From: Flavivirga sp. 57AJ16
GTDB lineage: Bacteria > Bacteroidota > Bacteroidia > Flavobacteriales > Flavobacteriaceae
Assembly (NCBI RefSeq): GCF_028736925.1
Contig: NZ_JAQZAT010000002.1
Location: 248,001-312,000 of the forward strand
Length of the DNA stretch: 64,000 bases
Direction: 5' to 3'
Below the pieces are notes generated by a model, which was not told the origin of the DNA, ran no database searches, and was given only the letters and a program-made list of their open reading frames with translations. Each line of letters opens with the position of its first letter. Within the stretch, counting starts at the first letter, position 1. Positions 1 to 64,000 of this stretch are shown one piece after another. A program made the translations under genes and the position numbers.

Positions 1-2
1 GA

Positions 3-212
3 TTTTTAATATTGACAATATCTTTTGCTGTTTTATCTTGTAGACAAACTAAAGAAGAAAAAACAGGTAAAACGCCTGAAGCGGCTCAAGAAAACATTAA
101 TGAGTACGAGCAAAATTTTGAAGAGGACGAAGTAGAGGATGAGTCAATAGAAAAAGAGGTTGAAGATATCCCTGAAAAAGAACAAACAGAGGATGATGAA
201 TCCAATTTATAG
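3..212 (+). CDS. Acidic lipoprotein, 5' end outside window
   Basis: The reading frame is open to the window edge, so the start codon lies upstream. The visible N-terminus is hydrophobic and ends in a lipobox-like AVLSC, which suggests a lipoprotein signal peptide cut before Cys. The mature part (about 55 residues) is almost entirely charged: a short Lys/Glu segment followed by a Glu/Asp-rich low-complexity tail with no folded domain visible. Such tails are common in small Bacteroidetes surface lipoproteins of unknown role. A good hairpin terminator follows. Function is unknown. The lipoprotein call is inferred from the partial signal peptide. Confidence 0.6.
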   Translation, partial: FLILTISFAVLSCRQTKEEKTGKTPEAAQENINEYEQNFEEDEVEDESIEKEVEDIPEKEQTEDDESNL

Positions 213-234
213 GAAAGTTGTTCTTTAAATAATG

Positions 235-270
235 TAGAGGTGCTTTTAAAAAAGGCATCTCTTTTTTTTT
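235..270 (+). terminator. Rho-independent terminator after the acidic lipoprotein
   Basis: A stem of AGAGGTGC-TTTT pairs with AAAAGGCATCTCT (one wobble, one bulge) and is followed by a run of T. It lies just after the stop codon at 212, so it most likely ends that transcript. Confidence 0.7.
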
Positions 271-494
271 ATATTCTAGTTAAGGTTTTTAAACAAAAAT
301 ATGCAGTTTTATTGACCATTTCAAATGCGAAATGACATTAATTTATGTTGAGCATAGCCGAAGTAAACCTCTATGGTTCTGCCTTGAGGATAGTTCGTTT
401 CAAGAAATTGTTTTATTTGCAAAAAGCCAGAACTTGCATTCTGGCTTCAACAGATTTATCAAGCAAAATGCTCGATTTCAAGAACCTCAACTAT

Positions 495-662
495 ATAATA
501 CCAATTATGAATTAAAATACGCTATTCAAACTCATTCATTGATTTGTTTTATCACTTTACTCATCATTTCCATAGCTTAGGCTATCAAATAACACGCAGC
601 AGGCAAAAACAAATAAGCAATATCGTTTTCTGTTGCTCATTTTAATTCATAATTGGTATTAT
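495..662. repeat. Inverted-repeat-bounded intergenic element (168 bp)
   Basis: A perfect 24-bp inverted repeat bounds the element: the left arm is 495-518 and the right arm 639-662 (core CCAATTATGAATTAAAAT). About 120 bp lie between the arms. The right flank (665-692, TTTTGAAGCATA then AAAAG..CAAAT) recurs inside the element at 2352-2527, so the two are related. The rest of the 213-731 gap holds only an implausible 82-codon ORF. It could be a miniature transposon-like repeat or a long RNA hairpin. No protein is encoded. Confidence 0.7.
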
Positions 663-731
663 TCTTTTGAAGCATAGATGAAAAAGGGCAAATATTAATT
701 CGAGTTGGTATTTCTGTAATGTCTTCTACAT

Positions 732-1004
732 TTATTCACAATAATCACCTTCACAATCTATATTATCGTTTGGAGGGATTAGAAATGAATCGTCATATAC
801 ATCATTAATTATATTGTTAACAGATGCCATTTTTATTAAAAAAAGAGTGTCATTTATTATTATTTTTACACGATCTTCCATTTCTTTTTCAACTTCAGAA
901 AAACGAATAACATCACTTTCTTTAAAACCTTTTTTGTAAGTTAGTGCTACTGCTTTTATAACTTCTGGATCTAGATAACTAAAATCTACCTTTACTTTTT
1001 TCAT
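732..1004 (-). CDS. Small conserved-looking hypothetical protein (90 aa)
   Basis: The 90-residue protein starts at an ATG (MKKVKVDFSYL) and has no signal peptide or membrane segment. The N-terminal 55 residues are mixed charged and hydrophobic and predicted to be alpha/beta. The C-terminus is acidic and ends with a pair of Cys (CEGDYCE). It stands alone, transcribed away from trxB. I do not recognise the family. The natural-looking composition and proper start make it likely real, but nothing indicates a role. Confidence 0.5.
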   Translation of the reverse strand: MKKVKVDFSYLDPEVIKAVALTYKKGFKESDVIRFSEVEKEMEDRVKIIINDTLFLIKMASVNNIINDVYDDSFLIPPNDNIDCEGDYCE

Positions 1005-1319
1005 TTTATCTATAAAGTATATATAACATTACGACAATAAACTAAAGAAAGGGTCACCATTTATTTTGGCTATTTTATGCTTTTTTTTGAAATTTTAACA
1101 AAGAAGTTGAAAGTGTTACCGGTTCGTTTCAAGAAACTCTTTATTAGATCTATCTACTACTAAAATTCAAACATTTTTGTTTTTATAATTTCGCGTGTTG
1201 AAGGTTTCTTTTTATGGATAGCTTGCGCTTGATTACGAGACATAAAATCATTATAGATTTTATATATAGGGTTATAACAACTGTTAATAACTTCTATGTA
1301 AGATTTGCACCAAAAATTC

Positions 1320-1327
1320 TACTTTTG
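1320..1327 (+). promoter_or_regulatory. Candidate -7 box for trxB
   Basis: TACTTTTG matches the Bacteroidetes -7 consensus TAnnTTTG and sits 24 bp before the trxB start. No TTG lies at the ideal spacing upstream, so support is weak. I see nothing else in the 1005-1351 gap. Confidence 0.3.
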
Positions 1328-1351
1328 TTTTAATTAAATTTTACAAGTACT

Positions 1352-2302
1352 ATGTCTGATACAATAGAAAAAATAAAGTGTTTAATTATAGGTTCTGGAC
1401 CAGCTGGCTATACAGCAGCTATTTATGCAGCAAGGGCTAATATGTCACCTATATTATATCAAGGGACGCAACCAGGCGGGCAATTAACAACAACAAATGA
1501 AGTTGAGAATTTTCCAGGTTATCCAGAAGGTGTAACCGGACCGGAAATGATGATCGAATTACAAAAACAAGCAGAACGTTTTGAAACCGATGTACGTGAT
1601 GGTTGGGTTACAAAAGTTGATTTTTCTGGTGATGTTCATAAAGTATGGGTTAATGGCACCAAAGAAATTCATTGTGATACCGTCATAATTTCTACAGGAG
1701 CATCGGCTAAATATTTAGGACTGGATTCTGAACAAAAATATTTAAAACTAGGTGGAGGTGTATCTGCCTGTGCTGTGTGTGACGGATTCTTTTATAAAAA
1801 TCAAGAAGTAGTCATAGTTGGAGCAGGGGATTCTGCTTGCGAGGAAGCCCATTATTTATCTAAGTTGTGTACTAAGGTAACCATGTTGGTAAGACGTGAT
1901 GAATTTAGAGCGTCCAAAATTATGGCTGCCAGGGTTCAGAAGACTGAGAATATTGAAATACTATTTAATACGGAAACCGATGAGGTCTTGGGTGATGGGC
2001 AAGTGGTTACTGGCGTTAGGGTTTTTAATAATAAAACCAATGAAAAACATGACATTCCAGCAACTGGATTTTTTGTAGCCATTGGGCATAAACCCAATAC
2101 AGATATTTTTAAGGATTTCTTGGATTTAGATGAAACAGGATATATTATTAATAAGCCTGGTACCTCTAAAACCAATGTTGACGGTGTTTTTGTATCAGGA
2201 GATGCGGCAGATCATGTGTATAGGCAAGCAGTGACAGCAGCAGGGACAGGTTGTATGGCAGCGTTAGATGCTGAACGTTATTTAGCAGCTAAAGAGCATT
2301 AA
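1352..2302 (+). CDS. trxB: Thioredoxin reductase (NADPH)
   Basis: A flavoenzyme that passes electrons from NADPH through FAD and a redox-active disulfide to thioredoxin in the cytoplasm. The sequence has the FAD-binding GSGPAG motif (residues 14-19), the NADPH-binding GAGDSACEEA (157-166) with the following RR pair near 181, the redox centre CAVC (Cys140/Cys143), and the C-terminal GDAAD FAD motif. Its 316 residues match the usual low-molecular-weight TrxB length. The CxxC spacer is AV where AT is more common, a conservative change. It is monocistronic, followed by its own terminator at 2318. This is a core housekeeping gene. Confidence 0.97.
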   Translation: MSDTIEKIKCLIIGSGPAGYTAAIYAARANMSPILYQGTQPGGQLTTTNEVENFPGYPEGVTGPEMMIELQKQAERFETDVRDGWVTKVDFSGDVHKVWVNGTKEIHCDTVIISTGASAKYLGLDSEQKYLKLGGGVSACAVCDGFFYKNQEVVIVGAGDSACEEAHYLSKLCTKVTMLVRRDEFRASKIMAARVQKTENIEILFNTETDEVLGDGQVVTGVRVFNNKTNEKHDIPATGFFVAIGHKPNTDIFKDFLDLDETGYIINKPGTSKTNVDGVFVSGDAADHVYRQAVTAAGTGCMAALDAERYLAAKEH

Positions 2303-2317
2303 TAATACTATTTACAT

Positions 2318-2347
2318 GCCTGGTTATTTGGTATAACTGGGCTTTTT
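2318..2347 (+). terminator. trxB terminator
   Basis: A nine-base-pair stem (GCCTGGTTA with TAACTGGGC, two G-T wobbles) with a seven-base loop is followed by TTTTT, 15 bp after the trxB stop codon. Confidence 0.75.
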
Positions 2348-2351
2348 ATAA

Positions 2352-2527
2352 CATTTTCACTTTAAAACTACTCAAAAAAAAATACAGTTCTTTTTTGTTA
2401 AGGCAAAAAAGAAAAGCAAGTGATCAGCTTGACTGGGTAGCAAACATAGTCTAGCTGCGTTTAAGTTTTATTTTGAAGCATAAACGGAAAAGAACAAATT
2501 TTAGTGGGCAATTTTAAAGTGAAAATG
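2352..2527. repeat. Inverted-repeat-bounded intergenic element (176 bp)
   Basis: Perfect 16-bp inverted arms, CATTTTCACTTTAAAA (2352-2367) and its complement (2512-2527), bound the segment. Inside, TTTTGAAGCATA followed by GAAAAG and CAAAT resembles the flank of the 495-662 element, and both right arms lead into GGTATTATTCT. It lies between the trxB terminator and the convergent lipoprotein gene, almost touching that gene's stop codon. Confidence 0.65.
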
Positions 2528-2530
2528 GTA

Positions 2531-2998
2531 TTATTCTAAGCGTCTATAGTTTTCTGCAAAAATAGGATGCCTTTCACTATCCATTTGAATTTGAGTAAAG
2601 GTGTTATCTTCCAAAATAATATCAAATATAAATTCATTTGAATTTTCTGTAATGTTCATTGATCGAGATCCATATTCAAGAACTTCAATTAACTGACCAT
2701 CTTCAATCTTATAATCACCATAGCCAAACCATTCAACGGAATCTGAAGTTCGCAACCTATTCCACATGACTTTAGTGCCAGAGTACATTTTAATTTGCTT
2801 TGTGGTAGCTGAGGATTTTATGGTATCTACCGAACCATCTTGTCTGTAATTTAAATAGCTAACAATTTCCCATGTTCCTTCAAGAGAAGGCGGCTTATCT
2901 GTGACTTCCATATTGTTTTTTTTCGAAACAGTTTCAGTGTTGTTTTTACAGGAAATAAAAAGAGATGTCGATATTAAAAGAAGAAGAAGTGATTTCAT
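2531..2998 (-). CDS. Lipocalin-like lipoprotein
   Basis: A 155-residue protein with a clear lipoprotein signal (Leu-rich core, lipobox LFISC, Cys17). After a short polar linker comes a segment starting LEGTWEIVSYL, a pattern typical of small Bacteroidetes lipocalin-like proteins whose barrel begins with a GxW motif. The rest is predicted beta-strands with a YGDYKIEDGQLIEV stretch. It probably sits at the outer membrane. The ligand is unknown, and the lipocalin fold is inferred from one motif and length. Confidence 0.7.
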   Translation of the reverse strand: MKSLLLLLISTSLFISCKNNTETVSKKNNMEVTDKPPSLEGTWEIVSYLNYRQDGSVDTIKSSATTKQIKMYSGTKVMWNRLRTSDSVEWFGYGDYKIEDGQLIEVLEYGSRSMNITENSNEFIFDIILEDNTFTQIQMDSERHPIFAENYRRLE

Positions 2999-3178
2999 AA
3001 TATATAGGATTTAAATGAAATTACTACAAGTTACGAAAAAACATGTATAAACTAATTGTTGTAGGTTAAAATTATATCTAATATGAAGATCTTCACATAA
3101 ATACAAAATGTGTTTAGTTTGGAAGCTATGATATATGTAATTTAGTGTTATAAATTTTTATAATAAGAGCTCATAAAA

Positions 3179-3209
3179 TTGTATATATTTTAATAAGGTT
3201 TTATTTTTG
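3179..3209 (+). promoter_or_regulatory. Bacteroidetes-type promoter upstream of the tRNA-Pro array
   Basis: TTG (3179-3181), a 20-bp spacer, and TATTTTTG (3202-3209) fit the Bacteroidetes consensus TTG-N19/20-TAnnTTTG. The expected transcription start falls just before 3221, where the first tRNA-like segment begins. No comparable promoter precedes the intact tRNA at 3819. Confidence 0.6.
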
Positions 3210-3220
3210 CCATATTAAAA

Positions 3221-3268
3221 CGGGATGTGGCGCAGTCCGGTTAGCGTATCACGCCGGTGGCGTGATGG
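3221..3268 (+). other. tRNA-Pro-like 5' part, copy 1
   Basis: Bases 1-26 equal those of the intact tRNA-Pro (acceptor 5' strand, D-arm). The anticodon arm differs but still forms a perfect five-pair stem (TCACG/CGTGA), with loop CCGGTGG lacking the invariant T33. The variable loop TGGTC is the same as in the tRNA. The T-arm and acceptor 3' strand are missing, so it cannot be a working tRNA. An in-frame ATG of the following nuclease ORF (3265) lies inside the structure. Confidence 0.85.
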
Positions 3269-3279
3269 TCCAAGTATGT

Positions 3280-3516
3280 ATGAGTTATGTTGTTTACATA
3301 TTGTATAGTGAAATACTTGACAGATACTATGCAGGTCAAACAAAGGACATTGTTGGACGTCTTGCCGTTCACAACCAAGGAGGAAAAAAATATACGACCA
3401 AGGGTATTCCCTGGAAGTTGATAAAAACATATAGATGTTCAGATCGTTCAGAAGCTGTCCGTTTAGAACGAAAAGTAAAAAAGAGAGGTATTGCAAGGTA
3501 CCTTCAAGATAAATAA
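3280..3516 (+). CDS. Small GIY-YIG family nuclease, copy 1
   Basis: A compact protein of 78 residues from the ATG at 3280 (MSYVVYILYS). The frame is open back to GTG 3262 and ATG 3265 within the tRNA-like segment. YVYIL near the N-terminus and YYAGQT about 12 residues later are the two halves of the GIY-YIG core. RLAVHN supplies the catalytic Arg region and LERKVKK the downstream Glu. This is the short UvrC-like/UPF0213-like type common in Flavobacteria, in which DNA nicking is presumed but rarely tested. It is fused in layout to a tRNA-Pro 5' part and duplicated perfectly in tandem. Role inferred: a selfish or homing-like nuclease of the tRNA locus. Confidence 0.8.
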   Translation: MSYVVYILYSEILDRYYAGQTKDIVGRLAVHNQGGKKYTTKGIPWKLIKTYRCSDRSEAVRLERKVKKRGIARYLQDK

Positions 3517-3519
3517 ATT

Positions 3520-3567
3520 CGGGATGTGGCGCAGTCCGGTTAGCGTATCACGCCGGTGGCGTGATGG
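3520..3567 (+). other. tRNA-Pro-like 5' part, copy 2
   Basis: Identical to the copy at 3221: tRNA-Pro acceptor 5' strand and D-arm, an altered but well-paired anticodon arm, the same variable loop, and no T-arm. It could be an RNase P-independent hairpin leader for the second nuclease ORF, or simply a duplicated remnant. Confidence 0.85.
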
Positions 3568-3578
3568 TCCAAGTATGT

Positions 3579-3815
3579 ATGAGTTATGTTGTTTACATAT
3601 TGTATAGTGAAATACTTGACAGATACTATGCAGGTCAAACAAAGGACATTGTTGGACGTCTTGCCGTTCACAACCAAGGAGGAAAAAAATATACGACCAA
3701 GGGTATTCCCTGGAAGTTGATAAAAACATATAGATGTTCAGATCGTTCAGAAGCTGTCCGTTTAGAACGAAAAGTAAAAAAGAGAGGTATTGCAAGGTAC
3801 CTTCAAGATAAATAA
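3579..3815 (+). CDS. Small GIY-YIG family nuclease, copy 2
   Basis: Identical in sequence to the protein at 3280 and placed exactly 299 bp later, four bases before the intact tRNA-Pro. It carries the same GIY-YIG core halves (YVYIL, YYAGQT), Arg and Glu positions. Because the tRNA starts directly after its stop codon, nuclease mRNA and tRNA are probably co-transcribed, and the tRNA would have to be cut out by RNase P. Confidence 0.8.
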   Translation: MSYVVYILYSEILDRYYAGQTKDIVGRLAVHNQGGKKYTTKGIPWKLIKTYRCSDRSEAVRLERKVKKRGIARYLQDK

Positions 3816-3818
3816 ATT

Positions 3819-3893
3819 CGGGATGTGGCGCAGTCCGGTTAGCGTACACGGCTGGGGGCCGTGTGGTCGCAGGTTCAAATCCTGTCATCCCGA
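3819..3893 (+). tRNA. tRNA-Pro (anticodon GGG)
   Basis: A complete 75-nt cloverleaf. The acceptor stem CGGGATG/CATCCCG is perfect with the C1-G72 pair usual for bacterial tRNA-Pro. The D-stem is GCGC/GCGT, the anticodon stem CACGG/CCGTG with loop CTGGGGG (anticodon GGG), and the T-arm GCAGG-TTCAAAT-CCTGT. The discriminator is A73 and CCA is not encoded. Its 3' end is the attachment site of the genomic island that follows. The upstream neighbour is the GIY-YIG tandem, so it has no obvious promoter of its own. Confidence 0.95.
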
Positions 3894-3894
3894 C
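3878..3894 (+). other. Attachment site at tRNA end (attL)
   Basis: AATCCTGTCATCCCGAC covers the 3' strand of the T-stem, the acceptor 3' strand and the discriminator of tRNA-Pro. Integration here keeps the tRNA intact. Confidence 0.85.
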
Positions 3895-3993
3895 GAACCC
3901 TATTTTTATAAAATTAAAACATTGTTAATTGTATGATTTTCAGTGTTTTAATTTTTTTTGATTTCAAAAGAAACCAATTAATATCAACTAAAA

Positions 3994-4014
3994 GGTGTAC
4001 TATTCGGTGAGTCA
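3994..4014 (+). promoter_or_regulatory. Candidate integrase arm-type site, left end
   Basis: GGTGTACTATTCGGTGAGTC lies between the tRNA and the integrase gene. GTGTACTATT and the following GGTGA recur at the far end of the island in the same orientation. The central CTATTCGGT also lies next to two other integrase remnants in the window (23077 and 50971). Confidence 0.5.
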
Positions 4015-4107
4015 TTTCTAATCGGAATTGTCGTAAATTTAAAGAGCTTTTAAGAGCAATTTGACTTTTGTTTTACAACTAAAATTGTTTAACTTAAAAC
4101 TCGTAAA

Positions 4108-5364
4108 ATGCAGACAAACAGTACCTTTTCAATCATTTTCTTCACAAGAAAACCTAAAGGTTTATCGGATGAATTATCAATTTATGCACGTGTAACAGTT
4201 AATGGAAAGCGTTCAGAAATTAGTTTAAAACGAAGCGTTCTAGTGAACGATTGGGATAATAATAAGGCTAGATGTAGGGGGAATACATCAAAAATAAGAC
4301 TTTTAAATGCCTATCTCGATGAGGTATATAGTAAATTATTGGATTGCCATAAGCAATTATTTGCGGAAGATAAAATGGTTTCTGCCAATTCAATAAAAGC
4401 TAGATTCTTGGGTGAAGATGAAAATCATAAGTCATTAAGAGATATTATTGAGTATCATAATTCAAACATGATAGATGTTTTAAAGTTTGGCACCATGAAG
4501 AATTATTATACTACTGAAAAGTATTTATATAAATTTTTGGATAATGAATTAAAGGTAAGCGATATTTATTTAAAGCAACTAAATCATAGATTCATTTGTG
4601 ATTTTGAGATTTTTTTAAGGAATAACAAGAATTCCAAGAATGAATTTACTTTAACCAATAATGGTGTCATGAAACATTTAGAACGCTTTAAAAAAATGAT
4701 AAATCTTGCTTGTAAATTGGAATGGATTAGCAAAAACCCATTTCAAATGTTCCAGTTAAAATTCAAAAAGTTTGATAGAGAGTATCTTTCAGAAAGAGAG
4801 TTGGAACTTATCGAAAATACATTTTTTACAAAAGAGGGTTTAGAACGAGTTAAGGACTGCTTTTTGTTTTCATGCTATACGGGTCTTTCTTATGTAGATG
4901 TCAAAATGCTAAAGAGCAATCATATTACTATGGGCATTGATAACAATTATTGGATTTTTACCAAAAGGGAAAAAACAAATGAAACGGTTAAGATTCCTCT
5001 TTTGCCTAAAGCTCTAGAAATTATAAACAAATACAAAGCCTTTTCCAAACATAATAATGGTGAAAAAGTATTGCCTATTTACTCTAACCAGAAAATTAAT
5101 GTTTATCTAAAGGATATAGCCGAAGATTGTGGTATTCATAAAAATCTAACCTTCCATGTTGCTAGACACACCTTTGCTACAACTGTTATGTTGTCTAATG
5201 GCGTGCCATTAGAAACCGTATCAAAGCTTTTAGGACACACAAAGCTATCTACAACACAAATCTATGCTAGGGTAGTAGAAACCAAAATAAGCGAGGATAT
5301 AAATAATCTATTGGATAGATTTAAAGCGAAAAGGCAACAGCACCAAGTACTAAAACCAAACTAA
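4108..5364 (+). CDS. Tyrosine recombinase / island integrase
   Basis: A 418-residue integrase with an N-terminal arm-binding region (about 1-100), a SAM-like core-binding domain (about 105-215) and a catalytic domain (about 225-395). The catalytic set is Lys near 286, HVAR (His350, Arg353), LLGH (His377) and nucleophile Tyr386. The position of the first catalytic Arg holds Ser261 (TGLSYVD), as in IntDOT-type Bacteroidetes integrases. It should excise and insert the island at the tRNA-Pro 3' end. The gene points away from the tRNA and is intact, so the island may still be mobile, although an excisionase was not recognised. Confidence 0.93.
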   Translation: MQTNSTFSIIFFTRKPKGLSDELSIYARVTVNGKRSEISLKRSVLVNDWDNNKARCRGNTSKIRLLNAYLDEVYSKLLDCHKQLFAEDKMVSANSIKARFLGEDENHKSLRDIIEYHNSNMIDVLKFGTMKNYYTTEKYLYKFLDNELKVSDIYLKQLNHRFICDFEIFLRNNKNSKNEFTLTNNGVMKHLERFKKMINLACKLEWISKNPFQMFQLKFKKFDREYLSERELELIENTFFTKEGLERVKDCFLFSCYTGLSYVDVKMLKSNHITMGIDNNYWIFTKREKTNETVKIPLLPKALEIINKYKAFSKHNNGEKVLPIYSNQKINVYLKDIAEDCGIHKNLTFHVARHTFATTVMLSNGVPLETVSKLLGHTKLSTTQIYARVVETKISEDINNLLDRFKAKRQQHQVLKPN

Positions 5365-5495
5365 TCTTTTTAAGGTAAAAAAAAGCTCTAATAGATATCC
5401 TGCTCATAAAGTAATAAAAGTCAGCTTTAGTAGAATGTGCTATAACGTTTCGCGGGTTTGCGAAATATCTCAAAACCGTTAGTATCAGTAGGTCT

Positions 5496-6281
5496 TTAAT
5501 TCCAGTTGCGAAGTGTAAAATCTATTTCATTCAATTTTTTCAATTCTATAAGCTCTGTAAATACGAAGCCTGTTCCAATAATTTCTCTAGCTTGATTTAT
5601 TAAATATTCCATATTAGAATCTGCTTTGTAAGTTGCTGCAATGAAGAAATTTAATCCGGTCATACTTAGATGATAAAAGCCGTATTCTTCTAAAATATTA
5701 AGTGTGTAATCATTAAAAGAAAGTTCAAATGGCGTTTCAAAATCTCCCATTAACCTCACTCCATCATTATTTTTTAAATAATATAAAGGTAGTTCACCAT
5801 TATCATGTCTTACAAACTGCCTTATTCTTTCAAATTTATTATCAAGTGCAAGTTGAGTGTTTCTGTGATATTCTTGAAGGAAAATGTTGTAAATGCCTCT
5901 TTTGAATTTTCGAGTTAGCTCATTTGCATATTGAGCGTTTCGAATATAGTCGACATTAAGTTTAAGTGTTCTGCTTGTGTGATAATAACTGAAAAATTGA
6001 GATTTAAAATTTTTCCAAGAATTTGAATCCTTCTTATGTATTAGCAAAAATTTATGGACATTGAAAAATTCTTTCAAGACTTTATCTACGGAAAACGTTA
6101 CTTTACTGAATTTGTCATCACTACCAAAAAAGCTATTACAAGAATCACAAATATCAAATCCTATATTGTGAGGATTTAAAGTCTTTGGAATTGTGTGTGG
6201 TTTTGTGTTGAATTCCACTTCTGGCTTTGATTGTAAACACCAAATACATTTCCCTTTTTTAATATATTCTGGTTTATTCAT
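5496..6281 (-). CDS. HNH endonuclease-like protein
   Basis: A 261-residue cytoplasmic protein with an N-terminal zinc/HNH signature: Cys12-x2-Cys15, His29 in HTIPK, then Cys45-x2-Cys48-Asn49. This spacing matches the HNH_5-like group in which two CxxC pairs hold zinc and the HxIPK His plus a later Asn form the beta-beta-alpha-metal nuclease site. The remaining 200 residues are alpha/beta with no recognised domain and may sense or bind a partner. It is the last of a minus-strand series of single genes with long spacers, near the integrase. A defence nuclease role is inferred from domain and context. Confidence 0.7.
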   Translation of the reverse strand: MNKPEYIKKGKCIWCLQSKPEVEFNTKPHTIPKTLNPHNIGFDICDSCNSFFGSDDKFSKVTFSVDKVLKEFFNVHKFLLIHKKDSNSWKNFKSQFFSYYHTSRTLKLNVDYIRNAQYANELTRKFKRGIYNIFLQEYHRNTQLALDNKFERIRQFVRHDNGELPLYYLKNNDGVRLMGDFETPFELSFNDYTLNILEEYGFYHLSMTGLNFFIAATYKADSNMEYLINQAREIIGTGFVFTELIELKKLNEIDFTLRNWN

Positions 6282-6358
6282 GGTTTCTCAAACTTGCTTT
6301 GGGAAATCAGCTATGATCTTCCGCGAGGAAATTCAGCTGCAATGAGCTATTCATTTTG

Positions 6359-7051
6359 TTACCTGCTGTTAATATTTAAATTTTCATTGAATTCGGTGAA
6401 CTTTGATATTTGACCTTCATAATTATTCTTAGTACTTCCTCCTTTTACTATTTTCTCTTCTTGAACAACAGATTCTATTCGAATGTAGATTGAAAATCCA
6501 ATATCAGGTTTTTCCATGAAGTCTTTTTTATTCTCTTTCCTTAGGATGAAGTTATTTTTATATAGGTGTGAATCATTATTTTCGATTGCTCTGAAATATG
6601 CTGACATAGATTTTCCTCCATTTTGTAAGTTGGCAATATATCTTTCCATAAAGTCAACTGTATAATCTAATTCACCAATTAACTGATTTATGTAAAAGCC
6701 CATAAAGATTGGTTTTTCAATTCTATCGTAATATCTTATCCTAAATGCATTTTGCAATATGTCTAAGAAAACAGGATCAAATTTTACGGTAACATCATTA
6801 TTAACTGTGGATAGAAGTTTTTTGAGTGATTCAAATCTGTCTAAATGGAAATGATATTTTTCCCTTTTTTTGAGATTAAATACAATAATAGCTTTCAGAT
6901 ATTTTTCGACTGATGTACTTGCAAGTGTTAGTCCCTGAATTATCAAATGGTTATTAAGTAATAAACGAGATGCAATATAATCGCGATAACCAAGGTCTAC
7001 TAGCCAATGTCCTTTATAAAGTTTTTCAGTCCATGTAATCGAATTGTTCAT
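6359..7051 (-). CDS. HEPN-like protein (230 aa)
   Basis: The first 150 residues look like an all-helical HEPN fold. ASTSVEKYLKAIIVFN is the typical second helix of HEPN proteins, and KREKYHFHLDRF supplies an R-x5-H that could be the HEPN catalytic Rx4-6H motif. The C-terminal 80 residues are polar and perhaps beta-rich, ending in a disordered Asn-rich tail. HEPN proteins are often toxin RNases or partners of nucleotidyltransferases, but no nucleotidyltransferase is adjacent. The spacers on both sides are long, so it is probably expressed by itself. The HEPN assignment is by eye and moderate. Confidence 0.55.
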   Translation of the reverse strand: MNNSITWTEKLYKGHWLVDLGYRDYIASRLLLNNHLIIQGLTLASTSVEKYLKAIIVFNLKKREKYHFHLDRFESLKKLLSTVNNDVTVKFDPVFLDILQNAFRIRYYDRIEKPIFMGFYINQLIGELDYTVDFMERYIANLQNGGKSMSAYFRAIENNDSHLYKNNFILRKENKKDFMEKPDIGFSIYIRIESVVQEEKIVKGGSTKNNYEGQISKFTEFNENLNINSR

Positions 7052-7197
7052 AGTAGTTTCATGTAACGGTTCGTCTTTGAATAGTTGCGTGGGTAGTAAT
7101 TAATTTTGCAAGTACACATCAAAATGAAAATCCACACGGATTTTTCCGAGTGGGCGAGAACCAAGAAAATATTTTTAAACGGTGTTAGCAATTGGCT

Positions 7198-7803
7198 TTA
7201 TTTTGTTAATACAACTATATATTTGTAATGAACAAATCCTGTTGTATTTGTTGATTTTACTCTTACTTTCACCCAATCTCCTATCATAGCTAGCAAAACT
7301 AATTCTTGGTATTTACTTAGTCTTTCCAAAATGTCAAAACTCGTACTAGGTCCTTTTCTTAAATTCAGGGTCAATGTATTTACCATTAATGTTTTTAAAT
7401 AATATTCAGAATTAATGTCATTAGGTAAATCATAAATTTCAGTTGAATTCAGATTATTATTTGATAAATAGGTTTTTATTTTATTATTCTGATTATAGTT
7501 AGAAGTACTAGTTGAAGGTGAACTTGGAGAATAATAAGTATTTCTTTTGGGAGTATAAGTTGGAGTATATGTTCTTCTACTTCCACCTGAACAAACACCA
7601 CAAGAACCACCACTATTGCAATATTTACATCTGCTACAATTTGTACAAGCTGAGCAATTAGATGAACCAGTACATCTTCCCCCTTCACCTTCACAACAAG
7701 ATGCAATAGCATTATTCTTTTGTCCAAATGAATTATTTGTTCCAAAAATTAAAATAATTAATGTGAAAATTCTTAATAGATTTAGTTCTAAAATTTTTTT
7801 CAT
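7198..7803 (-). CDS. Secreted Cys-rich protein with SH3b domain
   Basis: A 201-residue protein with a signal peptide (about 1-28, ending SFGQ). Next is a Gly/Ser/Cys-rich block (about 35-75) with ten Cys in short C-x2/3-C steps, then a Thr/Ser/Pro/Tyr/Asn-rich linker. The C-terminal bacterial SH3 domain (about 140-200) has LNLRKGPSTSFDILERL and GDWVKVRV, the usual SH3b landmarks for binding peptidoglycan or glycan. Proteins of this layout recur on Bacteroidetes mobile DNA with no assigned function. The Cys block could bind metal or form disulfides after export. Confidence 0.75.
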   Translation of the reverse strand: MKKILELNLLRIFTLIILIFGTNNSFGQKNNAIASCCEGEGGRCTGSSNCSACTNCSRCKYCNSGGSCGVCSGGSRRTYTPTYTPKRNTYYSPSSPSTSTSNYNQNNKIKTYLSNNNLNSTEIYDLPNDINSEYYLKTLMVNTLTLNLRKGPSTSFDILERLSKYQELVLLAMIGDWVKVRVKSTNTTGFVHYKYIVVLTK

Positions 7804-8268
7804 CTGATTTTTTCAGCTTGTTGCCAACTTGTTTATATATGGAACTTTTATCTTTTTATTCAATAATTTTTGGTGGGCTATGCGGAATTTTCGGTTGTTT
7901 TTCTCTTTTTTTATCCATTTTTCTTCATTTCGAATAAGAATAAAAAACAATTTAAATATCAAATGTATTGCTTTACAAAATATTGAATACGGAAAACCGT
8001 AAGCGTTCTGAAATAAAATGCTTAATTACTATTAGGGAGAAGTTAAATATACTAAATAATAGTAAGCAATTGCTCTTGTAAGATAGAAATAATTGTGAAT
8101 TTAGAATTATTACACAGAACACAAAAATCAGGAGTATTCCCAAAAATAAATTACTGAATTATAGAAAACTTACACACGAATCTCTGTGAAAATTGCTGAA
8201 ATGGAACTAATGTTGGGAATAGCAAGATTATAATTCATTTCAATTTTATCAGAATCAGGTTAATTTAA
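7804..8268. other. Gene-free spacer (465 bp)
   Basis: AT-rich spacer between the SH3b gene and the HEPN gene, both on the minus strand. The part nearest the SH3b start contains TTGCCAAC/GTTGGCAA, resembling the GTTA/TAAC-containing spacers of the neighbouring genes. No ORF, RNA gene or clear hairpin was found. Confidence 0.4.
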
Positions 8269-9072
8269 CTAATTCCATTTTTTTAATTGTAATAGGGCTG
8301 AATTCAAGTAATCTGTTAATTCGGGTAGTTTTTGAATTATAGGCAAACTTAAATTATAGTACTTTAATGGATTGAAATCTATCTCAGGGTATCTTGATTT
8401 GTTGTTATGATTATGTGAAAGTAAATTTGAAAAAAAAAGAATTAAGACATTATAATATTCTATTAAAGCATAATTAAAATGCTCTTTTGCATACTCTATT
8501 ACCTCATTTAGTTGATTTTCATTTAGCATTAAATCATTAAATTCATTTCTAGCTTCTATTGCCTTTTCAGGATTTATTTTATTAACTAAATCAAAAAATA
8601 AATTCATCTTGTCAATTAAACAGTCTTTAAATTCATTTGGAAGTTCGAAAGTGTATGAACTCAAATCATTAAGAGTTTTTAATACCTCATCTAATATTTC
8701 ATTTGAATATTCAAATATTTCTTTTCTTTTTGGTAATAAGGTTAAACCACTTTCTAAGTTATTTGAGTAATTAACCATATTTCCACTTCCAAATAATTTT
8801 TCAAATTCATAATTCTTCAAAAAATCCATTTCTTTTTGTCTTTCCTTTATGGAATTTATAAACAAATTTAAAGTATAGTGCCCAGTGTTATTGGCGTCTT
8901 TTTCAGAAACAAATGTTTTAACTATAAAGGCATAAGCTTTTAATCCTTTTTCAGAAGCTTGCTGAAAATGATAAAAAGAATTAGAATACATTTTATTTTC
9001 ATATAGAATCTTTGAAGTTTCTAAATCTTCAATTGCAATTGTAATCCATGAGTTGATGTAGTCTTTATTCAT
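8269..9072 (-). CDS. HEPN-domain protein, partner of the STAND NTPase
   Basis: The 267-residue protein opens with a classic HEPN helix pair (AIEDLETSKILYENKMYSNS, then FYHFQQASEKGLKAYAFI). The C-terminal half is helical and ends with an SRYPEIDFNPLKYYN stretch and further helices, unlike simple HEPN toxins. No clear Rx4-6H motif sits in the expected helix, so it may be a catalytically dead, scaffolding HEPN. Its ATG overlaps the stop of the upstream STAND gene by 8 bp (ATGAATAA), so the two are translationally coupled and should act together. A defence accessory or effector role is inferred. Confidence 0.7.
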   Translation of the reverse strand: MNKDYINSWITIAIEDLETSKILYENKMYSNSFYHFQQASEKGLKAYAFIVKTFVSEKDANNTGHYTLNLFINSIKERQKEMDFLKNYEFEKLFGSGNMVNYSNNLESGLTLLPKRKEIFEYSNEILDEVLKTLNDLSSYTFELPNEFKDCLIDKMNLFFDLVNKINPEKAIEARNEFNDLMLNENQLNEVIEYAKEHFNYALIEYYNVLILFFSNLLSHNHNNKSRYPEIDFNPLKYYNLSLPIIQKLPELTDYLNSALLQLKKWN

Positions 9073-12000
9073 TTGAAAATTTTTCCTCGAAATACTTTAG
9101 ATTTTGCAATTCATTTTGATCATCAAACCAAAGGATATATTTTCTAGTCTTTTGATTATGAATAACTTCTCTAATATTATCATTTAAAGGATTTTTTTTT
9201 ATAAAATGTGTCGCTAACCAAAACAACTTCATCTTTTTATTTTTAAGCTCTTTAAACAAAACATCTTTTTTAAGTAAAATTATTTCTTGAGAATCACCAT
9301 AACTATATCTTTCAGTATTAATCTGATGTTTAAATCCAATTTGATTATTGTCAATGTCAAAATAGGTGTTATTATCTAATTCCGTAATTTTAAGTATTTG
9401 TCTAATTTTTTTTGATGGGATTATTATTTCTTCTTCACCATCAACACTATTTCTCATTGTTCTTGTCAAACAATTAAAAGCAAATTTGCTTTCAGCGAAT
9501 TCAGTCACATTATTGTTTTCGCCAATCCAATTCATCCAAAATAAATTAGATGTATTAGTATAAGTATCTGTATCTGGACTTGCAAAATGACTTATATAAA
9601 TTGATTTTAAATTTTTATTCAATTGTTTTGAAAAATATTTAAAATCTTCTTCAGTAATTAAATAACCATAACAATCGATAAAAGAATTAATAGTCTTTGA
9701 TGAATTTGTAAGTGCTGTACTTTGATAGATGGACAAATATTCATTTACAATCTCCGAATCAAAATCAAGATTATTATAGATGAGCCAATTATTAAAATCT
9801 ATTTTTGGGTCTTTGCTAACCATCTTATTTATTTCATCTTGAATATCTTTTGAATTGTCAATTTCAGGAGCTAATTCTTCTTTTATTACCCATAATGGAG
9901 GATTAAAGTATTCATCCACTTGGCTTTCAAGACTACTTTGTAAATCTTCTATAGGATTATTAATATGTACAATTTTAGAATAATCATCAATCCAATCAAA
10001 TTTCCTGCTCTCTTTATCAAATTTATAAGGTAAATAGTCTGATAAATAACCTTTTAAATAATGAACAGCCAACCAAACATACTTTTCTTCATATGTGAAT
10101 TCTTTGCTTTTACTTCCGTGACTTGCATCAGTATATGAACTTCCTTTTACTCTATCAAAACCCAAAGATTTAATATACGCAATTGCTGTTGACATACCCC
10201 AAGTTCTTGAAGATTCACTACCTTTTAAAACCGAACTGTATTTGGAATAAAAATCACTAATAAAAGGATTACTTTTTTCATATGAATGTGAATTGAATCC
10301 AGTAGCTATTGATAAAAAATCATCATAAGCTTCTTTTATGACATACCAAGATAAATCGTGAGCAATAGGATAAAACTCTTCTCTAGGATTTTTAATGAAT
10401 TTTTCATCAACTTCTAAAATTATAAAATCGTCTTTTATGGTTGGTCTTGCTTTCTCAACCTCATTTTCTGATATAAGGCTAAATTGAAATGCTCTTTCAA
10501 CTATTGATCTAAAGCCGTATCTAACAATGACATTTCTAAATTTATTAGTATCATTAAAAACATTATTTAAACACCACAAAGCAATTTCAAGAACAGCATT
10601 CTTGTCTTTGCATTTAGTTGCAACACCCAAAGTAATCGATGCTAAATCTTCATTAATTTGAGGATCTTTAATTGGCACCATTAAATCTAAAAGTTTCTTG
10701 AATTCAATAGGTAAAATCAAAGCCCATTTAGTTAGTTTAATCCTTATATTTTCTCTTAATTTTTGGTCAATAGTTGTAAGTCCCCATGTATATACCAATG
10801 GAAGTCCATTAAACATATCTGTTTCATCTAAATCAAAATTATCATTAAGAATGCTTTTTATAGACCAATCATTCAGCTCATATTCTTTTACTTTCAATTT
10901 TGTTAAAACTAAATTCTTTTCAGTTCCATCAAGACCCGACCAAAACTTATCTCGTTCAAAAACACTTGGAATATTTTTAAGAATATTGTGAAGAAACATG
11001 GCATTAAAAGCACTCTCATTATCATAAGAAAGTGGTATAATTAAATCTTGTAAAATTTTAAACCTTTTAAGGTAATCTTCATTAAATATTTGTGTTATCC
11101 AATCTTTAAATTTATTACTTAATTTATTTGGAGCTAAAGACAATGTGATTAATTGAAGTTCAAAAATTTCACTTTCAGAAAATCCTTTTGTCAAAAAATT
11201 ATCAAAACCAATAAGTTTTTGATTCTTTATAAATACATCAGTAATAATGTCTTCGATGATTTTACGATTTGGTATAAAATCTATATAGGAATTATTTATA
11301 TCATCTAACTCATTTGACAATGGTAATGGCTTAAAAATAGAATCTGGTAAACAATCAATTTCCTCATTTATTATTGAATGACTAATTTTATTTGATACAA
11401 TAGTTTCAAGTATTGATTGGTAACTAAAATTATAGAAACTTTCTTTTGATTTTAATATTGAATTAGTTTTTTTTTCTCTTTCATATTTTATAAGAATTCC
11501 GTTATTTGATAAAAATTCAATTAAAAGTTCTATTTCATTATTATCTAAATACTTTAATTTCTTTTCGATTTCTAAATCAAAAATGTGGGTATGACTTACT
11601 TCTGAATTATAATAAAATAAATCAGATATTATGTTTAAGAAATCTAGAACAGGTTTTATTGATTTAGATTTTTTAGTTTCTAGTGATTCTAAATATTCAT
11701 CATTTATTCTTTCAACTTTTAAATTAATAAGTTTAGAAATGGCAGTTTGAACCACATCATTACCTTTAATTGTTGAACCTCTATAGTTTTCGCAAAATAA
11801 TTTTAAAGCAAATAAACTATCTAATCCTTTTACTAATTGATGATTTGCAATGTTAATATTATATTTCTTGAAATAATCATTTGAAACATCTTCTACTTTT
11901 ACATCACCTTCTCTTTTTAATCTTAATTCCCCGTATTGTTTTTTATAAGCTGGTAACTTTTGATTATTATAAAAATATTCTCTTGCGCTAAAAACAAAAC

Positions 12001-13417
12001 GAATCCTTTTGAATTTATTAGTTATTTCAATTGTTTCATTAATTCTGTCGTACCAATTTGTTTCGTTTGAAAAGTCTTCATCAAGACCATCAATACAAAT
12101 CAAAACTTTTGTATTTTCAGCTGCTTTAATATTATCAAAAACTAATTGACAATCTTTTCTAACAGCAATTGTTTCGAGTGCATTGAAAATCTCGTTTTTA
12201 TTCCAATTAATCAATTCCAATTCTTTGGATAATAATTGTGTCCAATCTATAGAATTAGCTCCTTTTGCTTGAATTAATATAGCTGGTGCTGATTTTTTTA
12301 CGCATTCTTCAACAGCATAAGCCAAGCCAAGTGTTTTTCCTGTTCCAGGCTTACCTAAAATTAAACTAGTTGATACTAGAGTTAAATCGTTTTCAATCTC
12401 TAAATATTTATTAACAATCTCTGTATTAAGTTCTCTTAAACAAATTTTTAAATTTTGATAAATAGGTTTCTGAAGATCTGTAGGATTTATAGTTTCAAGT
12501 ATTTCAACAGCTTCATAAATAGTGTTTAAAATTGTTAGTTCCTCCTCGTCATTTATGTTTAAATTTATTTCAACTCCATTTATTAATTTTGTTTGTAATT
12601 CTGTTGAACTTTTTATTAAGTCCTCAAGAAAACAATTAATTATTTCAAGATTTTTCTTGAGTTCTTCTGAATTTAAAGTTACATTGATAAACCTGTTAGA
12701 AATTCTTAAAGTATAATTAATCTTATTTTTAAGGTCAAGTATTTTGGTGACTGTTTTTTTTCTAAACGGTAAACTATTAAGTTGTTTGTCTATTAAATTT
12801 TGAATATCTCCTTTGGTATGCAAATCGCCAACATATCTTTCTTTTAGCCAGTAATTAGTTTTTTGCAAGTCAAATTTATCTTTTAAAAAATTGGAATGAA
12901 TTACTTCTTTTTCAAACCAATATTTATTTACCCCCTCATTTTCTGGAAATTGTAATTCGTTTAAAATAGTTTGCTCAAACCACCAAGTAATTTTAACGTT
13001 GGGTAAAGATGCTTTTATTTCTTTTTCAAAATTTCTAATCCTTACATCTTCACTGTTTTGAGTTGGTTTTTTACCTCTACCAATTTTAATAGAACTAACA
13101 TTATGAGGAATACAAATGATATATTCGATGATATTTGGTCTAATATCTAATGCTCCTGTTATGGATTTTCTTATTTGATTGATTTCGTTATTATCTAATG
13201 CTTGTTTAAACCATTTTGACTGGATCGCAATGAAATTTCCATTTGATAGTTTGCCATAAGCTTCGATTCCGCCATCTCCACCAGCACCATTTATTACTTT
13301 AAACTCATCTAATGTAGCCGCATAGTTTCTGGATAAATATCTCTCGAATAATTGGTTACATAAAGTCTCAAATGAATTTTGGTAACTACCTCTATAAGTA
13401 TTAAATGAATCCCACAT
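9065..13417 (-). CDS. Mrr-type nuclease/STAND NTPase, Avs-like
   Basis: A 1450-residue protein. Residues 1-150 form a restriction-endonuclease-like fold: Glu17, GGDGGIEAY (Asp48) and IAIQSKWF (Gln66, Lys68) make the Mrr PD-(D/E)xK pattern. A STAND/AAA-type NTPase follows, with Walker A GKPGTGKT (355-362), Walker B VLICIDGLDED (438-448) and a FVFSARE sensor segment near 474-480. The last ~900 residues are helical repeat-like with no known domain, and could be the sensor. Effector-NTPase-sensor order and size resemble antiviral STAND proteins (Avs4 also carries an Mrr-like nuclease), but the coupled HEPN gene is not part of the Avs types I know. Inference: phage-sensing abortive defence. Confidence 0.75.
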   Translation of the reverse strand: MWDSFNTYRGSYQNSFETLCNQLFERYLSRNYAATLDEFKVINGAGGDGGIEAYGKLSNGNFIAIQSKWFKQALDNNEINQIRKSITGALDIRPNIIEYIICIPHNVSSIKIGRGKKPTQNSEDVRIRNFEKEIKASLPNVKITWWFEQTILNELQFPENEGVNKYWFEKEVIHSNFLKDKFDLQKTNYWLKERYVGDLHTKGDIQNLIDKQLNSLPFRKKTVTKILDLKNKINYTLRISNRFINVTLNSEELKKNLEIINCFLEDLIKSSTELQTKLINGVEINLNINDEEELTILNTIYEAVEILETINPTDLQKPIYQNLKICLRELNTEIVNKYLEIENDLTLVSTSLILGKPGTGKTLGLAYAVEECVKKSAPAILIQAKGANSIDWTQLLSKELELINWNKNEIFNALETIAVRKDCQLVFDNIKAAENTKVLICIDGLDEDFSNETNWYDRINETIEITNKFKRIRFVFSAREYFYNNQKLPAYKKQYGELRLKREGDVKVEDVSNDYFKKYNINIANHQLVKGLDSLFALKLFCENYRGSTIKGNDVVQTAISKLINLKVERINDEYLESLETKKSKSIKPVLDFLNIISDLFYYNSEVSHTHIFDLEIEKKLKYLDNNEIELLIEFLSNNGILIKYEREKKTNSILKSKESFYNFSYQSILETIVSNKISHSIINEEIDCLPDSIFKPLPLSNELDDINNSYIDFIPNRKIIEDIITDVFIKNQKLIGFDNFLTKGFSESEIFELQLITLSLAPNKLSNKFKDWITQIFNEDYLKRFKILQDLIIPLSYDNESAFNAMFLHNILKNIPSVFERDKFWSGLDGTEKNLVLTKLKVKEYELNDWSIKSILNDNFDLDETDMFNGLPLVYTWGLTTIDQKLRENIRIKLTKWALILPIEFKKLLDLMVPIKDPQINEDLASITLGVATKCKDKNAVLEIALWCLNNVFNDTNKFRNVIVRYGFRSIVERAFQFSLISENEVEKARPTIKDDFIILEVDEKFIKNPREEFYPIAHDLSWYVIKEAYDDFLSIATGFNSHSYEKSNPFISDFYSKYSSVLKGSESSRTWGMSTAIAYIKSLGFDRVKGSSYTDASHGSKSKEFTYEEKYVWLAVHYLKGYLSDYLPYKFDKESRKFDWIDDYSKIVHINNPIEDLQSSLESQVDEYFNPPLWVIKEELAPEIDNSKDIQDEINKMVSKDPKIDFNNWLIYNNLDFDSEIVNEYLSIYQSTALTNSSKTINSFIDCYGYLITEEDFKYFSKQLNKNLKSIYISHFASPDTDTYTNTSNLFWMNWIGENNNVTEFAESKFAFNCLTRTMRNSVDGEEEIIIPSKKIRQILKITELDNNTYFDIDNNQIGFKHQINTERYSYGDSQEIILLKKDVLFKELKNKKMKLFWLATHFIKKNPLNDNIREVIHNQKTRKYILWFDDQNELQNLKYFEEKFSNE

Positions 13418-13512
13418 TTGTTATTATTCTAGGTTAATTAACTCTTTTTTAGTAGGTTTTCAAAGCCTTTCTCCAGTATTAAATATTGTTTATGAAGTCT
13501 ATTTTTGTTGTT

Positions 13513-14610
13513 TTATTTTGCTCTTAAAAGTTCTAATAGTCTGAAATTCAGATATAACTTCTCTTTGCCAACTTGCTCACTTTTTAAGAACCCGTGATTT
13601 TCTAATTCCTTAAGATAATTCCCCACTGTTTTTAGATTTCCTAAACCTACCTTTTCTAATTGGTTTCTTTTGGTGTAAGGCAATCTAAATAATTCTTCCA
13701 TTAAATCTTTGGAATATATTTTAGGCAATTTATTTTGTATTTCTGTTGCCATATGATTCATTAGTTCTTCTATTTTAGCAATCTGCTCCCTTCCTTTTAA
13801 TGCTGTTTGTTCTACCATATCCAGCATAAAAATAATCCAATCTTGCCAATTTTCTTCTTCAGTTACTTTTCTTAAATTGGTGTAATACTCGGCTTTATGT
13901 TGGATAATATAATTACTTAAAAATAATGCTGGCAATTCCAATAAACCAGTCATTTTGAGATATAACAATAAAATGATTCTCCCAGTACGTCCGTTCCCGT
14001 CAAAAAATGGATGTATGGCTTCGAACTGATAATGAATGACTGCCATTTTTACTAATGGGTCAATAGTGTCTTCTGCATGGATAAAGTCTTCTAAATTTTT
14101 TAGTTTTTCTCTTATGACGTTCTCTCCTTCGGGCGGTGTATAAACCACTGTATTATTTGCAGGGTTTTTTAATTGTGTGCCTGGTGCATTTCTAATACTA
14201 GATTGATTTTCTTTAATAATCTGTGCTAAAGCAATGAATAGATTCGTGTTTAAAATGGGACGTTTTTCAATTTGTTCCACCCCATACCATAATGCATCTT
14301 TATAATGTATAACTTCTTTAGTGGCTGGATTATCATTTTTCTTTTCGGCTATGGAAGCTTTGAATAATTCGTCTTGGGTGGTAATGATGTTTTCAATAGC
14401 AGAACTGGCCTGTGCTTCTTGTAAGTTGATGGTGTCAATAAATAACGTCGGATTAGGTAAATTGGTTATAGCTCCTTTTAGCTCTGACAAAGCTCTACTA
14501 GCACTGATAGTTTTTTTTAGAATGACCATATTTTCTATTTCCATTTTAGGTGGCAATAGTGGTAAACTGTTATATGGTATTTCTGGATTATATATTGATT
14601 TGCTATTCAT
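13513..14610 (-). CDS. Fic family protein with inhibitory helix and winged-helix tail
   Basis: A Fic-domain enzyme, predicted to transfer AMP from ATP to protein hydroxyls. From the ATG at 14610 it has 365 residues. The frame continues upstream to a TTG at 14658, but the ATG fits Fic families better. HPFFDGNGRTGR (about 200-211) is the full HxFx(D/E)GNGRxxR active site. SSAIEN near residue 69-74 matches the (S/T)xxxE(G/N) inhibitory motif, placed N-terminally as in class II Fic proteins that self-regulate. The C-terminal 60 residues (KRNQLEKVGLGNLKTVGNYL) form a winged helix. It stands between the STAND gene and an XRE gene. Confidence 0.92.
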   Translation of the reverse strand: MNSKSIYNPEIPYNSLPLLPPKMEIENMVILKKTISASRALSELKGAITNLPNPTLFIDTINLQEAQASSAIENIITTQDELFKASIAEKKNDNPATKEVIHYKDALWYGVEQIEKRPILNTNLFIALAQIIKENQSSIRNAPGTQLKNPANNTVVYTPPEGENVIREKLKNLEDFIHAEDTIDPLVKMAVIHYQFEAIHPFFDGNGRTGRIILLLYLKMTGLLELPALFLSNYIIQHKAEYYTNLRKVTEEENWQDWIIFMLDMVEQTALKGREQIAKIEELMNHMATEIQNKLPKIYSKDLMEELFRLPYTKRNQLEKVGLGNLKTVGNYLKELENHGFLKSEQVGKEKLYLNFRLLELLRAK

Positions 14611-14798
14611 ACTTGCACTCTTGAACAAGGGTGCTTTTCGCCCTTGTTTTATGTTCAAGTGTAAATATAGTAATTTTTTACTCTCGTTTCATTTATGTAG
14701 GTAAAATTTGCCTTCGTTGGATTAAAAAAAAATTAGAAAGCTTTGTTCACTAGGTTTGTGCAATACTAAATAAGAAATTTATTTCTATTTCAAGAAGT

Positions 14799-15017
14799 TT
14801 ATTCTTTTAATAATTTTAAGTCTTTATATACTTCTTTTAATAATTCACCTGGATCTACATCAATAGCCAAAGCAATTAAATAAAGTTCATCAGCACGCAA
14901 CTTAGTTGATTCATTAGAACTCAATTGAGAAAGTCTAGCCTGACTTATTCCAGTACGCCTAGAAACCATTGCTCTATTCACAGATTTTTTTGTAAGATAT
15001 AATCCTAAAGATGTCAT
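14799..15017 (-). CDS. XRE-family helix-turn-helix regulator
   Basis: 72 residues, nearly all one Cro/CI-type HTH domain: AMVSRRTGISQARLSQLSS is the helix-turn-helix, followed by RADELYLIALAIDVDPGELL, the conserved XRE C-terminal helices. It is divergent from the HEPN gene at 15170 across a 150-bp AT-rich gap and probably binds there. It could repress the 15170-16683 pair in toxin-antitoxin style or act as the island regulator. Confidence 0.85.
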   Translation of the reverse strand: MTSLGLYLTKKSVNRAMVSRRTGISQARLSQLSSNESTKLRADELYLIALAIDVDPGELLKEVYKDLKLLKE

Positions 15018-15169
15018 GAATATTTCGAATTTATATAGATAAATATACTTTGAATATATAAAAATGTAGAATTTCTAAAGTTTAATTTTGAATTTTGATA
15101 GATTATGTATAGATTTGTTTAGATATTCTAAAGAATACTTAAGAAATCTAACATTCAAAAGCAAAAGAT

Positions 15170-16333
15170 ATGGACGAGGAAATTTACACTAAACAAGAAC
15201 AGATTATAGATAAACTAAAATCTCTTTTAGAAATTAAATATGTATATAAAACAAGAACTAAAAAGGAAGGTTTCTTTAAGCCTCTATTAATTGTGATACT
15301 GAAAGGAAACTGTTCTTCCTTAACCAATGAATTATCCTCCATGGTTGCAAAAATATTTCAGGATGAAACGGACTTTTTGTACCGAATATTCTCCTTTGAA
15401 TATGCCTATCAACAGTTAAAAGAAGAAAACCTATTTTTTGTATATGGGTGTACTTGGGATAAAATAATATTTCATAATACTAATTTAGAATTAGACAGCT
15501 TTCATGAGTATTACGTTACTGAAAAAACACTTAATAATATTCAATCCCTTTTCGAAAGGGAACGAGATAAAATAGCAGCCTTTTTGGACGGTGCGACCTT
15601 TTTTATTGAAAAAAATAATCTATCCCATGCCGCTTATATGCTGCATCAATATATAGAACTATGGTTTCGCTTTGTCTCTCTTTTTACAATGGGCAAAGAG
15701 CGTAAATGTCATAGTATTAAGGAACTTCAAACCTATATAAAAACATTTGATCCAGAACCGGGCAACCTTTTCAATACAGAAATAGAGGAGGAGCAACACC
15801 TTTTAAAATTATTAGATGATGCTTATATAACGACACGCTATGAAAACAATTACCATATCAACTTGGAACAAATCTATAGAATATTGGAGAAAGCCAATAA
15901 AATGGAATCCTTGGCTACGTCATTGTTTAAAATCAAATTGGATGCCTGTATTGTTGAAGTAGTCAATATTAAAGAAATCAAAGTTCCCAAAGAACAAAGT
16001 TCAGTACCAAATAACACAGAATTATTGAGTTTCATAAAATCCCTATCCAAAAAGGATTTCTCTTTTTTAACACCCTATCCCTTTAAAAAGGGACATTATA
16101 CCATTGGAATAGTAACGGAAGGCTATTTAGAAACCTCTTTTATGATTTCGAATCTGTTAAAGGTATGCATCATTGCCATGGAAGCCGATTACTGTTCAAC
16201 ACGTTCCATACCTGATCCAGAACATAACATTAGAGAGGTTTTAGGCTATGTTTTGGACATGATACCCCATAATGAAATGGAACTGTTGGATGTTATCAGA
16301 GATTTAACTTTAGAACCAGAAACTAACAGCTGA
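15170..16333 (+). CDS. HEPN-domain protein (387 aa)
   Basis: Three parts can be seen. The N-terminal ~140 residues are alpha/beta (LLIVILKGNCSSL, FFVYGCTWDKIIFH), possibly a degenerate nucleotidyltransferase-like domain. A central HEPN domain lies at about 150-270 (ERDKIAAFLDGATFFIEKNN, then LSHAAYMLHQYIELWFRFVS and HSIKELQTYI). The C-terminal segment (about 295-387) is repeated in the next gene. Similar proteins occur on Bacteroidetes conjugative elements, but the function is unknown. It overlaps the next gene by one base (TGATG), so they form an operon. A divergent XRE gene probably controls both. Confidence 0.7.
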   Translation: MDEEIYTKQEQIIDKLKSLLEIKYVYKTRTKKEGFFKPLLIVILKGNCSSLTNELSSMVAKIFQDETDFLYRIFSFEYAYQQLKEENLFFVYGCTWDKIIFHNTNLELDSFHEYYVTEKTLNNIQSLFERERDKIAAFLDGATFFIEKNNLSHAAYMLHQYIELWFRFVSLFTMGKERKCHSIKELQTYIKTFDPEPGNLFNTEIEEEQHLLKLLDDAYITTRYENNYHINLEQIYRILEKANKMESLATSLFKIKLDACIVEVVNIKEIKVPKEQSSVPNNTELLSFIKSLSKKDFSFLTPYPFKKGHYTIGIVTEGYLETSFMISNLLKVCIIAMEADYCSTRSIPDPEHNIREVLGYVLDMIPHNEMELLDVIRDLTLEPETNS

Positions 16334-16683
16334 TGAAAGAAAAAAAGAAACATAGAAACAAATTAAAGGCCATTAAGAAGCACATTGAAAACTTCCCTGG
16401 AGTAAACTCGGAGGCTTATGGAAACAGGACAAGAAAGACTATCGGATTTGAAGTGTTCGATAATGAGGATATTACAAGTAGCATTTCGGCACTTTTGGAG
16501 GTGTGTTATTTCGCATTGGATGGCAATGGCACTTTCATTTATCCCAAGCATAGCAATAAGACACCGATATCCAGTGTGACCAAGGTACTCGAAATAGTCA
16601 TCGACCTCTTGCCACATGACCAAATGTTCTGCATGGATAAGGTCACTGAAATCCTTTCAAAGGACAAAAAAAAGGATAATTAA
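16333..16683 (+). CDS. Small partner sharing the C-terminal domain of the HEPN protein
   Basis: 116 residues, very basic N-terminus. From residue 45 on it aligns by eye with the end of the upstream protein: SSISALLEVCYFALDGNG matches its SFMISNLLKVCIIAMEAD, and VLEIVIDLLPHDQMFCMDKV matches VLGYVLDMIPHNEMELLDVI. The two genes therefore share a roughly 60-residue domain and are translationally coupled (TGATG). It may be a free copy of the domain that binds or neutralises the HEPN protein. I do not recognise the family. Confidence 0.6.
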   Translation: MKEKKKHRNKLKAIKKHIENFPGVNSEAYGNRTRKTIGFEVFDNEDITSSISALLEVCYFALDGNGTFIYPKHSNKTPISSVTKVLEIVIDLLPHDQMFCMDKVTEILSKDKKKDN

Positions 16684-16948
16684 AAGGAAAGCCAAGGTAA
16701 TTTTATTAGATGAATGCCCACAACACCGAACAAAGCAATGTCCATGGTCGGCAAGGGGAAAGGTGTTTCACGCCGTGCAGAGGGTAATCCGTTTTTAAAG
16801 CGATGGATTTTTAGGCTGGCTTTTTAAAAACGAATTTTTGTATGGGTTCGACTTTGAGCGAGGGGAATCCAATGCTTTAAAAATGAAGCAAGCTCGCCCA
16901 AAGCGAGTGCGGTAGTTTTTATAAAATTTTCAATTTAAAACAAAATTA
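16684..16948. other. Gene-free segment
   Basis: No convincing gene. The segment includes GCAAGCTCGCCCAAAGCGAG, with a short CTCGC/GCGAG hairpin. It runs up to the stop codon of the interrupted winged-helix gene. Confidence 0.35.
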
Positions 16949-17158
16949 TTAATTGTAACTTGGGGTTAAGGCATAGGTCTTGGTTCTTCCCCGACCAATT
17001 TGATAAAGCACCTTATGATAAATAAGTTAGTCTATTTCTCTATTAAGAGTTGCAATACTAATAGGTTCTGGCAATAATGTTCTAATTGTAGATAAGCTTG
17101 CCTTTTCTTGAGTGGTAATAATATTTATAATGTTGGTTTGTCTATTGGTAAGATCCAT
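16949..17158 (-). pseudogene. Winged-helix (Fic-associated type) gene with in-frame stop
   Basis: Reading leftward from the ATG at 17158, 69 codons are in one frame with a single internal TAA at codon 44 (17027-17029). The product reads MDLTNRQTNIINIITTQEKA, a helix-turn-helix with TLLPEPISIATLNREID, the stop, and then KVLYQIGRGRTKTYALTPSY. This is the small winged-helix protein often found with Fic genes in Bacteroidetes. A GAA-to-TAA change would explain the stop. Both halves keep good coding sense, so the mutation looks recent, or the stop may be suppressed. Confidence 0.6.
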
Positions 17159-17902
17159 TCACAAATTTAAAAATTCTAATGAATATTAAAAGTGAGTACG
17201 GTAGATGTTGGCATTTTTTAATTCTTTTTACGGATTAAAAGCCCCAACATCTATCGAGCTAATACTATGCAATGTTTTGGGAAAATAAGAGGCTTGTTCC
17301 TCTTTTTACTAAAAAATTCATTGATTTTACTGGGCTACGAGAGTTTTTTACTAAAAACAGTGAGTCGATACCTTTTTAAAACCTTTGAAACACCAATAAC
17401 CGACAATATCGATCAATATAAATAAGCCACATACTTTTTACTGTAAATTATTGCCTGTTTATAGGAATTACGGGACCATTTACTGTAAAAGTCAAATAAT
17501 GCGTATTTGGCAAACACTACAACGGTTCAATATTCACTAAATCATATGAAATCCTATGGGTTTGCCGCAAATAAATGCCATTTTAATGGGTTTTCAAGAG
17601 CTTATGCCGCAAATCTGAAATAAAATCAACTATTTAAAATTGTTAAATAATTGATTTTAAATGAAATATGAAACAGTAACACCGCTTTGCGTGTTACCCT
17701 CTTGCTATTCCCTTAGATTCGCAATGTCATTTACATAGAGCTTTCTTTTAAGATATTTGATCCTTAAATGATTTGTTATCTTTTACTCGGGAAAACCCTC
17801 AGTAATTGTAAATTACAACCAACCGATAAAGGAGAATTACAATTTCCTTTTTCGAGCTGTTTAGATATAATTCATGTATAATGAAGATTTAATAATGATT
17901 TA
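17159..17902. other. Gene-free stretch with one hairpin
   Basis: About 740 bp with no credible ORF. TAGATGTTGG (near 17204) pairs with CCAACATCTA (near 17247), a ten-base stem around a loop of about 33 bases. The remainder is AT-rich spacer with scattered stops in all frames, probably decayed island DNA. Confidence 0.4.
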
Positions 17903-18061
17903 GTGAAAAATTGGAATAATGCTGTAAATGACTTAACAATTGGACCAGGTTCAAATAATGACGCTGTAAAAATTTTGAAAAATATTGGTAATGAAATTGA
18001 ACGAACACCAATTAATGTAGTTAAAGAAGTAAAGAAAATTCTTCCTAGAATTACCTTATAA
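17903..18061 (+). pseudogene. C-terminal gene fragment (about 52 codons)
   Basis: An open stretch beginning at a GTG, upstream of which the frame is closed at 17882. It reads KNWNNAVNDLTIGPGSNNDA and continues to a TAA with a basic end (KEVKKILPRITL). The composition resembles the tail of a polymorphic-toxin-like or secreted protein cut off at its 5' end. It lies 10 bp before the next decayed gene and could have been its partner. The family is not recognised. Confidence 0.4.
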
Positions 18062-18071
18062 AATTGATATT

Positions 18072-18444
18072 ATGAAAAAATGTATAATAATGTTTTTATT
18101 TATTTTATGCTAATTGCCAAGATTCAAATAAGATAAAAGAGAGGCTTTTGTTAGAACTACAATCTGGAGATGTTGAAGATGGATGTAAAATAGTAATTTT
18201 TGTAGTTATTGCATCAGTCAATGCAATGTGTTTTATTCCAGAGCCTTCAGTTTCAAAAGCCGTATGTGCAGCGGCCAAAATTATGAATGCAGGAGCTATA
18301 AGCGATTTTTATCCAAATTCTCCAAATTTAATAAATGATGCGGGTGTTAAAGTATGTCAACTGACTTCTTCAGCAATTGATACTGGAATTAAATACACAT
18401 TTGAATTTGGGGAAAAACAAACAAACGAAATCAATAATACATAG
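18072..18444 (+). pseudogene. Frameshifted small secreted protein or lipoprotein gene
   Basis: The ATG at 18072 opens a signal-peptide-like MKKCIIMFLFILC, which runs into TAA at 18111. Shifting one base gives NCQDSNKIKERLLLELQSGD and then about 100 residues to 18444, with six Cys in a compact, probably alpha-helical domain. So one extra base breaks the signal peptide from the mature protein. With the shift repaired it would be a ~123-residue exported protein, as expected for an immunity-type partner of the preceding fragment. Function unknown. Confidence 0.5.
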
Positions 18445-18525
18445 GATGGTTGAATTCTTTGGAAGGTGCAGTTCAGTTTATGTATTATTAAGTTACTATT
18501 ATTTCAAGGAAATTTAGAAAAAACC

Positions 18526-21500
18526 TTAATTGTTATCATAAAAAGGATCTCTACATGCATCAATTTTACTAAACAACTTTTCATTTATACTATCCAAATC
18601 CAATATATTTTTTTTAATATCTAAATATGTTGTGTTTCCATTCTCATCTTTTTCCCTTTCCAAAAACATTTGACCCATTCGAGTAAAAAAACATAATTTC
18701 TCATTTTGTATTTTACAAATCCCTATCTTATCTACAATAATATCCGTCAAGAAAATAGAATTTTGGAAAAGCACAAATACATCTTTTAAAATAAAATTAT
18801 CATTCTCAATTTCTACAATAGCATGTGATAATACATTTGAAGTAATTATTTTTTTATAATGCTCTGAAATTTCTATATCAACTCTCCAAGGAATATTTTC
18901 AGGTTCTTTTATTATATGATAAAATCCATGAAATCCTCTAACTAAATCAAAGAAAAAACAGGCATAATCAAAAATATTAGCCTTATTAAAGTTACCATCT
19001 AACTTGCTTACTTTATATATAGATGTATTCTTATAGTCAAGTAAAAAAGCATCTTTAATATCAGAAAAAGCGTATCTAATTACCAATTGATTAGTGTTTT
19101 TATATAAAATTTTGTAAAGAGAAAAGTTGTTATAAAAAGGTAAAATTATTTTAGTAATATTAATCAAACCATCATTTTGCGGTAAACTCATTAAATTTCT
19201 TAATTTGTCTACTAAAAAGGATTTATTTTTGAATACTTTGTTTTGCTCAAAACAATAAGCTCTAATTGAGGTTTTTTGTTCCAATATTCTTACAAATTCA
19301 TTCTTTTTATTTTCTAGTTCTAATGATTTTTCCCAATTCCCTTTTTCATATTCACTTTGAGCAACAATTGCCATCCCTTTATGAAGAATCGGATTGAAAA
19401 TACCGAATCTAATTTTACAAATATTCAATTCTGTTAAAATTAAATTTTCAAAATCGGATAAAAAATTGACATATTCTGGTTCAGATAATTGTTTTTTCTT
19501 ATGATTATCATTGATAATAAATGCCATTTCAAAATTTGTCGTTAAAATCGATCTACTATGCTTTCCTAATTTTTTTGATAAAATTGTTTGTCCTAATTCA
19601 AAATATTCAAAACCAATTTTTAGTTGGTTATTAGAGATATAAAAATTAGCCAAATCATTATAATAATGTCCAAAAAGTACATTATCATCGTTAAAATTAT
19701 TTTTTAAAATATCAAATACTAGGTCAAATATTTTTTTTATTTCATTATGATCTCCTTTTAAAAGGACAAGGCTTTGTGCAATTCTTGAGAGAGCAATAAC
19801 ATAATTTTTATCATTTTCACCATGAACTTCTAAAATGTTTTCTGCGGATAATTTGGCATATTTTAAAGCTTCATCAAATCGGCCTTGGCTCCTAATACAA
19901 TTAGCCAATCTATTCAAACTGTAACCCAGAAATTGCTTATTCTCGATTGAATCTTCTCTACTAAGTTTTTCTCTCCACAAAATAAAGTTGTTAAACAAAA
20001 TTGGTTCACTCATTTCGAACATTCCAATAGCATATAAAAAATTCGCATAAATCAATTCATTAGAAACTAAGAAAGAATATTTATTTTTAATACTATAAAT
20101 CTTAAAAAAAATGTTTTGTGCTTGTTCGTATTCATCAAGTGAAACTAGAATTTCAGAATATTTTTCTAGTATTTCAAGCTCCAATTGCAAAATATTCTTA
20201 TTTAAAGATGATAATTCTTCATCCGATTTAATCGAAATTTCAATGATTTTCTCAACAATATTGTAGGCAAGAGAAATGTATTTTTTTGCATTGATATAAT
20301 CTAATAAATTATGATAATTATCACTTAATAAGAATTGTCTCTCTATGACTTCGTAAGTGAAATATTTCTTTAGAATTATAACTTTATTTTCTGATTCTTG
20401 TTCTAAATTTTGGTTTACGAAAAAATAATCAGCACGTTGTAATACATATATTAAAGATTCGTTACAATTTTTTTCTTTAAGTGCAATAGCACATTCGTTA
20501 GCCCATATGAAATAATTTTTTTTGTCATATATTTCTTTATGGAGTGATGCTCTTACTATATGTTCTCCTAAATTAATTTCATCTATCTTATTTTCTAAAT
20601 CTAATTTTGAATTAAAGTAAGCGAAAAGAGTCTCATTAACTGAGAGATATTCAGCAAAATAATCTTCCTTATATTGAGTAGTTACACACTCTTTCATGAG
20701 TCCATGTATTGCAGCCTTATCGTTTTCAAATTTTATAAAAGAGTGGCGTTTAAGACTTTTTAGGCTTATAGTAAAAGGAGGTATTAAACCTGCTTTAACA
20801 TAAACTGCTAGTATTTCATCATCAATGTAAGGAGCTAAACATAATATTTTAATAGCTTTTTCAATTTGAGGATTGAGATGTTCTAAAAAATGATTAATTA
20901 ACTTTTCGTTAGTTTTTTTAAAGTCATTTTCTACAGGTTCTTTTCCTTGATTTTTTATTTTAAAGTAAGTCTCTTTTTGTAAATCTAAATAAAACGGTAA
21001 AGATAGGTTTTCAGAGTCAAGTTTATTTTTAGCTGATTTTATAATCTGAGTTCTAATATTTTCTTCTACGATTCCAGAAAGTTCTAAGAATTCTTGGGCA
21101 TATTTGTCCTCCAGACCTTTCACTTCAAATTGTTCAATAAATTCATTGAACAATTCGTTTTCTTCACCCCAACTTAATTTGTCTCTTCCAAAAAACACAA
21201 AAAGAACTCCCGGCATTTTTGCGACCAAGCTTCTAATCCAAGCTTCTTTGTCTGTTATTGAATTTTGCTCATCATTCCAAAGTTTTTCATATCCATCAAA
21301 AATTATAACTATTCTTTTCCTTTTATTAAATGTTTTTATCTCTTGTTGCTTTTTCAAAAACATATTTATATCATATGCGAGTAATAATGGTAGCCGTTTT
21401 GATAATTGATGTTTATTTAATTCGTCTATATCGCCTAAAACTTTTTTTGTGCCTTTCATTCGTAACCAATCGACAATTTTTCTATTGCCAAATTCAGTGG

Positions 21501-22056
21501 CTTTCTTGGTAACGTGACCAATACCAGGAATAATTACGCTTCCAGCTTCAATAAGTGTTAATGCTGAATCCACAATTATATTCAAAACTTCATTTGCAAC
21601 ATCATTACTTGAAAACTTAGTTTTAAGTAAATATGGATAAGTTTCCGTGATATTTTTTTCCGAATGAGAGAGCATTCTATATCTTAAAAATCCAAGACAA
21701 AAAGCAGGAAGAGGTATGTTGCCTTTTTCAATTAAATCTTCCGCAATTGCCAATAATGCATTTTCAGGTATTCTGGTATTTACATTCAATTCAAAATCAA
21801 CTTTATCAGAAAAAAGGAAGTTATCATTTTCAGAATTAGTTAAAAATTCTTTTATAAAAAAATCATCTTTTAAGGCTGACTTTCCTTGACCGCCTGCGCC
21901 AAAAAAAAACTTAACCCTTCTTTCATTAATATCTTGAGGATCTTCAACAGCCTTTTTAAGAATTTTTTTAAACTTTTCTCTATTGGTAAATACTCTTTTG
22001 TTCGAACTGGAGTCATCATCTTCCCAATCTAAAGTTAAGTCTTCATTGTATAGCAT
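18526..22056 (-). CDS. STAND NTPase with TPR-like repeats
   Basis: An 1176-residue cytoplasmic protein. The N-terminal 45 residues hold no effector domain. The NTPase core has Walker A GAGGQGKSAL (53-62), Walker B RIVIIFDGYE (248-257) and FVFFGRDKLSW (286-296), in the STAND style. From about 480 to 900 come helical TPR-like repeats (SLNRLANCIRSQGRFDEALK, HYYNDLANFYISNNQLKIGF). The final 250 residues are an unrecognised mixed alpha/beta domain. It is the last island gene before the far attachment site and stands alone. STAND-TPR proteins act as regulators or phage sensors. A defence role is inferred from context, and the effector may be the unknown C-terminal domain. Confidence 0.75.
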   Translation of the reverse strand: MLYNEDLTLDWEDDDSSSNKRVFTNREKFKKILKKAVEDPQDINERRVKFFFGAGGQGKSALKDDFFIKEFLTNSENDNFLFSDKVDFELNVNTRIPENALLAIAEDLIEKGNIPLPAFCLGFLRYRMLSHSEKNITETYPYLLKTKFSSNDVANEVLNIIVDSALTLIEAGSVIIPGIGHVTKKATEFGNRKIVDWLRMKGTKKVLGDIDELNKHQLSKRLPLLLAYDINMFLKKQQEIKTFNKRKRIVIIFDGYEKLWNDEQNSITDKEAWIRSLVAKMPGVLFVFFGRDKLSWGEENELFNEFIEQFEVKGLEDKYAQEFLELSGIVEENIRTQIIKSAKNKLDSENLSLPFYLDLQKETYFKIKNQGKEPVENDFKKTNEKLINHFLEHLNPQIEKAIKILCLAPYIDDEILAVYVKAGLIPPFTISLKSLKRHSFIKFENDKAAIHGLMKECVTTQYKEDYFAEYLSVNETLFAYFNSKLDLENKIDEINLGEHIVRASLHKEIYDKKNYFIWANECAIALKEKNCNESLIYVLQRADYFFVNQNLEQESENKVIILKKYFTYEVIERQFLLSDNYHNLLDYINAKKYISLAYNIVEKIIEISIKSDEELSSLNKNILQLELEILEKYSEILVSLDEYEQAQNIFFKIYSIKNKYSFLVSNELIYANFLYAIGMFEMSEPILFNNFILWREKLSREDSIENKQFLGYSLNRLANCIRSQGRFDEALKYAKLSAENILEVHGENDKNYVIALSRIAQSLVLLKGDHNEIKKIFDLVFDILKNNFNDDNVLFGHYYNDLANFYISNNQLKIGFEYFELGQTILSKKLGKHSRSILTTNFEMAFIINDNHKKKQLSEPEYVNFLSDFENLILTELNICKIRFGIFNPILHKGMAIVAQSEYEKGNWEKSLELENKKNEFVRILEQKTSIRAYCFEQNKVFKNKSFLVDKLRNLMSLPQNDGLINITKIILPFYNNFSLYKILYKNTNQLVIRYAFSDIKDAFLLDYKNTSIYKVSKLDGNFNKANIFDYACFFFDLVRGFHGFYHIIKEPENIPWRVDIEISEHYKKIITSNVLSHAIVEIENDNFILKDVFVLFQNSIFLTDIIVDKIGICKIQNEKLCFFTRMGQMFLEREKDENGNTTYLDIKKNILDLDSINEKLFSKIDACRDPFYDNN

Positions 22057-22877
22057 AATTTAATTCTAAATTGTAAAGTTTTATAAATATATAAAAAATA
22101 GTCTTGGGCTCTTTAACCTCCTAAAATTTTGGTAAAACAATAGGCGAGTGGAGCATATATATTTTAGGGGTCTAGCAATACAGTTTCTTAATAGTTGAGA
22201 TATTCAATAACTTAGAAGTAATCTTAACGAGTTACAATGTTTCCAAAAATATAGCGTAGCGAACAGTAATTGTTTCAAAAATTATATACAGTCTTGATTT
22301 TTTTTGTTTCTTTTTTTTAGTAAAAAAGAATTAATAAAACTTTAAATTCTATTTTACTTAGAATTTAAGCTAAAGGAAGAGTTGGATTATTGTGTGAAAA
22401 ATAATTATGAGCAATTTTATTTTATAATGCAATGACACTTTTTGCTTATTCTGTCTATACACCTACTAACGAATTCTATCTTTGACTCACAAAAGGAATT
22501 AAGAGGAGACAAAGAAGCTATTAGAACAGCATTCACCAAAATATAGCGACTTGTCTATGATAGTGGATATAAGGGTAATTTAAAGTCCAGTAGACGACAG
22601 CGCCATTAATTGACGGAGTATGTGTGTCCACTGTACGCTAATTAGATTTTTGTGTTGTGCATATATTAGATTTTTATGTATTAAAACCAAATGAAAACTT
22701 CTTAAATTATTGTCTTTAAGAAAGAATGGAAACAAATGATGTCGTAAGGTGTTTAAATAAAATTTTATATTATAAGGATTCTCTTATAATATAATTTATA
22801 TGGATATGTGAAAAATTTGTATCTTTACACTAATAAAAACAAATAAATTTTGTTTTTAAATAGCTCTTTTTGACTTT
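22057..22877. other. Island right-end non-coding region
   Basis: About 820 bp without a sustained ORF. A short coding-like stretch near 22495-22545 (ELRGDKEAIRTAFTKI) ends at a stop and is too short to assign. TTAGATTTTTRTG occurs twice (about 22643 and 22667). The region leads into the right-end integrase site and attachment repeat. Confidence 0.4.
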
Positions 22878-22896
22878 AGTGTACTATTAGGTGAAT
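22878..22896 (+). promoter_or_regulatory. Candidate integrase arm-type site, right end
   Basis: AGTGTACTATTAGGTGAATC repeats GTGTACTATT and GGTGA of the left-end site at 3994, same orientation, 58 bp before the right attachment repeat. Confidence 0.5.
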
Positions 22897-22953
22897 CTAC
22901 TTAAATAAAATCACTTAAAATGCTATAAAACAGTGTTTTATAAAAAATAAGGT

Positions 22954-22970
22954 AATCCTGTCATCCCGAC
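22954..22970 (+). other. Attachment site at far end (attR)
   Basis: An exact copy of the 17-bp tRNA-Pro end, AATCCTGTCATCCCGAC, with no tRNA body before it. The flanks differ from those at 3878. This marks the right boundary of the island. Confidence 0.85.
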
Positions 22971-22999
22971 AAAATGGGTTTAAAGAGAACCTATTAAAA

Positions 23000-23054
23000 A
23001 GTCAATCAAATGATTTTTAAATAATTACATTTTTTTGATTTTATTTGATTGGCT
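23000..23054 (+). terminator. Hairpin beyond the island, possible tRNA terminator
   Basis: AGTCAATCAAAT (23000-23011) pairs with ATTTGATTGGCT (23043-23054) with one G-T pair around a 31-base loop. It lies in the DNA that would follow tRNA-Pro if the island were excised, so it may have been the tRNA terminator or part of an older insertion. Confidence 0.35.
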
Positions 23055-23196
23055 TTAATATCAAAACAAAAGTCACCTATTCGGTTACCTATTTTGGACC
23101 GAAATTTTTCACTACATTGGTAACTCATTAGTGTCTGACTTTCGCTTCGATTTGACTTTCGGAAACAAATCGAGTATTTATCTAAATCGATAGTCC

Positions 23197-23804
23197 ATGG
23201 GCATTTCAAGAACTTTCAGTATTCATTTTTGGCTAAATCTGGCCAAGAAAAAGACGATTTGGCACCCATTTATGCCAGGGTTACCATTGATGGGAAACGG
23301 GCGGAAATCAGTTTACAAGGACAAGCATCGGTTGCCTATTGGGATACCAAATCGAAGAAAACCCCCTCTAGAACGCCTGAAGGCAAGGCGTTGAACACCT
23401 ATTTGGACCAAGTGTATGCCAAAATTATTATACAACGGAAAATTATATCAGGAAATTTTTGGTACAAAAGAAGAAAACGGACGATATTTTTTAAAGCATC
23501 TTAAGTACAGTTTCATTATTGATTTTGAACAATATCTAAGCAAGGGACCTTCTCTACAAAACTCCACCCCCTTGAACAATAATGGAGTGATGAAGCATCT
23601 AGAGCGTTTACGCAAATTCATGAACCTCGCTATGGACCTGGAATGGTTGGACAAGAACCCATTTGCCCGTTATAAGCTGAAATTCAATAGACATATAAAG
23701 GGGGTCTTGTCCAAAGAGGAACTGAAACGTTTTGAAGATATACACTTTGACAATAAAGGCTATGAAATAGTGGGGGATGTTCTTGTGTTTGCGTGCTATT
23801 GAGC
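23197..23804 (+). pseudogene. Decayed tyrosine recombinase (second element)
   Basis: Homologous to the integrase at 4108 but broken. MGISRTFSIHFWL shifts frame into LAPIYARVTIDGKRAEISLQ, runs to LNTYLDQVYAK, then loses a central segment and resumes as FIIDFEQYLSKGPSLQ, NNGVMKHLERLRKFMNLAMD and so on. It stops at VFACY, just where the catalytic domain would begin, so all catalytic residues are gone. CTATTCGGT sits upstream at 23077. A short open remnant (ERDGLWLKKDDDTEVQENRE) follows to about 23925. It lies directly beyond attR, which suggests an earlier island in the same tRNA. Confidence 0.85.
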
Positions 23805-23989
23805 GAGATGGATTATGGCTTAAAAAAGATGATGATACAGAGGTGCAGGAGAATAGGGAGATATTGCTAGAAGCTTTGGAATTGTACAAGAATCTTATGA
23901 ATACGGTTTTGCACCTATATCTATAATTTTTTATATTATAATTTTATTTGCTGGTTATTTATCAAATTGATATTTGATTGTAGGTGGTT

Positions 23990-24991
23990 TCATTTTTTAT
24001 TATAATTGTTATATAAGGAATCTATATATTGCTTAATGAGCCGATATCCTTCTTTATGTGTGACTGTAGTACCAATTTTTGGCATATGGACCGGTCCTTT
24101 GGCACCCATTCTGAAAGTAATATGATTGCTGTAATCCATAATGCCTGTCTTATAAAAAGGTGTGGTATAACTTAAATTAAAGTTGTACATATTAGCTATT
24201 CCATTTGGATTATGGCAATGTGAACAATTGATATCAAAATAGGATCTGGCTCTATCATTTAAGCTATAATTTTTATTATAATCAACCATAGGTTTGATAG
24301 AATCCAGTGAAGCACTGACCAATAAATTCTCATCTGGAAAATAATCTATTTGGTTTTGTGTTACGCCATCATGATTTATGGGAGTAACCAAGTTTCGTAG
24401 CTTTGGCCCAATAGGAACTATTTCATTTCCTTGTTTGTGGCACATTATGCAATCTGCAAGTGATGGTATTTTATAATTAATTTCTTTGTGTATATTATCG
24501 GCTAAAGTGGTCGTAATATTGACGGTTGCCCCTTCTTTAATCAGAGTGGCGTCTTTTTGCTCATTATCCCATTGATATACTCCAACGTTCCAGACTTTAT
24601 TCGATTTTATCAATAAACGAGTCTCTATAATATTTTTGATAGCCGATTTGTTTTCATAGTAAAAAGTCTTAGCTATAATAGTGCCTTCAGGAAAATTTAA
24701 GGTTTCTTCTTTACTAATCTCAATTTTCTTTTCTAATGGAATTTTAACTAACCTTTGTTTTAGAGCATAATCAGTAAATAAAGTTGCATTCAATTTATAT
24801 TCAATAACCCCTTCGTTTGGAATAAGTTCACTCATATTTTTTTTAAACAAATTATATTCTGATAGGTTCTGGTTAAAAGAAATTTTATTAATATGTTTAT
24901 ATTCTTCTTGTTTTTTACCACAAGAAGCTAGTAAAAATATTACCGCAAGAATTAAGCTGATTTTCAAAATATTTATCTTTCTAATTGTCAT
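23990..24991 (-). CDS. Diheme c-type cytochrome lipoprotein (SO2930/HNE_0200-like)
   Basis: 333 residues with a lipoprotein signal (lipobox LLASC, Cys24). Two haem c motifs are present, CIMCH (181-185) and CSHCH (256-260), followed by PNG and a MPKIGTT segment that may supply Met ligands. Length and motif spacing fit the SO2930/HNE_0200 family of secreted diheme proteins, role unknown. It overlaps the upstream DUF3817 gene by 11 bp, forming the end of a three-gene operon (25770 to 23990). A TetR-type palindrome lies before the operon. A paralogue is encoded at 27618. Probably periplasmic electron transfer. Confidence 0.8.
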   Translation of the reverse strand: MTIRKINILKISLILAVIFLLASCGKKQEEYKHINKISFNQNLSEYNLFKKNMSELIPNEGVIEYKLNATLFTDYALKQRLVKIPLEKKIEISKEETLNFPEGTIIAKTFYYENKSAIKNIIETRLLIKSNKVWNVGVYQWDNEQKDATLIKEGATVNITTTLADNIHKEINYKIPSLADCIMCHKQGNEIVPIGPKLRNLVTPINHDGVTQNQIDYFPDENLLVSASLDSIKPMVDYNKNYSLNDRARSYFDINCSHCHNPNGIANMYNFNLSYTTPFYKTGIMDYSNHITFRMGAKGPVHMPKIGTTVTHKEGYRLIKQYIDSLYNNYNKK

Positions 24992-25292
24992 TTTTTATTT
25001 TTGATAATATTTTTTTATCAATGAAGAACGTGCCAAAGGGTATTATACATGCGAACAAAACTTTCCAAGTGGTTTCTGTAAATTTCCAGCTTTGATTTAC
25101 TCCTATACTCAAAGTATTGAATATATACAGGAGAAATAGTGCGCCGTGAACAGGTCCCATTGTCTTGACCAAATTTGGTTGCTCAAATCCATATTTTAAT
25201 GGTACGGCTATAAAAATTAATATTAGCAAGGAAATTCCTTCCAATAAACCGATAAGACGAAGTCTTCCAACGCTTGTTTTTAATAAATTCAT
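24981..25292 (-). CDS. DUF3817 integral membrane protein
   Basis: 103 residues with three predicted membrane helices. The opening VGRLRLIGLLEGISLLILIF, then PLKYGFEQP and MGPVHGALFLLYI, are the landmarks of the DUF3817 family of small membrane proteins. The conserved Glu in the first helix and the His in GPVHG are present. Function is unknown. It is the middle gene of the operon, overlapping the cytochrome gene downstream and 13 bp from the membrane protein gene upstream. Confidence 0.8.
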   Translation of the reverse strand: MNLLKTSVGRLRLIGLLEGISLLILIFIAVPLKYGFEQPNLVKTMGPVHGALFLLYIFNTLSIGVNQSWKFTETTWKVLFACIIPFGTFFIDKKILSKIKNDN

Positions 25293-25305
25293 ATAGAGAA
25301 ATAGT

Positions 25306-25770
25306 TTAAAAAGTTCTTATTAATGGGCGATTTCCTAAAGGGGAGAATGGCCAAGGAATAGCTATTAAAATGAGCAATAGTGCTAGAGAGAAAAAAATCA
25401 ACATTGTTTTGAATTTTTCTTGGCTGTTTTTCTTTCTTTTGGCAGATGCCGAACCAATTGTAATGAGCACAATGGAGATTAGCATGACAAGAATGTGAAA
25501 CAATCCAAAGAACAGCGCTTCGTTCCATCCTTCAGAAAAATCATAGTATTTAAAAAACTGTATGGTCATTGGGCTTTGTGTATACAATAATATCCCTAGC
25601 ATTAATTGAATATGAGCTATTGTGGCCGTCCAGTGCCGTATGGTATTATGTAGCTTTGTGAAGTTGACTTTCAAAAAGAATCCTTTTGCAGATAAAAAAA
25701 TAGCGTATATCAGGCTTAGAAGAACAAGCCACCTAAGAATTGAATGAATGTTTAAGAGTGTCTGGTGCAT
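25306..25770 (-). CDS. Four-helix membrane protein, cytochrome-b-like
   Basis: 154 residues with four predicted transmembrane segments. His residues lie in or near helices (HSILRW, RHWTATIAHIQ, FGLFHILV), a pattern seen in proteins annotated as cytochrome b-like in Bacteroidetes, where paired His could bind haem. It is the first gene of the operon with DUF3817 and the diheme lipoprotein, which fits a membrane-to-periplasm electron route. The TetR operator at 25795 lies 25 bp before its start codon. Haem binding is inferred. Confidence 0.6.
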   Translation of the reverse strand: MHQTLLNIHSILRWLVLLSLIYAIFLSAKGFFLKVNFTKLHNTIRHWTATIAHIQLMLGILLYTQSPMTIQFFKYYDFSEGWNEALFFGLFHILVMLISIVLITIGSASAKRKKNSQEKFKTMLIFFSLALLLILIAIPWPFSPLGNRPLIRTF

Positions 25771-25794
25771 TGTTTGCTTATGTATTTTAAAAAC

Positions 25795-25808
25795 ATACTA
25801 ATTAGTAT
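25795..25808. promoter_or_regulatory. TetR-type operator 1
   Basis: The perfect palindrome ATACTAATTAGTAT, preceded by AAAAC, lies upstream of the 25770-to-23990 operon. It belongs to a set of five such sites around the TetR gene at 29107. Confidence 0.75.
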
Positions 25809-26093
25809 TTATTTATGTAAAAAAAATGTATAAAAACTTTCTTTAGTAAATATCCTCCTCATTAAATAAATTATCCTTTTGAAAAATTTCAGTACACAAA
25901 TTATTCTTTTATGAAAGCTATCCATAATCTTTTCATCCACTGAATCTGGACTTTCAACTCTAAGTATATTGCCACCAACTTCAAGGTCAAAATTCCATTG
26001 TTTAATTGCTTTTATATCATTTAAAAAACATTGAATATTCAGAATTTCAGTTTTTGTATTCAGGTTTGTTTCATATACTGATATAAATGTCAT
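25809..26093 (-). CDS. Small protein, possible C-terminal frameshift
   Basis: 94 residues as read. The N-terminal 65 (NIQCFLNDIKAIKQWNFDLE, then ILRVESPDSVD) look like a compact alpha/beta domain, perhaps similar to heavy-metal-associated-like folds. From about residue 66 the frame turns into unusual basic/hydrophobic sequence. The +1 frame instead reads NNLCTEIFQKDNLFNEEDIY and stops at 25843, a far more natural ending. One base missing from the AAAA run near 25915 would explain this. A TetR operator lies upstream at 26177, so it belongs to the regulon. The stop of the read frame overlaps the region of operator 1. Confidence 0.5.
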   Translation of the reverse strand: MTFISVYETNLNTKTEILNIQCFLNDIKAIKQWNFDLEVGGNILRVESPDSVDEKIMDSFHKRIICVLKFFKRIIYLMRRIFTKESFYTFFLHK

Positions 26094-26176
26094 ATATAAG
26101 AATATTAATTAAGCAAAACGATAACGATAGCAAGTAGAATTAAATTTTAGCAAAATTAAAGAAAAATAAATAAAAA

Positions 26177-26190
26177 ATACTATTTAGTAT
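26177..26190. promoter_or_regulatory. TetR-type operator 2
   Basis: ATACTATTTAGTAT (palindromic apart from the centre), 84 bp upstream of the 26093 start codon, same core as the other sites. Confidence 0.75.
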
Positions 26191-26535
26191 GTTTTATTTA
26201 TTGTGTAATGCTTAGCGGTGATGGCTAAAGTCCAGATAATGGTATATAATATTTAAACATTAGTGTCCGACTAACGCCGTAAGACCGCTTCGCTATTAGA
26301 ACCAAGAACAAGGACATGATTGTAGCTAACAGACAAACAGAGGCACCCCTATTGTTTTACTTCCTGAAACCTAAATATTTCTTGATAGATTTAATTGGTA
26401 TTAAAAGCAAGGAATCTAATCAGTAATGCTTTTACAAATACTATTATAGATGGGCTTCAAATAAAAGTCAATAGTTTTTATCGGACAACAATAATATTTA
26501 ATATTATTTATGATTTAAGCCTTATACATAAAAAA
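26191..26535. other. Gene-free spacer
   Basis: About 345 bp between the small-protein gene and the 3' end of the ketosynthase gene. A GTGTCCGACTAACGCC segment (26271 on) and a GC-richer patch to 26360 look like a decayed insertion, but no transposase remnant can be named. Confidence 0.35.
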
Positions 26536-27603
26536 TTATGGGATTTGATAAAGAATACAATTTATATTCATACTAGCTCCAAGAGAGGCCATAATAATAT
26601 AGTCTCCAGATAAAAAACGATGGTTGCCTAACTCTCCTTTATCAATTAAATCATATAGGGTAGGAACGGTAGCTACTGATGAATTTCCTAAAAAGTGGAC
26701 TGTCATGGGGAGTATGTTTGGAGAATAGGATTCTTGGTTATACAACTTGAATAGCCTCGTGATTATTGCTTCATCCATTTTTGCGTTGGCCTGGTGGATA
26801 ATAATCTTTTTTATATCACTGATGGTTAATTTAGCTTCATCAATTGTATTTTTAATTGCTAATGGAACATTTTTTAAAGCATATTCATATATTTTTCTTC
26901 CACGCATCTTAATGTATAAATTATTCTGATCATGATTTTTATTATAAGAATTCCCATTCCACATAAAATCAATTTCTTCGCCATTATCACATATAGTATT
27001 TGAATGAATAATTCCTTTTTTGGGAGAGGTATTCTTGATAAGCATCATTGCAGCAGCACCATCAGCAAAAATCAACTTATTCCTGTCAAAAGGGTCTACA
27101 ACTCTACTTAGAAAATCTGAACCGACCACAAGGATTACTTTAGCTTTATTGGCTAGAATGAGATTATTGGCAAGAATGACAGCTTCTACAAATCCAGGGC
27201 ATCCAAAAACCATGTCATAAGTAATACATTTACGGTTTTCAATTTTCAATTTATTTTTTAATCTCGCTGAAGCTGAGGGCATAAAATTTGCCTGACCATT
27301 TTCACCAACCTCCCCATAATTAGTGGCATAGATAATATAATCAATTTTTTCTCTATCAATTTTTGACTCTTCAATGGCTTTTTCAGCAGCGATTCTCCCC
27401 ATCTCAGAATTTGACATACTATCTGGCGCATATCTTCTTTTTTCTATTTTCGTTATATCAATGAATTTTTTAAGAGTTTCATTAAATGGTTTCTCAATTA
27501 ATTTACCGTCTTCATCATATAAGGATTTTTGAGATAATTGTCTCCCATCAATTTCCATTTCGGGAATATATTTTCCGGTGCCTATTATTAAACTATTTAT
27601 CAT
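26536..27603 (-). CDS. FabH-like 3-oxoacyl-ACP synthase III
   Basis: 355-residue thiolase-fold condensing enzyme. The KAS III triad is visible: Cys135 in FGCPGF, His270 in IIHQANAKM and Asn307 in LGNSSVAT. The N-terminal insertion LYDEDGKLIEKPFNETLKKF and absence of other fas genes nearby set it apart from housekeeping FabH. It starts 14 bp after a diheme-protein gene, so both form a TetR-controlled operon. It may prime a specialised lipid or polyketide, or modify acyl chains, but the substrate cannot be read from sequence. Confidence 0.85.
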   Translation of the reverse strand: MINSLIIGTGKYIPEMEIDGRQLSQKSLYDEDGKLIEKPFNETLKKFIDITKIEKRRYAPDSMSNSEMGRIAAEKAIEESKIDREKIDYIIYATNYGEVGENGQANFMPSASARLKNKLKIENRKCITYDMVFGCPGFVEAVILANNLILANKAKVILVVGSDFLSRVVDPFDRNKLIFADGAAAMMLIKNTSPKKGIIHSNTICDNGEEIDFMWNGNSYNKNHDQNNLYIKMRGRKIYEYALKNVPLAIKNTIDEAKLTISDIKKIIIHQANAKMDEAIITRLFKLYNQESYSPNILPMTVHFLGNSSVATVPTLYDLIDKGELGNHRFLSGDYIIMASLGASMNINCILYQIP

Positions 27604-27617
27604 TATTATTTAAAGTT

Positions 27618-28613
27618 TTAATTTTTGTTGAGATTTTCGATATAATCTAAAATTAGTTGTAATCCTTCATCGTGAATTATTGTGGTTCCAATTTTAGGCA
27701 TATGTAATTCGCCAAGGGTAGACATTCTCATTACTATCTTTCCTTGTTTTAATAAAATTCCTGTTTTGTAAATAGAGGTTTCTTCTCTTAAATCGAGCAT
27801 AGTTAAATAAGCTATTCCATTAGGGTTATGGCAATGTGCACAGTTAATATCGAGGTATGCTCTTGCTCTTTTAGCTATGAGAACAGAGTCATTTTTATGA
27901 TCAACTATTGAAGGTGTATAATCCGTAGAATCTAAATCTAAAAGCATTTTTTGTTTAAAATACTCCAATTGATTTATCTCATATCCACCTTTATTTATAG
28001 CTGTGTTAAGGTTCCTGATTTTAGGTCCTATAGGATATATTTGGTTACCTTGTCTATGACAGGAAATACAATCTAATTTTGATGGTATTTTGTAGTTGAT
28101 AGACCTAGTAGTCTTATTATTGTCTTCAAAGGTTAAAGGAACAGTAGCTCCTTCTTCCAGAAGATATGCTTCGTCTTGCTTTTGATTCCATTTATAAGTT
28201 GCCCCATTCCATTGAGATTCTTTTTTAATAAGTAAGCGGGTTTCTACTATGAATTTTCTTATTGTATCATTTAATATTGTAGTGGGGTAATAAAAAGTTT
28301 TAGCTATTATGGTTCCACTTGGAAAATCAGGCAGACCACTTCCTTTAACTATTAGTTTGTCATCTGTAGGTAAAAATATGATTCGTTGTTTTTCAGCATA
28401 ATCAGTAAATAGAGTTGACTCTAGATTAAATATTATTGCTTTTTTATGAGGTTCTAAATCAGCCAGATTTTTTTCAAATAAATTATAATCAGAAAGTTTA
28501 TTATGAAATGTAATATTATTTTTAAGTTCGGAGCTTGCTCTCCTATGGTTTGATAATATTATCAGAAGCGGAAGGAATATTATGGTTGTTACTATTATTT
28601 GGGGCTTCTTCAT
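27618..28613 (-). CDS. Diheme c-type cytochrome-like protein, paralogue
   Basis: 331 residues, clearly homologous throughout to the protein at 23990 (SDYNLFEKNLADLEPHKKAI against SEYNLFKKNMSELIPNEGVI). Haem motifs are CISCH (182-186) and CAHCH (258-262), followed by PNGIA and MPKIGTT. Unlike its paralogue it has an N-terminal hydrophobic segment without a lipobox Cys, so it is secreted or membrane-anchored, not lipidated. It is the first gene of the operon with the KAS III gene, with a TetR-type operator 51 bp upstream. Confidence 0.8.
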   Translation of the reverse strand: MKKPQIIVTTIIFLPLLIILSNHRRASSELKNNITFHNKLSDYNLFEKNLADLEPHKKAIIFNLESTLFTDYAEKQRIIFLPTDDKLIVKGSGLPDFPSGTIIAKTFYYPTTILNDTIRKFIVETRLLIKKESQWNGATYKWNQKQDEAYLLEEGATVPLTFEDNNKTTRSINYKIPSKLDCISCHRQGNQIYPIGPKIRNLNTAINKGGYEINQLEYFKQKMLLDLDSTDYTPSIVDHKNDSVLIAKRARAYLDINCAHCHNPNGIAYLTMLDLREETSIYKTGILLKQGKIVMRMSTLGELHMPKIGTTIIHDEGLQLILDYIENLNKN

Positions 28614-28663
28614 TTTCTTTAATTAGCTGTCACTAGTTTAGAAAACAAATATATACAAAAAAA

Positions 28664-28677
28664 ATACCGTTTAGTAT
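28664..28677. promoter_or_regulatory. TetR-type operator 3
   Basis: ATACCGTTTAGTAT, one arm slightly diverged from the ATACTAwwTAGTAT consensus, upstream of the diheme/KAS III operon. It is likely bound more weakly. Confidence 0.6.
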
Positions 28678-28860
28678 CTTTTTTATGGTTACTGCATCAT
28701 GAATTTTAAAACTTTGCAGATAAACAGTTAACTTATTATTTTAAAAATTGGGTATTTTAAAAATGGTAACGTATTTATATAATTATATAAATTTTTTTAA
28801 TTTGGAATCTTGCACCAAGATTAGGTTGATATATTTAGAAATAATTAAAATTTTAAAAAC

Positions 28861-28874
28861 ATACTATTTAGTAT
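28861..28874. promoter_or_regulatory. TetR-type operator 4 (before tetR-like gene)
   Basis: ATACTATTTAGTAT preceded by AAAAAC, about 230 bp upstream of the TetR-family start. It fits autoregulation and control of the divergent promoter. The rest of the 28614-29106 gap shows no gene beyond an implausible 61-codon ORF. Confidence 0.7.
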
Positions 28875-29106
28875 TATATTTTATATTTTCGCCAATTTTT
28901 TTTATAAACGTCAATCTTTTTATTCATTTTTGAGTATAAACCAATGACTTAAATATGTCTAACAAGTTGTTTGAAAATTTAGTGGCTATTAAGGAAATTA
29001 ATGTATTTTACGCACGAAATTTAATAGTATTTGGGAGTATGACAAATCCTATTTACTTATTTATGTTAGCCTTTTGAGTATTATCTAAGAATAAACATTG
29101 ATTATT

Positions 29107-29703
29107 ATGACAAGTATGTCCAAAGCCGATACAACCCGAATGAATATATTGAATAAAGCATTTTTATTGATTTACATGAACGGATATCAGGCAACTAGTA
29201 TAGACGAGATTATTGCCACTACCCAAGTTACTAAGGGAGCTTTATATTATCATTTTAAAAATAAAGACGATATGGGACTTTCAATCATAAAAGAGGTAAT
29301 GTATCCAATATTGTATTCAAGTACGATACAACCATTGGCTAGGGCAGAAAAACCGCAACTTGAAATCTATAAAATTATGAGGAATTTATTGAATGATGAA
29401 AAGTTCTTTAATGTTCAATATGGTTGTCCATTTGTTAATTTAGTAGAAGAAATGGCACCTCATAATACTAGTTTTTCAAATGCCTTAAAAAGACTTGTTG
29501 TAGATTGGAAGGAAGCTATAGAATGCTGTATAGAAGAAGGGAAAAAGCAGGGGTTGATAAGAGATAATGTGAACGGTGGGCAAGTAGCCATTTTTGTTTT
29601 ATCTGGTTATTCAGGAATCCGAAACCTTGGAAAGATACTTGGGAGACCTTGTTATAATGCATATTTAAAACAACTTAAAAGCTATCTCCAGAGTTTAAAT
29701 TAA
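29107..29703 (+). CDS. TetR/AcrR-family repressor
   Basis: 198 residues from the ATG at 29107 (the frame extends to a TTG at 29098). The N-terminal HTH has the TetR signature: NILNKAFLLIYMNGYQATSI then IIATTQVTKGALYYHFKNKDD. The C-terminal ligand-binding half is helical with Cys in YGCPFVNL and IECCIEEG, and resembles the TetR_C groups near electrophile or fatty-acid responsive regulators. Five near-identical palindromes flank it and the surrounding operons, so it is the obvious local repressor. The inducer is unknown, possibly an acyl compound given the KAS III gene. Confidence 0.9.
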   Translation: MTSMSKADTTRMNILNKAFLLIYMNGYQATSIDEIIATTQVTKGALYYHFKNKDDMGLSIIKEVMYPILYSSTIQPLARAEKPQLEIYKIMRNLLNDEKFFNVQYGCPFVNLVEEMAPHNTSFSNALKRLVVDWKEAIECCIEEGKKQGLIRDNVNGGQVAIFVLSGYSGIRNLGKILGRPCYNAYLKQLKSYLQSLN

Positions 29704-29719
29704 TTTTTTTTGTCCAAAA

Positions 29720-29737
29720 ACATACTATTTAGTATGT
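29720..29737. promoter_or_regulatory. TetR-type operator 5 (longest palindrome)
   Basis: ACATACTATTTAGTATGT, the longest copy, with AAAA before and TTTT after. It lies just past the repressor gene and before a decayed porin-like gene, which was presumably a regulon member. Confidence 0.75.
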
Positions 29738-29814
29738 TTTTATTGAAAAAAAATAACATTGTATAAATTTTAAAAACCTAACTAAATATTTTTTCATAAT
29801 GAACAATTACCAAA

Positions 29815-30082
29815 AAGCAAAAAAAACTGGGAGTTAAGTTTAGGGCTTAAAAAAATCTATTGGGGAGTGACTGAGAGCAATCATCTTGTCGATATCATTA
29901 ACCAGACGGATGCCGTAGAAACTTTTGATGGAGAAGAAAAACTTGGGCAGCCAATGGTACAATTAAGTTGGGGCACTGATAACATAATTCTTTTTATGGA
30001 AGCTAGGGTCTATTTATCGCTATGCTGAACTTCAAAATTTTATAGCTGTAGTAGCGGGACTTGAATACACCTTTAACAATAT
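29815..30082 (+). pseudogene. Decayed outer-membrane beta-barrel protein gene
   Basis: Fragments in three frames. WELSLGLKKIYWGVTESNHL and DIINQTDAVETFDGEEK, then a +1 shift in an A run at 29935-29941 to LGQPMVQLSWG, and finally IYRYAELQNFIAVVAGLEYT near 30010-30075. The KIYWGVTES..HLVDIINQTD pattern resembles DUF1302-type or similar outer-membrane porins. The central barrel is deleted. It sits behind operator 5, suggesting it was once controlled by the TetR repressor. It is now joined directly to an integrase fragment. Confidence 0.6.
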
Positions 30083-30261
30083 TGATGAACCTTGCCGTGA
30101 AACTGGAATGGCTGGAGAAGAACCCATTCTCCAAATACTCCCTGAAGTTTACCAAATTCGACCGGAACTACCTGACGGAAAGTGAGCTATTCGCTTTTAT
30201 ATCAATTAAGCTCACAAACCAAGCCTTCAAAACCTATGGATGGTTCCCGAACTGTATTTAA
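30083..30261 (+). pseudogene. Integrase core-binding fragment
   Basis: MNLAVKLEWLEKNPFSKYSL then KFTKFDRNYLTESEL matches residues about 198-232 of the integrase at 4108 (INLACKLEWISKNP, KKFDREYLSERELEL). Both ends are cut and the catalytic domain is absent. It is richer in GC than the porin remnant it abuts, so it came from another element. The stretch 30262-30398 beyond holds nothing recognisable. Confidence 0.75.
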
Positions 30262-30398
30262 TATACTGCCGTGCTAGTAGTATTGGTTTTAGTAAGGTTT
30301 GGGATGTTTGCAGCGCGAATCCCCGTTTCGCTCGCTTTTGTTGACTTTCATTTGAAGAAAGAGGTTTTTACTTTTTTCTTACTGCCCATGCAATTTGA

Positions 30399-30737
30399 TT
30401 ATTCATTGCTTTGTAATGCTTTATGTAATAACTTCAGGTTTATATATTTACTAACTGCGAATACAACAAACATTATGGCCAAGATTTGAAAGAACATTGG
30501 TATTGTATAAAGATTTACGGGCGGTAAAAGCGAACTGATTGTAAAACCGTTATTAATGAAAAATAAAGAACCTGCGATGATGAACAAACTGAATGCCAAA
30601 GCATAAGGATGCCAAAAAGGTGTGCTAACAGTTTGTTCGGACTCTTTTATCTTCTTCATTAACTGATTGGTAAAGTCCTTGGAGGTATGGGATTTACCAT
30701 GATTGATCAACTCTTTTGTTATGTCCCGTTCTCCCAT
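30399..30737 (-). CDS. Two-helix membrane protein, candidate anti-sigma
   Basis: 112 residues: a polar N-terminal 45 residues (HTSKDFTNQLMKKIKESEQ) and two transmembrane helices (about 47-65 and 78-97). It overlaps the sigma factor gene by 19 bp and is downstream of it, the usual place for an anti-sigma factor. No zinc-finger (ZAS) motif is seen, so the role rests on position and layout. Confidence 0.55.
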   Translation of the reverse strand: MGERDITKELINHGKSHTSKDFTNQLMKKIKESEQTVSTPFWHPYALAFSLFIIAGSLFFINNGFTISSLLPPVNLYTIPMFFQILAIMFVVFAVSKYINLKLLHKALQSNE

Positions 30738-31312
30738 AATAGATGTTTTTTTTCAGGTCCTAATAATTCTTCCAGTTTGTTATGAAATTCTTTTCTCGAT
30801 CGATGCAAGAGCACTTTGATATTTGAATTGCTCAACCCTGTGATTTCTGTGATTTCATTTATGCTTTGTTCCCCCAAATAAAATAGTTTCAATACCAGTA
30901 CATCATTTGGCTTCATTTTTTGCAATACTTTATTGATAAATTCCTTTCTTTCTTCCTCCCTTAAAAAATCAAAACTGCTCGTGTCAACAGAAGTTTCAGC
31001 CGATACTTTTTTTAAATCTACAGTTTTCACCCTCTTGGATTTTTTGAAAAATGTATAGCTCGTATTTACCATGATCCTATAAAGCCAAGTTGCAAAGGAT
31101 GATTTAAAATCAAATTTGGATAGATTTTTATAAGCCTTGATAAAACCCTCCTGTAATACATCTTGTGCGTTGTCTTCATTTTTTAGGATGGTGTGAACTA
31201 ATGATAAGCACTGGTCTTTGTATTTGTCCACAAGAATTCGAAACAGATCTGTTTTGCCATCAACAACCTGTCTGATTATATCAAAATCGTTGTGTTCATT
31301 CCTTTTTTCCAA
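30719..31312 (-). CDS. ECF RNA polymerase sigma factor
   Basis: 197 residues with sigma region 2 (NEDNAQDVLQEGFIKAYKNL, FKSSFATWLYRIMVNTSYTF) and region 4 (QSINEITEITGLSNSNIKVL, then LLHRSRKEF). The start appears to be a TTG at 31312, overlapping the upstream gene by 17 bp, and no in-frame ATG is near. The genes before and after it overlap, so it belongs to a four-gene minus-strand operon beginning with a beta-lactamase-fold protein. It probably responds to an envelope signal. Confidence 0.88.
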   Translation of the reverse strand: MEKRNEHNDFDIIRQVVDGKTDLFRILVDKYKDQCLSLVHTILKNEDNAQDVLQEGFIKAYKNLSKFDFKSSFATWLYRIMVNTSYTFFKKSKRVKTVDLKKVSAETSVDTSSFDFLREEERKEFINKVLQKMKPNDVLVLKLFYLGEQSINEITEITGLSNSNIKVLLHRSRKEFHNKLEELLGPEKKHLLWENGT

Positions 31313-31631
31313 ACTTTTTTCTCATAAAATGAGCTGCCAAAAGACCTATTCCTCCACATATGAAAAGTGTGGAATAAACTATAAAATAGAAAGTGTCTTC
31401 GGGTAAGTTTATGGTAGTGTATATAGCACAAATGCCAAAACCGACGCCAAGCCCTAGTATTATACATCCTATTTCTATAAAGCCATACTTTTCTCGATTT
31501 CGAATGGGGTCGAATCCCTTCTCTGCTGCAAGTTTTTTTATAAGGTAGTTGAATCTCGCCAAAAAAAAGACTACAAACACACATGAACTAAATAATAAAG
31601 CAGTTAAAATAATTTCTCTTATAGCATCCAT
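31296..31631 (-). CDS. Small membrane protein (111 aa)
   Basis: Three predicted transmembrane helices (about 8-25, 50-70, 78-97) with a basic loop KKLAAEKGFDPIRNREKYGF after the first and a Lys-rich C-terminus. It resembles the small DUF6249-like membrane proteins found beside Bacteroidetes sigma factors. The stop overlaps the sigma start. Function unknown, perhaps part of the sigma-control module. Confidence 0.6.
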   Translation of the reverse strand: MDAIREIILTALLFSSCVFVVFFLARFNYLIKKLAAEKGFDPIRNREKYGFIEIGCIILGLGVGFGICAIYTTINLPEDTFYFIVYSTLFICGGIGLLAAHFMRKKFGKKE

Positions 31632-31658
31632 TTTATAATTTTTTTTGGAGGATATTTT

Positions 31659-33674
31659 TTATTCAATTGTTGCCATTGGGCACTGTTCGAGTTTCTCAAA
31701 CCAGAGGTTCCTAACACGATTTGAAGATACCTTGATTCCTAAAATATTTTGGTGGGCATCTCTGATAATCTTCATTTCCTTTATAAACCAATCGCTTGTA
31801 AAATAGTCAGGATCCGCTATTTCAAGTGGAATATCACCATGTCGTGGGTGCCTGGCAACTATGATTCCGTCTTTTTCAATCAAATTGTAAAAAGTGGATA
31901 GTTCTTTGCTGTAATATTTGCCCATATAGGCTGTTTTATCAAGGTTTTCCAATACAAGTTTATCAAGTTTTGGGGCTTTAATGGTCCTGCCCTCTTTGAT
32001 GAAGGTCATTTGTACTACATTTCCTTTTGAATCCCGTTGGAATGAGATTTTGGCATTTAATGATGGGACATCAAAACCTGATTCCGACAAGGGTAGTAAG
32101 GGGTGATGGCTGTCTCTCCCGGTTACCGTTCCCTTTAGGGTGTCATTTTCAAGATAAATGGTCATTACCAACGGTTTGTCTACTACATATTTGCCAACAT
32201 ATTCTTTTAATTTTTCTATGGGAAGAAATGTTTGATTTAGGTTATGGTCAACATCACTTTTTTCTGATTTGAGGGGATTACTTTTTAATCCAGGAATAGT
32301 TTGTCCCCCTTTCATAAAATGGAGTTGAAAAATGTCATTGTTATCGTTCTTTATGAAAGCAACATGAGCACCAAGGGTTGGGATGTTGAATTGTGAATCT
32401 GTCATAGGGACGAGATTATGACTATCATTTTTTCCAGCAATTTTTACTTTTAATGATTTATTATCTTCCCAAATGTTTAGAACTGGGCCTTTTTGAAGAA
32501 GGTATTCTCCCGTATATTTTTTAAAGTTTGATTTTGTGTTTATGGCTTCAGTCAAACATTCATCAACTATTTTCATGGCAAGTTGTTTTGTATCAAATGT
32601 CATTACATTGCTTAAAACTGCCACTGCAAAATTTTGCTCGGGAAATCTTGCCAAATATGTGCGAAATCCGGCATCAGCACCACCGTGTACCACAATGGGA
32701 AGCCCTTTATATGTACTGATTTCTTGACCGAATGCATAATGTGTCTTCTTACCATTATTGAGTGTCGTAGTTTCATGGACTTTTTTCATAATCCATGGAC
32801 TGCCTACTTTTATGTTTTCAAAATTTTGTGCCCATATCATAAGATCTTTTGCAGTCGTCAGTAAACTAGTGGCTCCTATGGTTGAATAATTTAGCACCTT
32901 TTTTTTGTAGCTACCGTCTTCGTTTTCGGCATAGGAGTATGCCCTGTTTTTTACAATTTTTTCGTGATTGTCGTTAAAGAAAGAGTTGTTCATTTGTAGT
33001 GGTTGGAAAATATTTTCTTTTGTCCAATCCGTAAATTTCCTTCCAGTTACTCGCTCTACAATTTTTGCCAACAGGGTATAGTTCGTGTTGCTATACCGGA
33101 ACTCATTGCCAGGGTTAAAGTCCAGTTCTTTTTGATGGTATACTAGGTTTAGAATTTGTTCATCCGTGATAACGTCATCTGGACGCCACCCTGCCAGGAC
33201 CAAGAGCTCCCATTGATCTCGAAGCCCACTGGTATGGTGCACAAGGTGGTCAAGAGTGATCTTTTGTCCAAAATCGGGCATTCTAGGCAAGTATTCCCTA
33301 ATGTCATCCTCCAAGGACAACTTCCCTTGATCGGCTAACATTGCTATTGCAAATGAAGTGAACTGTTTCGAAACGGATGCCACGTGGAATATCGTGCTAT
33401 CGGTAATGAGAACCTTATATTCAAGATTGGCCAGCCCTGTTCCTTTTGTGTATATGATTCTGCCCTTATGGAGCACGGCCACCGAGACCCCGGGAGCAAC
33501 TTTCTTTTCCAGTTTGATGAGAAGGCTATCTAGACGTGTGGCTGGGGAGTTGTTTTCCTGATTATCTTGCAGCTTCAAATCTGTGGATCTTTGCGCACCA
33601 CAAGAGGTGGCTAAAAGAAAAAATGAAATTAAAGATATGAGAAATAAACGATTGGGTTTTGATCTAATGTACAT
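31659..33674 (-). CDS. Beta-lactamase/serine hydrolase family lipoprotein
   Basis: 671 residues. Lipobox LATSC (Cys25) after a hydrophobic leader. The class C beta-lactamase fold (about 45-390) has all three motifs: SVSK (Ser100, Lys103), YSN (Tyr194, Asn196) and HGG (330-332). The C-terminal 280 residues hold lipocalin-like or DUF3471-like beta domains (KYTGEYLLQKGPVLNIWEDN, KEYVGKYVVDKPLVM, TAYMGKYYSKELSTFYNLIE). These proteins are usually esterases or D-aminopeptidases, seldom true beta-lactamases. It is first in the ECF sigma operon, 27 bp before the next gene. Confidence 0.85.
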   Translation of the reverse strand: MYIRSKPNRLFLISLISFFLLATSCGAQRSTDLKLQDNQENNSPATRLDSLLIKLEKKVAPGVSVAVLHKGRIIYTKGTGLANLEYKVLITDSTIFHVASVSKQFTSFAIAMLADQGKLSLEDDIREYLPRMPDFGQKITLDHLVHHTSGLRDQWELLVLAGWRPDDVITDEQILNLVYHQKELDFNPGNEFRYSNTNYTLLAKIVERVTGRKFTDWTKENIFQPLQMNNSFFNDNHEKIVKNRAYSYAENEDGSYKKKVLNYSTIGATSLLTTAKDLMIWAQNFENIKVGSPWIMKKVHETTTLNNGKKTHYAFGQEISTYKGLPIVVHGGADAGFRTYLARFPEQNFAVAVLSNVMTFDTKQLAMKIVDECLTEAINTKSNFKKYTGEYLLQKGPVLNIWEDNKSLKVKIAGKNDSHNLVPMTDSQFNIPTLGAHVAFIKNDNNDIFQLHFMKGGQTIPGLKSNPLKSEKSDVDHNLNQTFLPIEKLKEYVGKYVVDKPLVMTIYLENDTLKGTVTGRDSHHPLLPLSESGFDVPSLNAKISFQRDSKGNVVQMTFIKEGRTIKAPKLDKLVLENLDKTAYMGKYYSKELSTFYNLIEKDGIIVARHPRHGDIPLEIADPDYFTSDWFIKEMKIIRDAHQNILGIKVSSNRVRNLWFEKLEQCPMATIE

Positions 33675-33967
33675 CCTATTTGGTTTAATTTATTCTAATT
33701 ACTATTTAGACCATGTCCATAGCAAAAAGGTTACAACGATATCGTTTATATCCGTCTTTCTAAATTTTAAAGGGAAGATAGGTGCCTTAGGGTCTTTGTA
33801 CTCACCATTTTTTTAACAAAGTGAATACAAAGCTCATTACGTATACTATAGGCTAAAGATGGAGACCTGAGACCGAATTGTTCTTTGTGGTGTAGAGATT
33901 AGCATTTGTTTATTAGTGTATTTTGAAGTCGATTTTTGTTTTAATTAGATAAAGGAGTTTTATTAAA
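33675..33967. other. Upstream region of the serine hydrolase operon
   Basis: No gene. A near-perfect hairpin (CTTTGTACTCAC at 33794 with GTGAATACAAAG at 33821, one mismatch) may end transcription. The region runs into a transposon-like repeat at 33968. Confidence 0.4.
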
Positions 33968-34285
33968 TTAACATGAGTTCGATTTAAAACCTGTCTGCCG
34001 ACAGGCAGGCTAGGGCGTTTATAACAATAAAATCACTAATAAAGCGATTTGTAGCCTTGAGCCTTTCGTCTTTTAGTTTATACAGAGCCTTTCGTCTTTT
34101 GGTTTATACTCAGCGAAGTCGAAGTACTCAAGATAAACTAAGGTCGAAAGGACATTAAAACCAGCTATTTAAATGGGTTTCGACTGAGCCTGTGCTGAGT
34201 TTACCGAAGTACTCAACCAGATAACCAAGATTAAATTATTGATAGTTAGTTCAATAATGTTATGCTTACATCGAACTCATGTTAA
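33968..34285. repeat. 318-bp MITE-like element with inverted ends and flanking ATTAAA
   Basis: Perfect 16-bp terminal inverted repeats: TTAACATGAGTTCGAT (33968-33983) and ATCGAACTCATGTTAA (34270-34285). ATTAAA directly flanks both ends (33962-33967, 34286-34291), as a target-site duplication would. Inside are a CCTGTCTGCCGACAGGCAGG palindrome (33990), two 26-bp-spaced copies of GAGCCTTTCGTCTTTT (34059 and 34085), and two versions of a GAAGTACTCAA segment. No coding capacity. The short flanking repeat is AT-rich and could be chance. Confidence 0.65.
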
Positions 34286-34358
34286 ATTAAATGTTGTTTT
34301 ATGAAATCTGTTTCATATTGAAAAAACAAATTTCCATTTAACATTTTATTTAAGGTCA

Positions 34359-35564
34359 TTAATTTATTATTATTTTTTCTACATGAGTTATATCTCCTTG
34401 ATTTATTTTAACAAAGTAGATGCCTTTGGGATAATTCATTTCAATCTTAACATGACTTTCATTTTCTAATAAAATAGATTTTAAAATTTGCCCTTGCATA
34501 TTAATTACTTGAATGAAATTAATATATTGTATTTGCGAATCTTGGATTTGAATGTTCAATGCCCTTTCCTGTAATATTGGGTTAGGGTATAATGATACCT
34601 TGATTTGCCGTTTTTTTGATTTATTTAAGGAGAGTGTTCCTGAAGGTAAATAGTTGGCTCCTAAATTTTCGTAAGCATTATTGACATTATTGTTATAATC
34701 ATCTAATGACCAAATATCACCTGTGTTAATATCGGCAATATATAGATCATAACCACCTTTACCACCATTTTTTGTACTTGATAGTATAGCATATTGTAAG
34801 CCAGCTGGAGTCGCATCGGAATAATTGGCGTTTGTAGTGTTAAATGGCAAATAAACAGATGTACTGGATGTGTCATATTTTAAAAAGACTTGATCGTTTA
34901 AATTAAAAGAGTTAACCCAACCTGTATAAAAAAATGATTCATTATCTCTTGTAATTGGATAATATTCTTGATAATTAGACTGAGAAACTACTGGTTGTCT
35001 GTTAGTGCCGTTAACATTAATACTATAAATATCAGATTCAGAACCAGCACCAGGTGCAAATAAAATTTTTGAACCATCAACAGTGTAATATGGCATCGAT
35101 TCTTCTATGTTAGGAGTATTAGTTACATTGCTTAAAAGATTTCCCTGAAGATCCATGATTAAAATATCATTGTCACTTTTATAGACTATTTTGGTGCCGT
35201 CTGGGGAAAATTTTGGATCTTCGTCTCTTCCTCCATAAGGCGTTAGGTTAACGGGCTGACCACCACCAATTGTCCATAAGAAAATATCCCAATTTCTTTG
35301 GCCATCACCTTTAATATCTCCCATAAAAACAATCTTGTTACCATCTGGAGAAAACATTGCGTTAATTTCGTGGTCAATGTTCCACCCAGAACTAATATTT
35401 GTTACTGAGTTGTCCGATAAGTCAAGAATAAATATCTCTCCGTCCCAGTTTTCATAACCAGAATAGGTGTGATATACAATTTTACCGTTTAAAGTTGGAA
35501 TTTGGGAAAATACATTTGTGAAAAAAGTAATCGACAACAAAGCTGTTAAGTATAGGTTTTTCAT
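34359..35564 (-). CDS. Secreted TolB-like beta-propeller, T9SS-sorted
   Basis: 401 residues with a signal peptide (to about 20, VFSQ). Residues 25-310 are WD40-like/TolB propeller repeats (AMFSPDGNKIVFMGD, PKFSPDGTKIVYKSD, YTVDGSKILFAPG). The C-terminal 75 residues (VSLYPNPI...GIYFVKI) are a Por-secretion type A sorting domain, so it is exported by T9SS and attached or released. It is closely related to the first 315 residues of the next gene upstream (35803). It is the last gene of the GH20 locus and may bind glycan at the surface. Confidence 0.85.
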   Translation of the reverse strand: MKNLYLTALLSITFFTNVFSQIPTLNGKIVYHTYSGYENWDGEIFILDLSDNSVTNISSGWNIDHEINAMFSPDGNKIVFMGDIKGDGQRNWDIFLWTIGGGQPVNLTPYGGRDEDPKFSPDGTKIVYKSDNDILIMDLQGNLLSNVTNTPNIEESMPYYTVDGSKILFAPGAGSESDIYSINVNGTNRQPVVSQSNYQEYYPITRDNESFFYTGWVNSFNLNDQVFLKYDTSSTSVYLPFNTTNANYSDATPAGLQYAILSSTKNGGKGGYDLYIADINTGDIWSLDDYNNNVNNAYENLGANYLPSGTLSLNKSKKRQIKVSLYPNPILQERALNIQIQDSQIQYINFIQVINMQGQILKSILLENESHVKIEMNYPKGIYFVKINQGDITHVEKIIIN

Positions 35565-35608
35565 AATTTTTATTTAACAATGAATTCATCAATAAATGTC
35601 CATTCTTT

Positions 35609-35768
35609 GAACTGGTTTAAACTTTTCTCAATTGGCTAAAAATTGTCCTTTTCAGCCTGCTTTTCACCTTTTTTTCCTTCCGTAGCCCGGCTATGCAACT
35701 CAAAAAAGCCTTCAATCAGACTCAAAATGATTAATTTTCGCTTCAATTAAAAAAGTTTAAACCAGTTC
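35609..35768. repeat. Inverted-repeat intergenic element, copy A (160 bp)
   Basis: Perfect 18-bp inverted ends GAACTGGTTTAAACTTTT / complement (35609-35626, 35751-35768). The interior (CCGTAGC..GCTATGCA, CTTCAA, TTTTCGCT) matches the copy at 38430 in order. It fills the gap between the two propeller genes. Confidence 0.75.
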
Positions 35769-35802
35769 TTTATTAAATTATATTAAGTGTGTATTAAATA
35801 GT

Positions 35803-38385
35803 TTATTCGATTAATATTTTTTTTGTTTCTGTTTTATTGTCTTTTGTGAACTTAAGAAAATAAAGCCCTGAAGGCGTATTCTCTATAGATATTTCTTCTG
35901 AAACTGCTTCAATTTTTTTAGTAATAACCACACGACCTACAATATCTATCAAAGCTACTTGACCATTAACAAAATCTTTTGAGTTTAAGCTATACTTTAT
36001 CTTGTTGTTAGCAATTGGATTAGGGAAAACTTTTATAGTATTATTTAGATTTATATCTGTTATACTTGAACTTTTAGGCTTTTTTTGCATCTTTTGGCTT
36101 GAATTCCAGCTAAAACTTATCCAATTTAAATTCCAAGATCTATTTGTGTCGATTATTTTTATGGTATGCAACCCTGCAGATAGATTAACTGAAGTTGATA
36201 CAGACTGCCAATTTTGCCAACCTCCAGTATTTGGTAAAGTAGTGGTTGCTAAAATTACGCCATCCTCTTGAATTTGAATTTTACTGGCATTTTGGGGTGT
36301 GGCTATTCTATAAGTAACAGTATAGGATCCCGTATTTGCTATATTTACATCATACTCCATCCAATCGTTTTTATTTACCCCTCCAACATCCAATCCGCCA
36401 CCAGTATCTGAACATTGTTCTGTAGCCACACCGCTCATGTCACAGTAGTCTTCAGCCTCTATTTGCTGCGGAAGGTTTTTTACACATCCAGACACCACAT
36501 TTACATCTACTAATACAGGTGCAGATACCGTTGATGCACCTTCATTATCAAAAGCTTCGGCTGTAAGGCTATAGCTTCCTGCTGCCACACTATTCCAATC
36601 ATAACTATATGGAGTGGAAGTATCTGTACCCAAATAGGTTGTACCAGCATAAAAATCTACATAATCAATACTTCCATCGCTATCTGATGCACTCGCTGAG
36701 ATGCTAAATGATGCAGGCTCACCAAAAGCGGCCCCGTTTGTTGGTGATGTAACACTAACAGTTGGAGCCTGATTAGGCATATTTGCGACATCCAGCCAAT
36801 TGATATTCCATGCTGATCCAGTATTTTCAATCCTTAGAGTGTGAACGCCTGCAGACAATGTTATCTGGTCGGTTACCGATTGCCATGTTTGCCAACCACC
36901 AGTAGCGGGTAATGAAGTGGCCTTAAGTAATATTCCATCCTCATAGGCCGTTATCTGTGCTCCACTTTCAGTAGTAGCAATCCTATAGGTGATTTCATAG
37001 GTTGCAGATGTGGGTACATTAACTTCATACTCCATCCAGTCACCTGTATTGATACCGCCTACGTCTTGTCCTCCGCCAGTATCGTAACAGGTTTCTAAAA
37101 CGACACCACTCATATTGCAATAATCTTCTGCTTGAATTAATAATGGCAAAACATATTCACAAGAAGATGATCCCGAAACTGTAACCGAAACAGGCTCTGA
37201 TACCGTTGAAGCACCTTCATTATCAAAAGCTTCGGCTGTAAGGCTATAGCTCCCTGCTACCACACCATTCCAGTTATAACTATATGGACTGGAAGTATCT
37301 GTGCCCAGATAGGTTGTCCCAGCATAAAAATCTACATAATCAATACTTCCGTCGCTATCTGATGCACTCGCTGAGATGGTTATTGATGCTGGAGCGGAAT
37401 ATGTAGTACCTTGTGTAGGGCTGTTAATCCCCACTGTTGGAGATTGGTTTCCTGTGCTACTTGTAAAATAGCATGCTCCCAAATCTTCATAAACAGAATT
37501 GACTGAACTGTTGTAGCTATCCAATGACCAGATATCTCCAGTATTGATATTAGCGATATATAAATCGTAACCACCTTGTCCGCCAGACTTGGTGCTTGAC
37601 AATACCACATAGTCAGAACCCACAGGTGTGGCATCAGAATAATCAGCAGAAGAAGTATTGAAGGGAAGTAGTATGTCTGATCCACTGTAATATTTTAAGT
37701 GAAGCTGGTCATGACCATCAGAAGGACTTACCCAAGAAGTATAGAAAAATGAGCTTGCATCTCTTACGATAGGGTAATAATCATGCATGTTTACATTATC
37801 AGCCATTACACTCCTATTGGAGCCATCAACATTTATTATGGAAATATTGGCAGATGAACCCACGCCTTCCATAAAGAGAATTTTGCTACCATCTGCTGTA
37901 TAGAATGGCATTGATTCCTCTTCTGAAGAATTAGTCAAATTTCCTAACACATTGCCATTTAGATCCATTTCGTAAATGTCTCCATTGGATTTATAAACTA
38001 TTTTTGTACCGTCAGGTGAAAATTTAGGGTCTTCGTCTCTACCGCCCCCATTTGTTAGGTTTACAGGTTCACCTCCACCAACAGTCCACAAGAAAATATC
38101 CCAATTACGGGTTCCCCCGATTTGATCTCCCATAAAGGCGATTTTGGTTCCATCCGGAGAGAAAACACCATTCATTTCATGGTCAATATTCCAGCCTGAA
38201 CTAATATTGGTAACAGAATTATCTGATAAATCAAGAATAAACATTTCTGCATCCCAAGCACTATAATCAGAATAATGATGATACAATATTTTTCCACTCA
38301 GTGAAGGCGCATTTGAAGTTTGCGAAAATAAATTTGTACAAAATGTAATTGACAAAAAAGTGATTAAGTAATAATAATTTTTCAT
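35803..38385 (-). CDS. T9SS-secreted propeller with Ig-like and CBM6 modules
   Basis: 860 residues: signal peptide (to about 22), TolB/WD40-like propeller (about 28-315), Ig-like Big_7-type domain (about 318-405, VDFYAGTTYLGTDTSSPYSY), CBM6 (about 412-535, QAEDYCNMSGVVLE, GDWMEYEVNV), a second Big_7-type domain (about 540-628), a second CBM6 (about 632-755), and a T9SS type A sorting tail (about 780-860). CBM6 modules bind beta-glycans or chitin-like polymers. No catalytic domain is present, so it is probably a surface glycan-binding protein. The Ig-CBM6 module is duplicated internally at DNA level. Confidence 0.85.
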   Translation of the reverse strand: MKNYYYLITFLSITFCTNLFSQTSNAPSLSGKILYHHYSDYSAWDAEMFILDLSDNSVTNISSGWNIDHEMNGVFSPDGTKIAFMGDQIGGTRNWDIFLWTVGGGEPVNLTNGGGRDEDPKFSPDGTKIVYKSNGDIYEMDLNGNVLGNLTNSSEEESMPFYTADGSKILFMEGVGSSANISIINVDGSNRSVMADNVNMHDYYPIVRDASSFFYTSWVSPSDGHDQLHLKYYSGSDILLPFNTSSADYSDATPVGSDYVVLSSTKSGGQGGYDLYIANINTGDIWSLDSYNSSVNSVYEDLGACYFTSSTGNQSPTVGINSPTQGTTYSAPASITISASASDSDGSIDYVDFYAGTTYLGTDTSSPYSYNWNGVVAGSYSLTAEAFDNEGASTVSEPVSVTVSGSSSCEYVLPLLIQAEDYCNMSGVVLETCYDTGGGQDVGGINTGDWMEYEVNVPTSATYEITYRIATTESGAQITAYEDGILLKATSLPATGGWQTWQSVTDQITLSAGVHTLRIENTGSAWNINWLDVANMPNQAPTVSVTSPTNGAAFGEPASFSISASASDSDGSIDYVDFYAGTTYLGTDTSTPYSYDWNSVAAGSYSLTAEAFDNEGASTVSAPVLVDVNVVSGCVKNLPQQIEAEDYCDMSGVATEQCSDTGGGLDVGGVNKNDWMEYDVNIANTGSYTVTYRIATPQNASKIQIQEDGVILATTTLPNTGGWQNWQSVSTSVNLSAGLHTIKIIDTNRSWNLNWISFSWNSSQKMQKKPKSSSITDINLNNTIKVFPNPIANNKIKYSLNSKDFVNGQVALIDIVGRVVITKKIEAVSEEISIENTPSGLYFLKFTKDNKTETKKILIE
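36524..37378 (-). repeat. Internal DNA duplication of Ig-like module
   Basis: 36524-36703 and 37199-37378 are 180-bp copies differing at only a small number of bases (GCTTCGGCTGTAAGGCTATA in both), encoding the second half of each Big_7-type domain. The adjacent CBM6 modules are also related but more diverged. The conserved patch suggests recent gene conversion. Confidence 0.85.
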
Positions 38386-38429
38386 GATTAGTTTGTTTTT
38401 ATATTAATGACTAGTTTAGTTTTATATTA

Positions 38430-38591
38430 GAACTGGTTTAAACTTTTTATAATTGTCTAAAAAAATGGCCCTTTTGCACCCACTTTTTGCCTTTTATTTG
38501 TTCCGTAGCGATGCTATGCAGCAAATAAAAACCTTCAACTGGTCACAAAATGTCTAATTTTCGCTATAATCCCAAAAGTTTAAACAAGTTC
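38430..38591. repeat. Inverted-repeat intergenic element, copy B (162 bp)
   Basis: GAACTGGTTTAAACTTTT (38430-38447) and AAAAGTTTAAACAAGTTC (38574-38591), one mismatch, bound a segment homologous to the copy at 35609 (CCGTAGC..GCTATGCA and TTTTCGCT in the same order). The right arm ends exactly at the hexosaminidase stop codon. Confidence 0.75.
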
Positions 38592-40937
38592 TTATTGTAC
38601 AACAAATTCATCTATAAACGTCCAACCTTTTTCTGCTGTTCTGCTATTTGAAGAGTTTTCAATAACAACTTTTATATAATGGGATTTAATCGTGTTTATT
38701 TCTTTGCTAAAATGTCTGATGGCAACTTCATTATTCAAGGTTTCAAGGCTATTAAATTCAGCTATTTGTTTAAAATCTTTGTTGTCATTTGAAACAAAAA
38801 CCTTAATGTTTTTAGGTAAAAGGATTTGATTTTGCCTATCAACCAACAAACCAAAAGCTATTTTATTCAATTCAATTTCTTCTCCAAAATCAATGGTAAA
38901 TTCCACACCCTCATCAAACCACCCTTGCCAACGCCAGTCATCAAAAGCTGTTGAACCGCGTAACCCATCTACCAACCCAAAACCACCTCCAGAATTATAC
39001 TTTTCGGTGTATTTGTTTTTATAAATAACCTTTTTACCAAAAGCTTTATTTTTAACCATGATTATACTGTCTGTAATGGTGTTCCCAATCTTTTCTTTGT
39101 TATTAAAAACTTGAGATTTCACAATGGTATTCTCTGTTATAGTAATAGGGTCTTTATATTCTTTTGATGTTTTGTTTGGCAATGTACTATCAGTGGTATA
39201 ACGAATCTCTGTATCTTCAAACTCATTGAAAAGACGTAATTCCAAATGTTTACTTTCAGGATCGTAGCTTATGTCCGACCTTAGTTTATAGGCACTTTTA
39301 GAGTAGTTCACGCCCATAAAATCAAATCGATCCATCATTATCTCCACCCTTTTTGAAAAGTCATTCCAATTTTTTTTTGGGTTATCTGTCCACACAGATT
39401 CCGAAAGCGCTAAAAGCCTAGGAAAAACCATATACTGCAAATGTTTATAATTAGGCATATATTCCGTCCAAACATTGGCTTGACCACCTAAAATATATTG
39501 TTGGTATTCTTTGGGCAACCCTTCGGGGATAGGATTAAATTCATATACTTTCCTTAAAGGCAAATACCCCCCTATTGCCAGGGGTTCGGTTTCCTTTGGT
39601 GCTTGATAATAATCAAAATATACATATGTATTGGGACTCATGATGACATCGTGATTTAGTTCAGCAGCCTCCATACCACCTTTAGCACCTCTCCAACTCA
39701 TTACAACAGCTCCATCGGCCAATCCACCTTCAAGAATTTCATCCCAACCTATCATAGTTTTGTTTTTTGATTCCATGTATTTGGCTATTCGTTTCACCAT
39801 ATAGCTTTGCAACTCTTCTACACTTTTTAAGTTTTCTTTCTTTATTCTCTGTTGACAATGCTTACAAATTTTCCAATTTGTTTTTGTTGCCTCATCACCA
39901 CCGATGTGTATATATTTTGAAGGGAACAAATTAATTACCTCATCTAAAACGTCTTCAATAAAAGTGTATGTACTTTCCTTTCCTGCACAATAAATTTTAG
40001 TTATTGGCCACACACCACCAGAGGGGACCATAATCGGTTTTTCATCACATGAAAGAAAGGGGTAAGCTGCTATGGCACTCATTACATGCGCAGGTAACTC
40101 TATTTCTGGAACTATAGTAATAAACTTGGATTGTGCATATGCTACCACTTCTTTAATCTGTTCTTGTGTGTAAAAACCACCATAGGTTGGTTTTTCGGAA
40201 TTTAACGGGGTTGGTCTTTTATTCCAATGCAGGGTTTCCTTATCTACTCTCCACGCTCCAACTTTTGTCAATTTTGGATACTTCTTAATTTCTATTCGCC
40301 ATCCTTGATCGTCCACCAAGTGCCAGTGAAAAGTATTGAGTTTGAGACATGACATTAAATCAATAAGGTCTTTTACTTCTTCCGTGGTATAAAAATGCCT
40401 GGAAACATCAAGCATCATACCTCTCCAAGCAAATCTTGGAGCATCCAAAATCTCTAGTTGTGGCAATTTTATGTCACTTCCTTTAAAAGCATTTACGCTT
40501 TCAATTTCTGGTGGCAACAATTGACGTAAACTTTGCATGCCATAAAAGAAACCAGCATTTGTTGAAGCCTTAATTTGTATTCTCTTTTCTGAAATATTGA
40601 TTTGATAACCTTCCTTTTGAATTTGATTATCGGTAGTGAATTGAATATCAGATTTGTTAAGCGAATCAATAGCAACCGTTGTATTCCAGCCTTTTGATTG
40701 ATTTATTTTATCTGCCAAGTATTTGGCAATTTTATATTGTTCTTTATTTTGAACTCCAAAAACAGTATTAGAAGTTAAGCTGTAAAAAGACTCTTTAATT
40801 TCGATTTTTTGAACTTTAGGAATAATTGAAACCTCTTTATTATAGTACTCCTTTTGTCGGCAAGACATAAAAAAAAGAATGAAAATTAATAAATTGAACA
40901 CAAGGAAATGATGTTGTTGCTTTAAACTAGTTTTCAT
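38592..40937 (-). CDS. GH20 beta-N-acetylhexosaminidase lipoprotein
   Basis: 781 residues with lipobox FFMSC (Cys26). A GH20b-type N-domain (about 35-155) precedes the GH20 barrel (about 165-545): MMLDVSRHFYTTEEV, HWHLVDDQGWRIEIKKYP, and the catalytic pair Asp348-Glu349 in HIGGDEA. The C-terminal part has a chitobiase-type beta-sandwich (about 590-660) and a discoidin/CBM32-like domain (about 680-781, LPKNIKVFVSNDNKDF). It removes terminal GlcNAc or GalNAc by substrate-assisted catalysis in the periplasm or on the surface. It belongs to the minus-strand PUL. Confidence 0.95.
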   Translation of the reverse strand: MKTSLKQQHHFLVFNLLIFILFFMSCRQKEYYNKEVSIIPKVQKIEIKESFYSLTSNTVFGVQNKEQYKIAKYLADKINQSKGWNTTVAIDSLNKSDIQFTTDNQIQKEGYQINISEKRIQIKASTNAGFFYGMQSLRQLLPPEIESVNAFKGSDIKLPQLEILDAPRFAWRGMMLDVSRHFYTTEEVKDLIDLMSCLKLNTFHWHLVDDQGWRIEIKKYPKLTKVGAWRVDKETLHWNKRPTPLNSEKPTYGGFYTQEQIKEVVAYAQSKFITIVPEIELPAHVMSAIAAYPFLSCDEKPIMVPSGGVWPITKIYCAGKESTYTFIEDVLDEVINLFPSKYIHIGGDEATKTNWKICKHCQQRIKKENLKSVEELQSYMVKRIAKYMESKNKTMIGWDEILEGGLADGAVVMSWRGAKGGMEAAELNHDVIMSPNTYVYFDYYQAPKETEPLAIGGYLPLRKVYEFNPIPEGLPKEYQQYILGGQANVWTEYMPNYKHLQYMVFPRLLALSESVWTDNPKKNWNDFSKRVEIMMDRFDFMGVNYSKSAYKLRSDISYDPESKHLELRLFNEFEDTEIRYTTDSTLPNKTSKEYKDPITITENTIVKSQVFNNKEKIGNTITDSIIMVKNKAFGKKVIYKNKYTEKYNSGGGFGLVDGLRGSTAFDDWRWQGWFDEGVEFTIDFGEEIELNKIAFGLLVDRQNQILLPKNIKVFVSNDNKDFKQIAEFNSLETLNNEVAIRHFSKEINTIKSHYIKVVIENSSNSRTAEKGWTFIDEFVVQ

Positions 40938-40984
40938 TCTTTATTATATTTTTGAGTTTATATTTGTAATGTGTGCTAGTAATT

Positions 40985-41905
40985 TTATTTAATTATAACT
41001 TTTTGTGTTGCTGATATATCGTCTTTTGTAAACTTTACAAAATAAAGTCCTGAAGGAGTTCCAGTAGCATTTATCTCACCTAAATTACCCTCGATGGTTT
41101 TAGAGACAATTGTACGACCAACAACATCAATTAACGCCACTTCTCCTCCTATAAAGTTGTTTGTTTTTAAATCAAACTTTATTTTATTGTCAACCACTGG
41201 ATTAGGATATAATTTCACGGCATTGTTTAAGACTTGGTCTTCAACTCCCAGTGTACCTACATTAAAAGCACTTGTCCAATCAAAAGAGTCGCTTGTAGGT
41301 GTTCCAGTTGGATTGTTATAGTGAACAACAGCCTTCCAATTATAATTTCCAGTAGCTGATGGTGTAAAGTCGAAAGGGAAAGTCACTTCTGAGCTATTTC
41401 CAACCCACTCAGTAGCAGCCATGGTATAATGAAAGTCTGACTCATTATTTGTTTGAGAAATCCATACTTCTATAGTACACCAAATGTTATCACCATTAAC
41501 ATCGTTATTAGTAACATTGAAATTTATTGTACTGGTATTTCCAACAGAAAAAGTTAAGGTACTTATATTATCTCCAGAATAGAAAGGATAGTTTTGGCTG
41601 ACTTCAAAATCGTTACTTGAAGTAAAATCAGCATTTCCCCAACCCCAAGTATTCCTTAAACCTTCAGTACCTGTATAGTATAATTCGTACTGATAAATAT
41701 CATTACCTGATGATGCAGGTATTACAGCAATACCATTTGCATCTGTATAATACGTTACAACTGGATCAGCCCAACCTGGTTGAGAAAATACAATTTCTAC
41801 ATTTTCCTGTGGGTTTCCGTCCTTGTTAAAAACTTTAAAATTAAATTGAGCATTTACAAATTGTACTGTTAATGCTAAGGCTAATACTAGTAATTTTGTT
41901 TTCAT
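40985..41905 (-). CDS. Secreted protein of unknown fold with T9SS tail
   Basis: 306 residues: signal peptide (to about 19, FVNAQ), a beta-rich region (about 20-215) with many Trp and Asn, and a T9SS type A sorting domain (about 228-306, VKLYPNPVVDNKIKF, GLYFVKF). The middle has a VFNKDGNPQENVEIVFS opening like a carboxypeptidase-regulatory or Ig-like module and a second sandwich (STINFNVTNNDVNGDNIWCT). I cannot assign an enzyme family. Between two GH20 genes it may be a new GlcNAc-glycan-binding protein. Confidence 0.7.
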   Translation of the reverse strand: MKTKLLVLALALTVQFVNAQFNFKVFNKDGNPQENVEIVFSQPGWADPVVTYYTDANGIAVIPASSGNDIYQYELYYTGTEGLRNTWGWGNADFTSSNDFEVSQNYPFYSGDNISTLTFSVGNTSTINFNVTNNDVNGDNIWCTIEVWISQTNNESDFHYTMAATEWVGNSSEVTFPFDFTPSATGNYNWKAVVHYNNPTGTPTSDSFDWTSAFNVGTLGVEDQVLNNAVKLYPNPVVDNKIKFDLKTNNFIGGEVALIDVVGRTIVSKTIEGNLGEINATGTPSGLYFVKFTKDDISATQKVIIK

Positions 41906-42081
41906 AATAAATAATTTTTAATAGTTATTAAGTATTTGATTAAGAGTATTTTAAGTGCTATGGTTGGGGTTTTGGTATTTTAAATTTGGCAAATAAATTC
42001 CCTGCAAAATCATGGTGTTTTTTTTTTTACCATAATCTTGAAATATATTTATTCAAGCAAAAAAATGATATTGTTAAAAGC

Positions 42082-43755
42082 CTAATTCATAAAACCAGGT
42101 TTTTTATAGTTTATTCCAACTTCGTCCATATACAAAAGATGTGTTTTTAGCCTTTTTTTGAATGAACTAAAGTTTCTTGTTTTTGACCACGCCACTTCCG
42201 AATACCCTTGAAACCTAGGGAATACCATTTTTTCAAAAACAGCTTCGGAGGGTATTCTTTCTGTCCAAACACAAGCTTGATACCCCATTTTGTTATTTAT
42301 TACCCTAGCGTCCAATTCAGTGGTTTCACTAAAATTATACATGCTTATGAAATTCTCATCGTTATTATCTGAACTCAAATAAAACCAAGACCAAGGGGTT
42401 AAAATAATGTCATTCCCATTTTGTGCAGCATAAATAGAACCATCTGGCTTATAATCTCTCCAGTACATGATATCCACAGAAGCGCTTACTTGATTTACAA
42501 TATCATCATCATTTCCAACCATAACATCATCCCAAGCAATTACTTTTTTCCCTTTACCTTCTAAAAAAGTAGTCATCTCATTTACAAAATAACTTTGGAT
42601 GTAGTGAACTAATGCCCAATTATTATCGTCCATAAATTGTTGACATATGGTTTCATCTTCCCAAAAAGACTTATCTACTTCATCAGCACCAATGTGAACC
42701 GTTTCAGATGGAAACAACTCAATCATTTCACTCCAAACATCTTTGGCAAATTGCATAACGTTTTCATCACAAACACACATAGGTCTAGAAAATTCTTCTC
42801 CCATACCTGTTTCACCATTACAAGAAAGCCATGAATAGGCCCGTATAGCTGCAGACATGTGCCCAGGCATATCAATTTCTGGAATAACTTCTATATAATT
42901 ATCTGAAGCATATAAGACAATATCCCGAATATCTTGTTTTGTGTAAAAACCACCATAAGTATTACCATTAACAAAAGCTGGATTGAAATTATAATCGGCA
43001 TCACTTTTTGCTTTTTCAATACACCATTCGTCGTGCTCATTAAATTCCCTAAAAGCTCCAATTTGAGTTAACAATGGATATTTATCGGAAACAATTCTCC
43101 AACCTTGGTCATCTGTTAAATGAATTTGCAATTTATTTAATTTGTACAAAGCCATTTGATCGATAATCTTAAAAATAAATTCTTTTGGAAAAAAATGTCT
43201 TGAAACATCTATATGAAATCCCCGGTACTCATTTTCTGGTTTATCTTCAATGATAACTGATTTTAATTTTATGTTTTTTGCATTTGTATCAATATCAGAT
43301 GTCCAAATATATTGCCTTAGTGTTTGTGCTGCATAAAAAGCACTTTCCTCACTATTTACAAATAATGAAATTCCTGTGGCACTCACCTCAATCTTATAAG
43401 CATTGCCAGTTAATTGAGTGTCGTAAACAAATACAATATTTGGATTTGTAATGTTAGAAGTAACAGTAGAAGTTATGCCTAAATTATTCATTTCGTCTTG
43501 AATCACTTTAGCTGCATTAAGATAATTTTCCTCTACTTTTATTAATGCACTTGAACTTATAGTATAATTTGGTTCAGAAAAAGTAATTTTTGTTGGCGAC
43601 GGTATAATATCTTGATTGCCCGTTGTAATAGGAGGAGGATTATTATTAGACGGGTCTTTACTATTTTCATCATTAGAGGAACAAGAAAATAATGCTGTTA
43701 CTATTAATGTAAAAACATATATCATTTTATAAGATTTTGAGAACAATTTTTTCAT
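42082..43755 (-). CDS. GH20 beta-N-acetylhexosaminidase lipoprotein, second copy
   Basis: 557 residues from the ATG at 43755. The longer frame begins at TTG 43779, but MKKLFSKSYK gives a normal lipoprotein leader (lipobox LFSC, Cys25). GH20 landmarks: HIDVSRHFFPKEF, QIHLTDDQGWRIVSDKYP and Asp358-Glu359 in HIGADEV. It lacks the C-terminal sandwich and CBM32-like domain of the other GH20, so it is a shorter type, perhaps acting on small oligosaccharides. It follows susD after a 12-bp-stem hairpin. Confidence 0.95.
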   Translation of the reverse strand: MKKLFSKSYKMIYVFTLIVTALFSCSSNDENSKDPSNNNPPPITTGNQDIIPSPTKITFSEPNYTISSSALIKVEENYLNAAKVIQDEMNNLGITSTVTSNITNPNIVFVYDTQLTGNAYKIEVSATGISLFVNSEESAFYAAQTLRQYIWTSDIDTNAKNIKLKSVIIEDKPENEYRGFHIDVSRHFFPKEFIFKIIDQMALYKLNKLQIHLTDDQGWRIVSDKYPLLTQIGAFREFNEHDEWCIEKAKSDADYNFNPAFVNGNTYGGFYTKQDIRDIVLYASDNYIEVIPEIDMPGHMSAAIRAYSWLSCNGETGMGEEFSRPMCVCDENVMQFAKDVWSEMIELFPSETVHIGADEVDKSFWEDETICQQFMDDNNWALVHYIQSYFVNEMTTFLEGKGKKVIAWDDVMVGNDDDIVNQVSASVDIMYWRDYKPDGSIYAAQNGNDIILTPWSWFYLSSDNNDENFISMYNFSETTELDARVINNKMGYQACVWTERIPSEAVFEKMVFPRFQGYSEVAWSKTRNFSSFKKRLKTHLLYMDEVGINYKKPGFMN

Positions 43756-43773
43756 TTTTATTATTTTTAATAA

Positions 43774-43814
43774 CATCAACCAAATTTTAAAAAAGTTTTA
43801 TCATTTGGTTGATG
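43774..43814 (-). promoter_or_regulatory. Intergenic hairpin between susD and the GH20 gene
   Basis: CATCAACCAAAT (43774-43785) pairs perfectly with ATTTGGTTGATG (43803-43814), 17-base loop. It has no clean U-run on the transcript side, so it more likely stabilises or processes the mRNA than ends it. Confidence 0.5.
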
Positions 43815-43840
43815 TTTAATAGGCCAAAACAATTTTCACT

Positions 43841-45316
43841 TTAATAACCTGGGTTTTGTTCCAACTCTGGATTTCTGTCTATTTCATTTAAAGGGATTGG
43901 TAATAATATTTTGTTTTCGTTCATATCATAATTTACATATTCATTAGTTATTAAATTTAACTCCTGTAAATTATTCATGGTTTGAATAATCATATTATTT
44001 CTTACTAAATCATCCCACCGATGGCCTTCCAGAGCTAGCTCTAAACGTCTTTCTAATAACACAGCATTTAACATTTCATTATCGGTAGCGGTGGTATTAC
44101 TTAAACCTGCTCTATTTCTAATTTGGTTGACAATACTTCTTCCTCTATCACCAATTTCTAAATGAGCCATAGCTTCTGCTTTCAATAATAAAATGTCTGC
44201 TAAACGTAAAAAATAAATATGATCACCACTGTTCCAGCCATTGGCCTCTTTTTGCTTATATGCAAAAGGTACAGGGGTCGATGGACTGTTAACGTTATAA
44301 TATTCATCTACCCATTGGACACTTTCGAAAATGATATTTTGATTCTTCCTTTCTAGATCAGATTGAGAATCGTAAGCATTTATTAAATCTTTGGAAGGTG
44401 TTCCATACTTTCTCCAACTGTCATTACTAATTGAAGGTGGTAAAAACAATTGGGGTCCCCAATTTCCTTGAGGAGTTCCTTTTATAAATTGAGACACAAA
44501 AATTGCTTCTGAGTTGTTATAATTACCTCCAACACTAAATAAAGGGGAGTAAGTACTTAAAAGTTGATACCCAGCTGGACTATTTATAACTCGGTCTGCA
44601 TGCTCAATAACCTTTTCATAATTATGTGAAGGGTGTTGTGCCCATACTTTTGCCAATAGTGCATTTGCTGTACCCTTAGTGGCTCTTGCTTTATTAACAT
44701 TAGATCCTCCTTCATAATTATCAGGTAAACCTGCTTCGGCTGCGGTTAAATCTTCAATAATAAACGCATACACCTCTTCTACAGTGTTTCTTGGTATTTG
44801 AGTCTTACTAATGTCTGCTGTTCCAGTTTTCTTTACTATGGGAACGCCTCCATATTGTTTTACTAAATCGAAATAATAGAACGCTCTTAAAAATTTAACC
44901 TCAGCAATAATTTCAGATTTTCTGGTGCTAGATAAATCGGCAATATCTTCTATTTTATCTAAAACAGTATTAGCTCTTGCTATGCCTAAATAAAAGGCTC
45001 TCCAATTATTAAATATTCTTGCGTTGTTAGGTGTTATTTTTAATTGGTCGTATGCCCAGATATCTACGTCATCTGGAGGACCAGCATAACAATTATCAGA
45101 TCTTACATCTCCCATTAAAATATTATCCCAAATATAAAATTCGTTGTGTAATGAATTATAAACGGATACTAAGGCCGCTTCAATATCATCAGCACTATTA
45201 AATGTATTACCTGTGGTTGAGTTGGTAATTGGTTTTAAATCGAGAAATTCATCACTACATGACTGTATAAGAGAAAATACTATTATTGTTCTTAATAAAA
45301 TTTTAATCGTTTTCAT
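43841..45316 (-). CDS. susD-like: SusD/RagB family nutrient-binding lipoprotein
   Basis: 491 residues with lipobox LIQSC (Cys20). The SusD fold is recognised from EFLDLKPITNSTTGNTFNSA, KFLRAFYYFDLVKQYGGVPI, and the C-terminal LLERRLELALEGHRWDDLVR. It forms the lid of the SusCD importer and binds oligosaccharide at the outer membrane. It lies 14 bp after the susC gene. The adjacent GH20 genes suggest a GlcNAc-containing ligand. Confidence 0.95.
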   Translation of the reverse strand: MKTIKILLRTIIVFSLIQSCSDEFLDLKPITNSTTGNTFNSADDIEAALVSVYNSLHNEFYIWDNILMGDVRSDNCYAGPPDDVDIWAYDQLKITPNNARIFNNWRAFYLGIARANTVLDKIEDIADLSSTRKSEIIAEVKFLRAFYYFDLVKQYGGVPIVKKTGTADISKTQIPRNTVEEVYAFIIEDLTAAEAGLPDNYEGGSNVNKARATKGTANALLAKVWAQHPSHNYEKVIEHADRVINSPAGYQLLSTYSPLFSVGGNYNNSEAIFVSQFIKGTPQGNWGPQLFLPPSISNDSWRKYGTPSKDLINAYDSQSDLERKNQNIIFESVQWVDEYYNVNSPSTPVPFAYKQKEANGWNSGDHIYFLRLADILLLKAEAMAHLEIGDRGRSIVNQIRNRAGLSNTTATDNEMLNAVLLERRLELALEGHRWDDLVRNNMIIQTMNNLQELNLITNEYVNYDMNENKILLPIPLNEIDRNPELEQNPGY

Positions 45317-45330
45317 AATATTTTTTTAAA

Positions 45331-48300
45331 TTAAAAAGAAGCGTTTAAACCAAGGATGAAATTTTTAATCTGAGGGTAAGTTCCATAATCGACCCCTTGA
45401 ACTAAGTTACTCGAACCAAATGCATTAACTTCTGGGTCGTATCCTGAATAATTTGTAAATGTTGCTAAGTTCTCGCCTGTAACGTATAATTTCAATTTTG
45501 TCAAAAATGTTTTTTCTAAGAATTTTTTACTTAGATCATAGCTACATGTTAGCGTTCTAATTTTTAAATATGAACCATCTTCAATAAATCTTGATGATAA
45601 ATCTGAATTTGTTTTATCGCCTAATACTGCTCTAGGAATATCTGTAACATCACCTGGTTGTCTCCATCTGTTTAGGACACTAGAAGATTGGCTTTTAAAG
45701 TCTGTCATCGCTTCTGTTTCAACTCTAGTGGCATTAAAAATGTCATTACCTTGAACACCTTGAAGAAAAACACTCAATCCAAAACCTTTGTATTTTAGTG
45801 TATTTGTAAAGCCATAAGTAAAGTCTGGATTTGCGTTACCAATGATTGTTTTGTCACCTTCGGCAGTAATATCGCCACTTTCGTCTAAGTCTCTGTAAAT
45901 AATATCTCCAGTGGCTATATCGACACCATCAGAAATAAACCCCCAAAAATTGCCAATAGGTTGTCCTTTTTCGGCACGAACCACATTTCCTCTTTGAAAA
46001 ATGTCTCCATCATTGAAAATCTGTCCTTTTAAGTCGGTTATTTCATTTTTGTTAAATGATATATTAAAATTTGTATCCCAGGTAAATAATTCTGTATTTA
46101 TTATTTTTCCGAGAATTGAAACCTCAAGCCCTTTGTTTTTTATTCCACCTACATTTTGTGTTGAATTAAGAAAACCAGAGGATGTTGGAAGTGGGGCAGG
46201 TATTAATAGGTCTTTAGTGTCTTTAATATAGTAATCCATGATTACATTTAACCTATTGTCTAAAAAGGCAATATCTAAACCTAAATCCGTTTGTGTAGAT
46301 ATTTCCCATTTTAAATCTTTATTTTCTAAAGTTTCAGCAGCAATTCCGGGAATTATATTACCTCCTATAACATAATTATATCCTGTTCCTACTTGACCAT
46401 ACCAAGCATATGGTTCTATTCTATCATTACCAACTTCACCCCATCCAAATCTAATTTTTATATCATTGAAAAAACCGTTTTCGTTAATAAAATTTTCTTT
46501 AGAAAGCCTCCAACCTATAGAGAATGAAGGGAAATAACCCCATTGGTTGCTTGGCCCAAAAACAGAAGAAGCATCGGCTCTGAAATTGGCCGTTAATAAA
46601 TATTTGTCTTTATAATCATAATTAAGTCTACTAATGAAAGATTGATTTGATCTTTCATTTACATTTGATGAAGTTATGATATTAGTGGTGCCACCACCAA
46701 CAGAGGTAACCGTACCACTTCCAAAACCATTTGATTCTCCTGAAAGAGAAGTGTTTTTTCTCTTAGATGAAATAAATCCGCCCAAGACTTTAAATTCATG
46801 ATCTCCAATGGTTTTTTCATAAGTCAACATGTTTTCCAAAATCCAGTAAAAACTTTTGTTAGAACTTTCATAAGCGGTTCCTTGAGTTGCTCTACCAAAA
46901 TCTGTAGTAAAGGGGTCTAAAAAGTTTGAAAAAGAACCTTGCGTATCGTCAATTGAAAATCTACTTGTATATTGAATTTCATTTGTAATATCTGCATCAA
47001 AATAAAATGTTCCTAAAAATCTTGAATTTAGGTATTCCTTATCTGGGGCATCTGTACTTGCTACAGGGTTTTCCCAAGAGGCCTGTAATGGATTTCCGGT
47101 ATAAGTGCCGTCCTCATTAAAAATACTTATAAGAGATGGCGTAACTAATGCTCCTAAAACTACGCCTCCTCTGCCTGCACCTACATTATCAGTAACATCA
47201 ACATCTCGCCATTTGGAGTATGTTAAATTAGTTCCAACTTTTAACCATTTTCTAATTTGAGTACTCAGGTTAAACTTAGCACTGTATCTTTCAACACTAT
47301 TTGTTCGTACAATGCCTTCTGCATTTTGATAATTTCCAGATATGTAATAATTTATCCCATTTTCTATTCCAGAAAAAGACAGTTGATAGTTTTTTCTTAG
47401 AGCCGTTCTATAGATTTCATCTTGCCAATTGGTGTTTGCAGTATAGATTGACCAATCTGGAACGGATAAACCTAAATCATCCATTAAATCAATATATTGT
47501 GATCGATCAAGTGTTCCTAATTTTTTGGTTATTGTTGATGCTCCAATATAAGTATCAAAACTTATTTGTCCACCTTTTGCTCCTCTTTTAGTATTGATTA
47601 TAACAACACCATTTGCTCCAGATGCACCATAAATTGCTGCAGAAGATGCATCTTTCAAAATAGAAATACTTTCAATATCGTTTGGATTGATATCATAAAT
47701 AACTTCTACAGGAATACCATCAACCACATATAATGGTTCACTTGAGGCACTAATTGATGTTGTACCTCGAATACGCAAAAAACTTCCTGATTGTGGTTTT
47801 CCAGAAGAAGATACAACAGTTACACCAGCCGCTTTTCCAGCCAGTGCCTCGGTTAGTTGCAATATGGGTCTGTCTTCAATAACTTCACTTGAAATTTGGC
47901 TAACTGAACCAGTAACATCCTTGATTTTTTGAGTTCCATACCCTACAACTACAACGTCATCCAAATAACTAACATTTTCTTCCAGGACAATATTTAGAGA
48001 CTGTTGTTCATTTACTTCAACTTCTTCATTTGCAAAACCTAACATAGAAAAAACAAGAGTTTCTCCTTTTTCTACACTAATGGAAAAGTTCCCATCAAAA
48101 TCTGTTGCTACACCTCTTGTTGTTCCTTTTATGATAACTGAAACACCAGGTAAGGGTTGCTTATCGATGTCTGTTACTATCCCAGTAATTTGTTGCTGGG
48201 GCAATGATGCATCAATATCTTTGATTTTTTGTTTTATATGGATGTTTTTGTTCGGTTTAAAAGTAAAATTAAAGTCATCTTTTTTAAAGCTTTTTACTAA

Positions 48301-48591
48301 TAGCTCACTTATTTTTATTGTACCTTTTTTTAGATGGATTTTAGGAAAATTTTTGAACATATCCACTTTGTAAATAAAAGTGTAATCCGATTGATCCATT
48401 ATTAGATCAAAAACCTCGTCCACGGTTAGAACGATATCCTTATCAATTGCAATTTTATCATTTTGTGAAGATAAATTCCCAGGATTTAAACTAAAAGCTG
48501 TTGTGCAGAATAATAGGATAAAAGATCTCATAATGTTAAGGATAGATTTTTTTTTGAATTCAAAAAAATCATTTAAAAAATTAATTTTCAT
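45331..48591 (-). CDS. susC-like: SusC/RagA TonB-dependent transporter with STN domain
   Basis: 1086 residues. After the signal region comes a secretin/TonB N-terminal domain (about 50-115, VDEVFDLIMDQSDYTFIYKV). Next are a carboxypeptidase-like regulatory domain (about 137-210, ITGIVTDIDKQPLPGVSVII), the plug (about 220-335, IESISILKDASSAAIYGASG) and a 22-strand-type barrel ending GLNASF. The STN domain marks a transducer that signals through FecR and the FecI-like sigma encoded just upstream. It imports oligosaccharides with SusD. The ATG at 48591 is used; an internal Met21 is possible. Confidence 0.95.
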   Translation of the reverse strand: MKINFLNDFFEFKKKSILNIMRSFILLFCTTAFSLNPGNLSSQNDKIAIDKDIVLTVDEVFDLIMDQSDYTFIYKVDMFKNFPKIHLKKGTIKISELLVKSFKKDDFNFTFKPNKNIHIKQKIKDIDASLPQQQITGIVTDIDKQPLPGVSVIIKGTTRGVATDFDGNFSISVEKGETLVFSMLGFANEEVEVNEQQSLNIVLEENVSYLDDVVVVGYGTQKIKDVTGSVSQISSEVIEDRPILQLTEALAGKAAGVTVVSSSGKPQSGSFLRIRGTTSISASSEPLYVVDGIPVEVIYDINPNDIESISILKDASSAAIYGASGANGVVIINTKRGAKGGQISFDTYIGASTITKKLGTLDRSQYIDLMDDLGLSVPDWSIYTANTNWQDEIYRTALRKNYQLSFSGIENGINYYISGNYQNAEGIVRTNSVERYSAKFNLSTQIRKWLKVGTNLTYSKWRDVDVTDNVGAGRGGVVLGALVTPSLISIFNEDGTYTGNPLQASWENPVASTDAPDKEYLNSRFLGTFYFDADITNEIQYTSRFSIDDTQGSFSNFLDPFTTDFGRATQGTAYESSNKSFYWILENMLTYEKTIGDHEFKVLGGFISSKRKNTSLSGESNGFGSGTVTSVGGGTTNIITSSNVNERSNQSFISRLNYDYKDKYLLTANFRADASSVFGPSNQWGYFPSFSIGWRLSKENFINENGFFNDIKIRFGWGEVGNDRIEPYAWYGQVGTGYNYVIGGNIIPGIAAETLENKDLKWEISTQTDLGLDIAFLDNRLNVIMDYYIKDTKDLLIPAPLPTSSGFLNSTQNVGGIKNKGLEVSILGKIINTELFTWDTNFNISFNKNEITDLKGQIFNDGDIFQRGNVVRAEKGQPIGNFWGFISDGVDIATGDIIYRDLDESGDITAEGDKTIIGNANPDFTYGFTNTLKYKGFGLSVFLQGVQGNDIFNATRVETEAMTDFKSQSSSVLNRWRQPGDVTDIPRAVLGDKTNSDLSSRFIEDGSYLKIRTLTCSYDLSKKFLEKTFLTKLKLYVTGENLATFTNYSGYDPEVNAFGSSNLVQGVDYGTYPQIKNFILGLNASF

Positions 48592-48702
48592 AAATTTGAT
48601 TGTTATTAGTTAGTTATACATTTTAATTAATTAGTAATTTTTGATTAATTGGGAATGGAGCGTTGTACCTTGGACAGTTTGCGCTTTGTTCCCTTTCTCA
48701 AT

Positions 48703-49875
48703 TTATTTTATGGTTATTGTTTTGTTGCTTATTTCATAGTTATTTATAACATTTATATTTTTTAAGCTTAATAGAATTTCTTCAATGTTTTGTTTTTTAC
48801 TTAAAACCCCTTTAAATTCTATATTTTCTAGATCTTTATTTAGAAATACAACATCAAAGTCATACCATCGAGATAAAACCCTCATTATTTCATTTAAAGG
48901 TTTATTTTTAAAACTAAAAAAACCTCGTTTCCAAGAAGTTTCGTTTTTAACATCTACTTTTGCGATAACAATAGCATTACTATTATTGCTTATAGTTGAT
49001 TGTTGATTTGGACTTAGTATTTTGTTTTCAAAATTATTATTAACGGATACTTTGCCCTCTACTAACGTCGTGTATATGTTGGTTTCGTCTTTGTAGGCTT
49101 TGATGTTGAATTCGGTACCCAGGACTTCGACTTCCTGACCGCTATTCATAACTTTAAAATGGGAGCCGTCGTGGTCGGTGCTAGGGCTCACGTCAAAATA
49201 AGCTTCACCATATACCAATTCTACTTCACGCGTTTCTCCCTCTCTAAAGGTTACCGGATATTTAAGTTGGGATTCAGAATTTAACCATACTTGGGTGCCG
49301 TCTGATAATTTTATAAAGAATTGACCGCCTCTTGGGATAGTTAGATAGTTATAAGCGATTTCAGATGAATTTTTATCTCCAACTCCATACACAATTTCCT
49401 CTCCATTACTTTTGATATTTTGTGTTTGGTAGGACGTGCCTTTTTCCAGTGCGACTACCGAACCATCTTTTAAAGTTAAAGTTGCTTTGTCTGTCCCGGT
49501 TTGAATAGCATTCGTTTTTACAATTGTTTGTTCTTTATCTATAGGATTGTTAAATAAATCATCTCTTAAAACATAGGTTATAGCTAAGATACCAGCAATA
49601 GTAGCGGCAACTGAATACTTCCAAACATAAAATCTTTTTCTTTTATTTTCTTTTTGTTTTACAATATTTATGATATTATCATGAATTCGATTTGCATCAA
49701 CCAAAGTCATGGTTGGTTTTTTGTCAAGGAGTTTCAGTACATCTTCAACAGTTGGTAGTTGGTCTGGCCCTTTCATATTCTGTATAAGGGTAATGACTTC
49801 ATCAGCTTCTTCTTTGCTGCATTGATTAAGAATAAACTTATTTAATTTATTTCGAGAATGATAATCTGAATGCAT
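48703..49875 (-). CDS. FecR-type anti-sigma factor
   Basis: 390 residues: a cytoplasmic sigma-binding N-domain (about 1-78), one transmembrane helix (about 83-102, YSVAATIAGILAITYVL), a periplasmic FecR domain (about 170-280, TIPRGGQFFIKLSDGTQVWL, VLGTEFNIKAYKDETNIYTT) and a C-terminal DUF4974 domain (about 320-390). It holds the sigma factor until the SusC STN domain signals. Its FecR core is nearly identical to that of the FecR at 52527 and is richer in GC than its flanks. Confidence 0.92.
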   Translation of the reverse strand: MHSDYHSRNKLNKFILNQCSKEEADEVITLIQNMKGPDQLPTVEDVLKLLDKKPTMTLVDANRIHDNIINIVKQKENKRKRFYVWKYSVAATIAGILAITYVLRDDLFNNPIDKEQTIVKTNAIQTGTDKATLTLKDGSVVALEKGTSYQTQNIKSNGEEIVYGVGDKNSSEIAYNYLTIPRGGQFFIKLSDGTQVWLNSESQLKYPVTFREGETREVELVYGEAYFDVSPSTDHDGSHFKVMNSGQEVEVLGTEFNIKAYKDETNIYTTLVEGKVSVNNNFENKILSPNQQSTISNNSNAIVIAKVDVKNETSWKRGFFSFKNKPLNEIMRVLSRWYDFDVVFLNKDLENIEFKGVLSKKQNIEEILLSLKNINVINNYEISNKTITIK

Positions 49876-49956
49876 AATATACGATCTTGTGTATATAATA
49901 CAGATGAGGACGGTATGAGTACTACTCGAAGTTTATTTTATTAAAATAAAACTGAA

Positions 49957-50090
49957 TGTCCGTAATCATACATAATGATATTTTTGTCATTCAGAACGAA
50001 GTAAATAATCTATTGATAATCAATGAGATCCCTCGTTGCCTCGGGATGACAAAAACAATATATTTTTAGGTTTATAGCAAATTACGGACA
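49957..50090. repeat. Nested inverted repeats between sigma and FecR genes
   Basis: Outer arms TGTCCGTAAT (49957-49966) and ATTACGGACA (50081-50090). Inner arms TTTTTGTCAT (about 49981) and ATGACAAAAA (50046-50055). The middle CATTCAGAACGAAGTAAATA resembles a common flavobacterial intergenic repeat. It separates the sigma gene from its anti-sigma and may tune their ratio. Confidence 0.6.
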
Positions 50091-50102
50091 ATCAAAAAAA
50101 AA

Positions 50103-50747
50103 TTATTCAAGCCAGCGGGATGAGAGAAGGGTAATCAAAAGTGTTACGTCACCATGAGTTTCTAAAAAGTCTCTTATAGTTGCTAAAGCCTTACTCATTT
50201 GTCCTTTGACTGTACTTACCGAAATATTTAATTCTTTGCTAATTTCATCATAGCTCTTACCTTCATCACGCGACATTTGAAAAATAACCTTGCGTTTGAG
50301 CGGTAATTGTTGGATAGCCTTGTTTTTTATTGCCTCATAATCGGCTTCTGCCATCTTATCTTCAATAGGACTGTATGACTTTTGGCTTACATAAAATACT
50401 TCTTCTTTAAGCTTTCTGTTATTGGCAACTTTGCTAATGAGGTTGAAGGTCAGATTTCTAGTAATTGTAAAAACATAGGATTTGAAAGATAAATCGGGAT
50501 TTAATCTATCCCGATGTTTCCAGATATTCAGAAATACGTCTTGAACGATTTCCTCTGATAGCACTTTTGTTTTCAGCATGCTAACGCTATATGCGAACAC
50601 ATCGTTTCGATATGTGTCGAAAAGTTTACGGAAGGCTTTATTATTGCCTTCAATAAGCTCCTGGACTAACAGTTTTTCGTTAAGTCTATTTTTATCTGCT
50701 CTTTTTATTGATTCTGCCAATTGAAATTTATTTAAATATAATTTCAT
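50103..50747 (-). CDS. FecI-like ECF sigma factor of the GH20 locus
   Basis: 214 residues. Region 2 is seen in NKAFRKLFDTYRNDVFAYSV and EEIVQDVFLNIWKHRDRL, region 4 in KSYDEISKELNISVSTVKGQ and MSKALATIRDFL. It is the first gene of the minus-strand PUL and should recruit RNA polymerase to the susC promoter when released by FecR. The N-terminus is about 25 residues longer than usual, so translation may begin at an internal site. Confidence 0.93.
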   Translation of the reverse strand: MKLYLNKFQLAESIKRADKNRLNEKLLVQELIEGNNKAFRKLFDTYRNDVFAYSVSMLKTKVLSEEIVQDVFLNIWKHRDRLNPDLSFKSYVFTITRNLTFNLISKVANNRKLKEEVFYVSQKSYSPIEDKMAEADYEAIKNKAIQQLPLKRKVIFQMSRDEGKSYDEISKELNISVSTVKGQMSKALATIRDFLETHGDVTLLITLLSSRWLE

Positions 50748-50950
50748 TTAAGAGAATTAAACTCTAAATAATAAAATTGCTCAATATTAAACAAATTTTA
50801 TTAATTCTTTATTCTGTGAAGGAAAGGTGCTAAGATTGTTGAGTTAAATATACAAAATAATTTGAACGCATAAATGGCATCATATTTACCTCCATTTGTT
50901 GTTAATTAAATGATTTGCTTAGAATTCGGATTGGTTTGAGACCATATTTC
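50748..50950. other. Divergent region before the GH20-locus sigma gene
   Basis: AT-rich, no gene. It leads into integrase and peptidase remnants that separate the two divergent SusCD loci. Confidence 0.4.
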
Positions 50951-50970
50951 AGTGTGTCCTATCTCGTGTC

Positions 50971-51085
50971 CTATTCGGTTTGTGCCATTGGGAGAGAATT
51001 AAATAAAGTCCCTATTAAAACTGTATCAAAGATGCTGGGGCATAAAAAATTGTCTAGCACTCAAAAATTATCAAGGAACATTTAA
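50971..51085 (+). pseudogene. Integrase C-terminal fragment
   Basis: RELNKVPIKTVSKMLGHKKL followed by SSTQ is the LLGH box region of a tyrosine recombinase like the one at 4108 (GVPLETVSKLLGHTKLSTTQ). The nucleophile Tyr is lost and the frame ends at 51083. GTGTCCTATCTCGTGTCCTA and CTATTCGGT (50971-50979) alongside match the motif near the other integrases. This is the footprint of a third element. Confidence 0.75.
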
Positions 51086-51092
51086 GGCCACT

Positions 51093-51610
51093 GTTGGAAA
51101 AAATGGTATGAACTACTACATCAAAAGAGCCGATGTGGTAAAAGGAGCGGCCAGTTATTACATCATTCAAAACATGGGATCGATTTTGGAGAACGACGAC
51201 CAGCAAGGTCTGGCACATTTTCTAGAACACATGGCCTTTATCAAACATCGATGCCAAAACATATAATTACTCAAAGTATTCTTAACGTATGCCTATTGGT
51301 CTGATGTCTATAGTATAAAATTTTGAATACAAGGTACTTCGTAATTTCTATCATAATTGGTACCTAACCGATCTGCAGACCATAGCTGTGATAGGTGGCA
51401 TTAATATAAGAAGAGGTTGAGCAGAAAATCATAGAAAAATTCTCGAAAACTCCAGCTGTAGAAAATCCAAGAGAACGATTTGATGTCAATATTCCAGATA
51501 ATGATGAGATGTTGTACAGTTCAGGAATGAACCCCGAGGTCTCATCCGCATCTATAAGTTTTGGTATTCGCCATAAAAAAGCTTACACCCAAAAACATAA
51601 ACAAGTATAA
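51093..51610 (+). pseudogene. Decayed M16 (insulinase/PqqL-like) peptidase
   Basis: VGKNGMNYYIKRADVVKGAA, then GSILENDDQQGLAHFLEHMA includes the zinc-binding HFLEH motif; this frame stops at 51264. After a deletion and shifts, FYHNWYLTDLQTIAVIGGIN and VENPRERFDVNIPDNDEMLY continue the M16 fold to about 51610. Most of the protein is missing. M16 peptidases often accompany SusCD/DUF4843/PKD loci like the one that follows, so this may be a lost member of it. Confidence 0.75.
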
Positions 51611-51815
51611 AATATTAAAGTATTCATAAAAATTACTTAATATTGTTGCAAATTGTAAAAGCTATTGCAGCAATTAGCGCATATTTTCTATTAAAAATAG
51701 TTACAGAGGGAATAGGTAACACCGTTTTATCGTATCGGCAAAATACGACTTACAGTAAAAAGGTGTTAGCGCCCATACAGCCAAAGCATAGTATATTTTT
51801 TAACGCAGGTTAAAC

Positions 51816-52412
51816 ATGTCGGTAGCACAAAACCATACAGACCAACAACTAATAGACCGCATAAATGCCAATGACGAAGGAGCATTTAATACACTATACG
51901 ATTTGTATTGGGAGTCCCTATTTATATATGCCCACAACCTTTTAAAAGACAGAGTGCTTGCCGAAGACATTCTACAAGATATCTTCATTAATATTTGGAC
52001 CAAACGTGGCGATATAAACGTAAAAACCACCCTAAAAGGCTATCTATATACCTCAGTAATGTATAAGGTATACGATCAGTTCAGAAAAAACAAACAATCC
52101 TTTAAAGAAGAACTACTAGATAACTTCAATCAGCGCATACAAACCTCGAATCCAGAATCAAAGCTCATCTATCAAGAACTGTTAGAGCATATCAATCGAA
52201 CCGTCGAAACCTTTCCTGATAAAATCAAAGAAGTATTCATATTGAGCCGTCAAGAGCAATTGACCCATAAAGAAATAGCTGAAAAATTGGGAATATCCAC
52301 CAAAACAGTAGAAGCGCACATTACCAAAGCATTAAAACTCCTCAAAGCTTCCATAAGTAACATAGCCGGTATGGAACTCATTATATTTATTAGCTATTAT
52401 ATGCACCAATAA
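51816..52412 (+). CDS. FecI-like ECF sigma factor of the second SusCD locus
   Basis: 198 residues with region 2 (EGAFNTLYDLYWESLFIYAH, AEDILQDIFINIWTKRGDI) and region 4 (LTHKEIAEKLGISTKTVEAH, then ITKALKLLK), and a hydrophobic C-terminus typical of this group. It starts the plus-strand locus, followed by FecR 115 bp on. Just upstream TAACACC (51717) and GGTGTTA (51763) can pair and may be regulatory. Confidence 0.93.
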   Translation: MSVAQNHTDQQLIDRINANDEGAFNTLYDLYWESLFIYAHNLLKDRVLAEDILQDIFINIWTKRGDINVKTTLKGYLYTSVMYKVYDQFRKNKQSFKEELLDNFNQRIQTSNPESKLIYQELLEHINRTVETFPDKIKEVFILSRQEQLTHKEIAEKLGISTKTVEAHITKALKLLKASISNIAGMELIIFISYYMHQ

Positions 52413-52526
52413 ACGGGTGGTAAAAAGAGCTAGAATAAATTTTTTTAAAAAAAGTACGGTTTTCTATTAGGGATGCCTTTCTTTTTCTCGACTTGTATAA
52501 AAGCCCCATAGAAAAGATTAAAAAAA

Positions 52527-53708
52527 ATGGAAGACCACAACTATCTAAACCGTTTAATTAAGCAACTTTTTAAAGGTTCAATTTCCAATAAAGGACTCAA
52601 AGAGCTTTCAAACTTTTTTATAAGCCATCAAACATCAAAAACATGGCCCTTAGACCCTGCCTTAAAAGCGCCAATCAAAGCAGATATTTATGCTAAAATA
52701 CAATCAAAACTACAACAAGAGCCTAAAGCGCCCAAAGTAGTGCCTTTCTACAAGAAAAAACCGATTAAGTACGCCGCCGTCGCCGCTATTCTATTATTAG
52801 CTACTCTAACCATCTTATTACAGACCAATACTATCCCGTTTGGTAGGCAGGGAGTTGAAGGGGCACAACCCATTATAGTAAACAACCAAATACAAACAGG
52901 CAGCAACAAAGCCATCCTTACTCAGGCGGATGGCATCACCGTGGTATTAGAAAAAGATTTCCTATACCAAACCACCTACGCCAGCAGTAACGGCAAACAG
53001 ATTACGTATAATACGGAGAGACGCAAAGCATCGCGTCTCAACCCGGCACAACAATCCTTATACGAAACACTCACCATCCCCCGTGGTGGCCATTTCCAAA
53101 TAACCCTATCCGACGGTACCAAGGTCTGGCTCAACTCAGAGACCCAACTTAAATATCCTGTAGCCTTTACCTACGGTCAACCCAGAGAAGTTAGTCTTAT
53201 TTACGGCGAAGCCTACTTCGACGTTAGTCCCAGCACCGACCACAACGGTTCCCCTTTTAAAGTATTTAACAGTGGCCAGGAAGTGGAGGTTCTTGGCACC
53301 GAATTCAACATCAAGGCCTACAAAGACGAAACGAACATTTACACGACATTGGTCGAAGGCAAAGTAGCAGTAAACACGCCCAAGGCACAGCATACCTTAG
53401 TGCCCAACCAACAATTGGGTTTTAATGTGCTAAGCCAACAAACAACCGTGACCACTGTCGATGTGTACTACCATATAGCATGGAAGGACGGCACGTTCAA
53501 TTTTGTAAGCAAACCGTTAAAGGACATCATGCAAACCCTATCCCGTTGGTATGATATGGACGTGATATTTGAAAACAAGGATCTGGAAAACGTCACCTTT
53601 ACCGGTGTATTGCGAAAAAACCAAAATATAGAAGCCATCATGGCCACCATAGGCTCGGTGTCTATAGAAACGTATGAGATACGGGGCAAGACCATTGTGC
53701 TGAAGTGA
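52527..53708 (+). CDS. FecR-type anti-sigma factor, second locus
   Basis: 393 residues: N-domain (about 1-70), transmembrane helix (about 82-100, YAAVAAILLLATLTILLQ), FecR domain (about 175-280) and DUF4974 C-domain. The block YGEAYFDVSPSTDHNGSPFK, then FNSGQEVEVLGTEFNIKAYK, is nearly the same as in the FecR at 48703, while the ends differ. It controls the sigma factor upstream and is presumably triggered by the STN domain of the SusC at 54074. Confidence 0.92.
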   Translation: MEDHNYLNRLIKQLFKGSISNKGLKELSNFFISHQTSKTWPLDPALKAPIKADIYAKIQSKLQQEPKAPKVVPFYKKKPIKYAAVAAILLLATLTILLQTNTIPFGRQGVEGAQPIIVNNQIQTGSNKAILTQADGITVVLEKDFLYQTTYASSNGKQITYNTERRKASRLNPAQQSLYETLTIPRGGHFQITLSDGTKVWLNSETQLKYPVAFTYGQPREVSLIYGEAYFDVSPSTDHNGSPFKVFNSGQEVEVLGTEFNIKAYKDETNIYTTLVEGKVAVNTPKAQHTLVPNQQLGFNVLSQQTTVTTVDVYYHIAWKDGTFNFVSKPLKDIMQTLSRWYDMDVIFENKDLENVTFTGVLRKNQNIEAIMATIGSVSIETYEIRGKTIVLK

Positions 53709-53861
53709 TGTGTGGTGCACCATGAACAAGGTGTCATTGCCATACCAACTGCAGGAGCCTGCTGGCGAGGCTGGGGATTTCACAAAAGCCAATTAAAGAA
53801 TAAAGAAAATGTCTAACTATCTAAAAATCTAAACAAACAACCCTCTAAAAACACAAATAAT

Positions 53862-53981
53862 ATGAAAGACAAATAACTAAAAAAACTCCTACGTTCTACG
53901 ATTTTCGAAGTGCTAGAGCACATAGAGGATGAAGCTACGGAGGATGAAAAAAGAAAGGGAACACAGGTTCTATCTCGCTAA
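53862..53981 (+). pseudogene. Short coding-like remnant with early stop
   Basis: ATGAAAGACAAATAA begins a 40-codon frame whose fifth codon is a stop. Past it, LKKLLRSTIFEVLEHIEDEA and TEDEKRKGTQVLSR look like natural helical protein. It may be a small gene killed by one nonsense mutation, or chance. It lies between fecR and susC. Confidence 0.3.
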
Positions 53982-54026
53982 AAATTGAAACCTATTATTC
54001 CCCTGTCATTATCAATTAATTTAAAG

Positions 54027-54046
54027 CCTGTCTACCGACAGGTAGA
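54027..54046. repeat. Palindromic REP-like motif
   Basis: CCTGTCTACCGACAGGTAGA, matching CCTGTCTGCCGACAGGCAGG at 33990 with compensatory changes (A/G opposite T/C), so the hairpin is kept. Both are preceded by TTTAAA. Confidence 0.6.
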
Positions 54047-54073
54047 TTTAACTAACTAATAACAAACAAATTT

Positions 54074-57000
54074 ATGGAAATTAAATCAATTAACCTCCGT
54101 AATGTTCCCACAAGCACGGGAAACAACAAACGGCTTTTAATGATCCTTATGAAAACATTCATTTTTTTATGCTGTGTATCGGTGTTTAGTATAGCCCCGG
54201 GTAACCTGGTCTCTCAAAATGCCAAAATTAAAATAGCGGTCAATGAGACCCTAACAGTAAATCAAGTGTTTGAGCTCATCATGAAACAAACTGACTATAA
54301 TTTTATTTATGAAGATCAGATTTTCAAGGACTTCCCCAAGGTCATGCTTAAAAAGGGCACGATATCCTTAAATAAGCTCATCAACGAAAGCCTATCTGGT
54401 AAAGATGTAAACATTATTGTTACCCAAAACAATACCATTTTAATTAAGGATGCCAATACCCAACAGCAAATTAATGTAACAGGTACAATAACTGGCGCTT
54501 CTGGTCAGCCCATACCGGGTGTTACGGTACTCATTAAAGGTACCCTCAAAGGTACGGCTACCGACTTTGATGGCTCTTATACCATTATAGTACCAAATCC
54601 AGAAAACGTTTTGGTATTTTCTGCTTTGGGGTATGAAACTCAAGAAATAGTCGTTGGGGATCAAAATAATATTGATGTCATTATGAAAGAAGCGGCATCT
54701 AAATTGGAAGAAGTAATAGTTACGGGTATCTATAAACGTAAAAAAGAGAGTTTTACAGGAGCTGCAACAACATTTACGGGAGATGAGCTAAAGACCATTG
54801 GAAATAAAAATGTGTTGACAAGCTTACAAACGTTAGACCCTTCTTTTGTTATGGTTGAAAATAATATTAAGGGATCAAACCCCAACCAATTACCAAATTT
54901 TGAAATTAGAGGAAAAACTACCATCAATACGGCAAGTACAGAAGATTTAAATAGCCAGTTTGGTAATGACCCAAATCAGCCTCTTTTTATCCTGGATGGC
55001 TTTGAAAGTACGCTACAAGCCATTTACGATTTGGATATAAACCGGGTAAAATCAATAACGATTTTAAAAGATGCTGCCTCTACGGCTCTTTATGGTTCAA
55101 GGGCTTCGAATGGTGTCATCGTTGTGGAGACAAAAAGGCCGACCGGAGGAAAATTAAGTATCACTTATACTGGAGATTTTTCTTATGATGTACCCGATCT
55201 ACGCAGTTACAATTTAATGAATGCTGCAGAAAAATTAGAGTTTGAAAAACAAGTTGGTATTTATTCAGATCAAGGAAGCCTGCAATGGGAAGCAGATGAA
55301 GTCTATGCAAGAAGATTAGCTGAGATACAAAGAGGGGTGGACACCTATTGGTTAAGTGAGCCTGTTCAAATGGGCGTTACGAGTAAGCATTCGGTACAAA
55401 TGTATGGTGGGAGTGAAAATTTGTTTTTTAATGGAGGTGTTTTTCTTTCTAATATAGAAGGGGTTATGAAAGGTTCAGTAAGGAAAACATGGGGATCAAA
55501 TATTAGTGTTACCTACCGAAAAGATAAATTAAATATCACCAACTTACTTTCTTTTAATGGTTCTAGGGGAAAAGAATCTCCTTATGGTTCTTTTTCTAAT
55601 TTTGCACAGGCAAATCCCTATTATAGGAAAAGAAACTTAGATGGAACAAATCCTAAATTTCTTGATTCTATAGCATACGGAGGCGCTAATTTACCTCCCA
55701 ATCCCTTATACAATGCTTCGCTTTCGAGTATCGATGAAAATAAAGGGTTTTCATTAACAAATAACACACAATTAGTATGGGATTTTTCCAATGATTTCAG
55801 ATTGCAGGGAGGGGTACAAATAGCAAATAGTAATACAACCGGAGTCGTCTTTGTTTCTCCGGAGCACACGCAGTTTGAAGGTGTTGATATCCGCCAAAAA
55901 GGAAGTTATACGAACACGCATATAGAAAATAGATCGTACAGTGCAAATGTAATGCTTAGTTACGGCAAGGTTATAAACAAGCATCAATTTAATGCCAATA
56001 TCCGGGGTGATATAGCAGAAGACCATTTTGAATCGACGGGTTTTTCTGCGGTAGGTTTCCCTTACGGAACGAACGGCAACCTAATATTTGCCAGTAGCTA
56101 CGCCCCTTATGGAAGTCCATCTGCCTCAACGACAACCTCTAGGTCTGTTGGCTTTATGTCTAGTTTTAATTATGTTTTTGATCAGCGTTTTTTGTTTGAT
56201 GCCGTTTACCGTTTGGATGGGTCCACTGTTTTTGGTTCTAACCAAGTGTTTCGCCCCTTTGCTTCGGCTGGTCTGGGGTGGAATCTACACCAGGAGCCCT
56301 TCTTGAAAAACTCTAAATGGTTAAATTTATTAAAACTACGCGCCAATATAGGGCTTACCGGTAATGAAAACTTAGGCCAGTTTACATCGGTTTCTACTTA
56401 CACCTCAACCGCAGAAATAAACAATTTTGGGATTGGCGGTCTAAATTTAATTTCTTTGGGCAACCCCAATTTAGAATGGCAAAACACACGTCAAATTAGT
56501 AGTGGAATCGAATTTACACTATGGCAAAATAGGGTTAGTGGGTATGTAGAATATTATGATAAACTAACAGATCCACTAGTTGTTCCCGCTAATGGCATAC
56601 TGCCTTCTTCTGTTGGAATAAATTCAAATTATGTGTTAAATGTTGGTAATTTAGCAACAACCGGATGGCTTTATAATTTACGTATATCTCCTATTTACAA
56701 TTTAAAAGACCGAATTATCTGGACTATTGGACTAACCGGAGGGACTTCTAAAAGTGTTTATGGAGGTCTTGGGAATAAATTAGACTCATACAATATGGCG
56801 CAACAAGAAAGCCAAGGGTTATTAAGATATAAAGATGGCTATAGTCCAGATGATATTTGGGCGATTGTTTCTAAAGGCATCGATCCTGCAACTGGAACGG
56901 AAATTTTCCAGAAAAAAGATGGATCGCTTACAGCTGTCTATGACCCACAAGATGTGGTTAAGGTAGGCAACACCAGACCAAAATTAGAAGGGGTTATCAA

Positions 57001-57439
57001 TACCAGTTTTACCTATAAAGATTTTACATTTGGCGCAAATTTGCGTTATCGAATTGGAGGCTATGTATTTAACAGTGCCTTATATGAAAAAGTAGAAAAT
57101 ATTAAATATAACAATATTATTTACAACCAAGACAAACGTGCCCTGTACGACAGATGGCAAGCCCCTGGTGATGTGAGTCAATTTTCAGCAGTGCGCCTTA
57201 ATTATTTTACCCCAAATCTTAGTTCAAGATTCGTTCAAAAAGATTCTCATCTTATCGGTGAATCCATTAGCTTAAGCTGGCGGAAATCAGATGACTTAAT
57301 AAAGAGTTTGGGTTTCAAAACCTTGAACCTTAATTTATACCTGAATGATCTTTTCAGGATTGAAACTGTTAAAAGTGAAAGAGGTATCGATTATCCTTTT
57401 TCTCGCTCAGTGGCATTTAGTCTAAATGTTTCATTTTAA
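54074..57439 (+). CDS. susC-like: SusC/RagA TonB-dependent transporter with STN domain, second locus
   Basis: 1121 residues. An N-terminal leader (LLMILMKTFIFLCCVSVFSI) precedes the STN domain (about 58-115, TVNQVFELIMKQTDYNFIYE). Then come the carboxypeptidase-regulatory domain (about 133-205, GQPIPGVTVLIKGTLKGTAT), a plug with an insertion (about 215-355, VKSITILKDAASTALYGSRA) and a barrel ending FSLNVSF. It imports an unknown ligand with the SusD at 57452 and reports it to FecR. There are no glycosidases in the locus, so the substrate may be a peptide, chelate or glycoconjugate. Confidence 0.94.
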   Translation: MEIKSINLRNVPTSTGNNKRLLMILMKTFIFLCCVSVFSIAPGNLVSQNAKIKIAVNETLTVNQVFELIMKQTDYNFIYEDQIFKDFPKVMLKKGTISLNKLINESLSGKDVNIIVTQNNTILIKDANTQQQINVTGTITGASGQPIPGVTVLIKGTLKGTATDFDGSYTIIVPNPENVLVFSALGYETQEIVVGDQNNIDVIMKEAASKLEEVIVTGIYKRKKESFTGAATTFTGDELKTIGNKNVLTSLQTLDPSFVMVENNIKGSNPNQLPNFEIRGKTTINTASTEDLNSQFGNDPNQPLFILDGFESTLQAIYDLDINRVKSITILKDAASTALYGSRASNGVIVVETKRPTGGKLSITYTGDFSYDVPDLRSYNLMNAAEKLEFEKQVGIYSDQGSLQWEADEVYARRLAEIQRGVDTYWLSEPVQMGVTSKHSVQMYGGSENLFFNGGVFLSNIEGVMKGSVRKTWGSNISVTYRKDKLNITNLLSFNGSRGKESPYGSFSNFAQANPYYRKRNLDGTNPKFLDSIAYGGANLPPNPLYNASLSSIDENKGFSLTNNTQLVWDFSNDFRLQGGVQIANSNTTGVVFVSPEHTQFEGVDIRQKGSYTNTHIENRSYSANVMLSYGKVINKHQFNANIRGDIAEDHFESTGFSAVGFPYGTNGNLIFASSYAPYGSPSASTTTSRSVGFMSSFNYVFDQRFLFDAVYRLDGSTVFGSNQVFRPFASAGLGWNLHQEPFLKNSKWLNLLKLRANIGLTGNENLGQFTSVSTYTSTAEINNFGIGGLNLISLGNPNLEWQNTRQISSGIEFTLWQNRVSGYVEYYDKLTDPLVVPANGILPSSVGINSNYVLNVGNLATTGWLYNLRISPIYNLKDRIIWTIGLTGGTSKSVYGGLGNKLDSYNMAQQESQGLLRYKDGYSPDDIWAIVSKGIDPATGTEIFQKKDGSLTAVYDPQDVVKVGNTRPKLEGVINTSFTYKDFTFGANLRYRIGGYVFNSALYEKVENIKYNNIIYNQDKRALYDRWQAPGDVSQFSAVRLNYFTPNLSSRFVQKDSHLIGESISLSWRKSDDLIKSLGFKTLNLNLYLNDLFRIETVKSERGIDYPFSRSVAFSLNVSF

Positions 57440-57451
57440 AAAAAAATAATT

Positions 57452-58879
57452 ATGATACGAAAATATAATCACATTATCCTATTATGCATATTTAGTTTAT
57501 CACTAGGGAGTTGCGAGGATTACCTTGATCTTCAACCAGAAGACAAATATACGGAAGACCAAGTTTTTTCTAATGAATTGGCCATTCAAGAAGTATTAAA
57601 TGGACTTTATAACAAATTGGCTAGCAATTCATTATACGGAGCCAACCTTTCTACAACTACGGTAGAATTACTAGCACAGCGATACCATACTGCCCGTATC
57701 GGATCTGTAACTGCCTATTCTTCACTTCAAGGTTACAATTATAATAGTAATATGGTACAACCAATTTTTGATGATATTTGGGTGAGTGCCTACGCTACTA
57801 TTTCAGAAACCAATAAATTTATTTCTGAACTTGATGAAGCGCGCCAAAATAGCGTCATTTCTGTTGAAAAAGCAAACTTATTAAAAGGGGAAGCCGTGGC
57901 AATAAGGGCATTGCTTCATTTTGACCTCTTACGATTATTTGGGCCTGTCTATCAAACAGATTCAGACAAAGAAGCCATTCCGTATTATACAGATACAGAT
58001 ACTCAAACACAACCTATTCTGTCTGCAGAAATGGTCGTGAATAAGATAGCCGCTGATTTAGAGGCTGCTCAAGAACTGATGGCAAATGACCCAGTAAAAG
58101 GGGTAGGAGTTGTTTTTTCTCAAGATTTTTATAAAGGCTATCGTAATCAGCGTTTAAATTTTTATGCGATAAAAGCGCTTAGAGCTCGTGTTTCTTTATA
58201 TGCGGGCAACACTATGCTAGCTCATTCTTTAGCTAAGGAAACACTAGACGAGGGTGAAAATCAGTTCCCTTGGTTGGATTTCAGCAATATTGTTTCCGGA
58301 ACAGACAATCCAGACAGAATTTTTTCTACAGAGGTTTTATTTGGGGTTTATAATTCGAATATGTACACCAATTACACCAATTTTTTCAGTCCCGAGTTAC
58401 TAGAAAATAGTCTTTTAGCTCCACATCCTGAAAGGTTAGAGCAAGTTTTTGAAAACAACGAAAACGATTATCGCTATACCACAACTTGGTTAAACAGCAT
58501 TAAAGGCTTTCGCTTATTTTACAAATTTGCAGACATTGTAGACCAAACAAAACCTTGGCGTTTTGTACAGCCCTTAATCCGCAAATCAGAAATGTACTAT
58601 ATTTTGGCGGAAACAGAAACGGATCCTGATGCAGCCTTGAGCTATCTAAATACTGTAAGGAATAACAGGGGACTTGGCGATCTTCCAAGTGGGTCAGATC
58701 TAAATTCAGAAATTAGAAAAGAATACCAAAAAGAGTTTTGGGGAGAAGGACAACTTTTTTTCTATTATAAAAGAAAAAATATTTTTGATGTTCCTGAAGC
58801 AACAAATGGATACCCATGGTGGACAATAGCACCTAGTTATGTGGTTCCATTACCACTATCAGAAACAACTCCTCGTTAA
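57452..58879 (+). CDS. susD-like: SusD/RagB family lipoprotein, second locus
   Basis: 475 residues, lipobox SLGSC (Cys21). EDYLDLQPEDKYTEDQVFSN and GEAVAIRALLHFDLLRLFGP are SusD landmarks. The C-terminal EIRKEYQKEFWGEGQLFFYY replaces the usual RRxELxxEG motif with a variant typical of the group paired with DUF4843 proteins. It starts 12 bp after susC and is co-transcribed. Confidence 0.93.
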   Translation: MIRKYNHIILLCIFSLSLGSCEDYLDLQPEDKYTEDQVFSNELAIQEVLNGLYNKLASNSLYGANLSTTTVELLAQRYHTARIGSVTAYSSLQGYNYNSNMVQPIFDDIWVSAYATISETNKFISELDEARQNSVISVEKANLLKGEAVAIRALLHFDLLRLFGPVYQTDSDKEAIPYYTDTDTQTQPILSAEMVVNKIAADLEAAQELMANDPVKGVGVVFSQDFYKGYRNQRLNFYAIKALRARVSLYAGNTMLAHSLAKETLDEGENQFPWLDFSNIVSGTDNPDRIFSTEVLFGVYNSNMYTNYTNFFSPELLENSLLAPHPERLEQVFENNENDYRYTTTWLNSIKGFRLFYKFADIVDQTKPWRFVQPLIRKSEMYYILAETETDPDAALSYLNTVRNNRGLGDLPSGSDLNSEIRKEYQKEFWGEGQLFFYYKRKNIFDVPEATNGYPWWTIAPSYVVPLPLSETTPR

Positions 58880-58909
58880 AATTTAAAATTCTTTAAAAAA
58901 TTTACAATC

Positions 58910-59641
58910 ATGAAAAAACACACATACATATTATTTTCAATAATACTATTGGGAATACTCAGTTCCTGTACAAAGGAAGGGTTATTGACTTATGATATAA
59001 AAGATAACATTTATTTTATAAAATTCCCCGATAGCTTAGACGTTTCATTTGCTTATAGCAACGCCTCTGTTCAAGACTCATTAGTAAAAATGCCTGTATA
59101 TGTTACAGGGGTTCCTGCCGATAGGGATCGCATTTTCACACTGTCGGTAGATCCTTCGTCAACGGCTGTTGAAAATACAGATTATAGTTTTCCAGAAACC
59201 TTTACAATACATAAAGGGCAAGTTAGCGATACTATTTATATAAAGCTGGAGCGAACGGATGATCTCCAAACAACCATGAAAACCTTGATTTTAAATCTTA
59301 CAAGCAATGAAGAGTTCGATACAAATTTGGGATCCGAAGACTCTCAATTTACAGTCTTATATAAAATAACGGTTTCAGACATGTTAACTGCGGGACGATA
59401 TTGGGGGAGTCTTTCTTACTATTATGGGGATTTTAGCGTAAAAAAAATACAACTCATGCATCAAGTAACCGGTATGCCACTTGATTTTATAGTAAATCCC
59501 ACCAGCTATAACGATTACAATAGTTTAATCCCATATTATGGTTTAATCATGAACCGCTATTTGTTAGATCAGCAAGATTTAAATAATACGATATACGAAG
59601 AAGACGGTGTAACTGAAATGCGAATGGGCGTGTTTTTTTAG
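58910..59641 (+). CDS. DUF4843-type lipoprotein
   Basis: 243 residues with lipobox LSSC (Cys20). The pattern NIYFIKFPDSLDVSFAY, VPVYVTG-like strands (KMPVYVTGVPADRDRIFTLS) and SSTAVENTDYSFPETFTI matches the DUF4843 family, a beta-sandwich surface lipoprotein found after SusCD. The role is probably to extend the ligand-binding surface. Confidence 0.85.
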   Translation: MKKHTYILFSIILLGILSSCTKEGLLTYDIKDNIYFIKFPDSLDVSFAYSNASVQDSLVKMPVYVTGVPADRDRIFTLSVDPSSTAVENTDYSFPETFTIHKGQVSDTIYIKLERTDDLQTTMKTLILNLTSNEEFDTNLGSEDSQFTVLYKITVSDMLTAGRYWGSLSYYYGDFSVKKIQLMHQVTGMPLDFIVNPTSYNDYNSLIPYYGLIMNRYLLDQQDLNNTIYEEDGVTEMRMGVFF

Positions 59642-59683
59642 ATAGTAGCGGATTAAATTTCAATTAATTAAATTATTCAAATT

Positions 59684-61180
59684 ATGAAAAATAAAATAAA
59701 ATATATAGTTGTTAATAGCTTCATATTATGCTTATTAGCTATTATGTTCCCTGCATGCGACTCCGATTTAGGAAATTACAATTATCGTGATATTAATGAG
59801 CTTTCTTTCAAAAACTTTGATACTATAAATGGTTATAATGTATTTACGGGTGATTCATTAAAGCTTAGTCCGGACCTCATTTCGTCAAAAGGGCAAGAAG
59901 ATAATTATTCCTATGAATGGTCTATACACATACCTACATCATTCGTAGGATATGATAGTATCATTTCTACTGAAAAAAATCTAAAAACAAAAATACGACT
60001 TAACCCAGGGAATTATTTTTTACAGTATAAAGTAACCGACAACCAAACCAATGTCTTGTTTCATATACGAACTAACCTGCTCGTAAGTACTCCTGTTTAC
60101 GAAGGCTATATGGTTCTTAATGACGTTGATGGAAAATCGAGATTGGATATGTTATCCTACGATAATTCAGCGGAGACTTTTGAACAATATACAGACGTGT
60201 TACAAGAACTGGAATCCTCCTTACCGGAACAAGGAACTCCATATCAAGTGCTGTGCATGTATGCTTCTCGGTTTAAAGAAACATATGGCATTTATCTACT
60301 TACAGATTCCGGAACAAACAGATTAGAAGGGGAAACTTTTGGCTGGGATCCTATTAACAATATCCGTTATCAGATGCTGGGAGATGTTCCCACGGATTTT
60401 AAGGCAGACCACATGACTGGGACCGCGCTGTATAATAATTCCTATCCTATGTTTTTTCTATATACAAACGGAAATTTTTACTGCAATCAGGACCCTTTAA
60501 ACTCAAGTTTTATTAGATATATTTCCATTAATAATTATGGAAATATTAACGACCCGTTCACTGCCTCTCCTTATATAGTTACAACCGGAAACAATACGGT
60601 AATGTATGATGTAGATAACCGAAATTTTGCTACTATTGGTTTTAATAAGAGCTCTGCAGCAGAGGTCTCTGTGTCTTTAAACTATCCCACGGGTTATGAT
60701 TTGTTATATATGGAACAAAGCTATTCAGGGAGTGTTTATGCCATATTACAACATCCAAGTACCTTAAAAAACTACCTACTTCGTTTTGTAATAGGCCAAG
60801 AGCAGACTTATTTTGAAGAAATAACCGGGACAGCGTTTGAAAATGCCTCACATTATGCGGTAAGTCCAGATTTAGGCTATTTATTTTATAGTGTCGATGG
60901 GAAAGTATATGAGTATGACCTTTCATTAAAAACCAGTAAACTCATGATTGACAAAGGAGGCGATGAAATAACATACCTTTCCTTTCAAAATTTCTTTAAC
61001 AGAACTGGAAATGCAAATTATGAAAATTGGGCAAAATGGCTTACTGTAGGATCTTATAATGGTACCGAGGGAACACTTGAACAATATTCGATTCCTCCTG
61101 TTAATGGGCAAATAATACAAACCAATCAATGGACGGGATTTGGCAAAATTATAAGTGTGTCCTATCGAGAACGGGGGTAA
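59684..61180 (+). CDS. PKD-like family lipoprotein
   Basis: 498 residues, lipobox MFPAC (Cys25). DLGNYNYRDINELSFKNFDT and YSYEWSIH with LNPGNYFLQYKVTDNQTNV form a PKD-like domain (about 40-150), followed by a propeller-like C-terminal region (YEGYMVLNDVDGKSRLDMLS). This two-part layout is the PKD_2 family that ends many SusCD/DUF4843 operons. It is the last gene of the locus. Confidence 0.85.
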   Translation: MKNKIKYIVVNSFILCLLAIMFPACDSDLGNYNYRDINELSFKNFDTINGYNVFTGDSLKLSPDLISSKGQEDNYSYEWSIHIPTSFVGYDSIISTEKNLKTKIRLNPGNYFLQYKVTDNQTNVLFHIRTNLLVSTPVYEGYMVLNDVDGKSRLDMLSYDNSAETFEQYTDVLQELESSLPEQGTPYQVLCMYASRFKETYGIYLLTDSGTNRLEGETFGWDPINNIRYQMLGDVPTDFKADHMTGTALYNNSYPMFFLYTNGNFYCNQDPLNSSFIRYISINNYGNINDPFTASPYIVTTGNNTVMYDVDNRNFATIGFNKSSAAEVSVSLNYPTGYDLLYMEQSYSGSVYAILQHPSTLKNYLLRFVIGQEQTYFEEITGTAFENASHYAVSPDLGYLFYSVDGKVYEYDLSLKTSKLMIDKGGDEITYLSFQNFFNRTGNANYENWAKWLTVGSYNGTEGTLEQYSIPPVNGQIIQTNQWTGFGKIISVSYRERG

Positions 61181-61210
61181 CTTAAAAAAGCACCACAAAA
61201 TAAGTAGTCT

Positions 61211-61379
61211 AACCGTTGTGCATTTTGATTCTAAACGATATAAAATGTCAGTTCGAGTGACTTTGACCAGCAAAAATGGTATCGAGAATATTTTTAAATA
61301 TTAAAATTCCTATTCTCGATATATCATCTCCTTTTGGTATGGCCCAAATTGACAGCATTTTTTATAATGCACAACGGTT
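61211..61379. repeat. Nested inverted-repeat intergenic element (169 bp)
   Basis: Outer arms AACCGTTGTGCATT (61211-61224) and AATGCACAACGGTT (61366-61379) are perfect. Inner arms ATCGAGAATA (61281-61290) and TATTCTCGAT (61311-61320) are also perfect. The size and layout resemble the other inverted-repeat elements in the window. It lies just after the PKD-like gene and may act as a strong RNA stem ending the operon. The rest of the 61181-61535 gap shows nothing else. Confidence 0.7.
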
Positions 61380-61535
61380 TAACTAAAAATTTTCACTGAA
61401 TTATCGATAACCGATTAAAAATAATCGTAGACAATAATTTGTCTTAAGAAAAAAGTGAAAAGGGGTTTTGTTGCACCTCTCTAAAAAAAGTACAGCAGAA
61501 CACATAATTTAATAAAATTTATTAAGAACATATTT

Positions 61536-62465
61536 ATGAAAAATTCTTTAGTGCGGGTGGAAAACCTTTCCCACCGCTATAATGTGCAATGGGCGGTTAA
61601 GGATGTCAGCTTTGAGATACCCAGTAAAGGTATCTATGGCTTGCTCGGCTCCAATGGTGCAGGCAAATCAACTACTATGAACATCATGAGCGGTGTATTA
61701 AAGCAGACACAAGGGCAAGTCTATATAAATGATATTAATATCGCAGACAATCCAATTGAAGCCAAAAAACAATTGGGGTTTCTACCTCAAAATCCACCGT
61801 TGTATCTAGACACTACCGTTGAAGAGTATTTGATAAACTGTGCTCATTTGCGCCGAATCGAATCCAAGGCTATAAAAAATGCAGTAGAATCGGTTATGGA
61901 AAAATGTTCCATTCTTCATTTTAGAAAACGATTGCTTCGAAATTTGTCTGGAGGCTATCAACAACGTGTTGGTATAGCTCAAGCGATTTTGCACCAACCG
62001 GCCTTTATTATTCTGGATGAGCCTACAAATGGTTTGGACCCTAATCAGATCATAGAAATTCGTAAACTCATCAAGGAAATTGCAGAAGATCGTGCGGTTT
62101 TATTGTCTACACACATGCTTACAGAAGTACAAGCTATTTGTGATTATATATATATGATAGAGCATGGTAAAATGGTTTTTTCAGGAAAGATAGAAGATTT
62201 TGATAGCTATTTAACTCCCAATACCATATTTGCTAGATTACTTGAAATGCCCTCTGTTGAGTCTCTAAAGCAAAATCTAGAGGGATTAGAGCACGTGGAA
62301 GAAATGGGAGGGCCAAACTATCGATTAACATTTAACAATTTAAATGGTGCAACAGAACGGATTGTTATATCAAGTGTCAAAAACAATTGGCGACTGGATG
62401 AAGTTCGAGCTGAGAAGAATTCAATGAACGACGTGTTCTCAGCATTATCAAAAAAAGAAAATTAA
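61536..62465 (+). CDS. ABC transporter ATP-binding protein, GldA-like
   Basis: 309 residues with Walker A GSNGAGKST (38-46), Q-loop FLPQNP (83-88), signature LSGGYQQR (137-144), Walker B FIILDEP (157-163) and H-loop His193. The C-terminal 80 residues form the extra domain of ABC-2-type exporters and of GldA. It is 5 bp before the permease gene, which contains a GldG-like part, so the pair forms one transporter. It could be the gliding-motility system or a related exporter. A GldA assignment needs comparison to known genes. Confidence 0.85.
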   Translation: MKNSLVRVENLSHRYNVQWAVKDVSFEIPSKGIYGLLGSNGAGKSTTMNIMSGVLKQTQGQVYINDINIADNPIEAKKQLGFLPQNPPLYLDTTVEEYLINCAHLRRIESKAIKNAVESVMEKCSILHFRKRLLRNLSGGYQQRVGIAQAILHQPAFIILDEPTNGLDPNQIIEIRKLIKEIAEDRAVLLSTHMLTEVQAICDYIYMIEHGKMVFSGKIEDFDSYLTPNTIFARLLEMPSVESLKQNLEGLEHVEEMGGPNYRLTFNNLNGATERIVISSVKNNWRLDEVRAEKNSMNDVFSALSKKEN

Positions 62466-62469
62466 GCTT

Positions 62470-64000
62470 ATGAAAATGATATTGAAAATAGCGAGAATGG
62501 AACTGCAAAAATTGTTTTATTCTCCAATAGCATGGTTGATTCTGATAATTTTCAGCATTCAATCTGGCATAGCTCTTATGGACATGATTAGTAACTATGT
62601 AAGAAGTGCATCTTTAGGATACAATAATAGTAATATAACATTTAATATTTTTTCAGGTCCATACGGAGTATTTAGTAGCATTTTAAGAAATCTCTATTTA
62701 TACATTCCGCTACTAACTATGGGATTGTTGAGTCGGGAATTTGGTTCTGGCTCCATTAAACTTTTATATTCTTCGCCTATTTCTAACCTGCAAATTGTTT
62801 TGGGGAAATTTGTTTCCATGATGATTGTTGGCCTAGCTATGGTATTAATCATATTTACAGAGGTATTGTTAGGGGTTCCGGCTGTTAAGGATTTTGATTT
62901 GCCTTTGGTATTAACGGGAATATTGGGAATATATTTAGTAATATGTACATACGCAGCTATAGGGCTTTTTATGTCCTCTTTAACGACCTATCAAATAGTA
63001 GCAGCTATAGGGACTTTTGCAACATTATTTGTTTTGGGTCAGGTAAAAGATGTATGGCAAGATGTGGAGTTTGTTAGGGATATTACTTATTGGTTATCAA
63101 TAAGTGGTAGATCGGGAACCTTAATTAATGGCCTTATATGTAGTGAAGACCTTCTGTATTTTATACTCGTTACGGGGTTATTTATTGCCTTTACGCTGTT
63201 CCGTTTAAAAGGTCTTAGGGAAAAAAGCCCCAGTTATATTTCTTTTGCACGGTATTTAGGTGCCTTTTCAATAGTAGCTGCCATTGGTTATGTTAGCACG
63301 CTTCCTTCCTTAATGGCCTATTATGACTCTAGTCGTACCAAGATGAATACCCTAACAGAGAACAGTCAGGAAGTGATATCGAAGTTAAAAGGCAAAATAG
63401 AATTGACCACCTATGTTAACATATTCGATCGGTTTTATTCTTTTGGCGCACCCATCGCACAAAAGCGCGATATGGATCGGTATAAGCAATACAGTAGATT
63501 TTATCCTAATATGGAATTCAGCTATAAATATTATTATGCACTTCCTATTGATGAGCGTTCATTAAAAAGTCATCAGAGTCGATACGAAGGTCTTACAGAG
63601 GAGCAAACGCTTGAAAAAGTATGTGATATTTATGATGTTAATACAAATAAATTTAAACCGGCCACAGCTTATGCCGAGGAGATAGATTTGAAGGTGGAAT
63701 TAAACCGTATGGTAACTACTATAAAAACTGAAGACGGAAAAAAAATCAACCTACGTTTATTTGATGACCAAATGGTTTATCCGGACGAGTCACAAATAAC
63801 AGCGGCTTTTAAAAACCTGGTAGCTGATTTGCCTGTAGTGGGCTTTGTTAAAGGGCATGGAGAAAGAGATGTTAACGATTATGGTTCTCGAGGATATTTC
63901 ACAATAACAGAGCAAAAACCTTTCCGTTATGCTTTAAAAAATAATGGATTCGATTTTAAAGAATGTGAACTCTACGTTCCTGTCCCAAAAAATATCAATA
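62470..64000 (+). CDS. ABC permease fused to GldG-like domain, 3' end outside window
   Basis: 510 codons are visible from the ATG at 62470, still open at the window end. Residues about 1-240 are an ABC-2 permease with six membrane helices (LFYSPIAWLILIIFSIQSGI, REFGSGSIKLLYSSPISNLQ). Another helix (about 258-275) is followed by a periplasmic GldG-like part (LTENSQEVISKLKGKIELTT, VGFVKGHGERDVNDY). In the classical gliding system GldF (permease) and GldG are separate, so this is a fused form. It is translationally close to the ATPase gene (5-bp gap). Confidence 0.85.
   Translation, partial: MKMILKIARMELQKLFYSPIAWLILIIFSIQSGIALMDMISNYVRSASLGYNNSNITFNIFSGPYGVFSSILRNLYLYIPLLTMGLLSREFGSGSIKLLYSSPISNLQIVLGKFVSMMIVGLAMVLIIFTEVLLGVPAVKDFDLPLVLTGILGIYLVICTYAAIGLFMSSLTTYQIVAAIGTFATLFVLGQVKDVWQDVEFVRDITYWLSISGRSGTLINGLICSEDLLYFILVTGLFIAFTLFRLKGLREKSPSYISFARYLGAFSIVAAIGYVSTLPSLMAYYDSSRTKMNTLTENSQEVISKLKGKIELTTYVNIFDRFYSFGAPIAQKRDMDRYKQYSRFYPNMEFSYKYYYALPIDERSLKSHQSRYEGLTEEQTLEKVCDIYDVNTNKFKPATAYAEEIDLKVELNRMVTTIKTEDGKKINLRLFDDQMVYPDESQITAAFKNLVADLPVVGFVKGHGERDVNDYGSRGYFTITEQKPFRYALKNNGFDFKECELYVPVPKNIN

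Follow-up and report, generated by a model that had tools for sequence, protein, structure and literature searches.

The tRNA-Pro Locus

The window analyzed here, a 64,000-nucleotide stretch of the genome of Flavivirga sp. 57AJ16 (G000), contains an intact tRNA-Pro(GGG) gene preceded by two identical units, each of which begins like the tRNA and ends in a small open reading frame (Table 1). As an earlier examination of the letters and reading frames (the sequence-only reading) had noticed, the 5′ start of the tRNA occurs three times at an exact period of 299 nt: positions 3221–3547 and 3520–3846 agree base for base, and the third start, at 3819, follows the two 299-bp units. Each unit consists, in order, of nucleotides 1–28 of tRNA-Pro, a 17-nt perfect hairpin, TGGTC, and an ORF for a 78-aa GIY-YIG protein that stops 3 nt ahead of the next tRNA start. 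In both units the hairpin, TCACGCCGGTGGCGTGA, takes the place of the 17-nt native anticodon arm, CACGGCTGGGGGCCGTG, and the TGGTC behind it is tRNA-like. The sequence-only reading was right that a perfectly paired arm had been substituted behind a retained tRNA 5′ part, and that the loop of the replacement lacks T33. The ATG that it saw within the arm exists in frame (3265), but is probably not the start, because alignments of the family begin 15 nt downstream, at ATG 3280 (78 aa).

Table 1. Coordinates of the tRNA-Pro(GGG) locus in the window
Feature	Position	Strand	Description
Promoter-like TATTTTTG	3202..3209	+	Fits TAnnTTTG; now upstream of unit 1; the same flank directly abuts the tRNA in congener G300
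Remnant 1	3221..3270	+	tRNA-Pro nt 1-28 (3221-3248), hairpin 3249-3265 at the anticodon-arm position, then TGGTC
GIY-YIG ORF 1, 78 aa	3280..3516	+	PF01541; the open frame from GTG 3262 is 84 aa
Remnant 2	3520..3569	+	Same as remnant 1; nt 1-28 3520-3547; hairpin 3548-3564
GIY-YIG ORF 2	3579..3815	+	Same as ORF 1
Intact tRNA-Pro(GGG)	3819..3894	+	ARAGORN 3819-3894; Rfam 3819-3893, 61.6 bits

Judging from its fit to TAnnTTTG, which we take to be the Bacteroidota −7 promoter consensus, TATTTTTG is probably the promoter of the tRNA. Neither upstream tRNA copy is called by ARAGORN or by Rfam; at gathering scores Rfam finds only tRNA in the window, and no self-splicing RNA, as in a group I intron, around the ORF. 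Considered as RNA, the remnant is no more stable than its own shuffles (z −0.05). The pattern TCACGC-N1-8-GCGTGA occurs at four places in the 4.9-Mb genome, three of them within tRNA-Pro remnants beside such ORFs, and its presence in the remnants is therefore not a matter of chance. The same count rules out mobile palindromes dispersed through the genome as the source of the hairpin.

Empty Sites within the Genus

Congener G300 presents the same locus without units. It aligns with window positions 2531–3270 (743 columns, 91.8%; 2531–3220 is flank) and runs straight into an intact tRNA; in the window, exactly 598 additional bp stand at base 1 of the tRNA. The insertion is clean: removing the units gives the gene as it stands in G300. 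The live tRNA-Pro(GGG) is identical at 76 of 76 positions to that of G299, G307, G248, and G300, all of which are without a unit at this gene, so nothing in the sequence of the live tRNA protects it.

A second orthologous locus, at tRNA-Pro(TGG), is occupied in G248; in the window's genome the ORF is absent and about 100 bp of other DNA, perhaps older and remnant-like, lies there. Presence and absence alleles at the same site, as known from free-standing homing endonucleases, are thus found both in the comparison with G300 and in that of G248 with G000. As for the cut site that homing would alter in an occupied allele, the arm of the remnant is altered and the sequence of the adjoining live tRNA is unchanged. 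G248 has units at both of its TGG genes, and these two loci can be aligned over unit and tRNA only. Across the genus, 6 of 12 genomes contain a match at E ≤ 1e-8. G306 holds an array of three units with in-frame stops that is decaying.

Older traces were read by eye. Remnant-like decayed DNA precedes both TGG genes of G000 (L003, L157), as if layers had been left by earlier rounds of insertion. At another locus (L007, 1385–1848), a decayed 5′ copy of tRNA-Leu(CAA) with palindromes in its D arm is followed by a GIY-YIG ORF and an intact tRNA-Leu, the terminal tRNA copy being one that our script did not detect.

The GIY-YIG Protein

That the small ORF behind the remnant encodes a GIY-YIG protein holds good: its 78 aa form a single short domain (PF01541, E = 1.8e-13), and the nearest solved sequences in profile searches are UPF0213 proteins (PDB 1zg2, E = 2.4e-11; 1ywl, E = 2.2e-7). 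Tyr17, Arg27, His31, and Glu63, which we take to be the catalytic positions of GIY-YIG enzymes, are kept in 171, 171, 172, and 171 of 172 sequences, respectively, and median dN/dS is 0.24 (32 pairs from 14 chosen loci) or 0.21 (279 pairs from 30 chosen loci). Retention of the catalytic residues together with a dN/dS near 0.2 argues that the protein is under selection; by sequence, it has the intact nuclease domain expected of a homing endonuclease.

The lineage of the protein predicts its target tRNA, as far as the tree can tell: the target anticodon requires 39 changes, compared with 92.9 when labels are shuffled (157 labelled of 172 rows; host relatedness uncontrolled). Transfer between hosts, considered as a cause of incongruence, is not shown by the counts for host genus, which are 36 changes for 34 states (59 rows). 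With a single query protein, one weak match was obtained among 50,697 phage records and one, carrying no annotation, among 72,556 plasmid records; a single-sequence search of viral contigs gave three partial matches. Carriage by phages or plasmids was set aside on these counts, and the near-absence from such records leaves the gene with no known vehicle for transfer between cells. PADLOC, used to look for known defence genes, gave weak matches to candidate models only (best 1.3e-5).

Association with tRNA Genes

The protein is matched at E ≤ 1e-12 in 38 of 299 genomes of the family, and we followed it further in two sets of loci. The named set comprises the best 80 of 188 relatives from 84,980 named species genomes; 62 of the 74 hosts with a family name are Flavobacteriaceae. 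A tRNA gene lies within 700 bp in 76 of the 80, and in 73 it is tRNA-Pro. Two others were called Ser (L075, L115) because the contig breaks off within the Pro gene or ahead of it, and one is Arg; among the four loci with no tRNA in reach, three are within 160 bp of the end of the stretch and one (L074) has remnants visible by eye. For the phylum set, 392 genomes of Bacteroidota (the phylum judged from named homologues) were considered, at least 129 of which match the profile at E ≤ 1e-15. Its 90 loci, 30 chosen by the tool (the window's own included) and 60 by hand, come from the upper part among the matches listed, and with that scope 78 of the 90 have a tRNA within 700 bp. The isotypes are Pro 21, Asp 12, Gly 12, Ser 9, Val 6, Lys 4, Asn 4, Ala 3, Ile 2, and one each of Cys, Met, Thr, Gln, and Phe, counts that are approximate because several of the tRNAs that ARAGORN takes to be live are probably remnants (L087, and L188, whose "tRNA-Cys," the only Cys in the set, is probably a remnant called as a tRNA).

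Chance alone would place a tRNA this close in some 1–2% of cases (a rough figure that assumes about 50 tRNA genes in 5 Mb). Both sets together hold 16 loci with no tRNA in reach, 8 of them no more than 160 bp from the end of the stretch, and the ORF is on the strand of the tRNA in all 156 placed cases (both sets plus L003 and L007). The tie between homologues and tRNA genes on which the sequence-only reading had staked its proposal is upheld by 76 of 80 and 78 of 90 loci. Such ORFs do lie beside tRNA genes in other Flavobacteria, as it had tentatively stated, but they are limited neither to Flavobacteria nor to proline.

On the far side of the ORF, an 18-nt terminal copy of the tRNA (≤3 mismatches) is present in 86 of 154 loci (41/76 named, 45/78 phylum) and absent by this strict test in 68; among control tRNAs, one of 40 has such a copy on either side within 700 bp. 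A looser test (≤4 mismatches, wider reach) finds the far-side copy in 95 of 156. The strict test misses many remnants because the D arm is also altered or the boundary differs. By script, the copy was found in at least one locus for twelve isotypes plus Ile. Arrays of two or more ORFs occupy 20 of 80 stretches in the named set and 25 of 89 in the phylum set.

Tandem tRNA remnants also occur with no ORF (L036, L056, L087, L099, L102; up to five 81-bp copies), and some of them flank one live tRNA on both sides; we propose that they are relics or non-autonomous forms. In L087, the arm-replaced remnants at 1915–1989 and 2238–2312 are called tRNA-Pro by ARAGORN, both falsely. Such miscalls, in L087 and probably in L188, are a hazard for annotation.

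The Altered Arm

In 65 of the 74 named loci with a live tRNA in reach, a hairpin whose perfect stem is at least 6 bp long stands in place of at least one arm of the remnant, a test that shuffled arms pass in 115 of 13,800 trials. The other 9 loci fail it, some through misplaced anchors (L073, L083, and L088, for example, in which the eye finds a hairpin), and the count is confined to the named set because the anchors do not work at many loci for Asp, Gly, and Val in the phylum set. Which arm is replaced depends on the remnant. The sequence-only reading had taken it to be the anticodon arm, and this is mostly so among the 20 GGG 5′ remnants (anticodon arm 15, T arm 2, none qualifying 3), but in most UGG remnants that arm is retained and it is the T arm that has been replaced. 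In these 44 UGG 5′ remnants, the T arm is replaced and the anticodon arm kept in 24, the T arm is replaced and the anticodon position is unfound or changed in 6, both arms are replaced in 4, the anticodon arm only in 7, and no arm qualifies in 3. Of ten 3′ remnants, seven have the anticodon arm replaced and six keep the T arm. Loops of replaced arms are 0–6 nt long and never the tRNA-like 7, and the stems TCACGC, TCCCGC, TGGCGC, and CTCCGA tend to track protein clades. By eye, the D arm of many UGG remnants has also been replaced or enlarged by further hairpins.

Two Mirror Forms

The units occur in two mirror arrangements. In the 5′ form, a remnant is followed by the ORF and the live tRNA; in the 3′ form, the live tRNA comes first, often with a terminator, and then the ORF and a 3′ remnant (e.g., L071, L083, L091, L118). 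Judged by the side of the nearest tRNA, 64 named loci are of the 5′ form and 12 of the 3′ form (2 of the 12 being contig-end cases), against 15 and 63 in the phylum set, and on the protein tree the side of the tRNA changes 20 times, compared with 52.8 in shuffles (157 labelled rows). The idea that the element duplicates the 5′ part of the tRNA is accordingly correct here, but not for the mirror form, which retains the 3′ part behind the ORF. Likewise, homologues are usually accompanied by a remnant with a changed arm, as had been supposed, but it is not always a 5′ segment and not always the anticodon arm.

In the 5′ form, TAnnTTTG was found within 25 nt before the live tRNA in 0 of 49 cases; before the leftmost copy it is present in 12 of 53, and before element-free tRNAs in 7 of 39. 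The live tRNA of the 5′ form is thus probably transcribed through the element. Where a UGG tRNA lies within 40 nt, the stop codon of the ORF is at or beyond the first base of the live tRNA in 33 of 34 cases; with both anticodons considered, it is beyond the end of the live tRNA in 1 of 37.

For the 39 5′ remnants that can be aligned, agreement is 25.05 of 26 nt with their own live tRNA and 21.88 with the live tRNAs of other genomes, and at informative sites they follow their own live tRNA and not the consensus in 84 of 89 cases (65 of 70 when L087, whose remnant ARAGORN took for a tRNA, is left out). This agreement would require either donors of the same species or later homogenization. Among 43 3′ forms that have a terminal copy, 20 lose the likeness where the tRNA ends (≤60% in the 20 nt that follow), which would be expected of a remnant with its native flank retained; in the other 23 the likeness continues past the tRNA, often through the terminator, which counts against this. 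Over all 43, the median exact run past the tRNA is 6 nt.

Other Elements in the Genome

Behind the same tRNA, window positions 3895–22970 include a tyrosine recombinase gene (4108–5364) and end in a 17-nt copy of the tRNA 3′ end (22954–22970), and a related integrase occupies the same place in G307; from these features the region is a probable integrative island. Two minus-strand genes behind the integrase (5496–7051) have weak, below-cut-off HNH and HEPN matches and are possibly island cargo for defence.

Elsewhere in the genome, tandem small GIY-YIG ORFs occur with no called tRNA (L008, L009, and L011 at G000:C12:62.6-63.9 kb; L005 and L006 at G000:C22:6.4-7.6 kb), each between extragenic palindromes, GATTCCTGC..GCAGGAAT in the first group and CCCTGAGCTTGTCGAAGGG in the second. 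The pattern GATTCCTGC..GCAGGAAT occurs at 76 places in the genome, and two further GIY-YIG matches (L010, L012) have such places within 1.6 kb on both sides. These tRNA-free nucleases may be tied to the spread of the palindromes.

Discussion

The explanation that we favor, and think more likely than not to be correct, is that the unit is a minimal homing-like element residing in a tRNA gene, which it rebuilds. In tRNA genes that hold no unit, the nuclease would cut at or close to whichever arm is altered in its own remnant, the anticodon arm or the T arm depending on the clade, and the break would be repaired from an occupied copy by way of short stretches of homology to either side. Half of the tRNA, on one side of the break, would stay behind as a remnant whose hairpin arm can no longer be cut, the element would supply the missing half, and one intact tRNA would remain. 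Cutting by the nuclease, movement from cell to cell, and immunity of the altered arm are things we infer. A common plan for the two mirror forms appears to follow the same lines: the arm marks the presumed break point, one side is left over with an altered arm, and the other is made whole. The proposal of the sequence-only reading, a homing-like element aimed at tRNA genes, is supported in part, by the link to tRNAs, the clean empty site, the common arrays, and the tracking of target by protein, but it did not foresee the mirror forms, the T arm, or the other isotypes.

In classical homing, insertion destroys the target site. Here the live tRNA beside the units retains the presumed target unchanged, which counts against our explanation. 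Because the intact tRNA would stay cuttable, the explanation predicts arrays: repeated cutting of the live tRNA and repair from a sister copy would add units, giving arrays such as the exact 2 × 299 bp seen here. Also weighing against it are the agreement of remnants with their own live tRNA and not with a foreign donor, the lack of a known vehicle, and the 68 of 154 loci where the strict test detects no far-side copy. The palindrome poses a further difficulty. Any change of sequence could give immunity, so a perfect palindrome exceeds what is needed, and immunity alone is no explanation for it.

A serious rival is that the hairpin is the protein's own cognate site for binding or cutting, and that new copies of the element arise from the remnant by way of single-stranded or cruciform DNA, in the style of IS200/IS605-type systems, which recognize hairpins. 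Several observations favor it. Changes in the stems preserve pairing (of 29 distinct anticodon-arm hairpins, 16 have A-T and 13 have C-G at position 3, but these were chosen for stems of at least 6 bp, and the choice of perfect stems biases the shuffle control of paired changes); similar stems reappear in different arms and isotypes; and other small GIY-YIG ORFs of this genome sit among palindromes with no tRNA. Within one anticodon, hairpin class also follows the protein tree (30 changes against a mean of 36.9, 0 of 300 shuffles; 90 rows), a signal that is modest and uncontrolled for host relatedness. This explanation leaves both the position of the hairpin at an arm of the tRNA copy and the restriction of protein clades to one tRNA unaccounted for; we regard it as unlikely.

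It is less probable still that the units have no present mobility and go back to an ancient duplication, in tandem, of parts of the tRNA, which carried the ORF as a passenger and grew by ordinary unequal recombination. Arrays with no ORF do exist (the five 81-bp tRNA 5′ copies of L036; L056; L087), and both tRNA copies are local in origin or homogenized. Set against this are the selection on the ORF and its retained catalytic residues, the same layout at many isotypes with matching protein clades, and the occupation in G248 of two loci with unlike flanks.

We give little credence to the proposal that the arm was altered only so that the remnant would not mispair with the live tRNA when both are in one transcript, the ORF having a host role in tRNA supply. 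When the native arm is restored to the remnant in silico, native pairing of the live tRNA falls by more than 0.05 in 25 of 46 5′-form loci and rises in none. A scrambled arm, however, does about as well as the hairpin, so RNA misfolding goes only a little way as a reason for a hairpin; the 3′ form is without trend (1 better, 1 worse of 7), and patchy presence and decayed units speak against a host role.

The recombinase 213 bp behind the tRNA, with its 17-nt copy of the tRNA 3′ end, raises the thought that the tRNA copies are scars of its action, which we consider highly improbable. Tyrosine recombinases use tRNA 3′ ends, whereas here the 5′ end is duplicated with an ORF inside, and G307, with a related integrase at the same tRNA and no GIY-YIG unit, separates integrase from element and rules out such an origin. 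Least credible is an artefact of draft assembly (52 contigs, two identical units), which as a general explanation is already contradicted by arrays in genomes of few contigs: two units in G299 (1 contig), five in G601 (1), and four in G495 (5).

Parts of the proposed homing-like cycle are already known, namely an endonuclease ORF with a duplicated gene part in fungi and a GIY-YIG enzyme multiplying a tRNA segment in phages. In fungal mitochondria (Allomyces atp6; Glomus atp6, atp9, cox2, and nad3), mobile endonuclease ORFs are described together with a duplicated gene end, and a complete gene can remain beside the left-over (PMC3630166). Our units likewise place an endonuclease ORF and a partial gene copy in an essential gene and leave one complete gene. 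The fungal examples in that account concern protein genes of mitochondria, with an inserted part that is divergent from the native one (PMC3630166); the present element differs in its bacterial tRNA genes, 78-aa nuclease, hairpin arm, mirror forms, and tandem arrays, and its gene part is not foreign to the host gene but local or homogenized, as the agreement at 84 of 89 sites indicates. SegB of T-even phages, a free-standing GIY-YIG nuclease adjoining tRNA genes, is implicated in breaks within tRNA sequences and makes tandem arrays of tRNA and nuclease gene by recombination (PMC13096335). In these respects the two arrangements are alike, but that description mentions no altered tRNA half or rebuilt tRNA, and our genes lie on chromosomes and are all but missing from the phage records that we searched. 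Integrative elements of tRNA genes also have partial and complete tRNA copies at their ends, and those described in PMC9897764 are about 9–23 kb long, whereas our unit measures about 300 bp, has a single ORF, and carries no integrase.

As for the protein, it shares with UPF0213 (1zg2, 1ywl) one short GIY-YIG domain with no separate DNA-binding domain, but the record names of that family carry no link to tRNA. The text of a 2006 survey of the GIY-YIG superfamily lacks "bacteroid" and "cytophaga," and its three tRNA passages are an Slx1-like fusion with a tRNA methyltransferase domain and two references (PMC1564403). Among the literature matches listed, with subscription journals mostly and bioRxiv wholly outside coverage, no title or abstract describes the arrangement in bacterial tRNA genes.

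With more than 100 related genes at many tRNAs, this looks like an undescribed family of tiny selfish elements that spare the gene they enter. More tentatively, and as a possibility that we hold somewhat short of conviction, we suggest a phylum-wide class of self-contained homing elements of about 300 bp and one 78-aa protein, whose clades are each fixed on one tRNA and which insert at an arm from either side, rebuild the gene, and mark the left-over half as their own with a perfect, clade-specific hairpin. If this is true, a common and unrecognized class of selfish element in bacteria gains entry to important RNA genes without the help of an intron or an integrase, using nucleases whose tRNA-gene targets are specific to the clade. 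It would explain partial or odd tRNAs that gene finders miscall, and how a 78-aa nuclease with no DNA-binding domain finds its site would become a testable matter.
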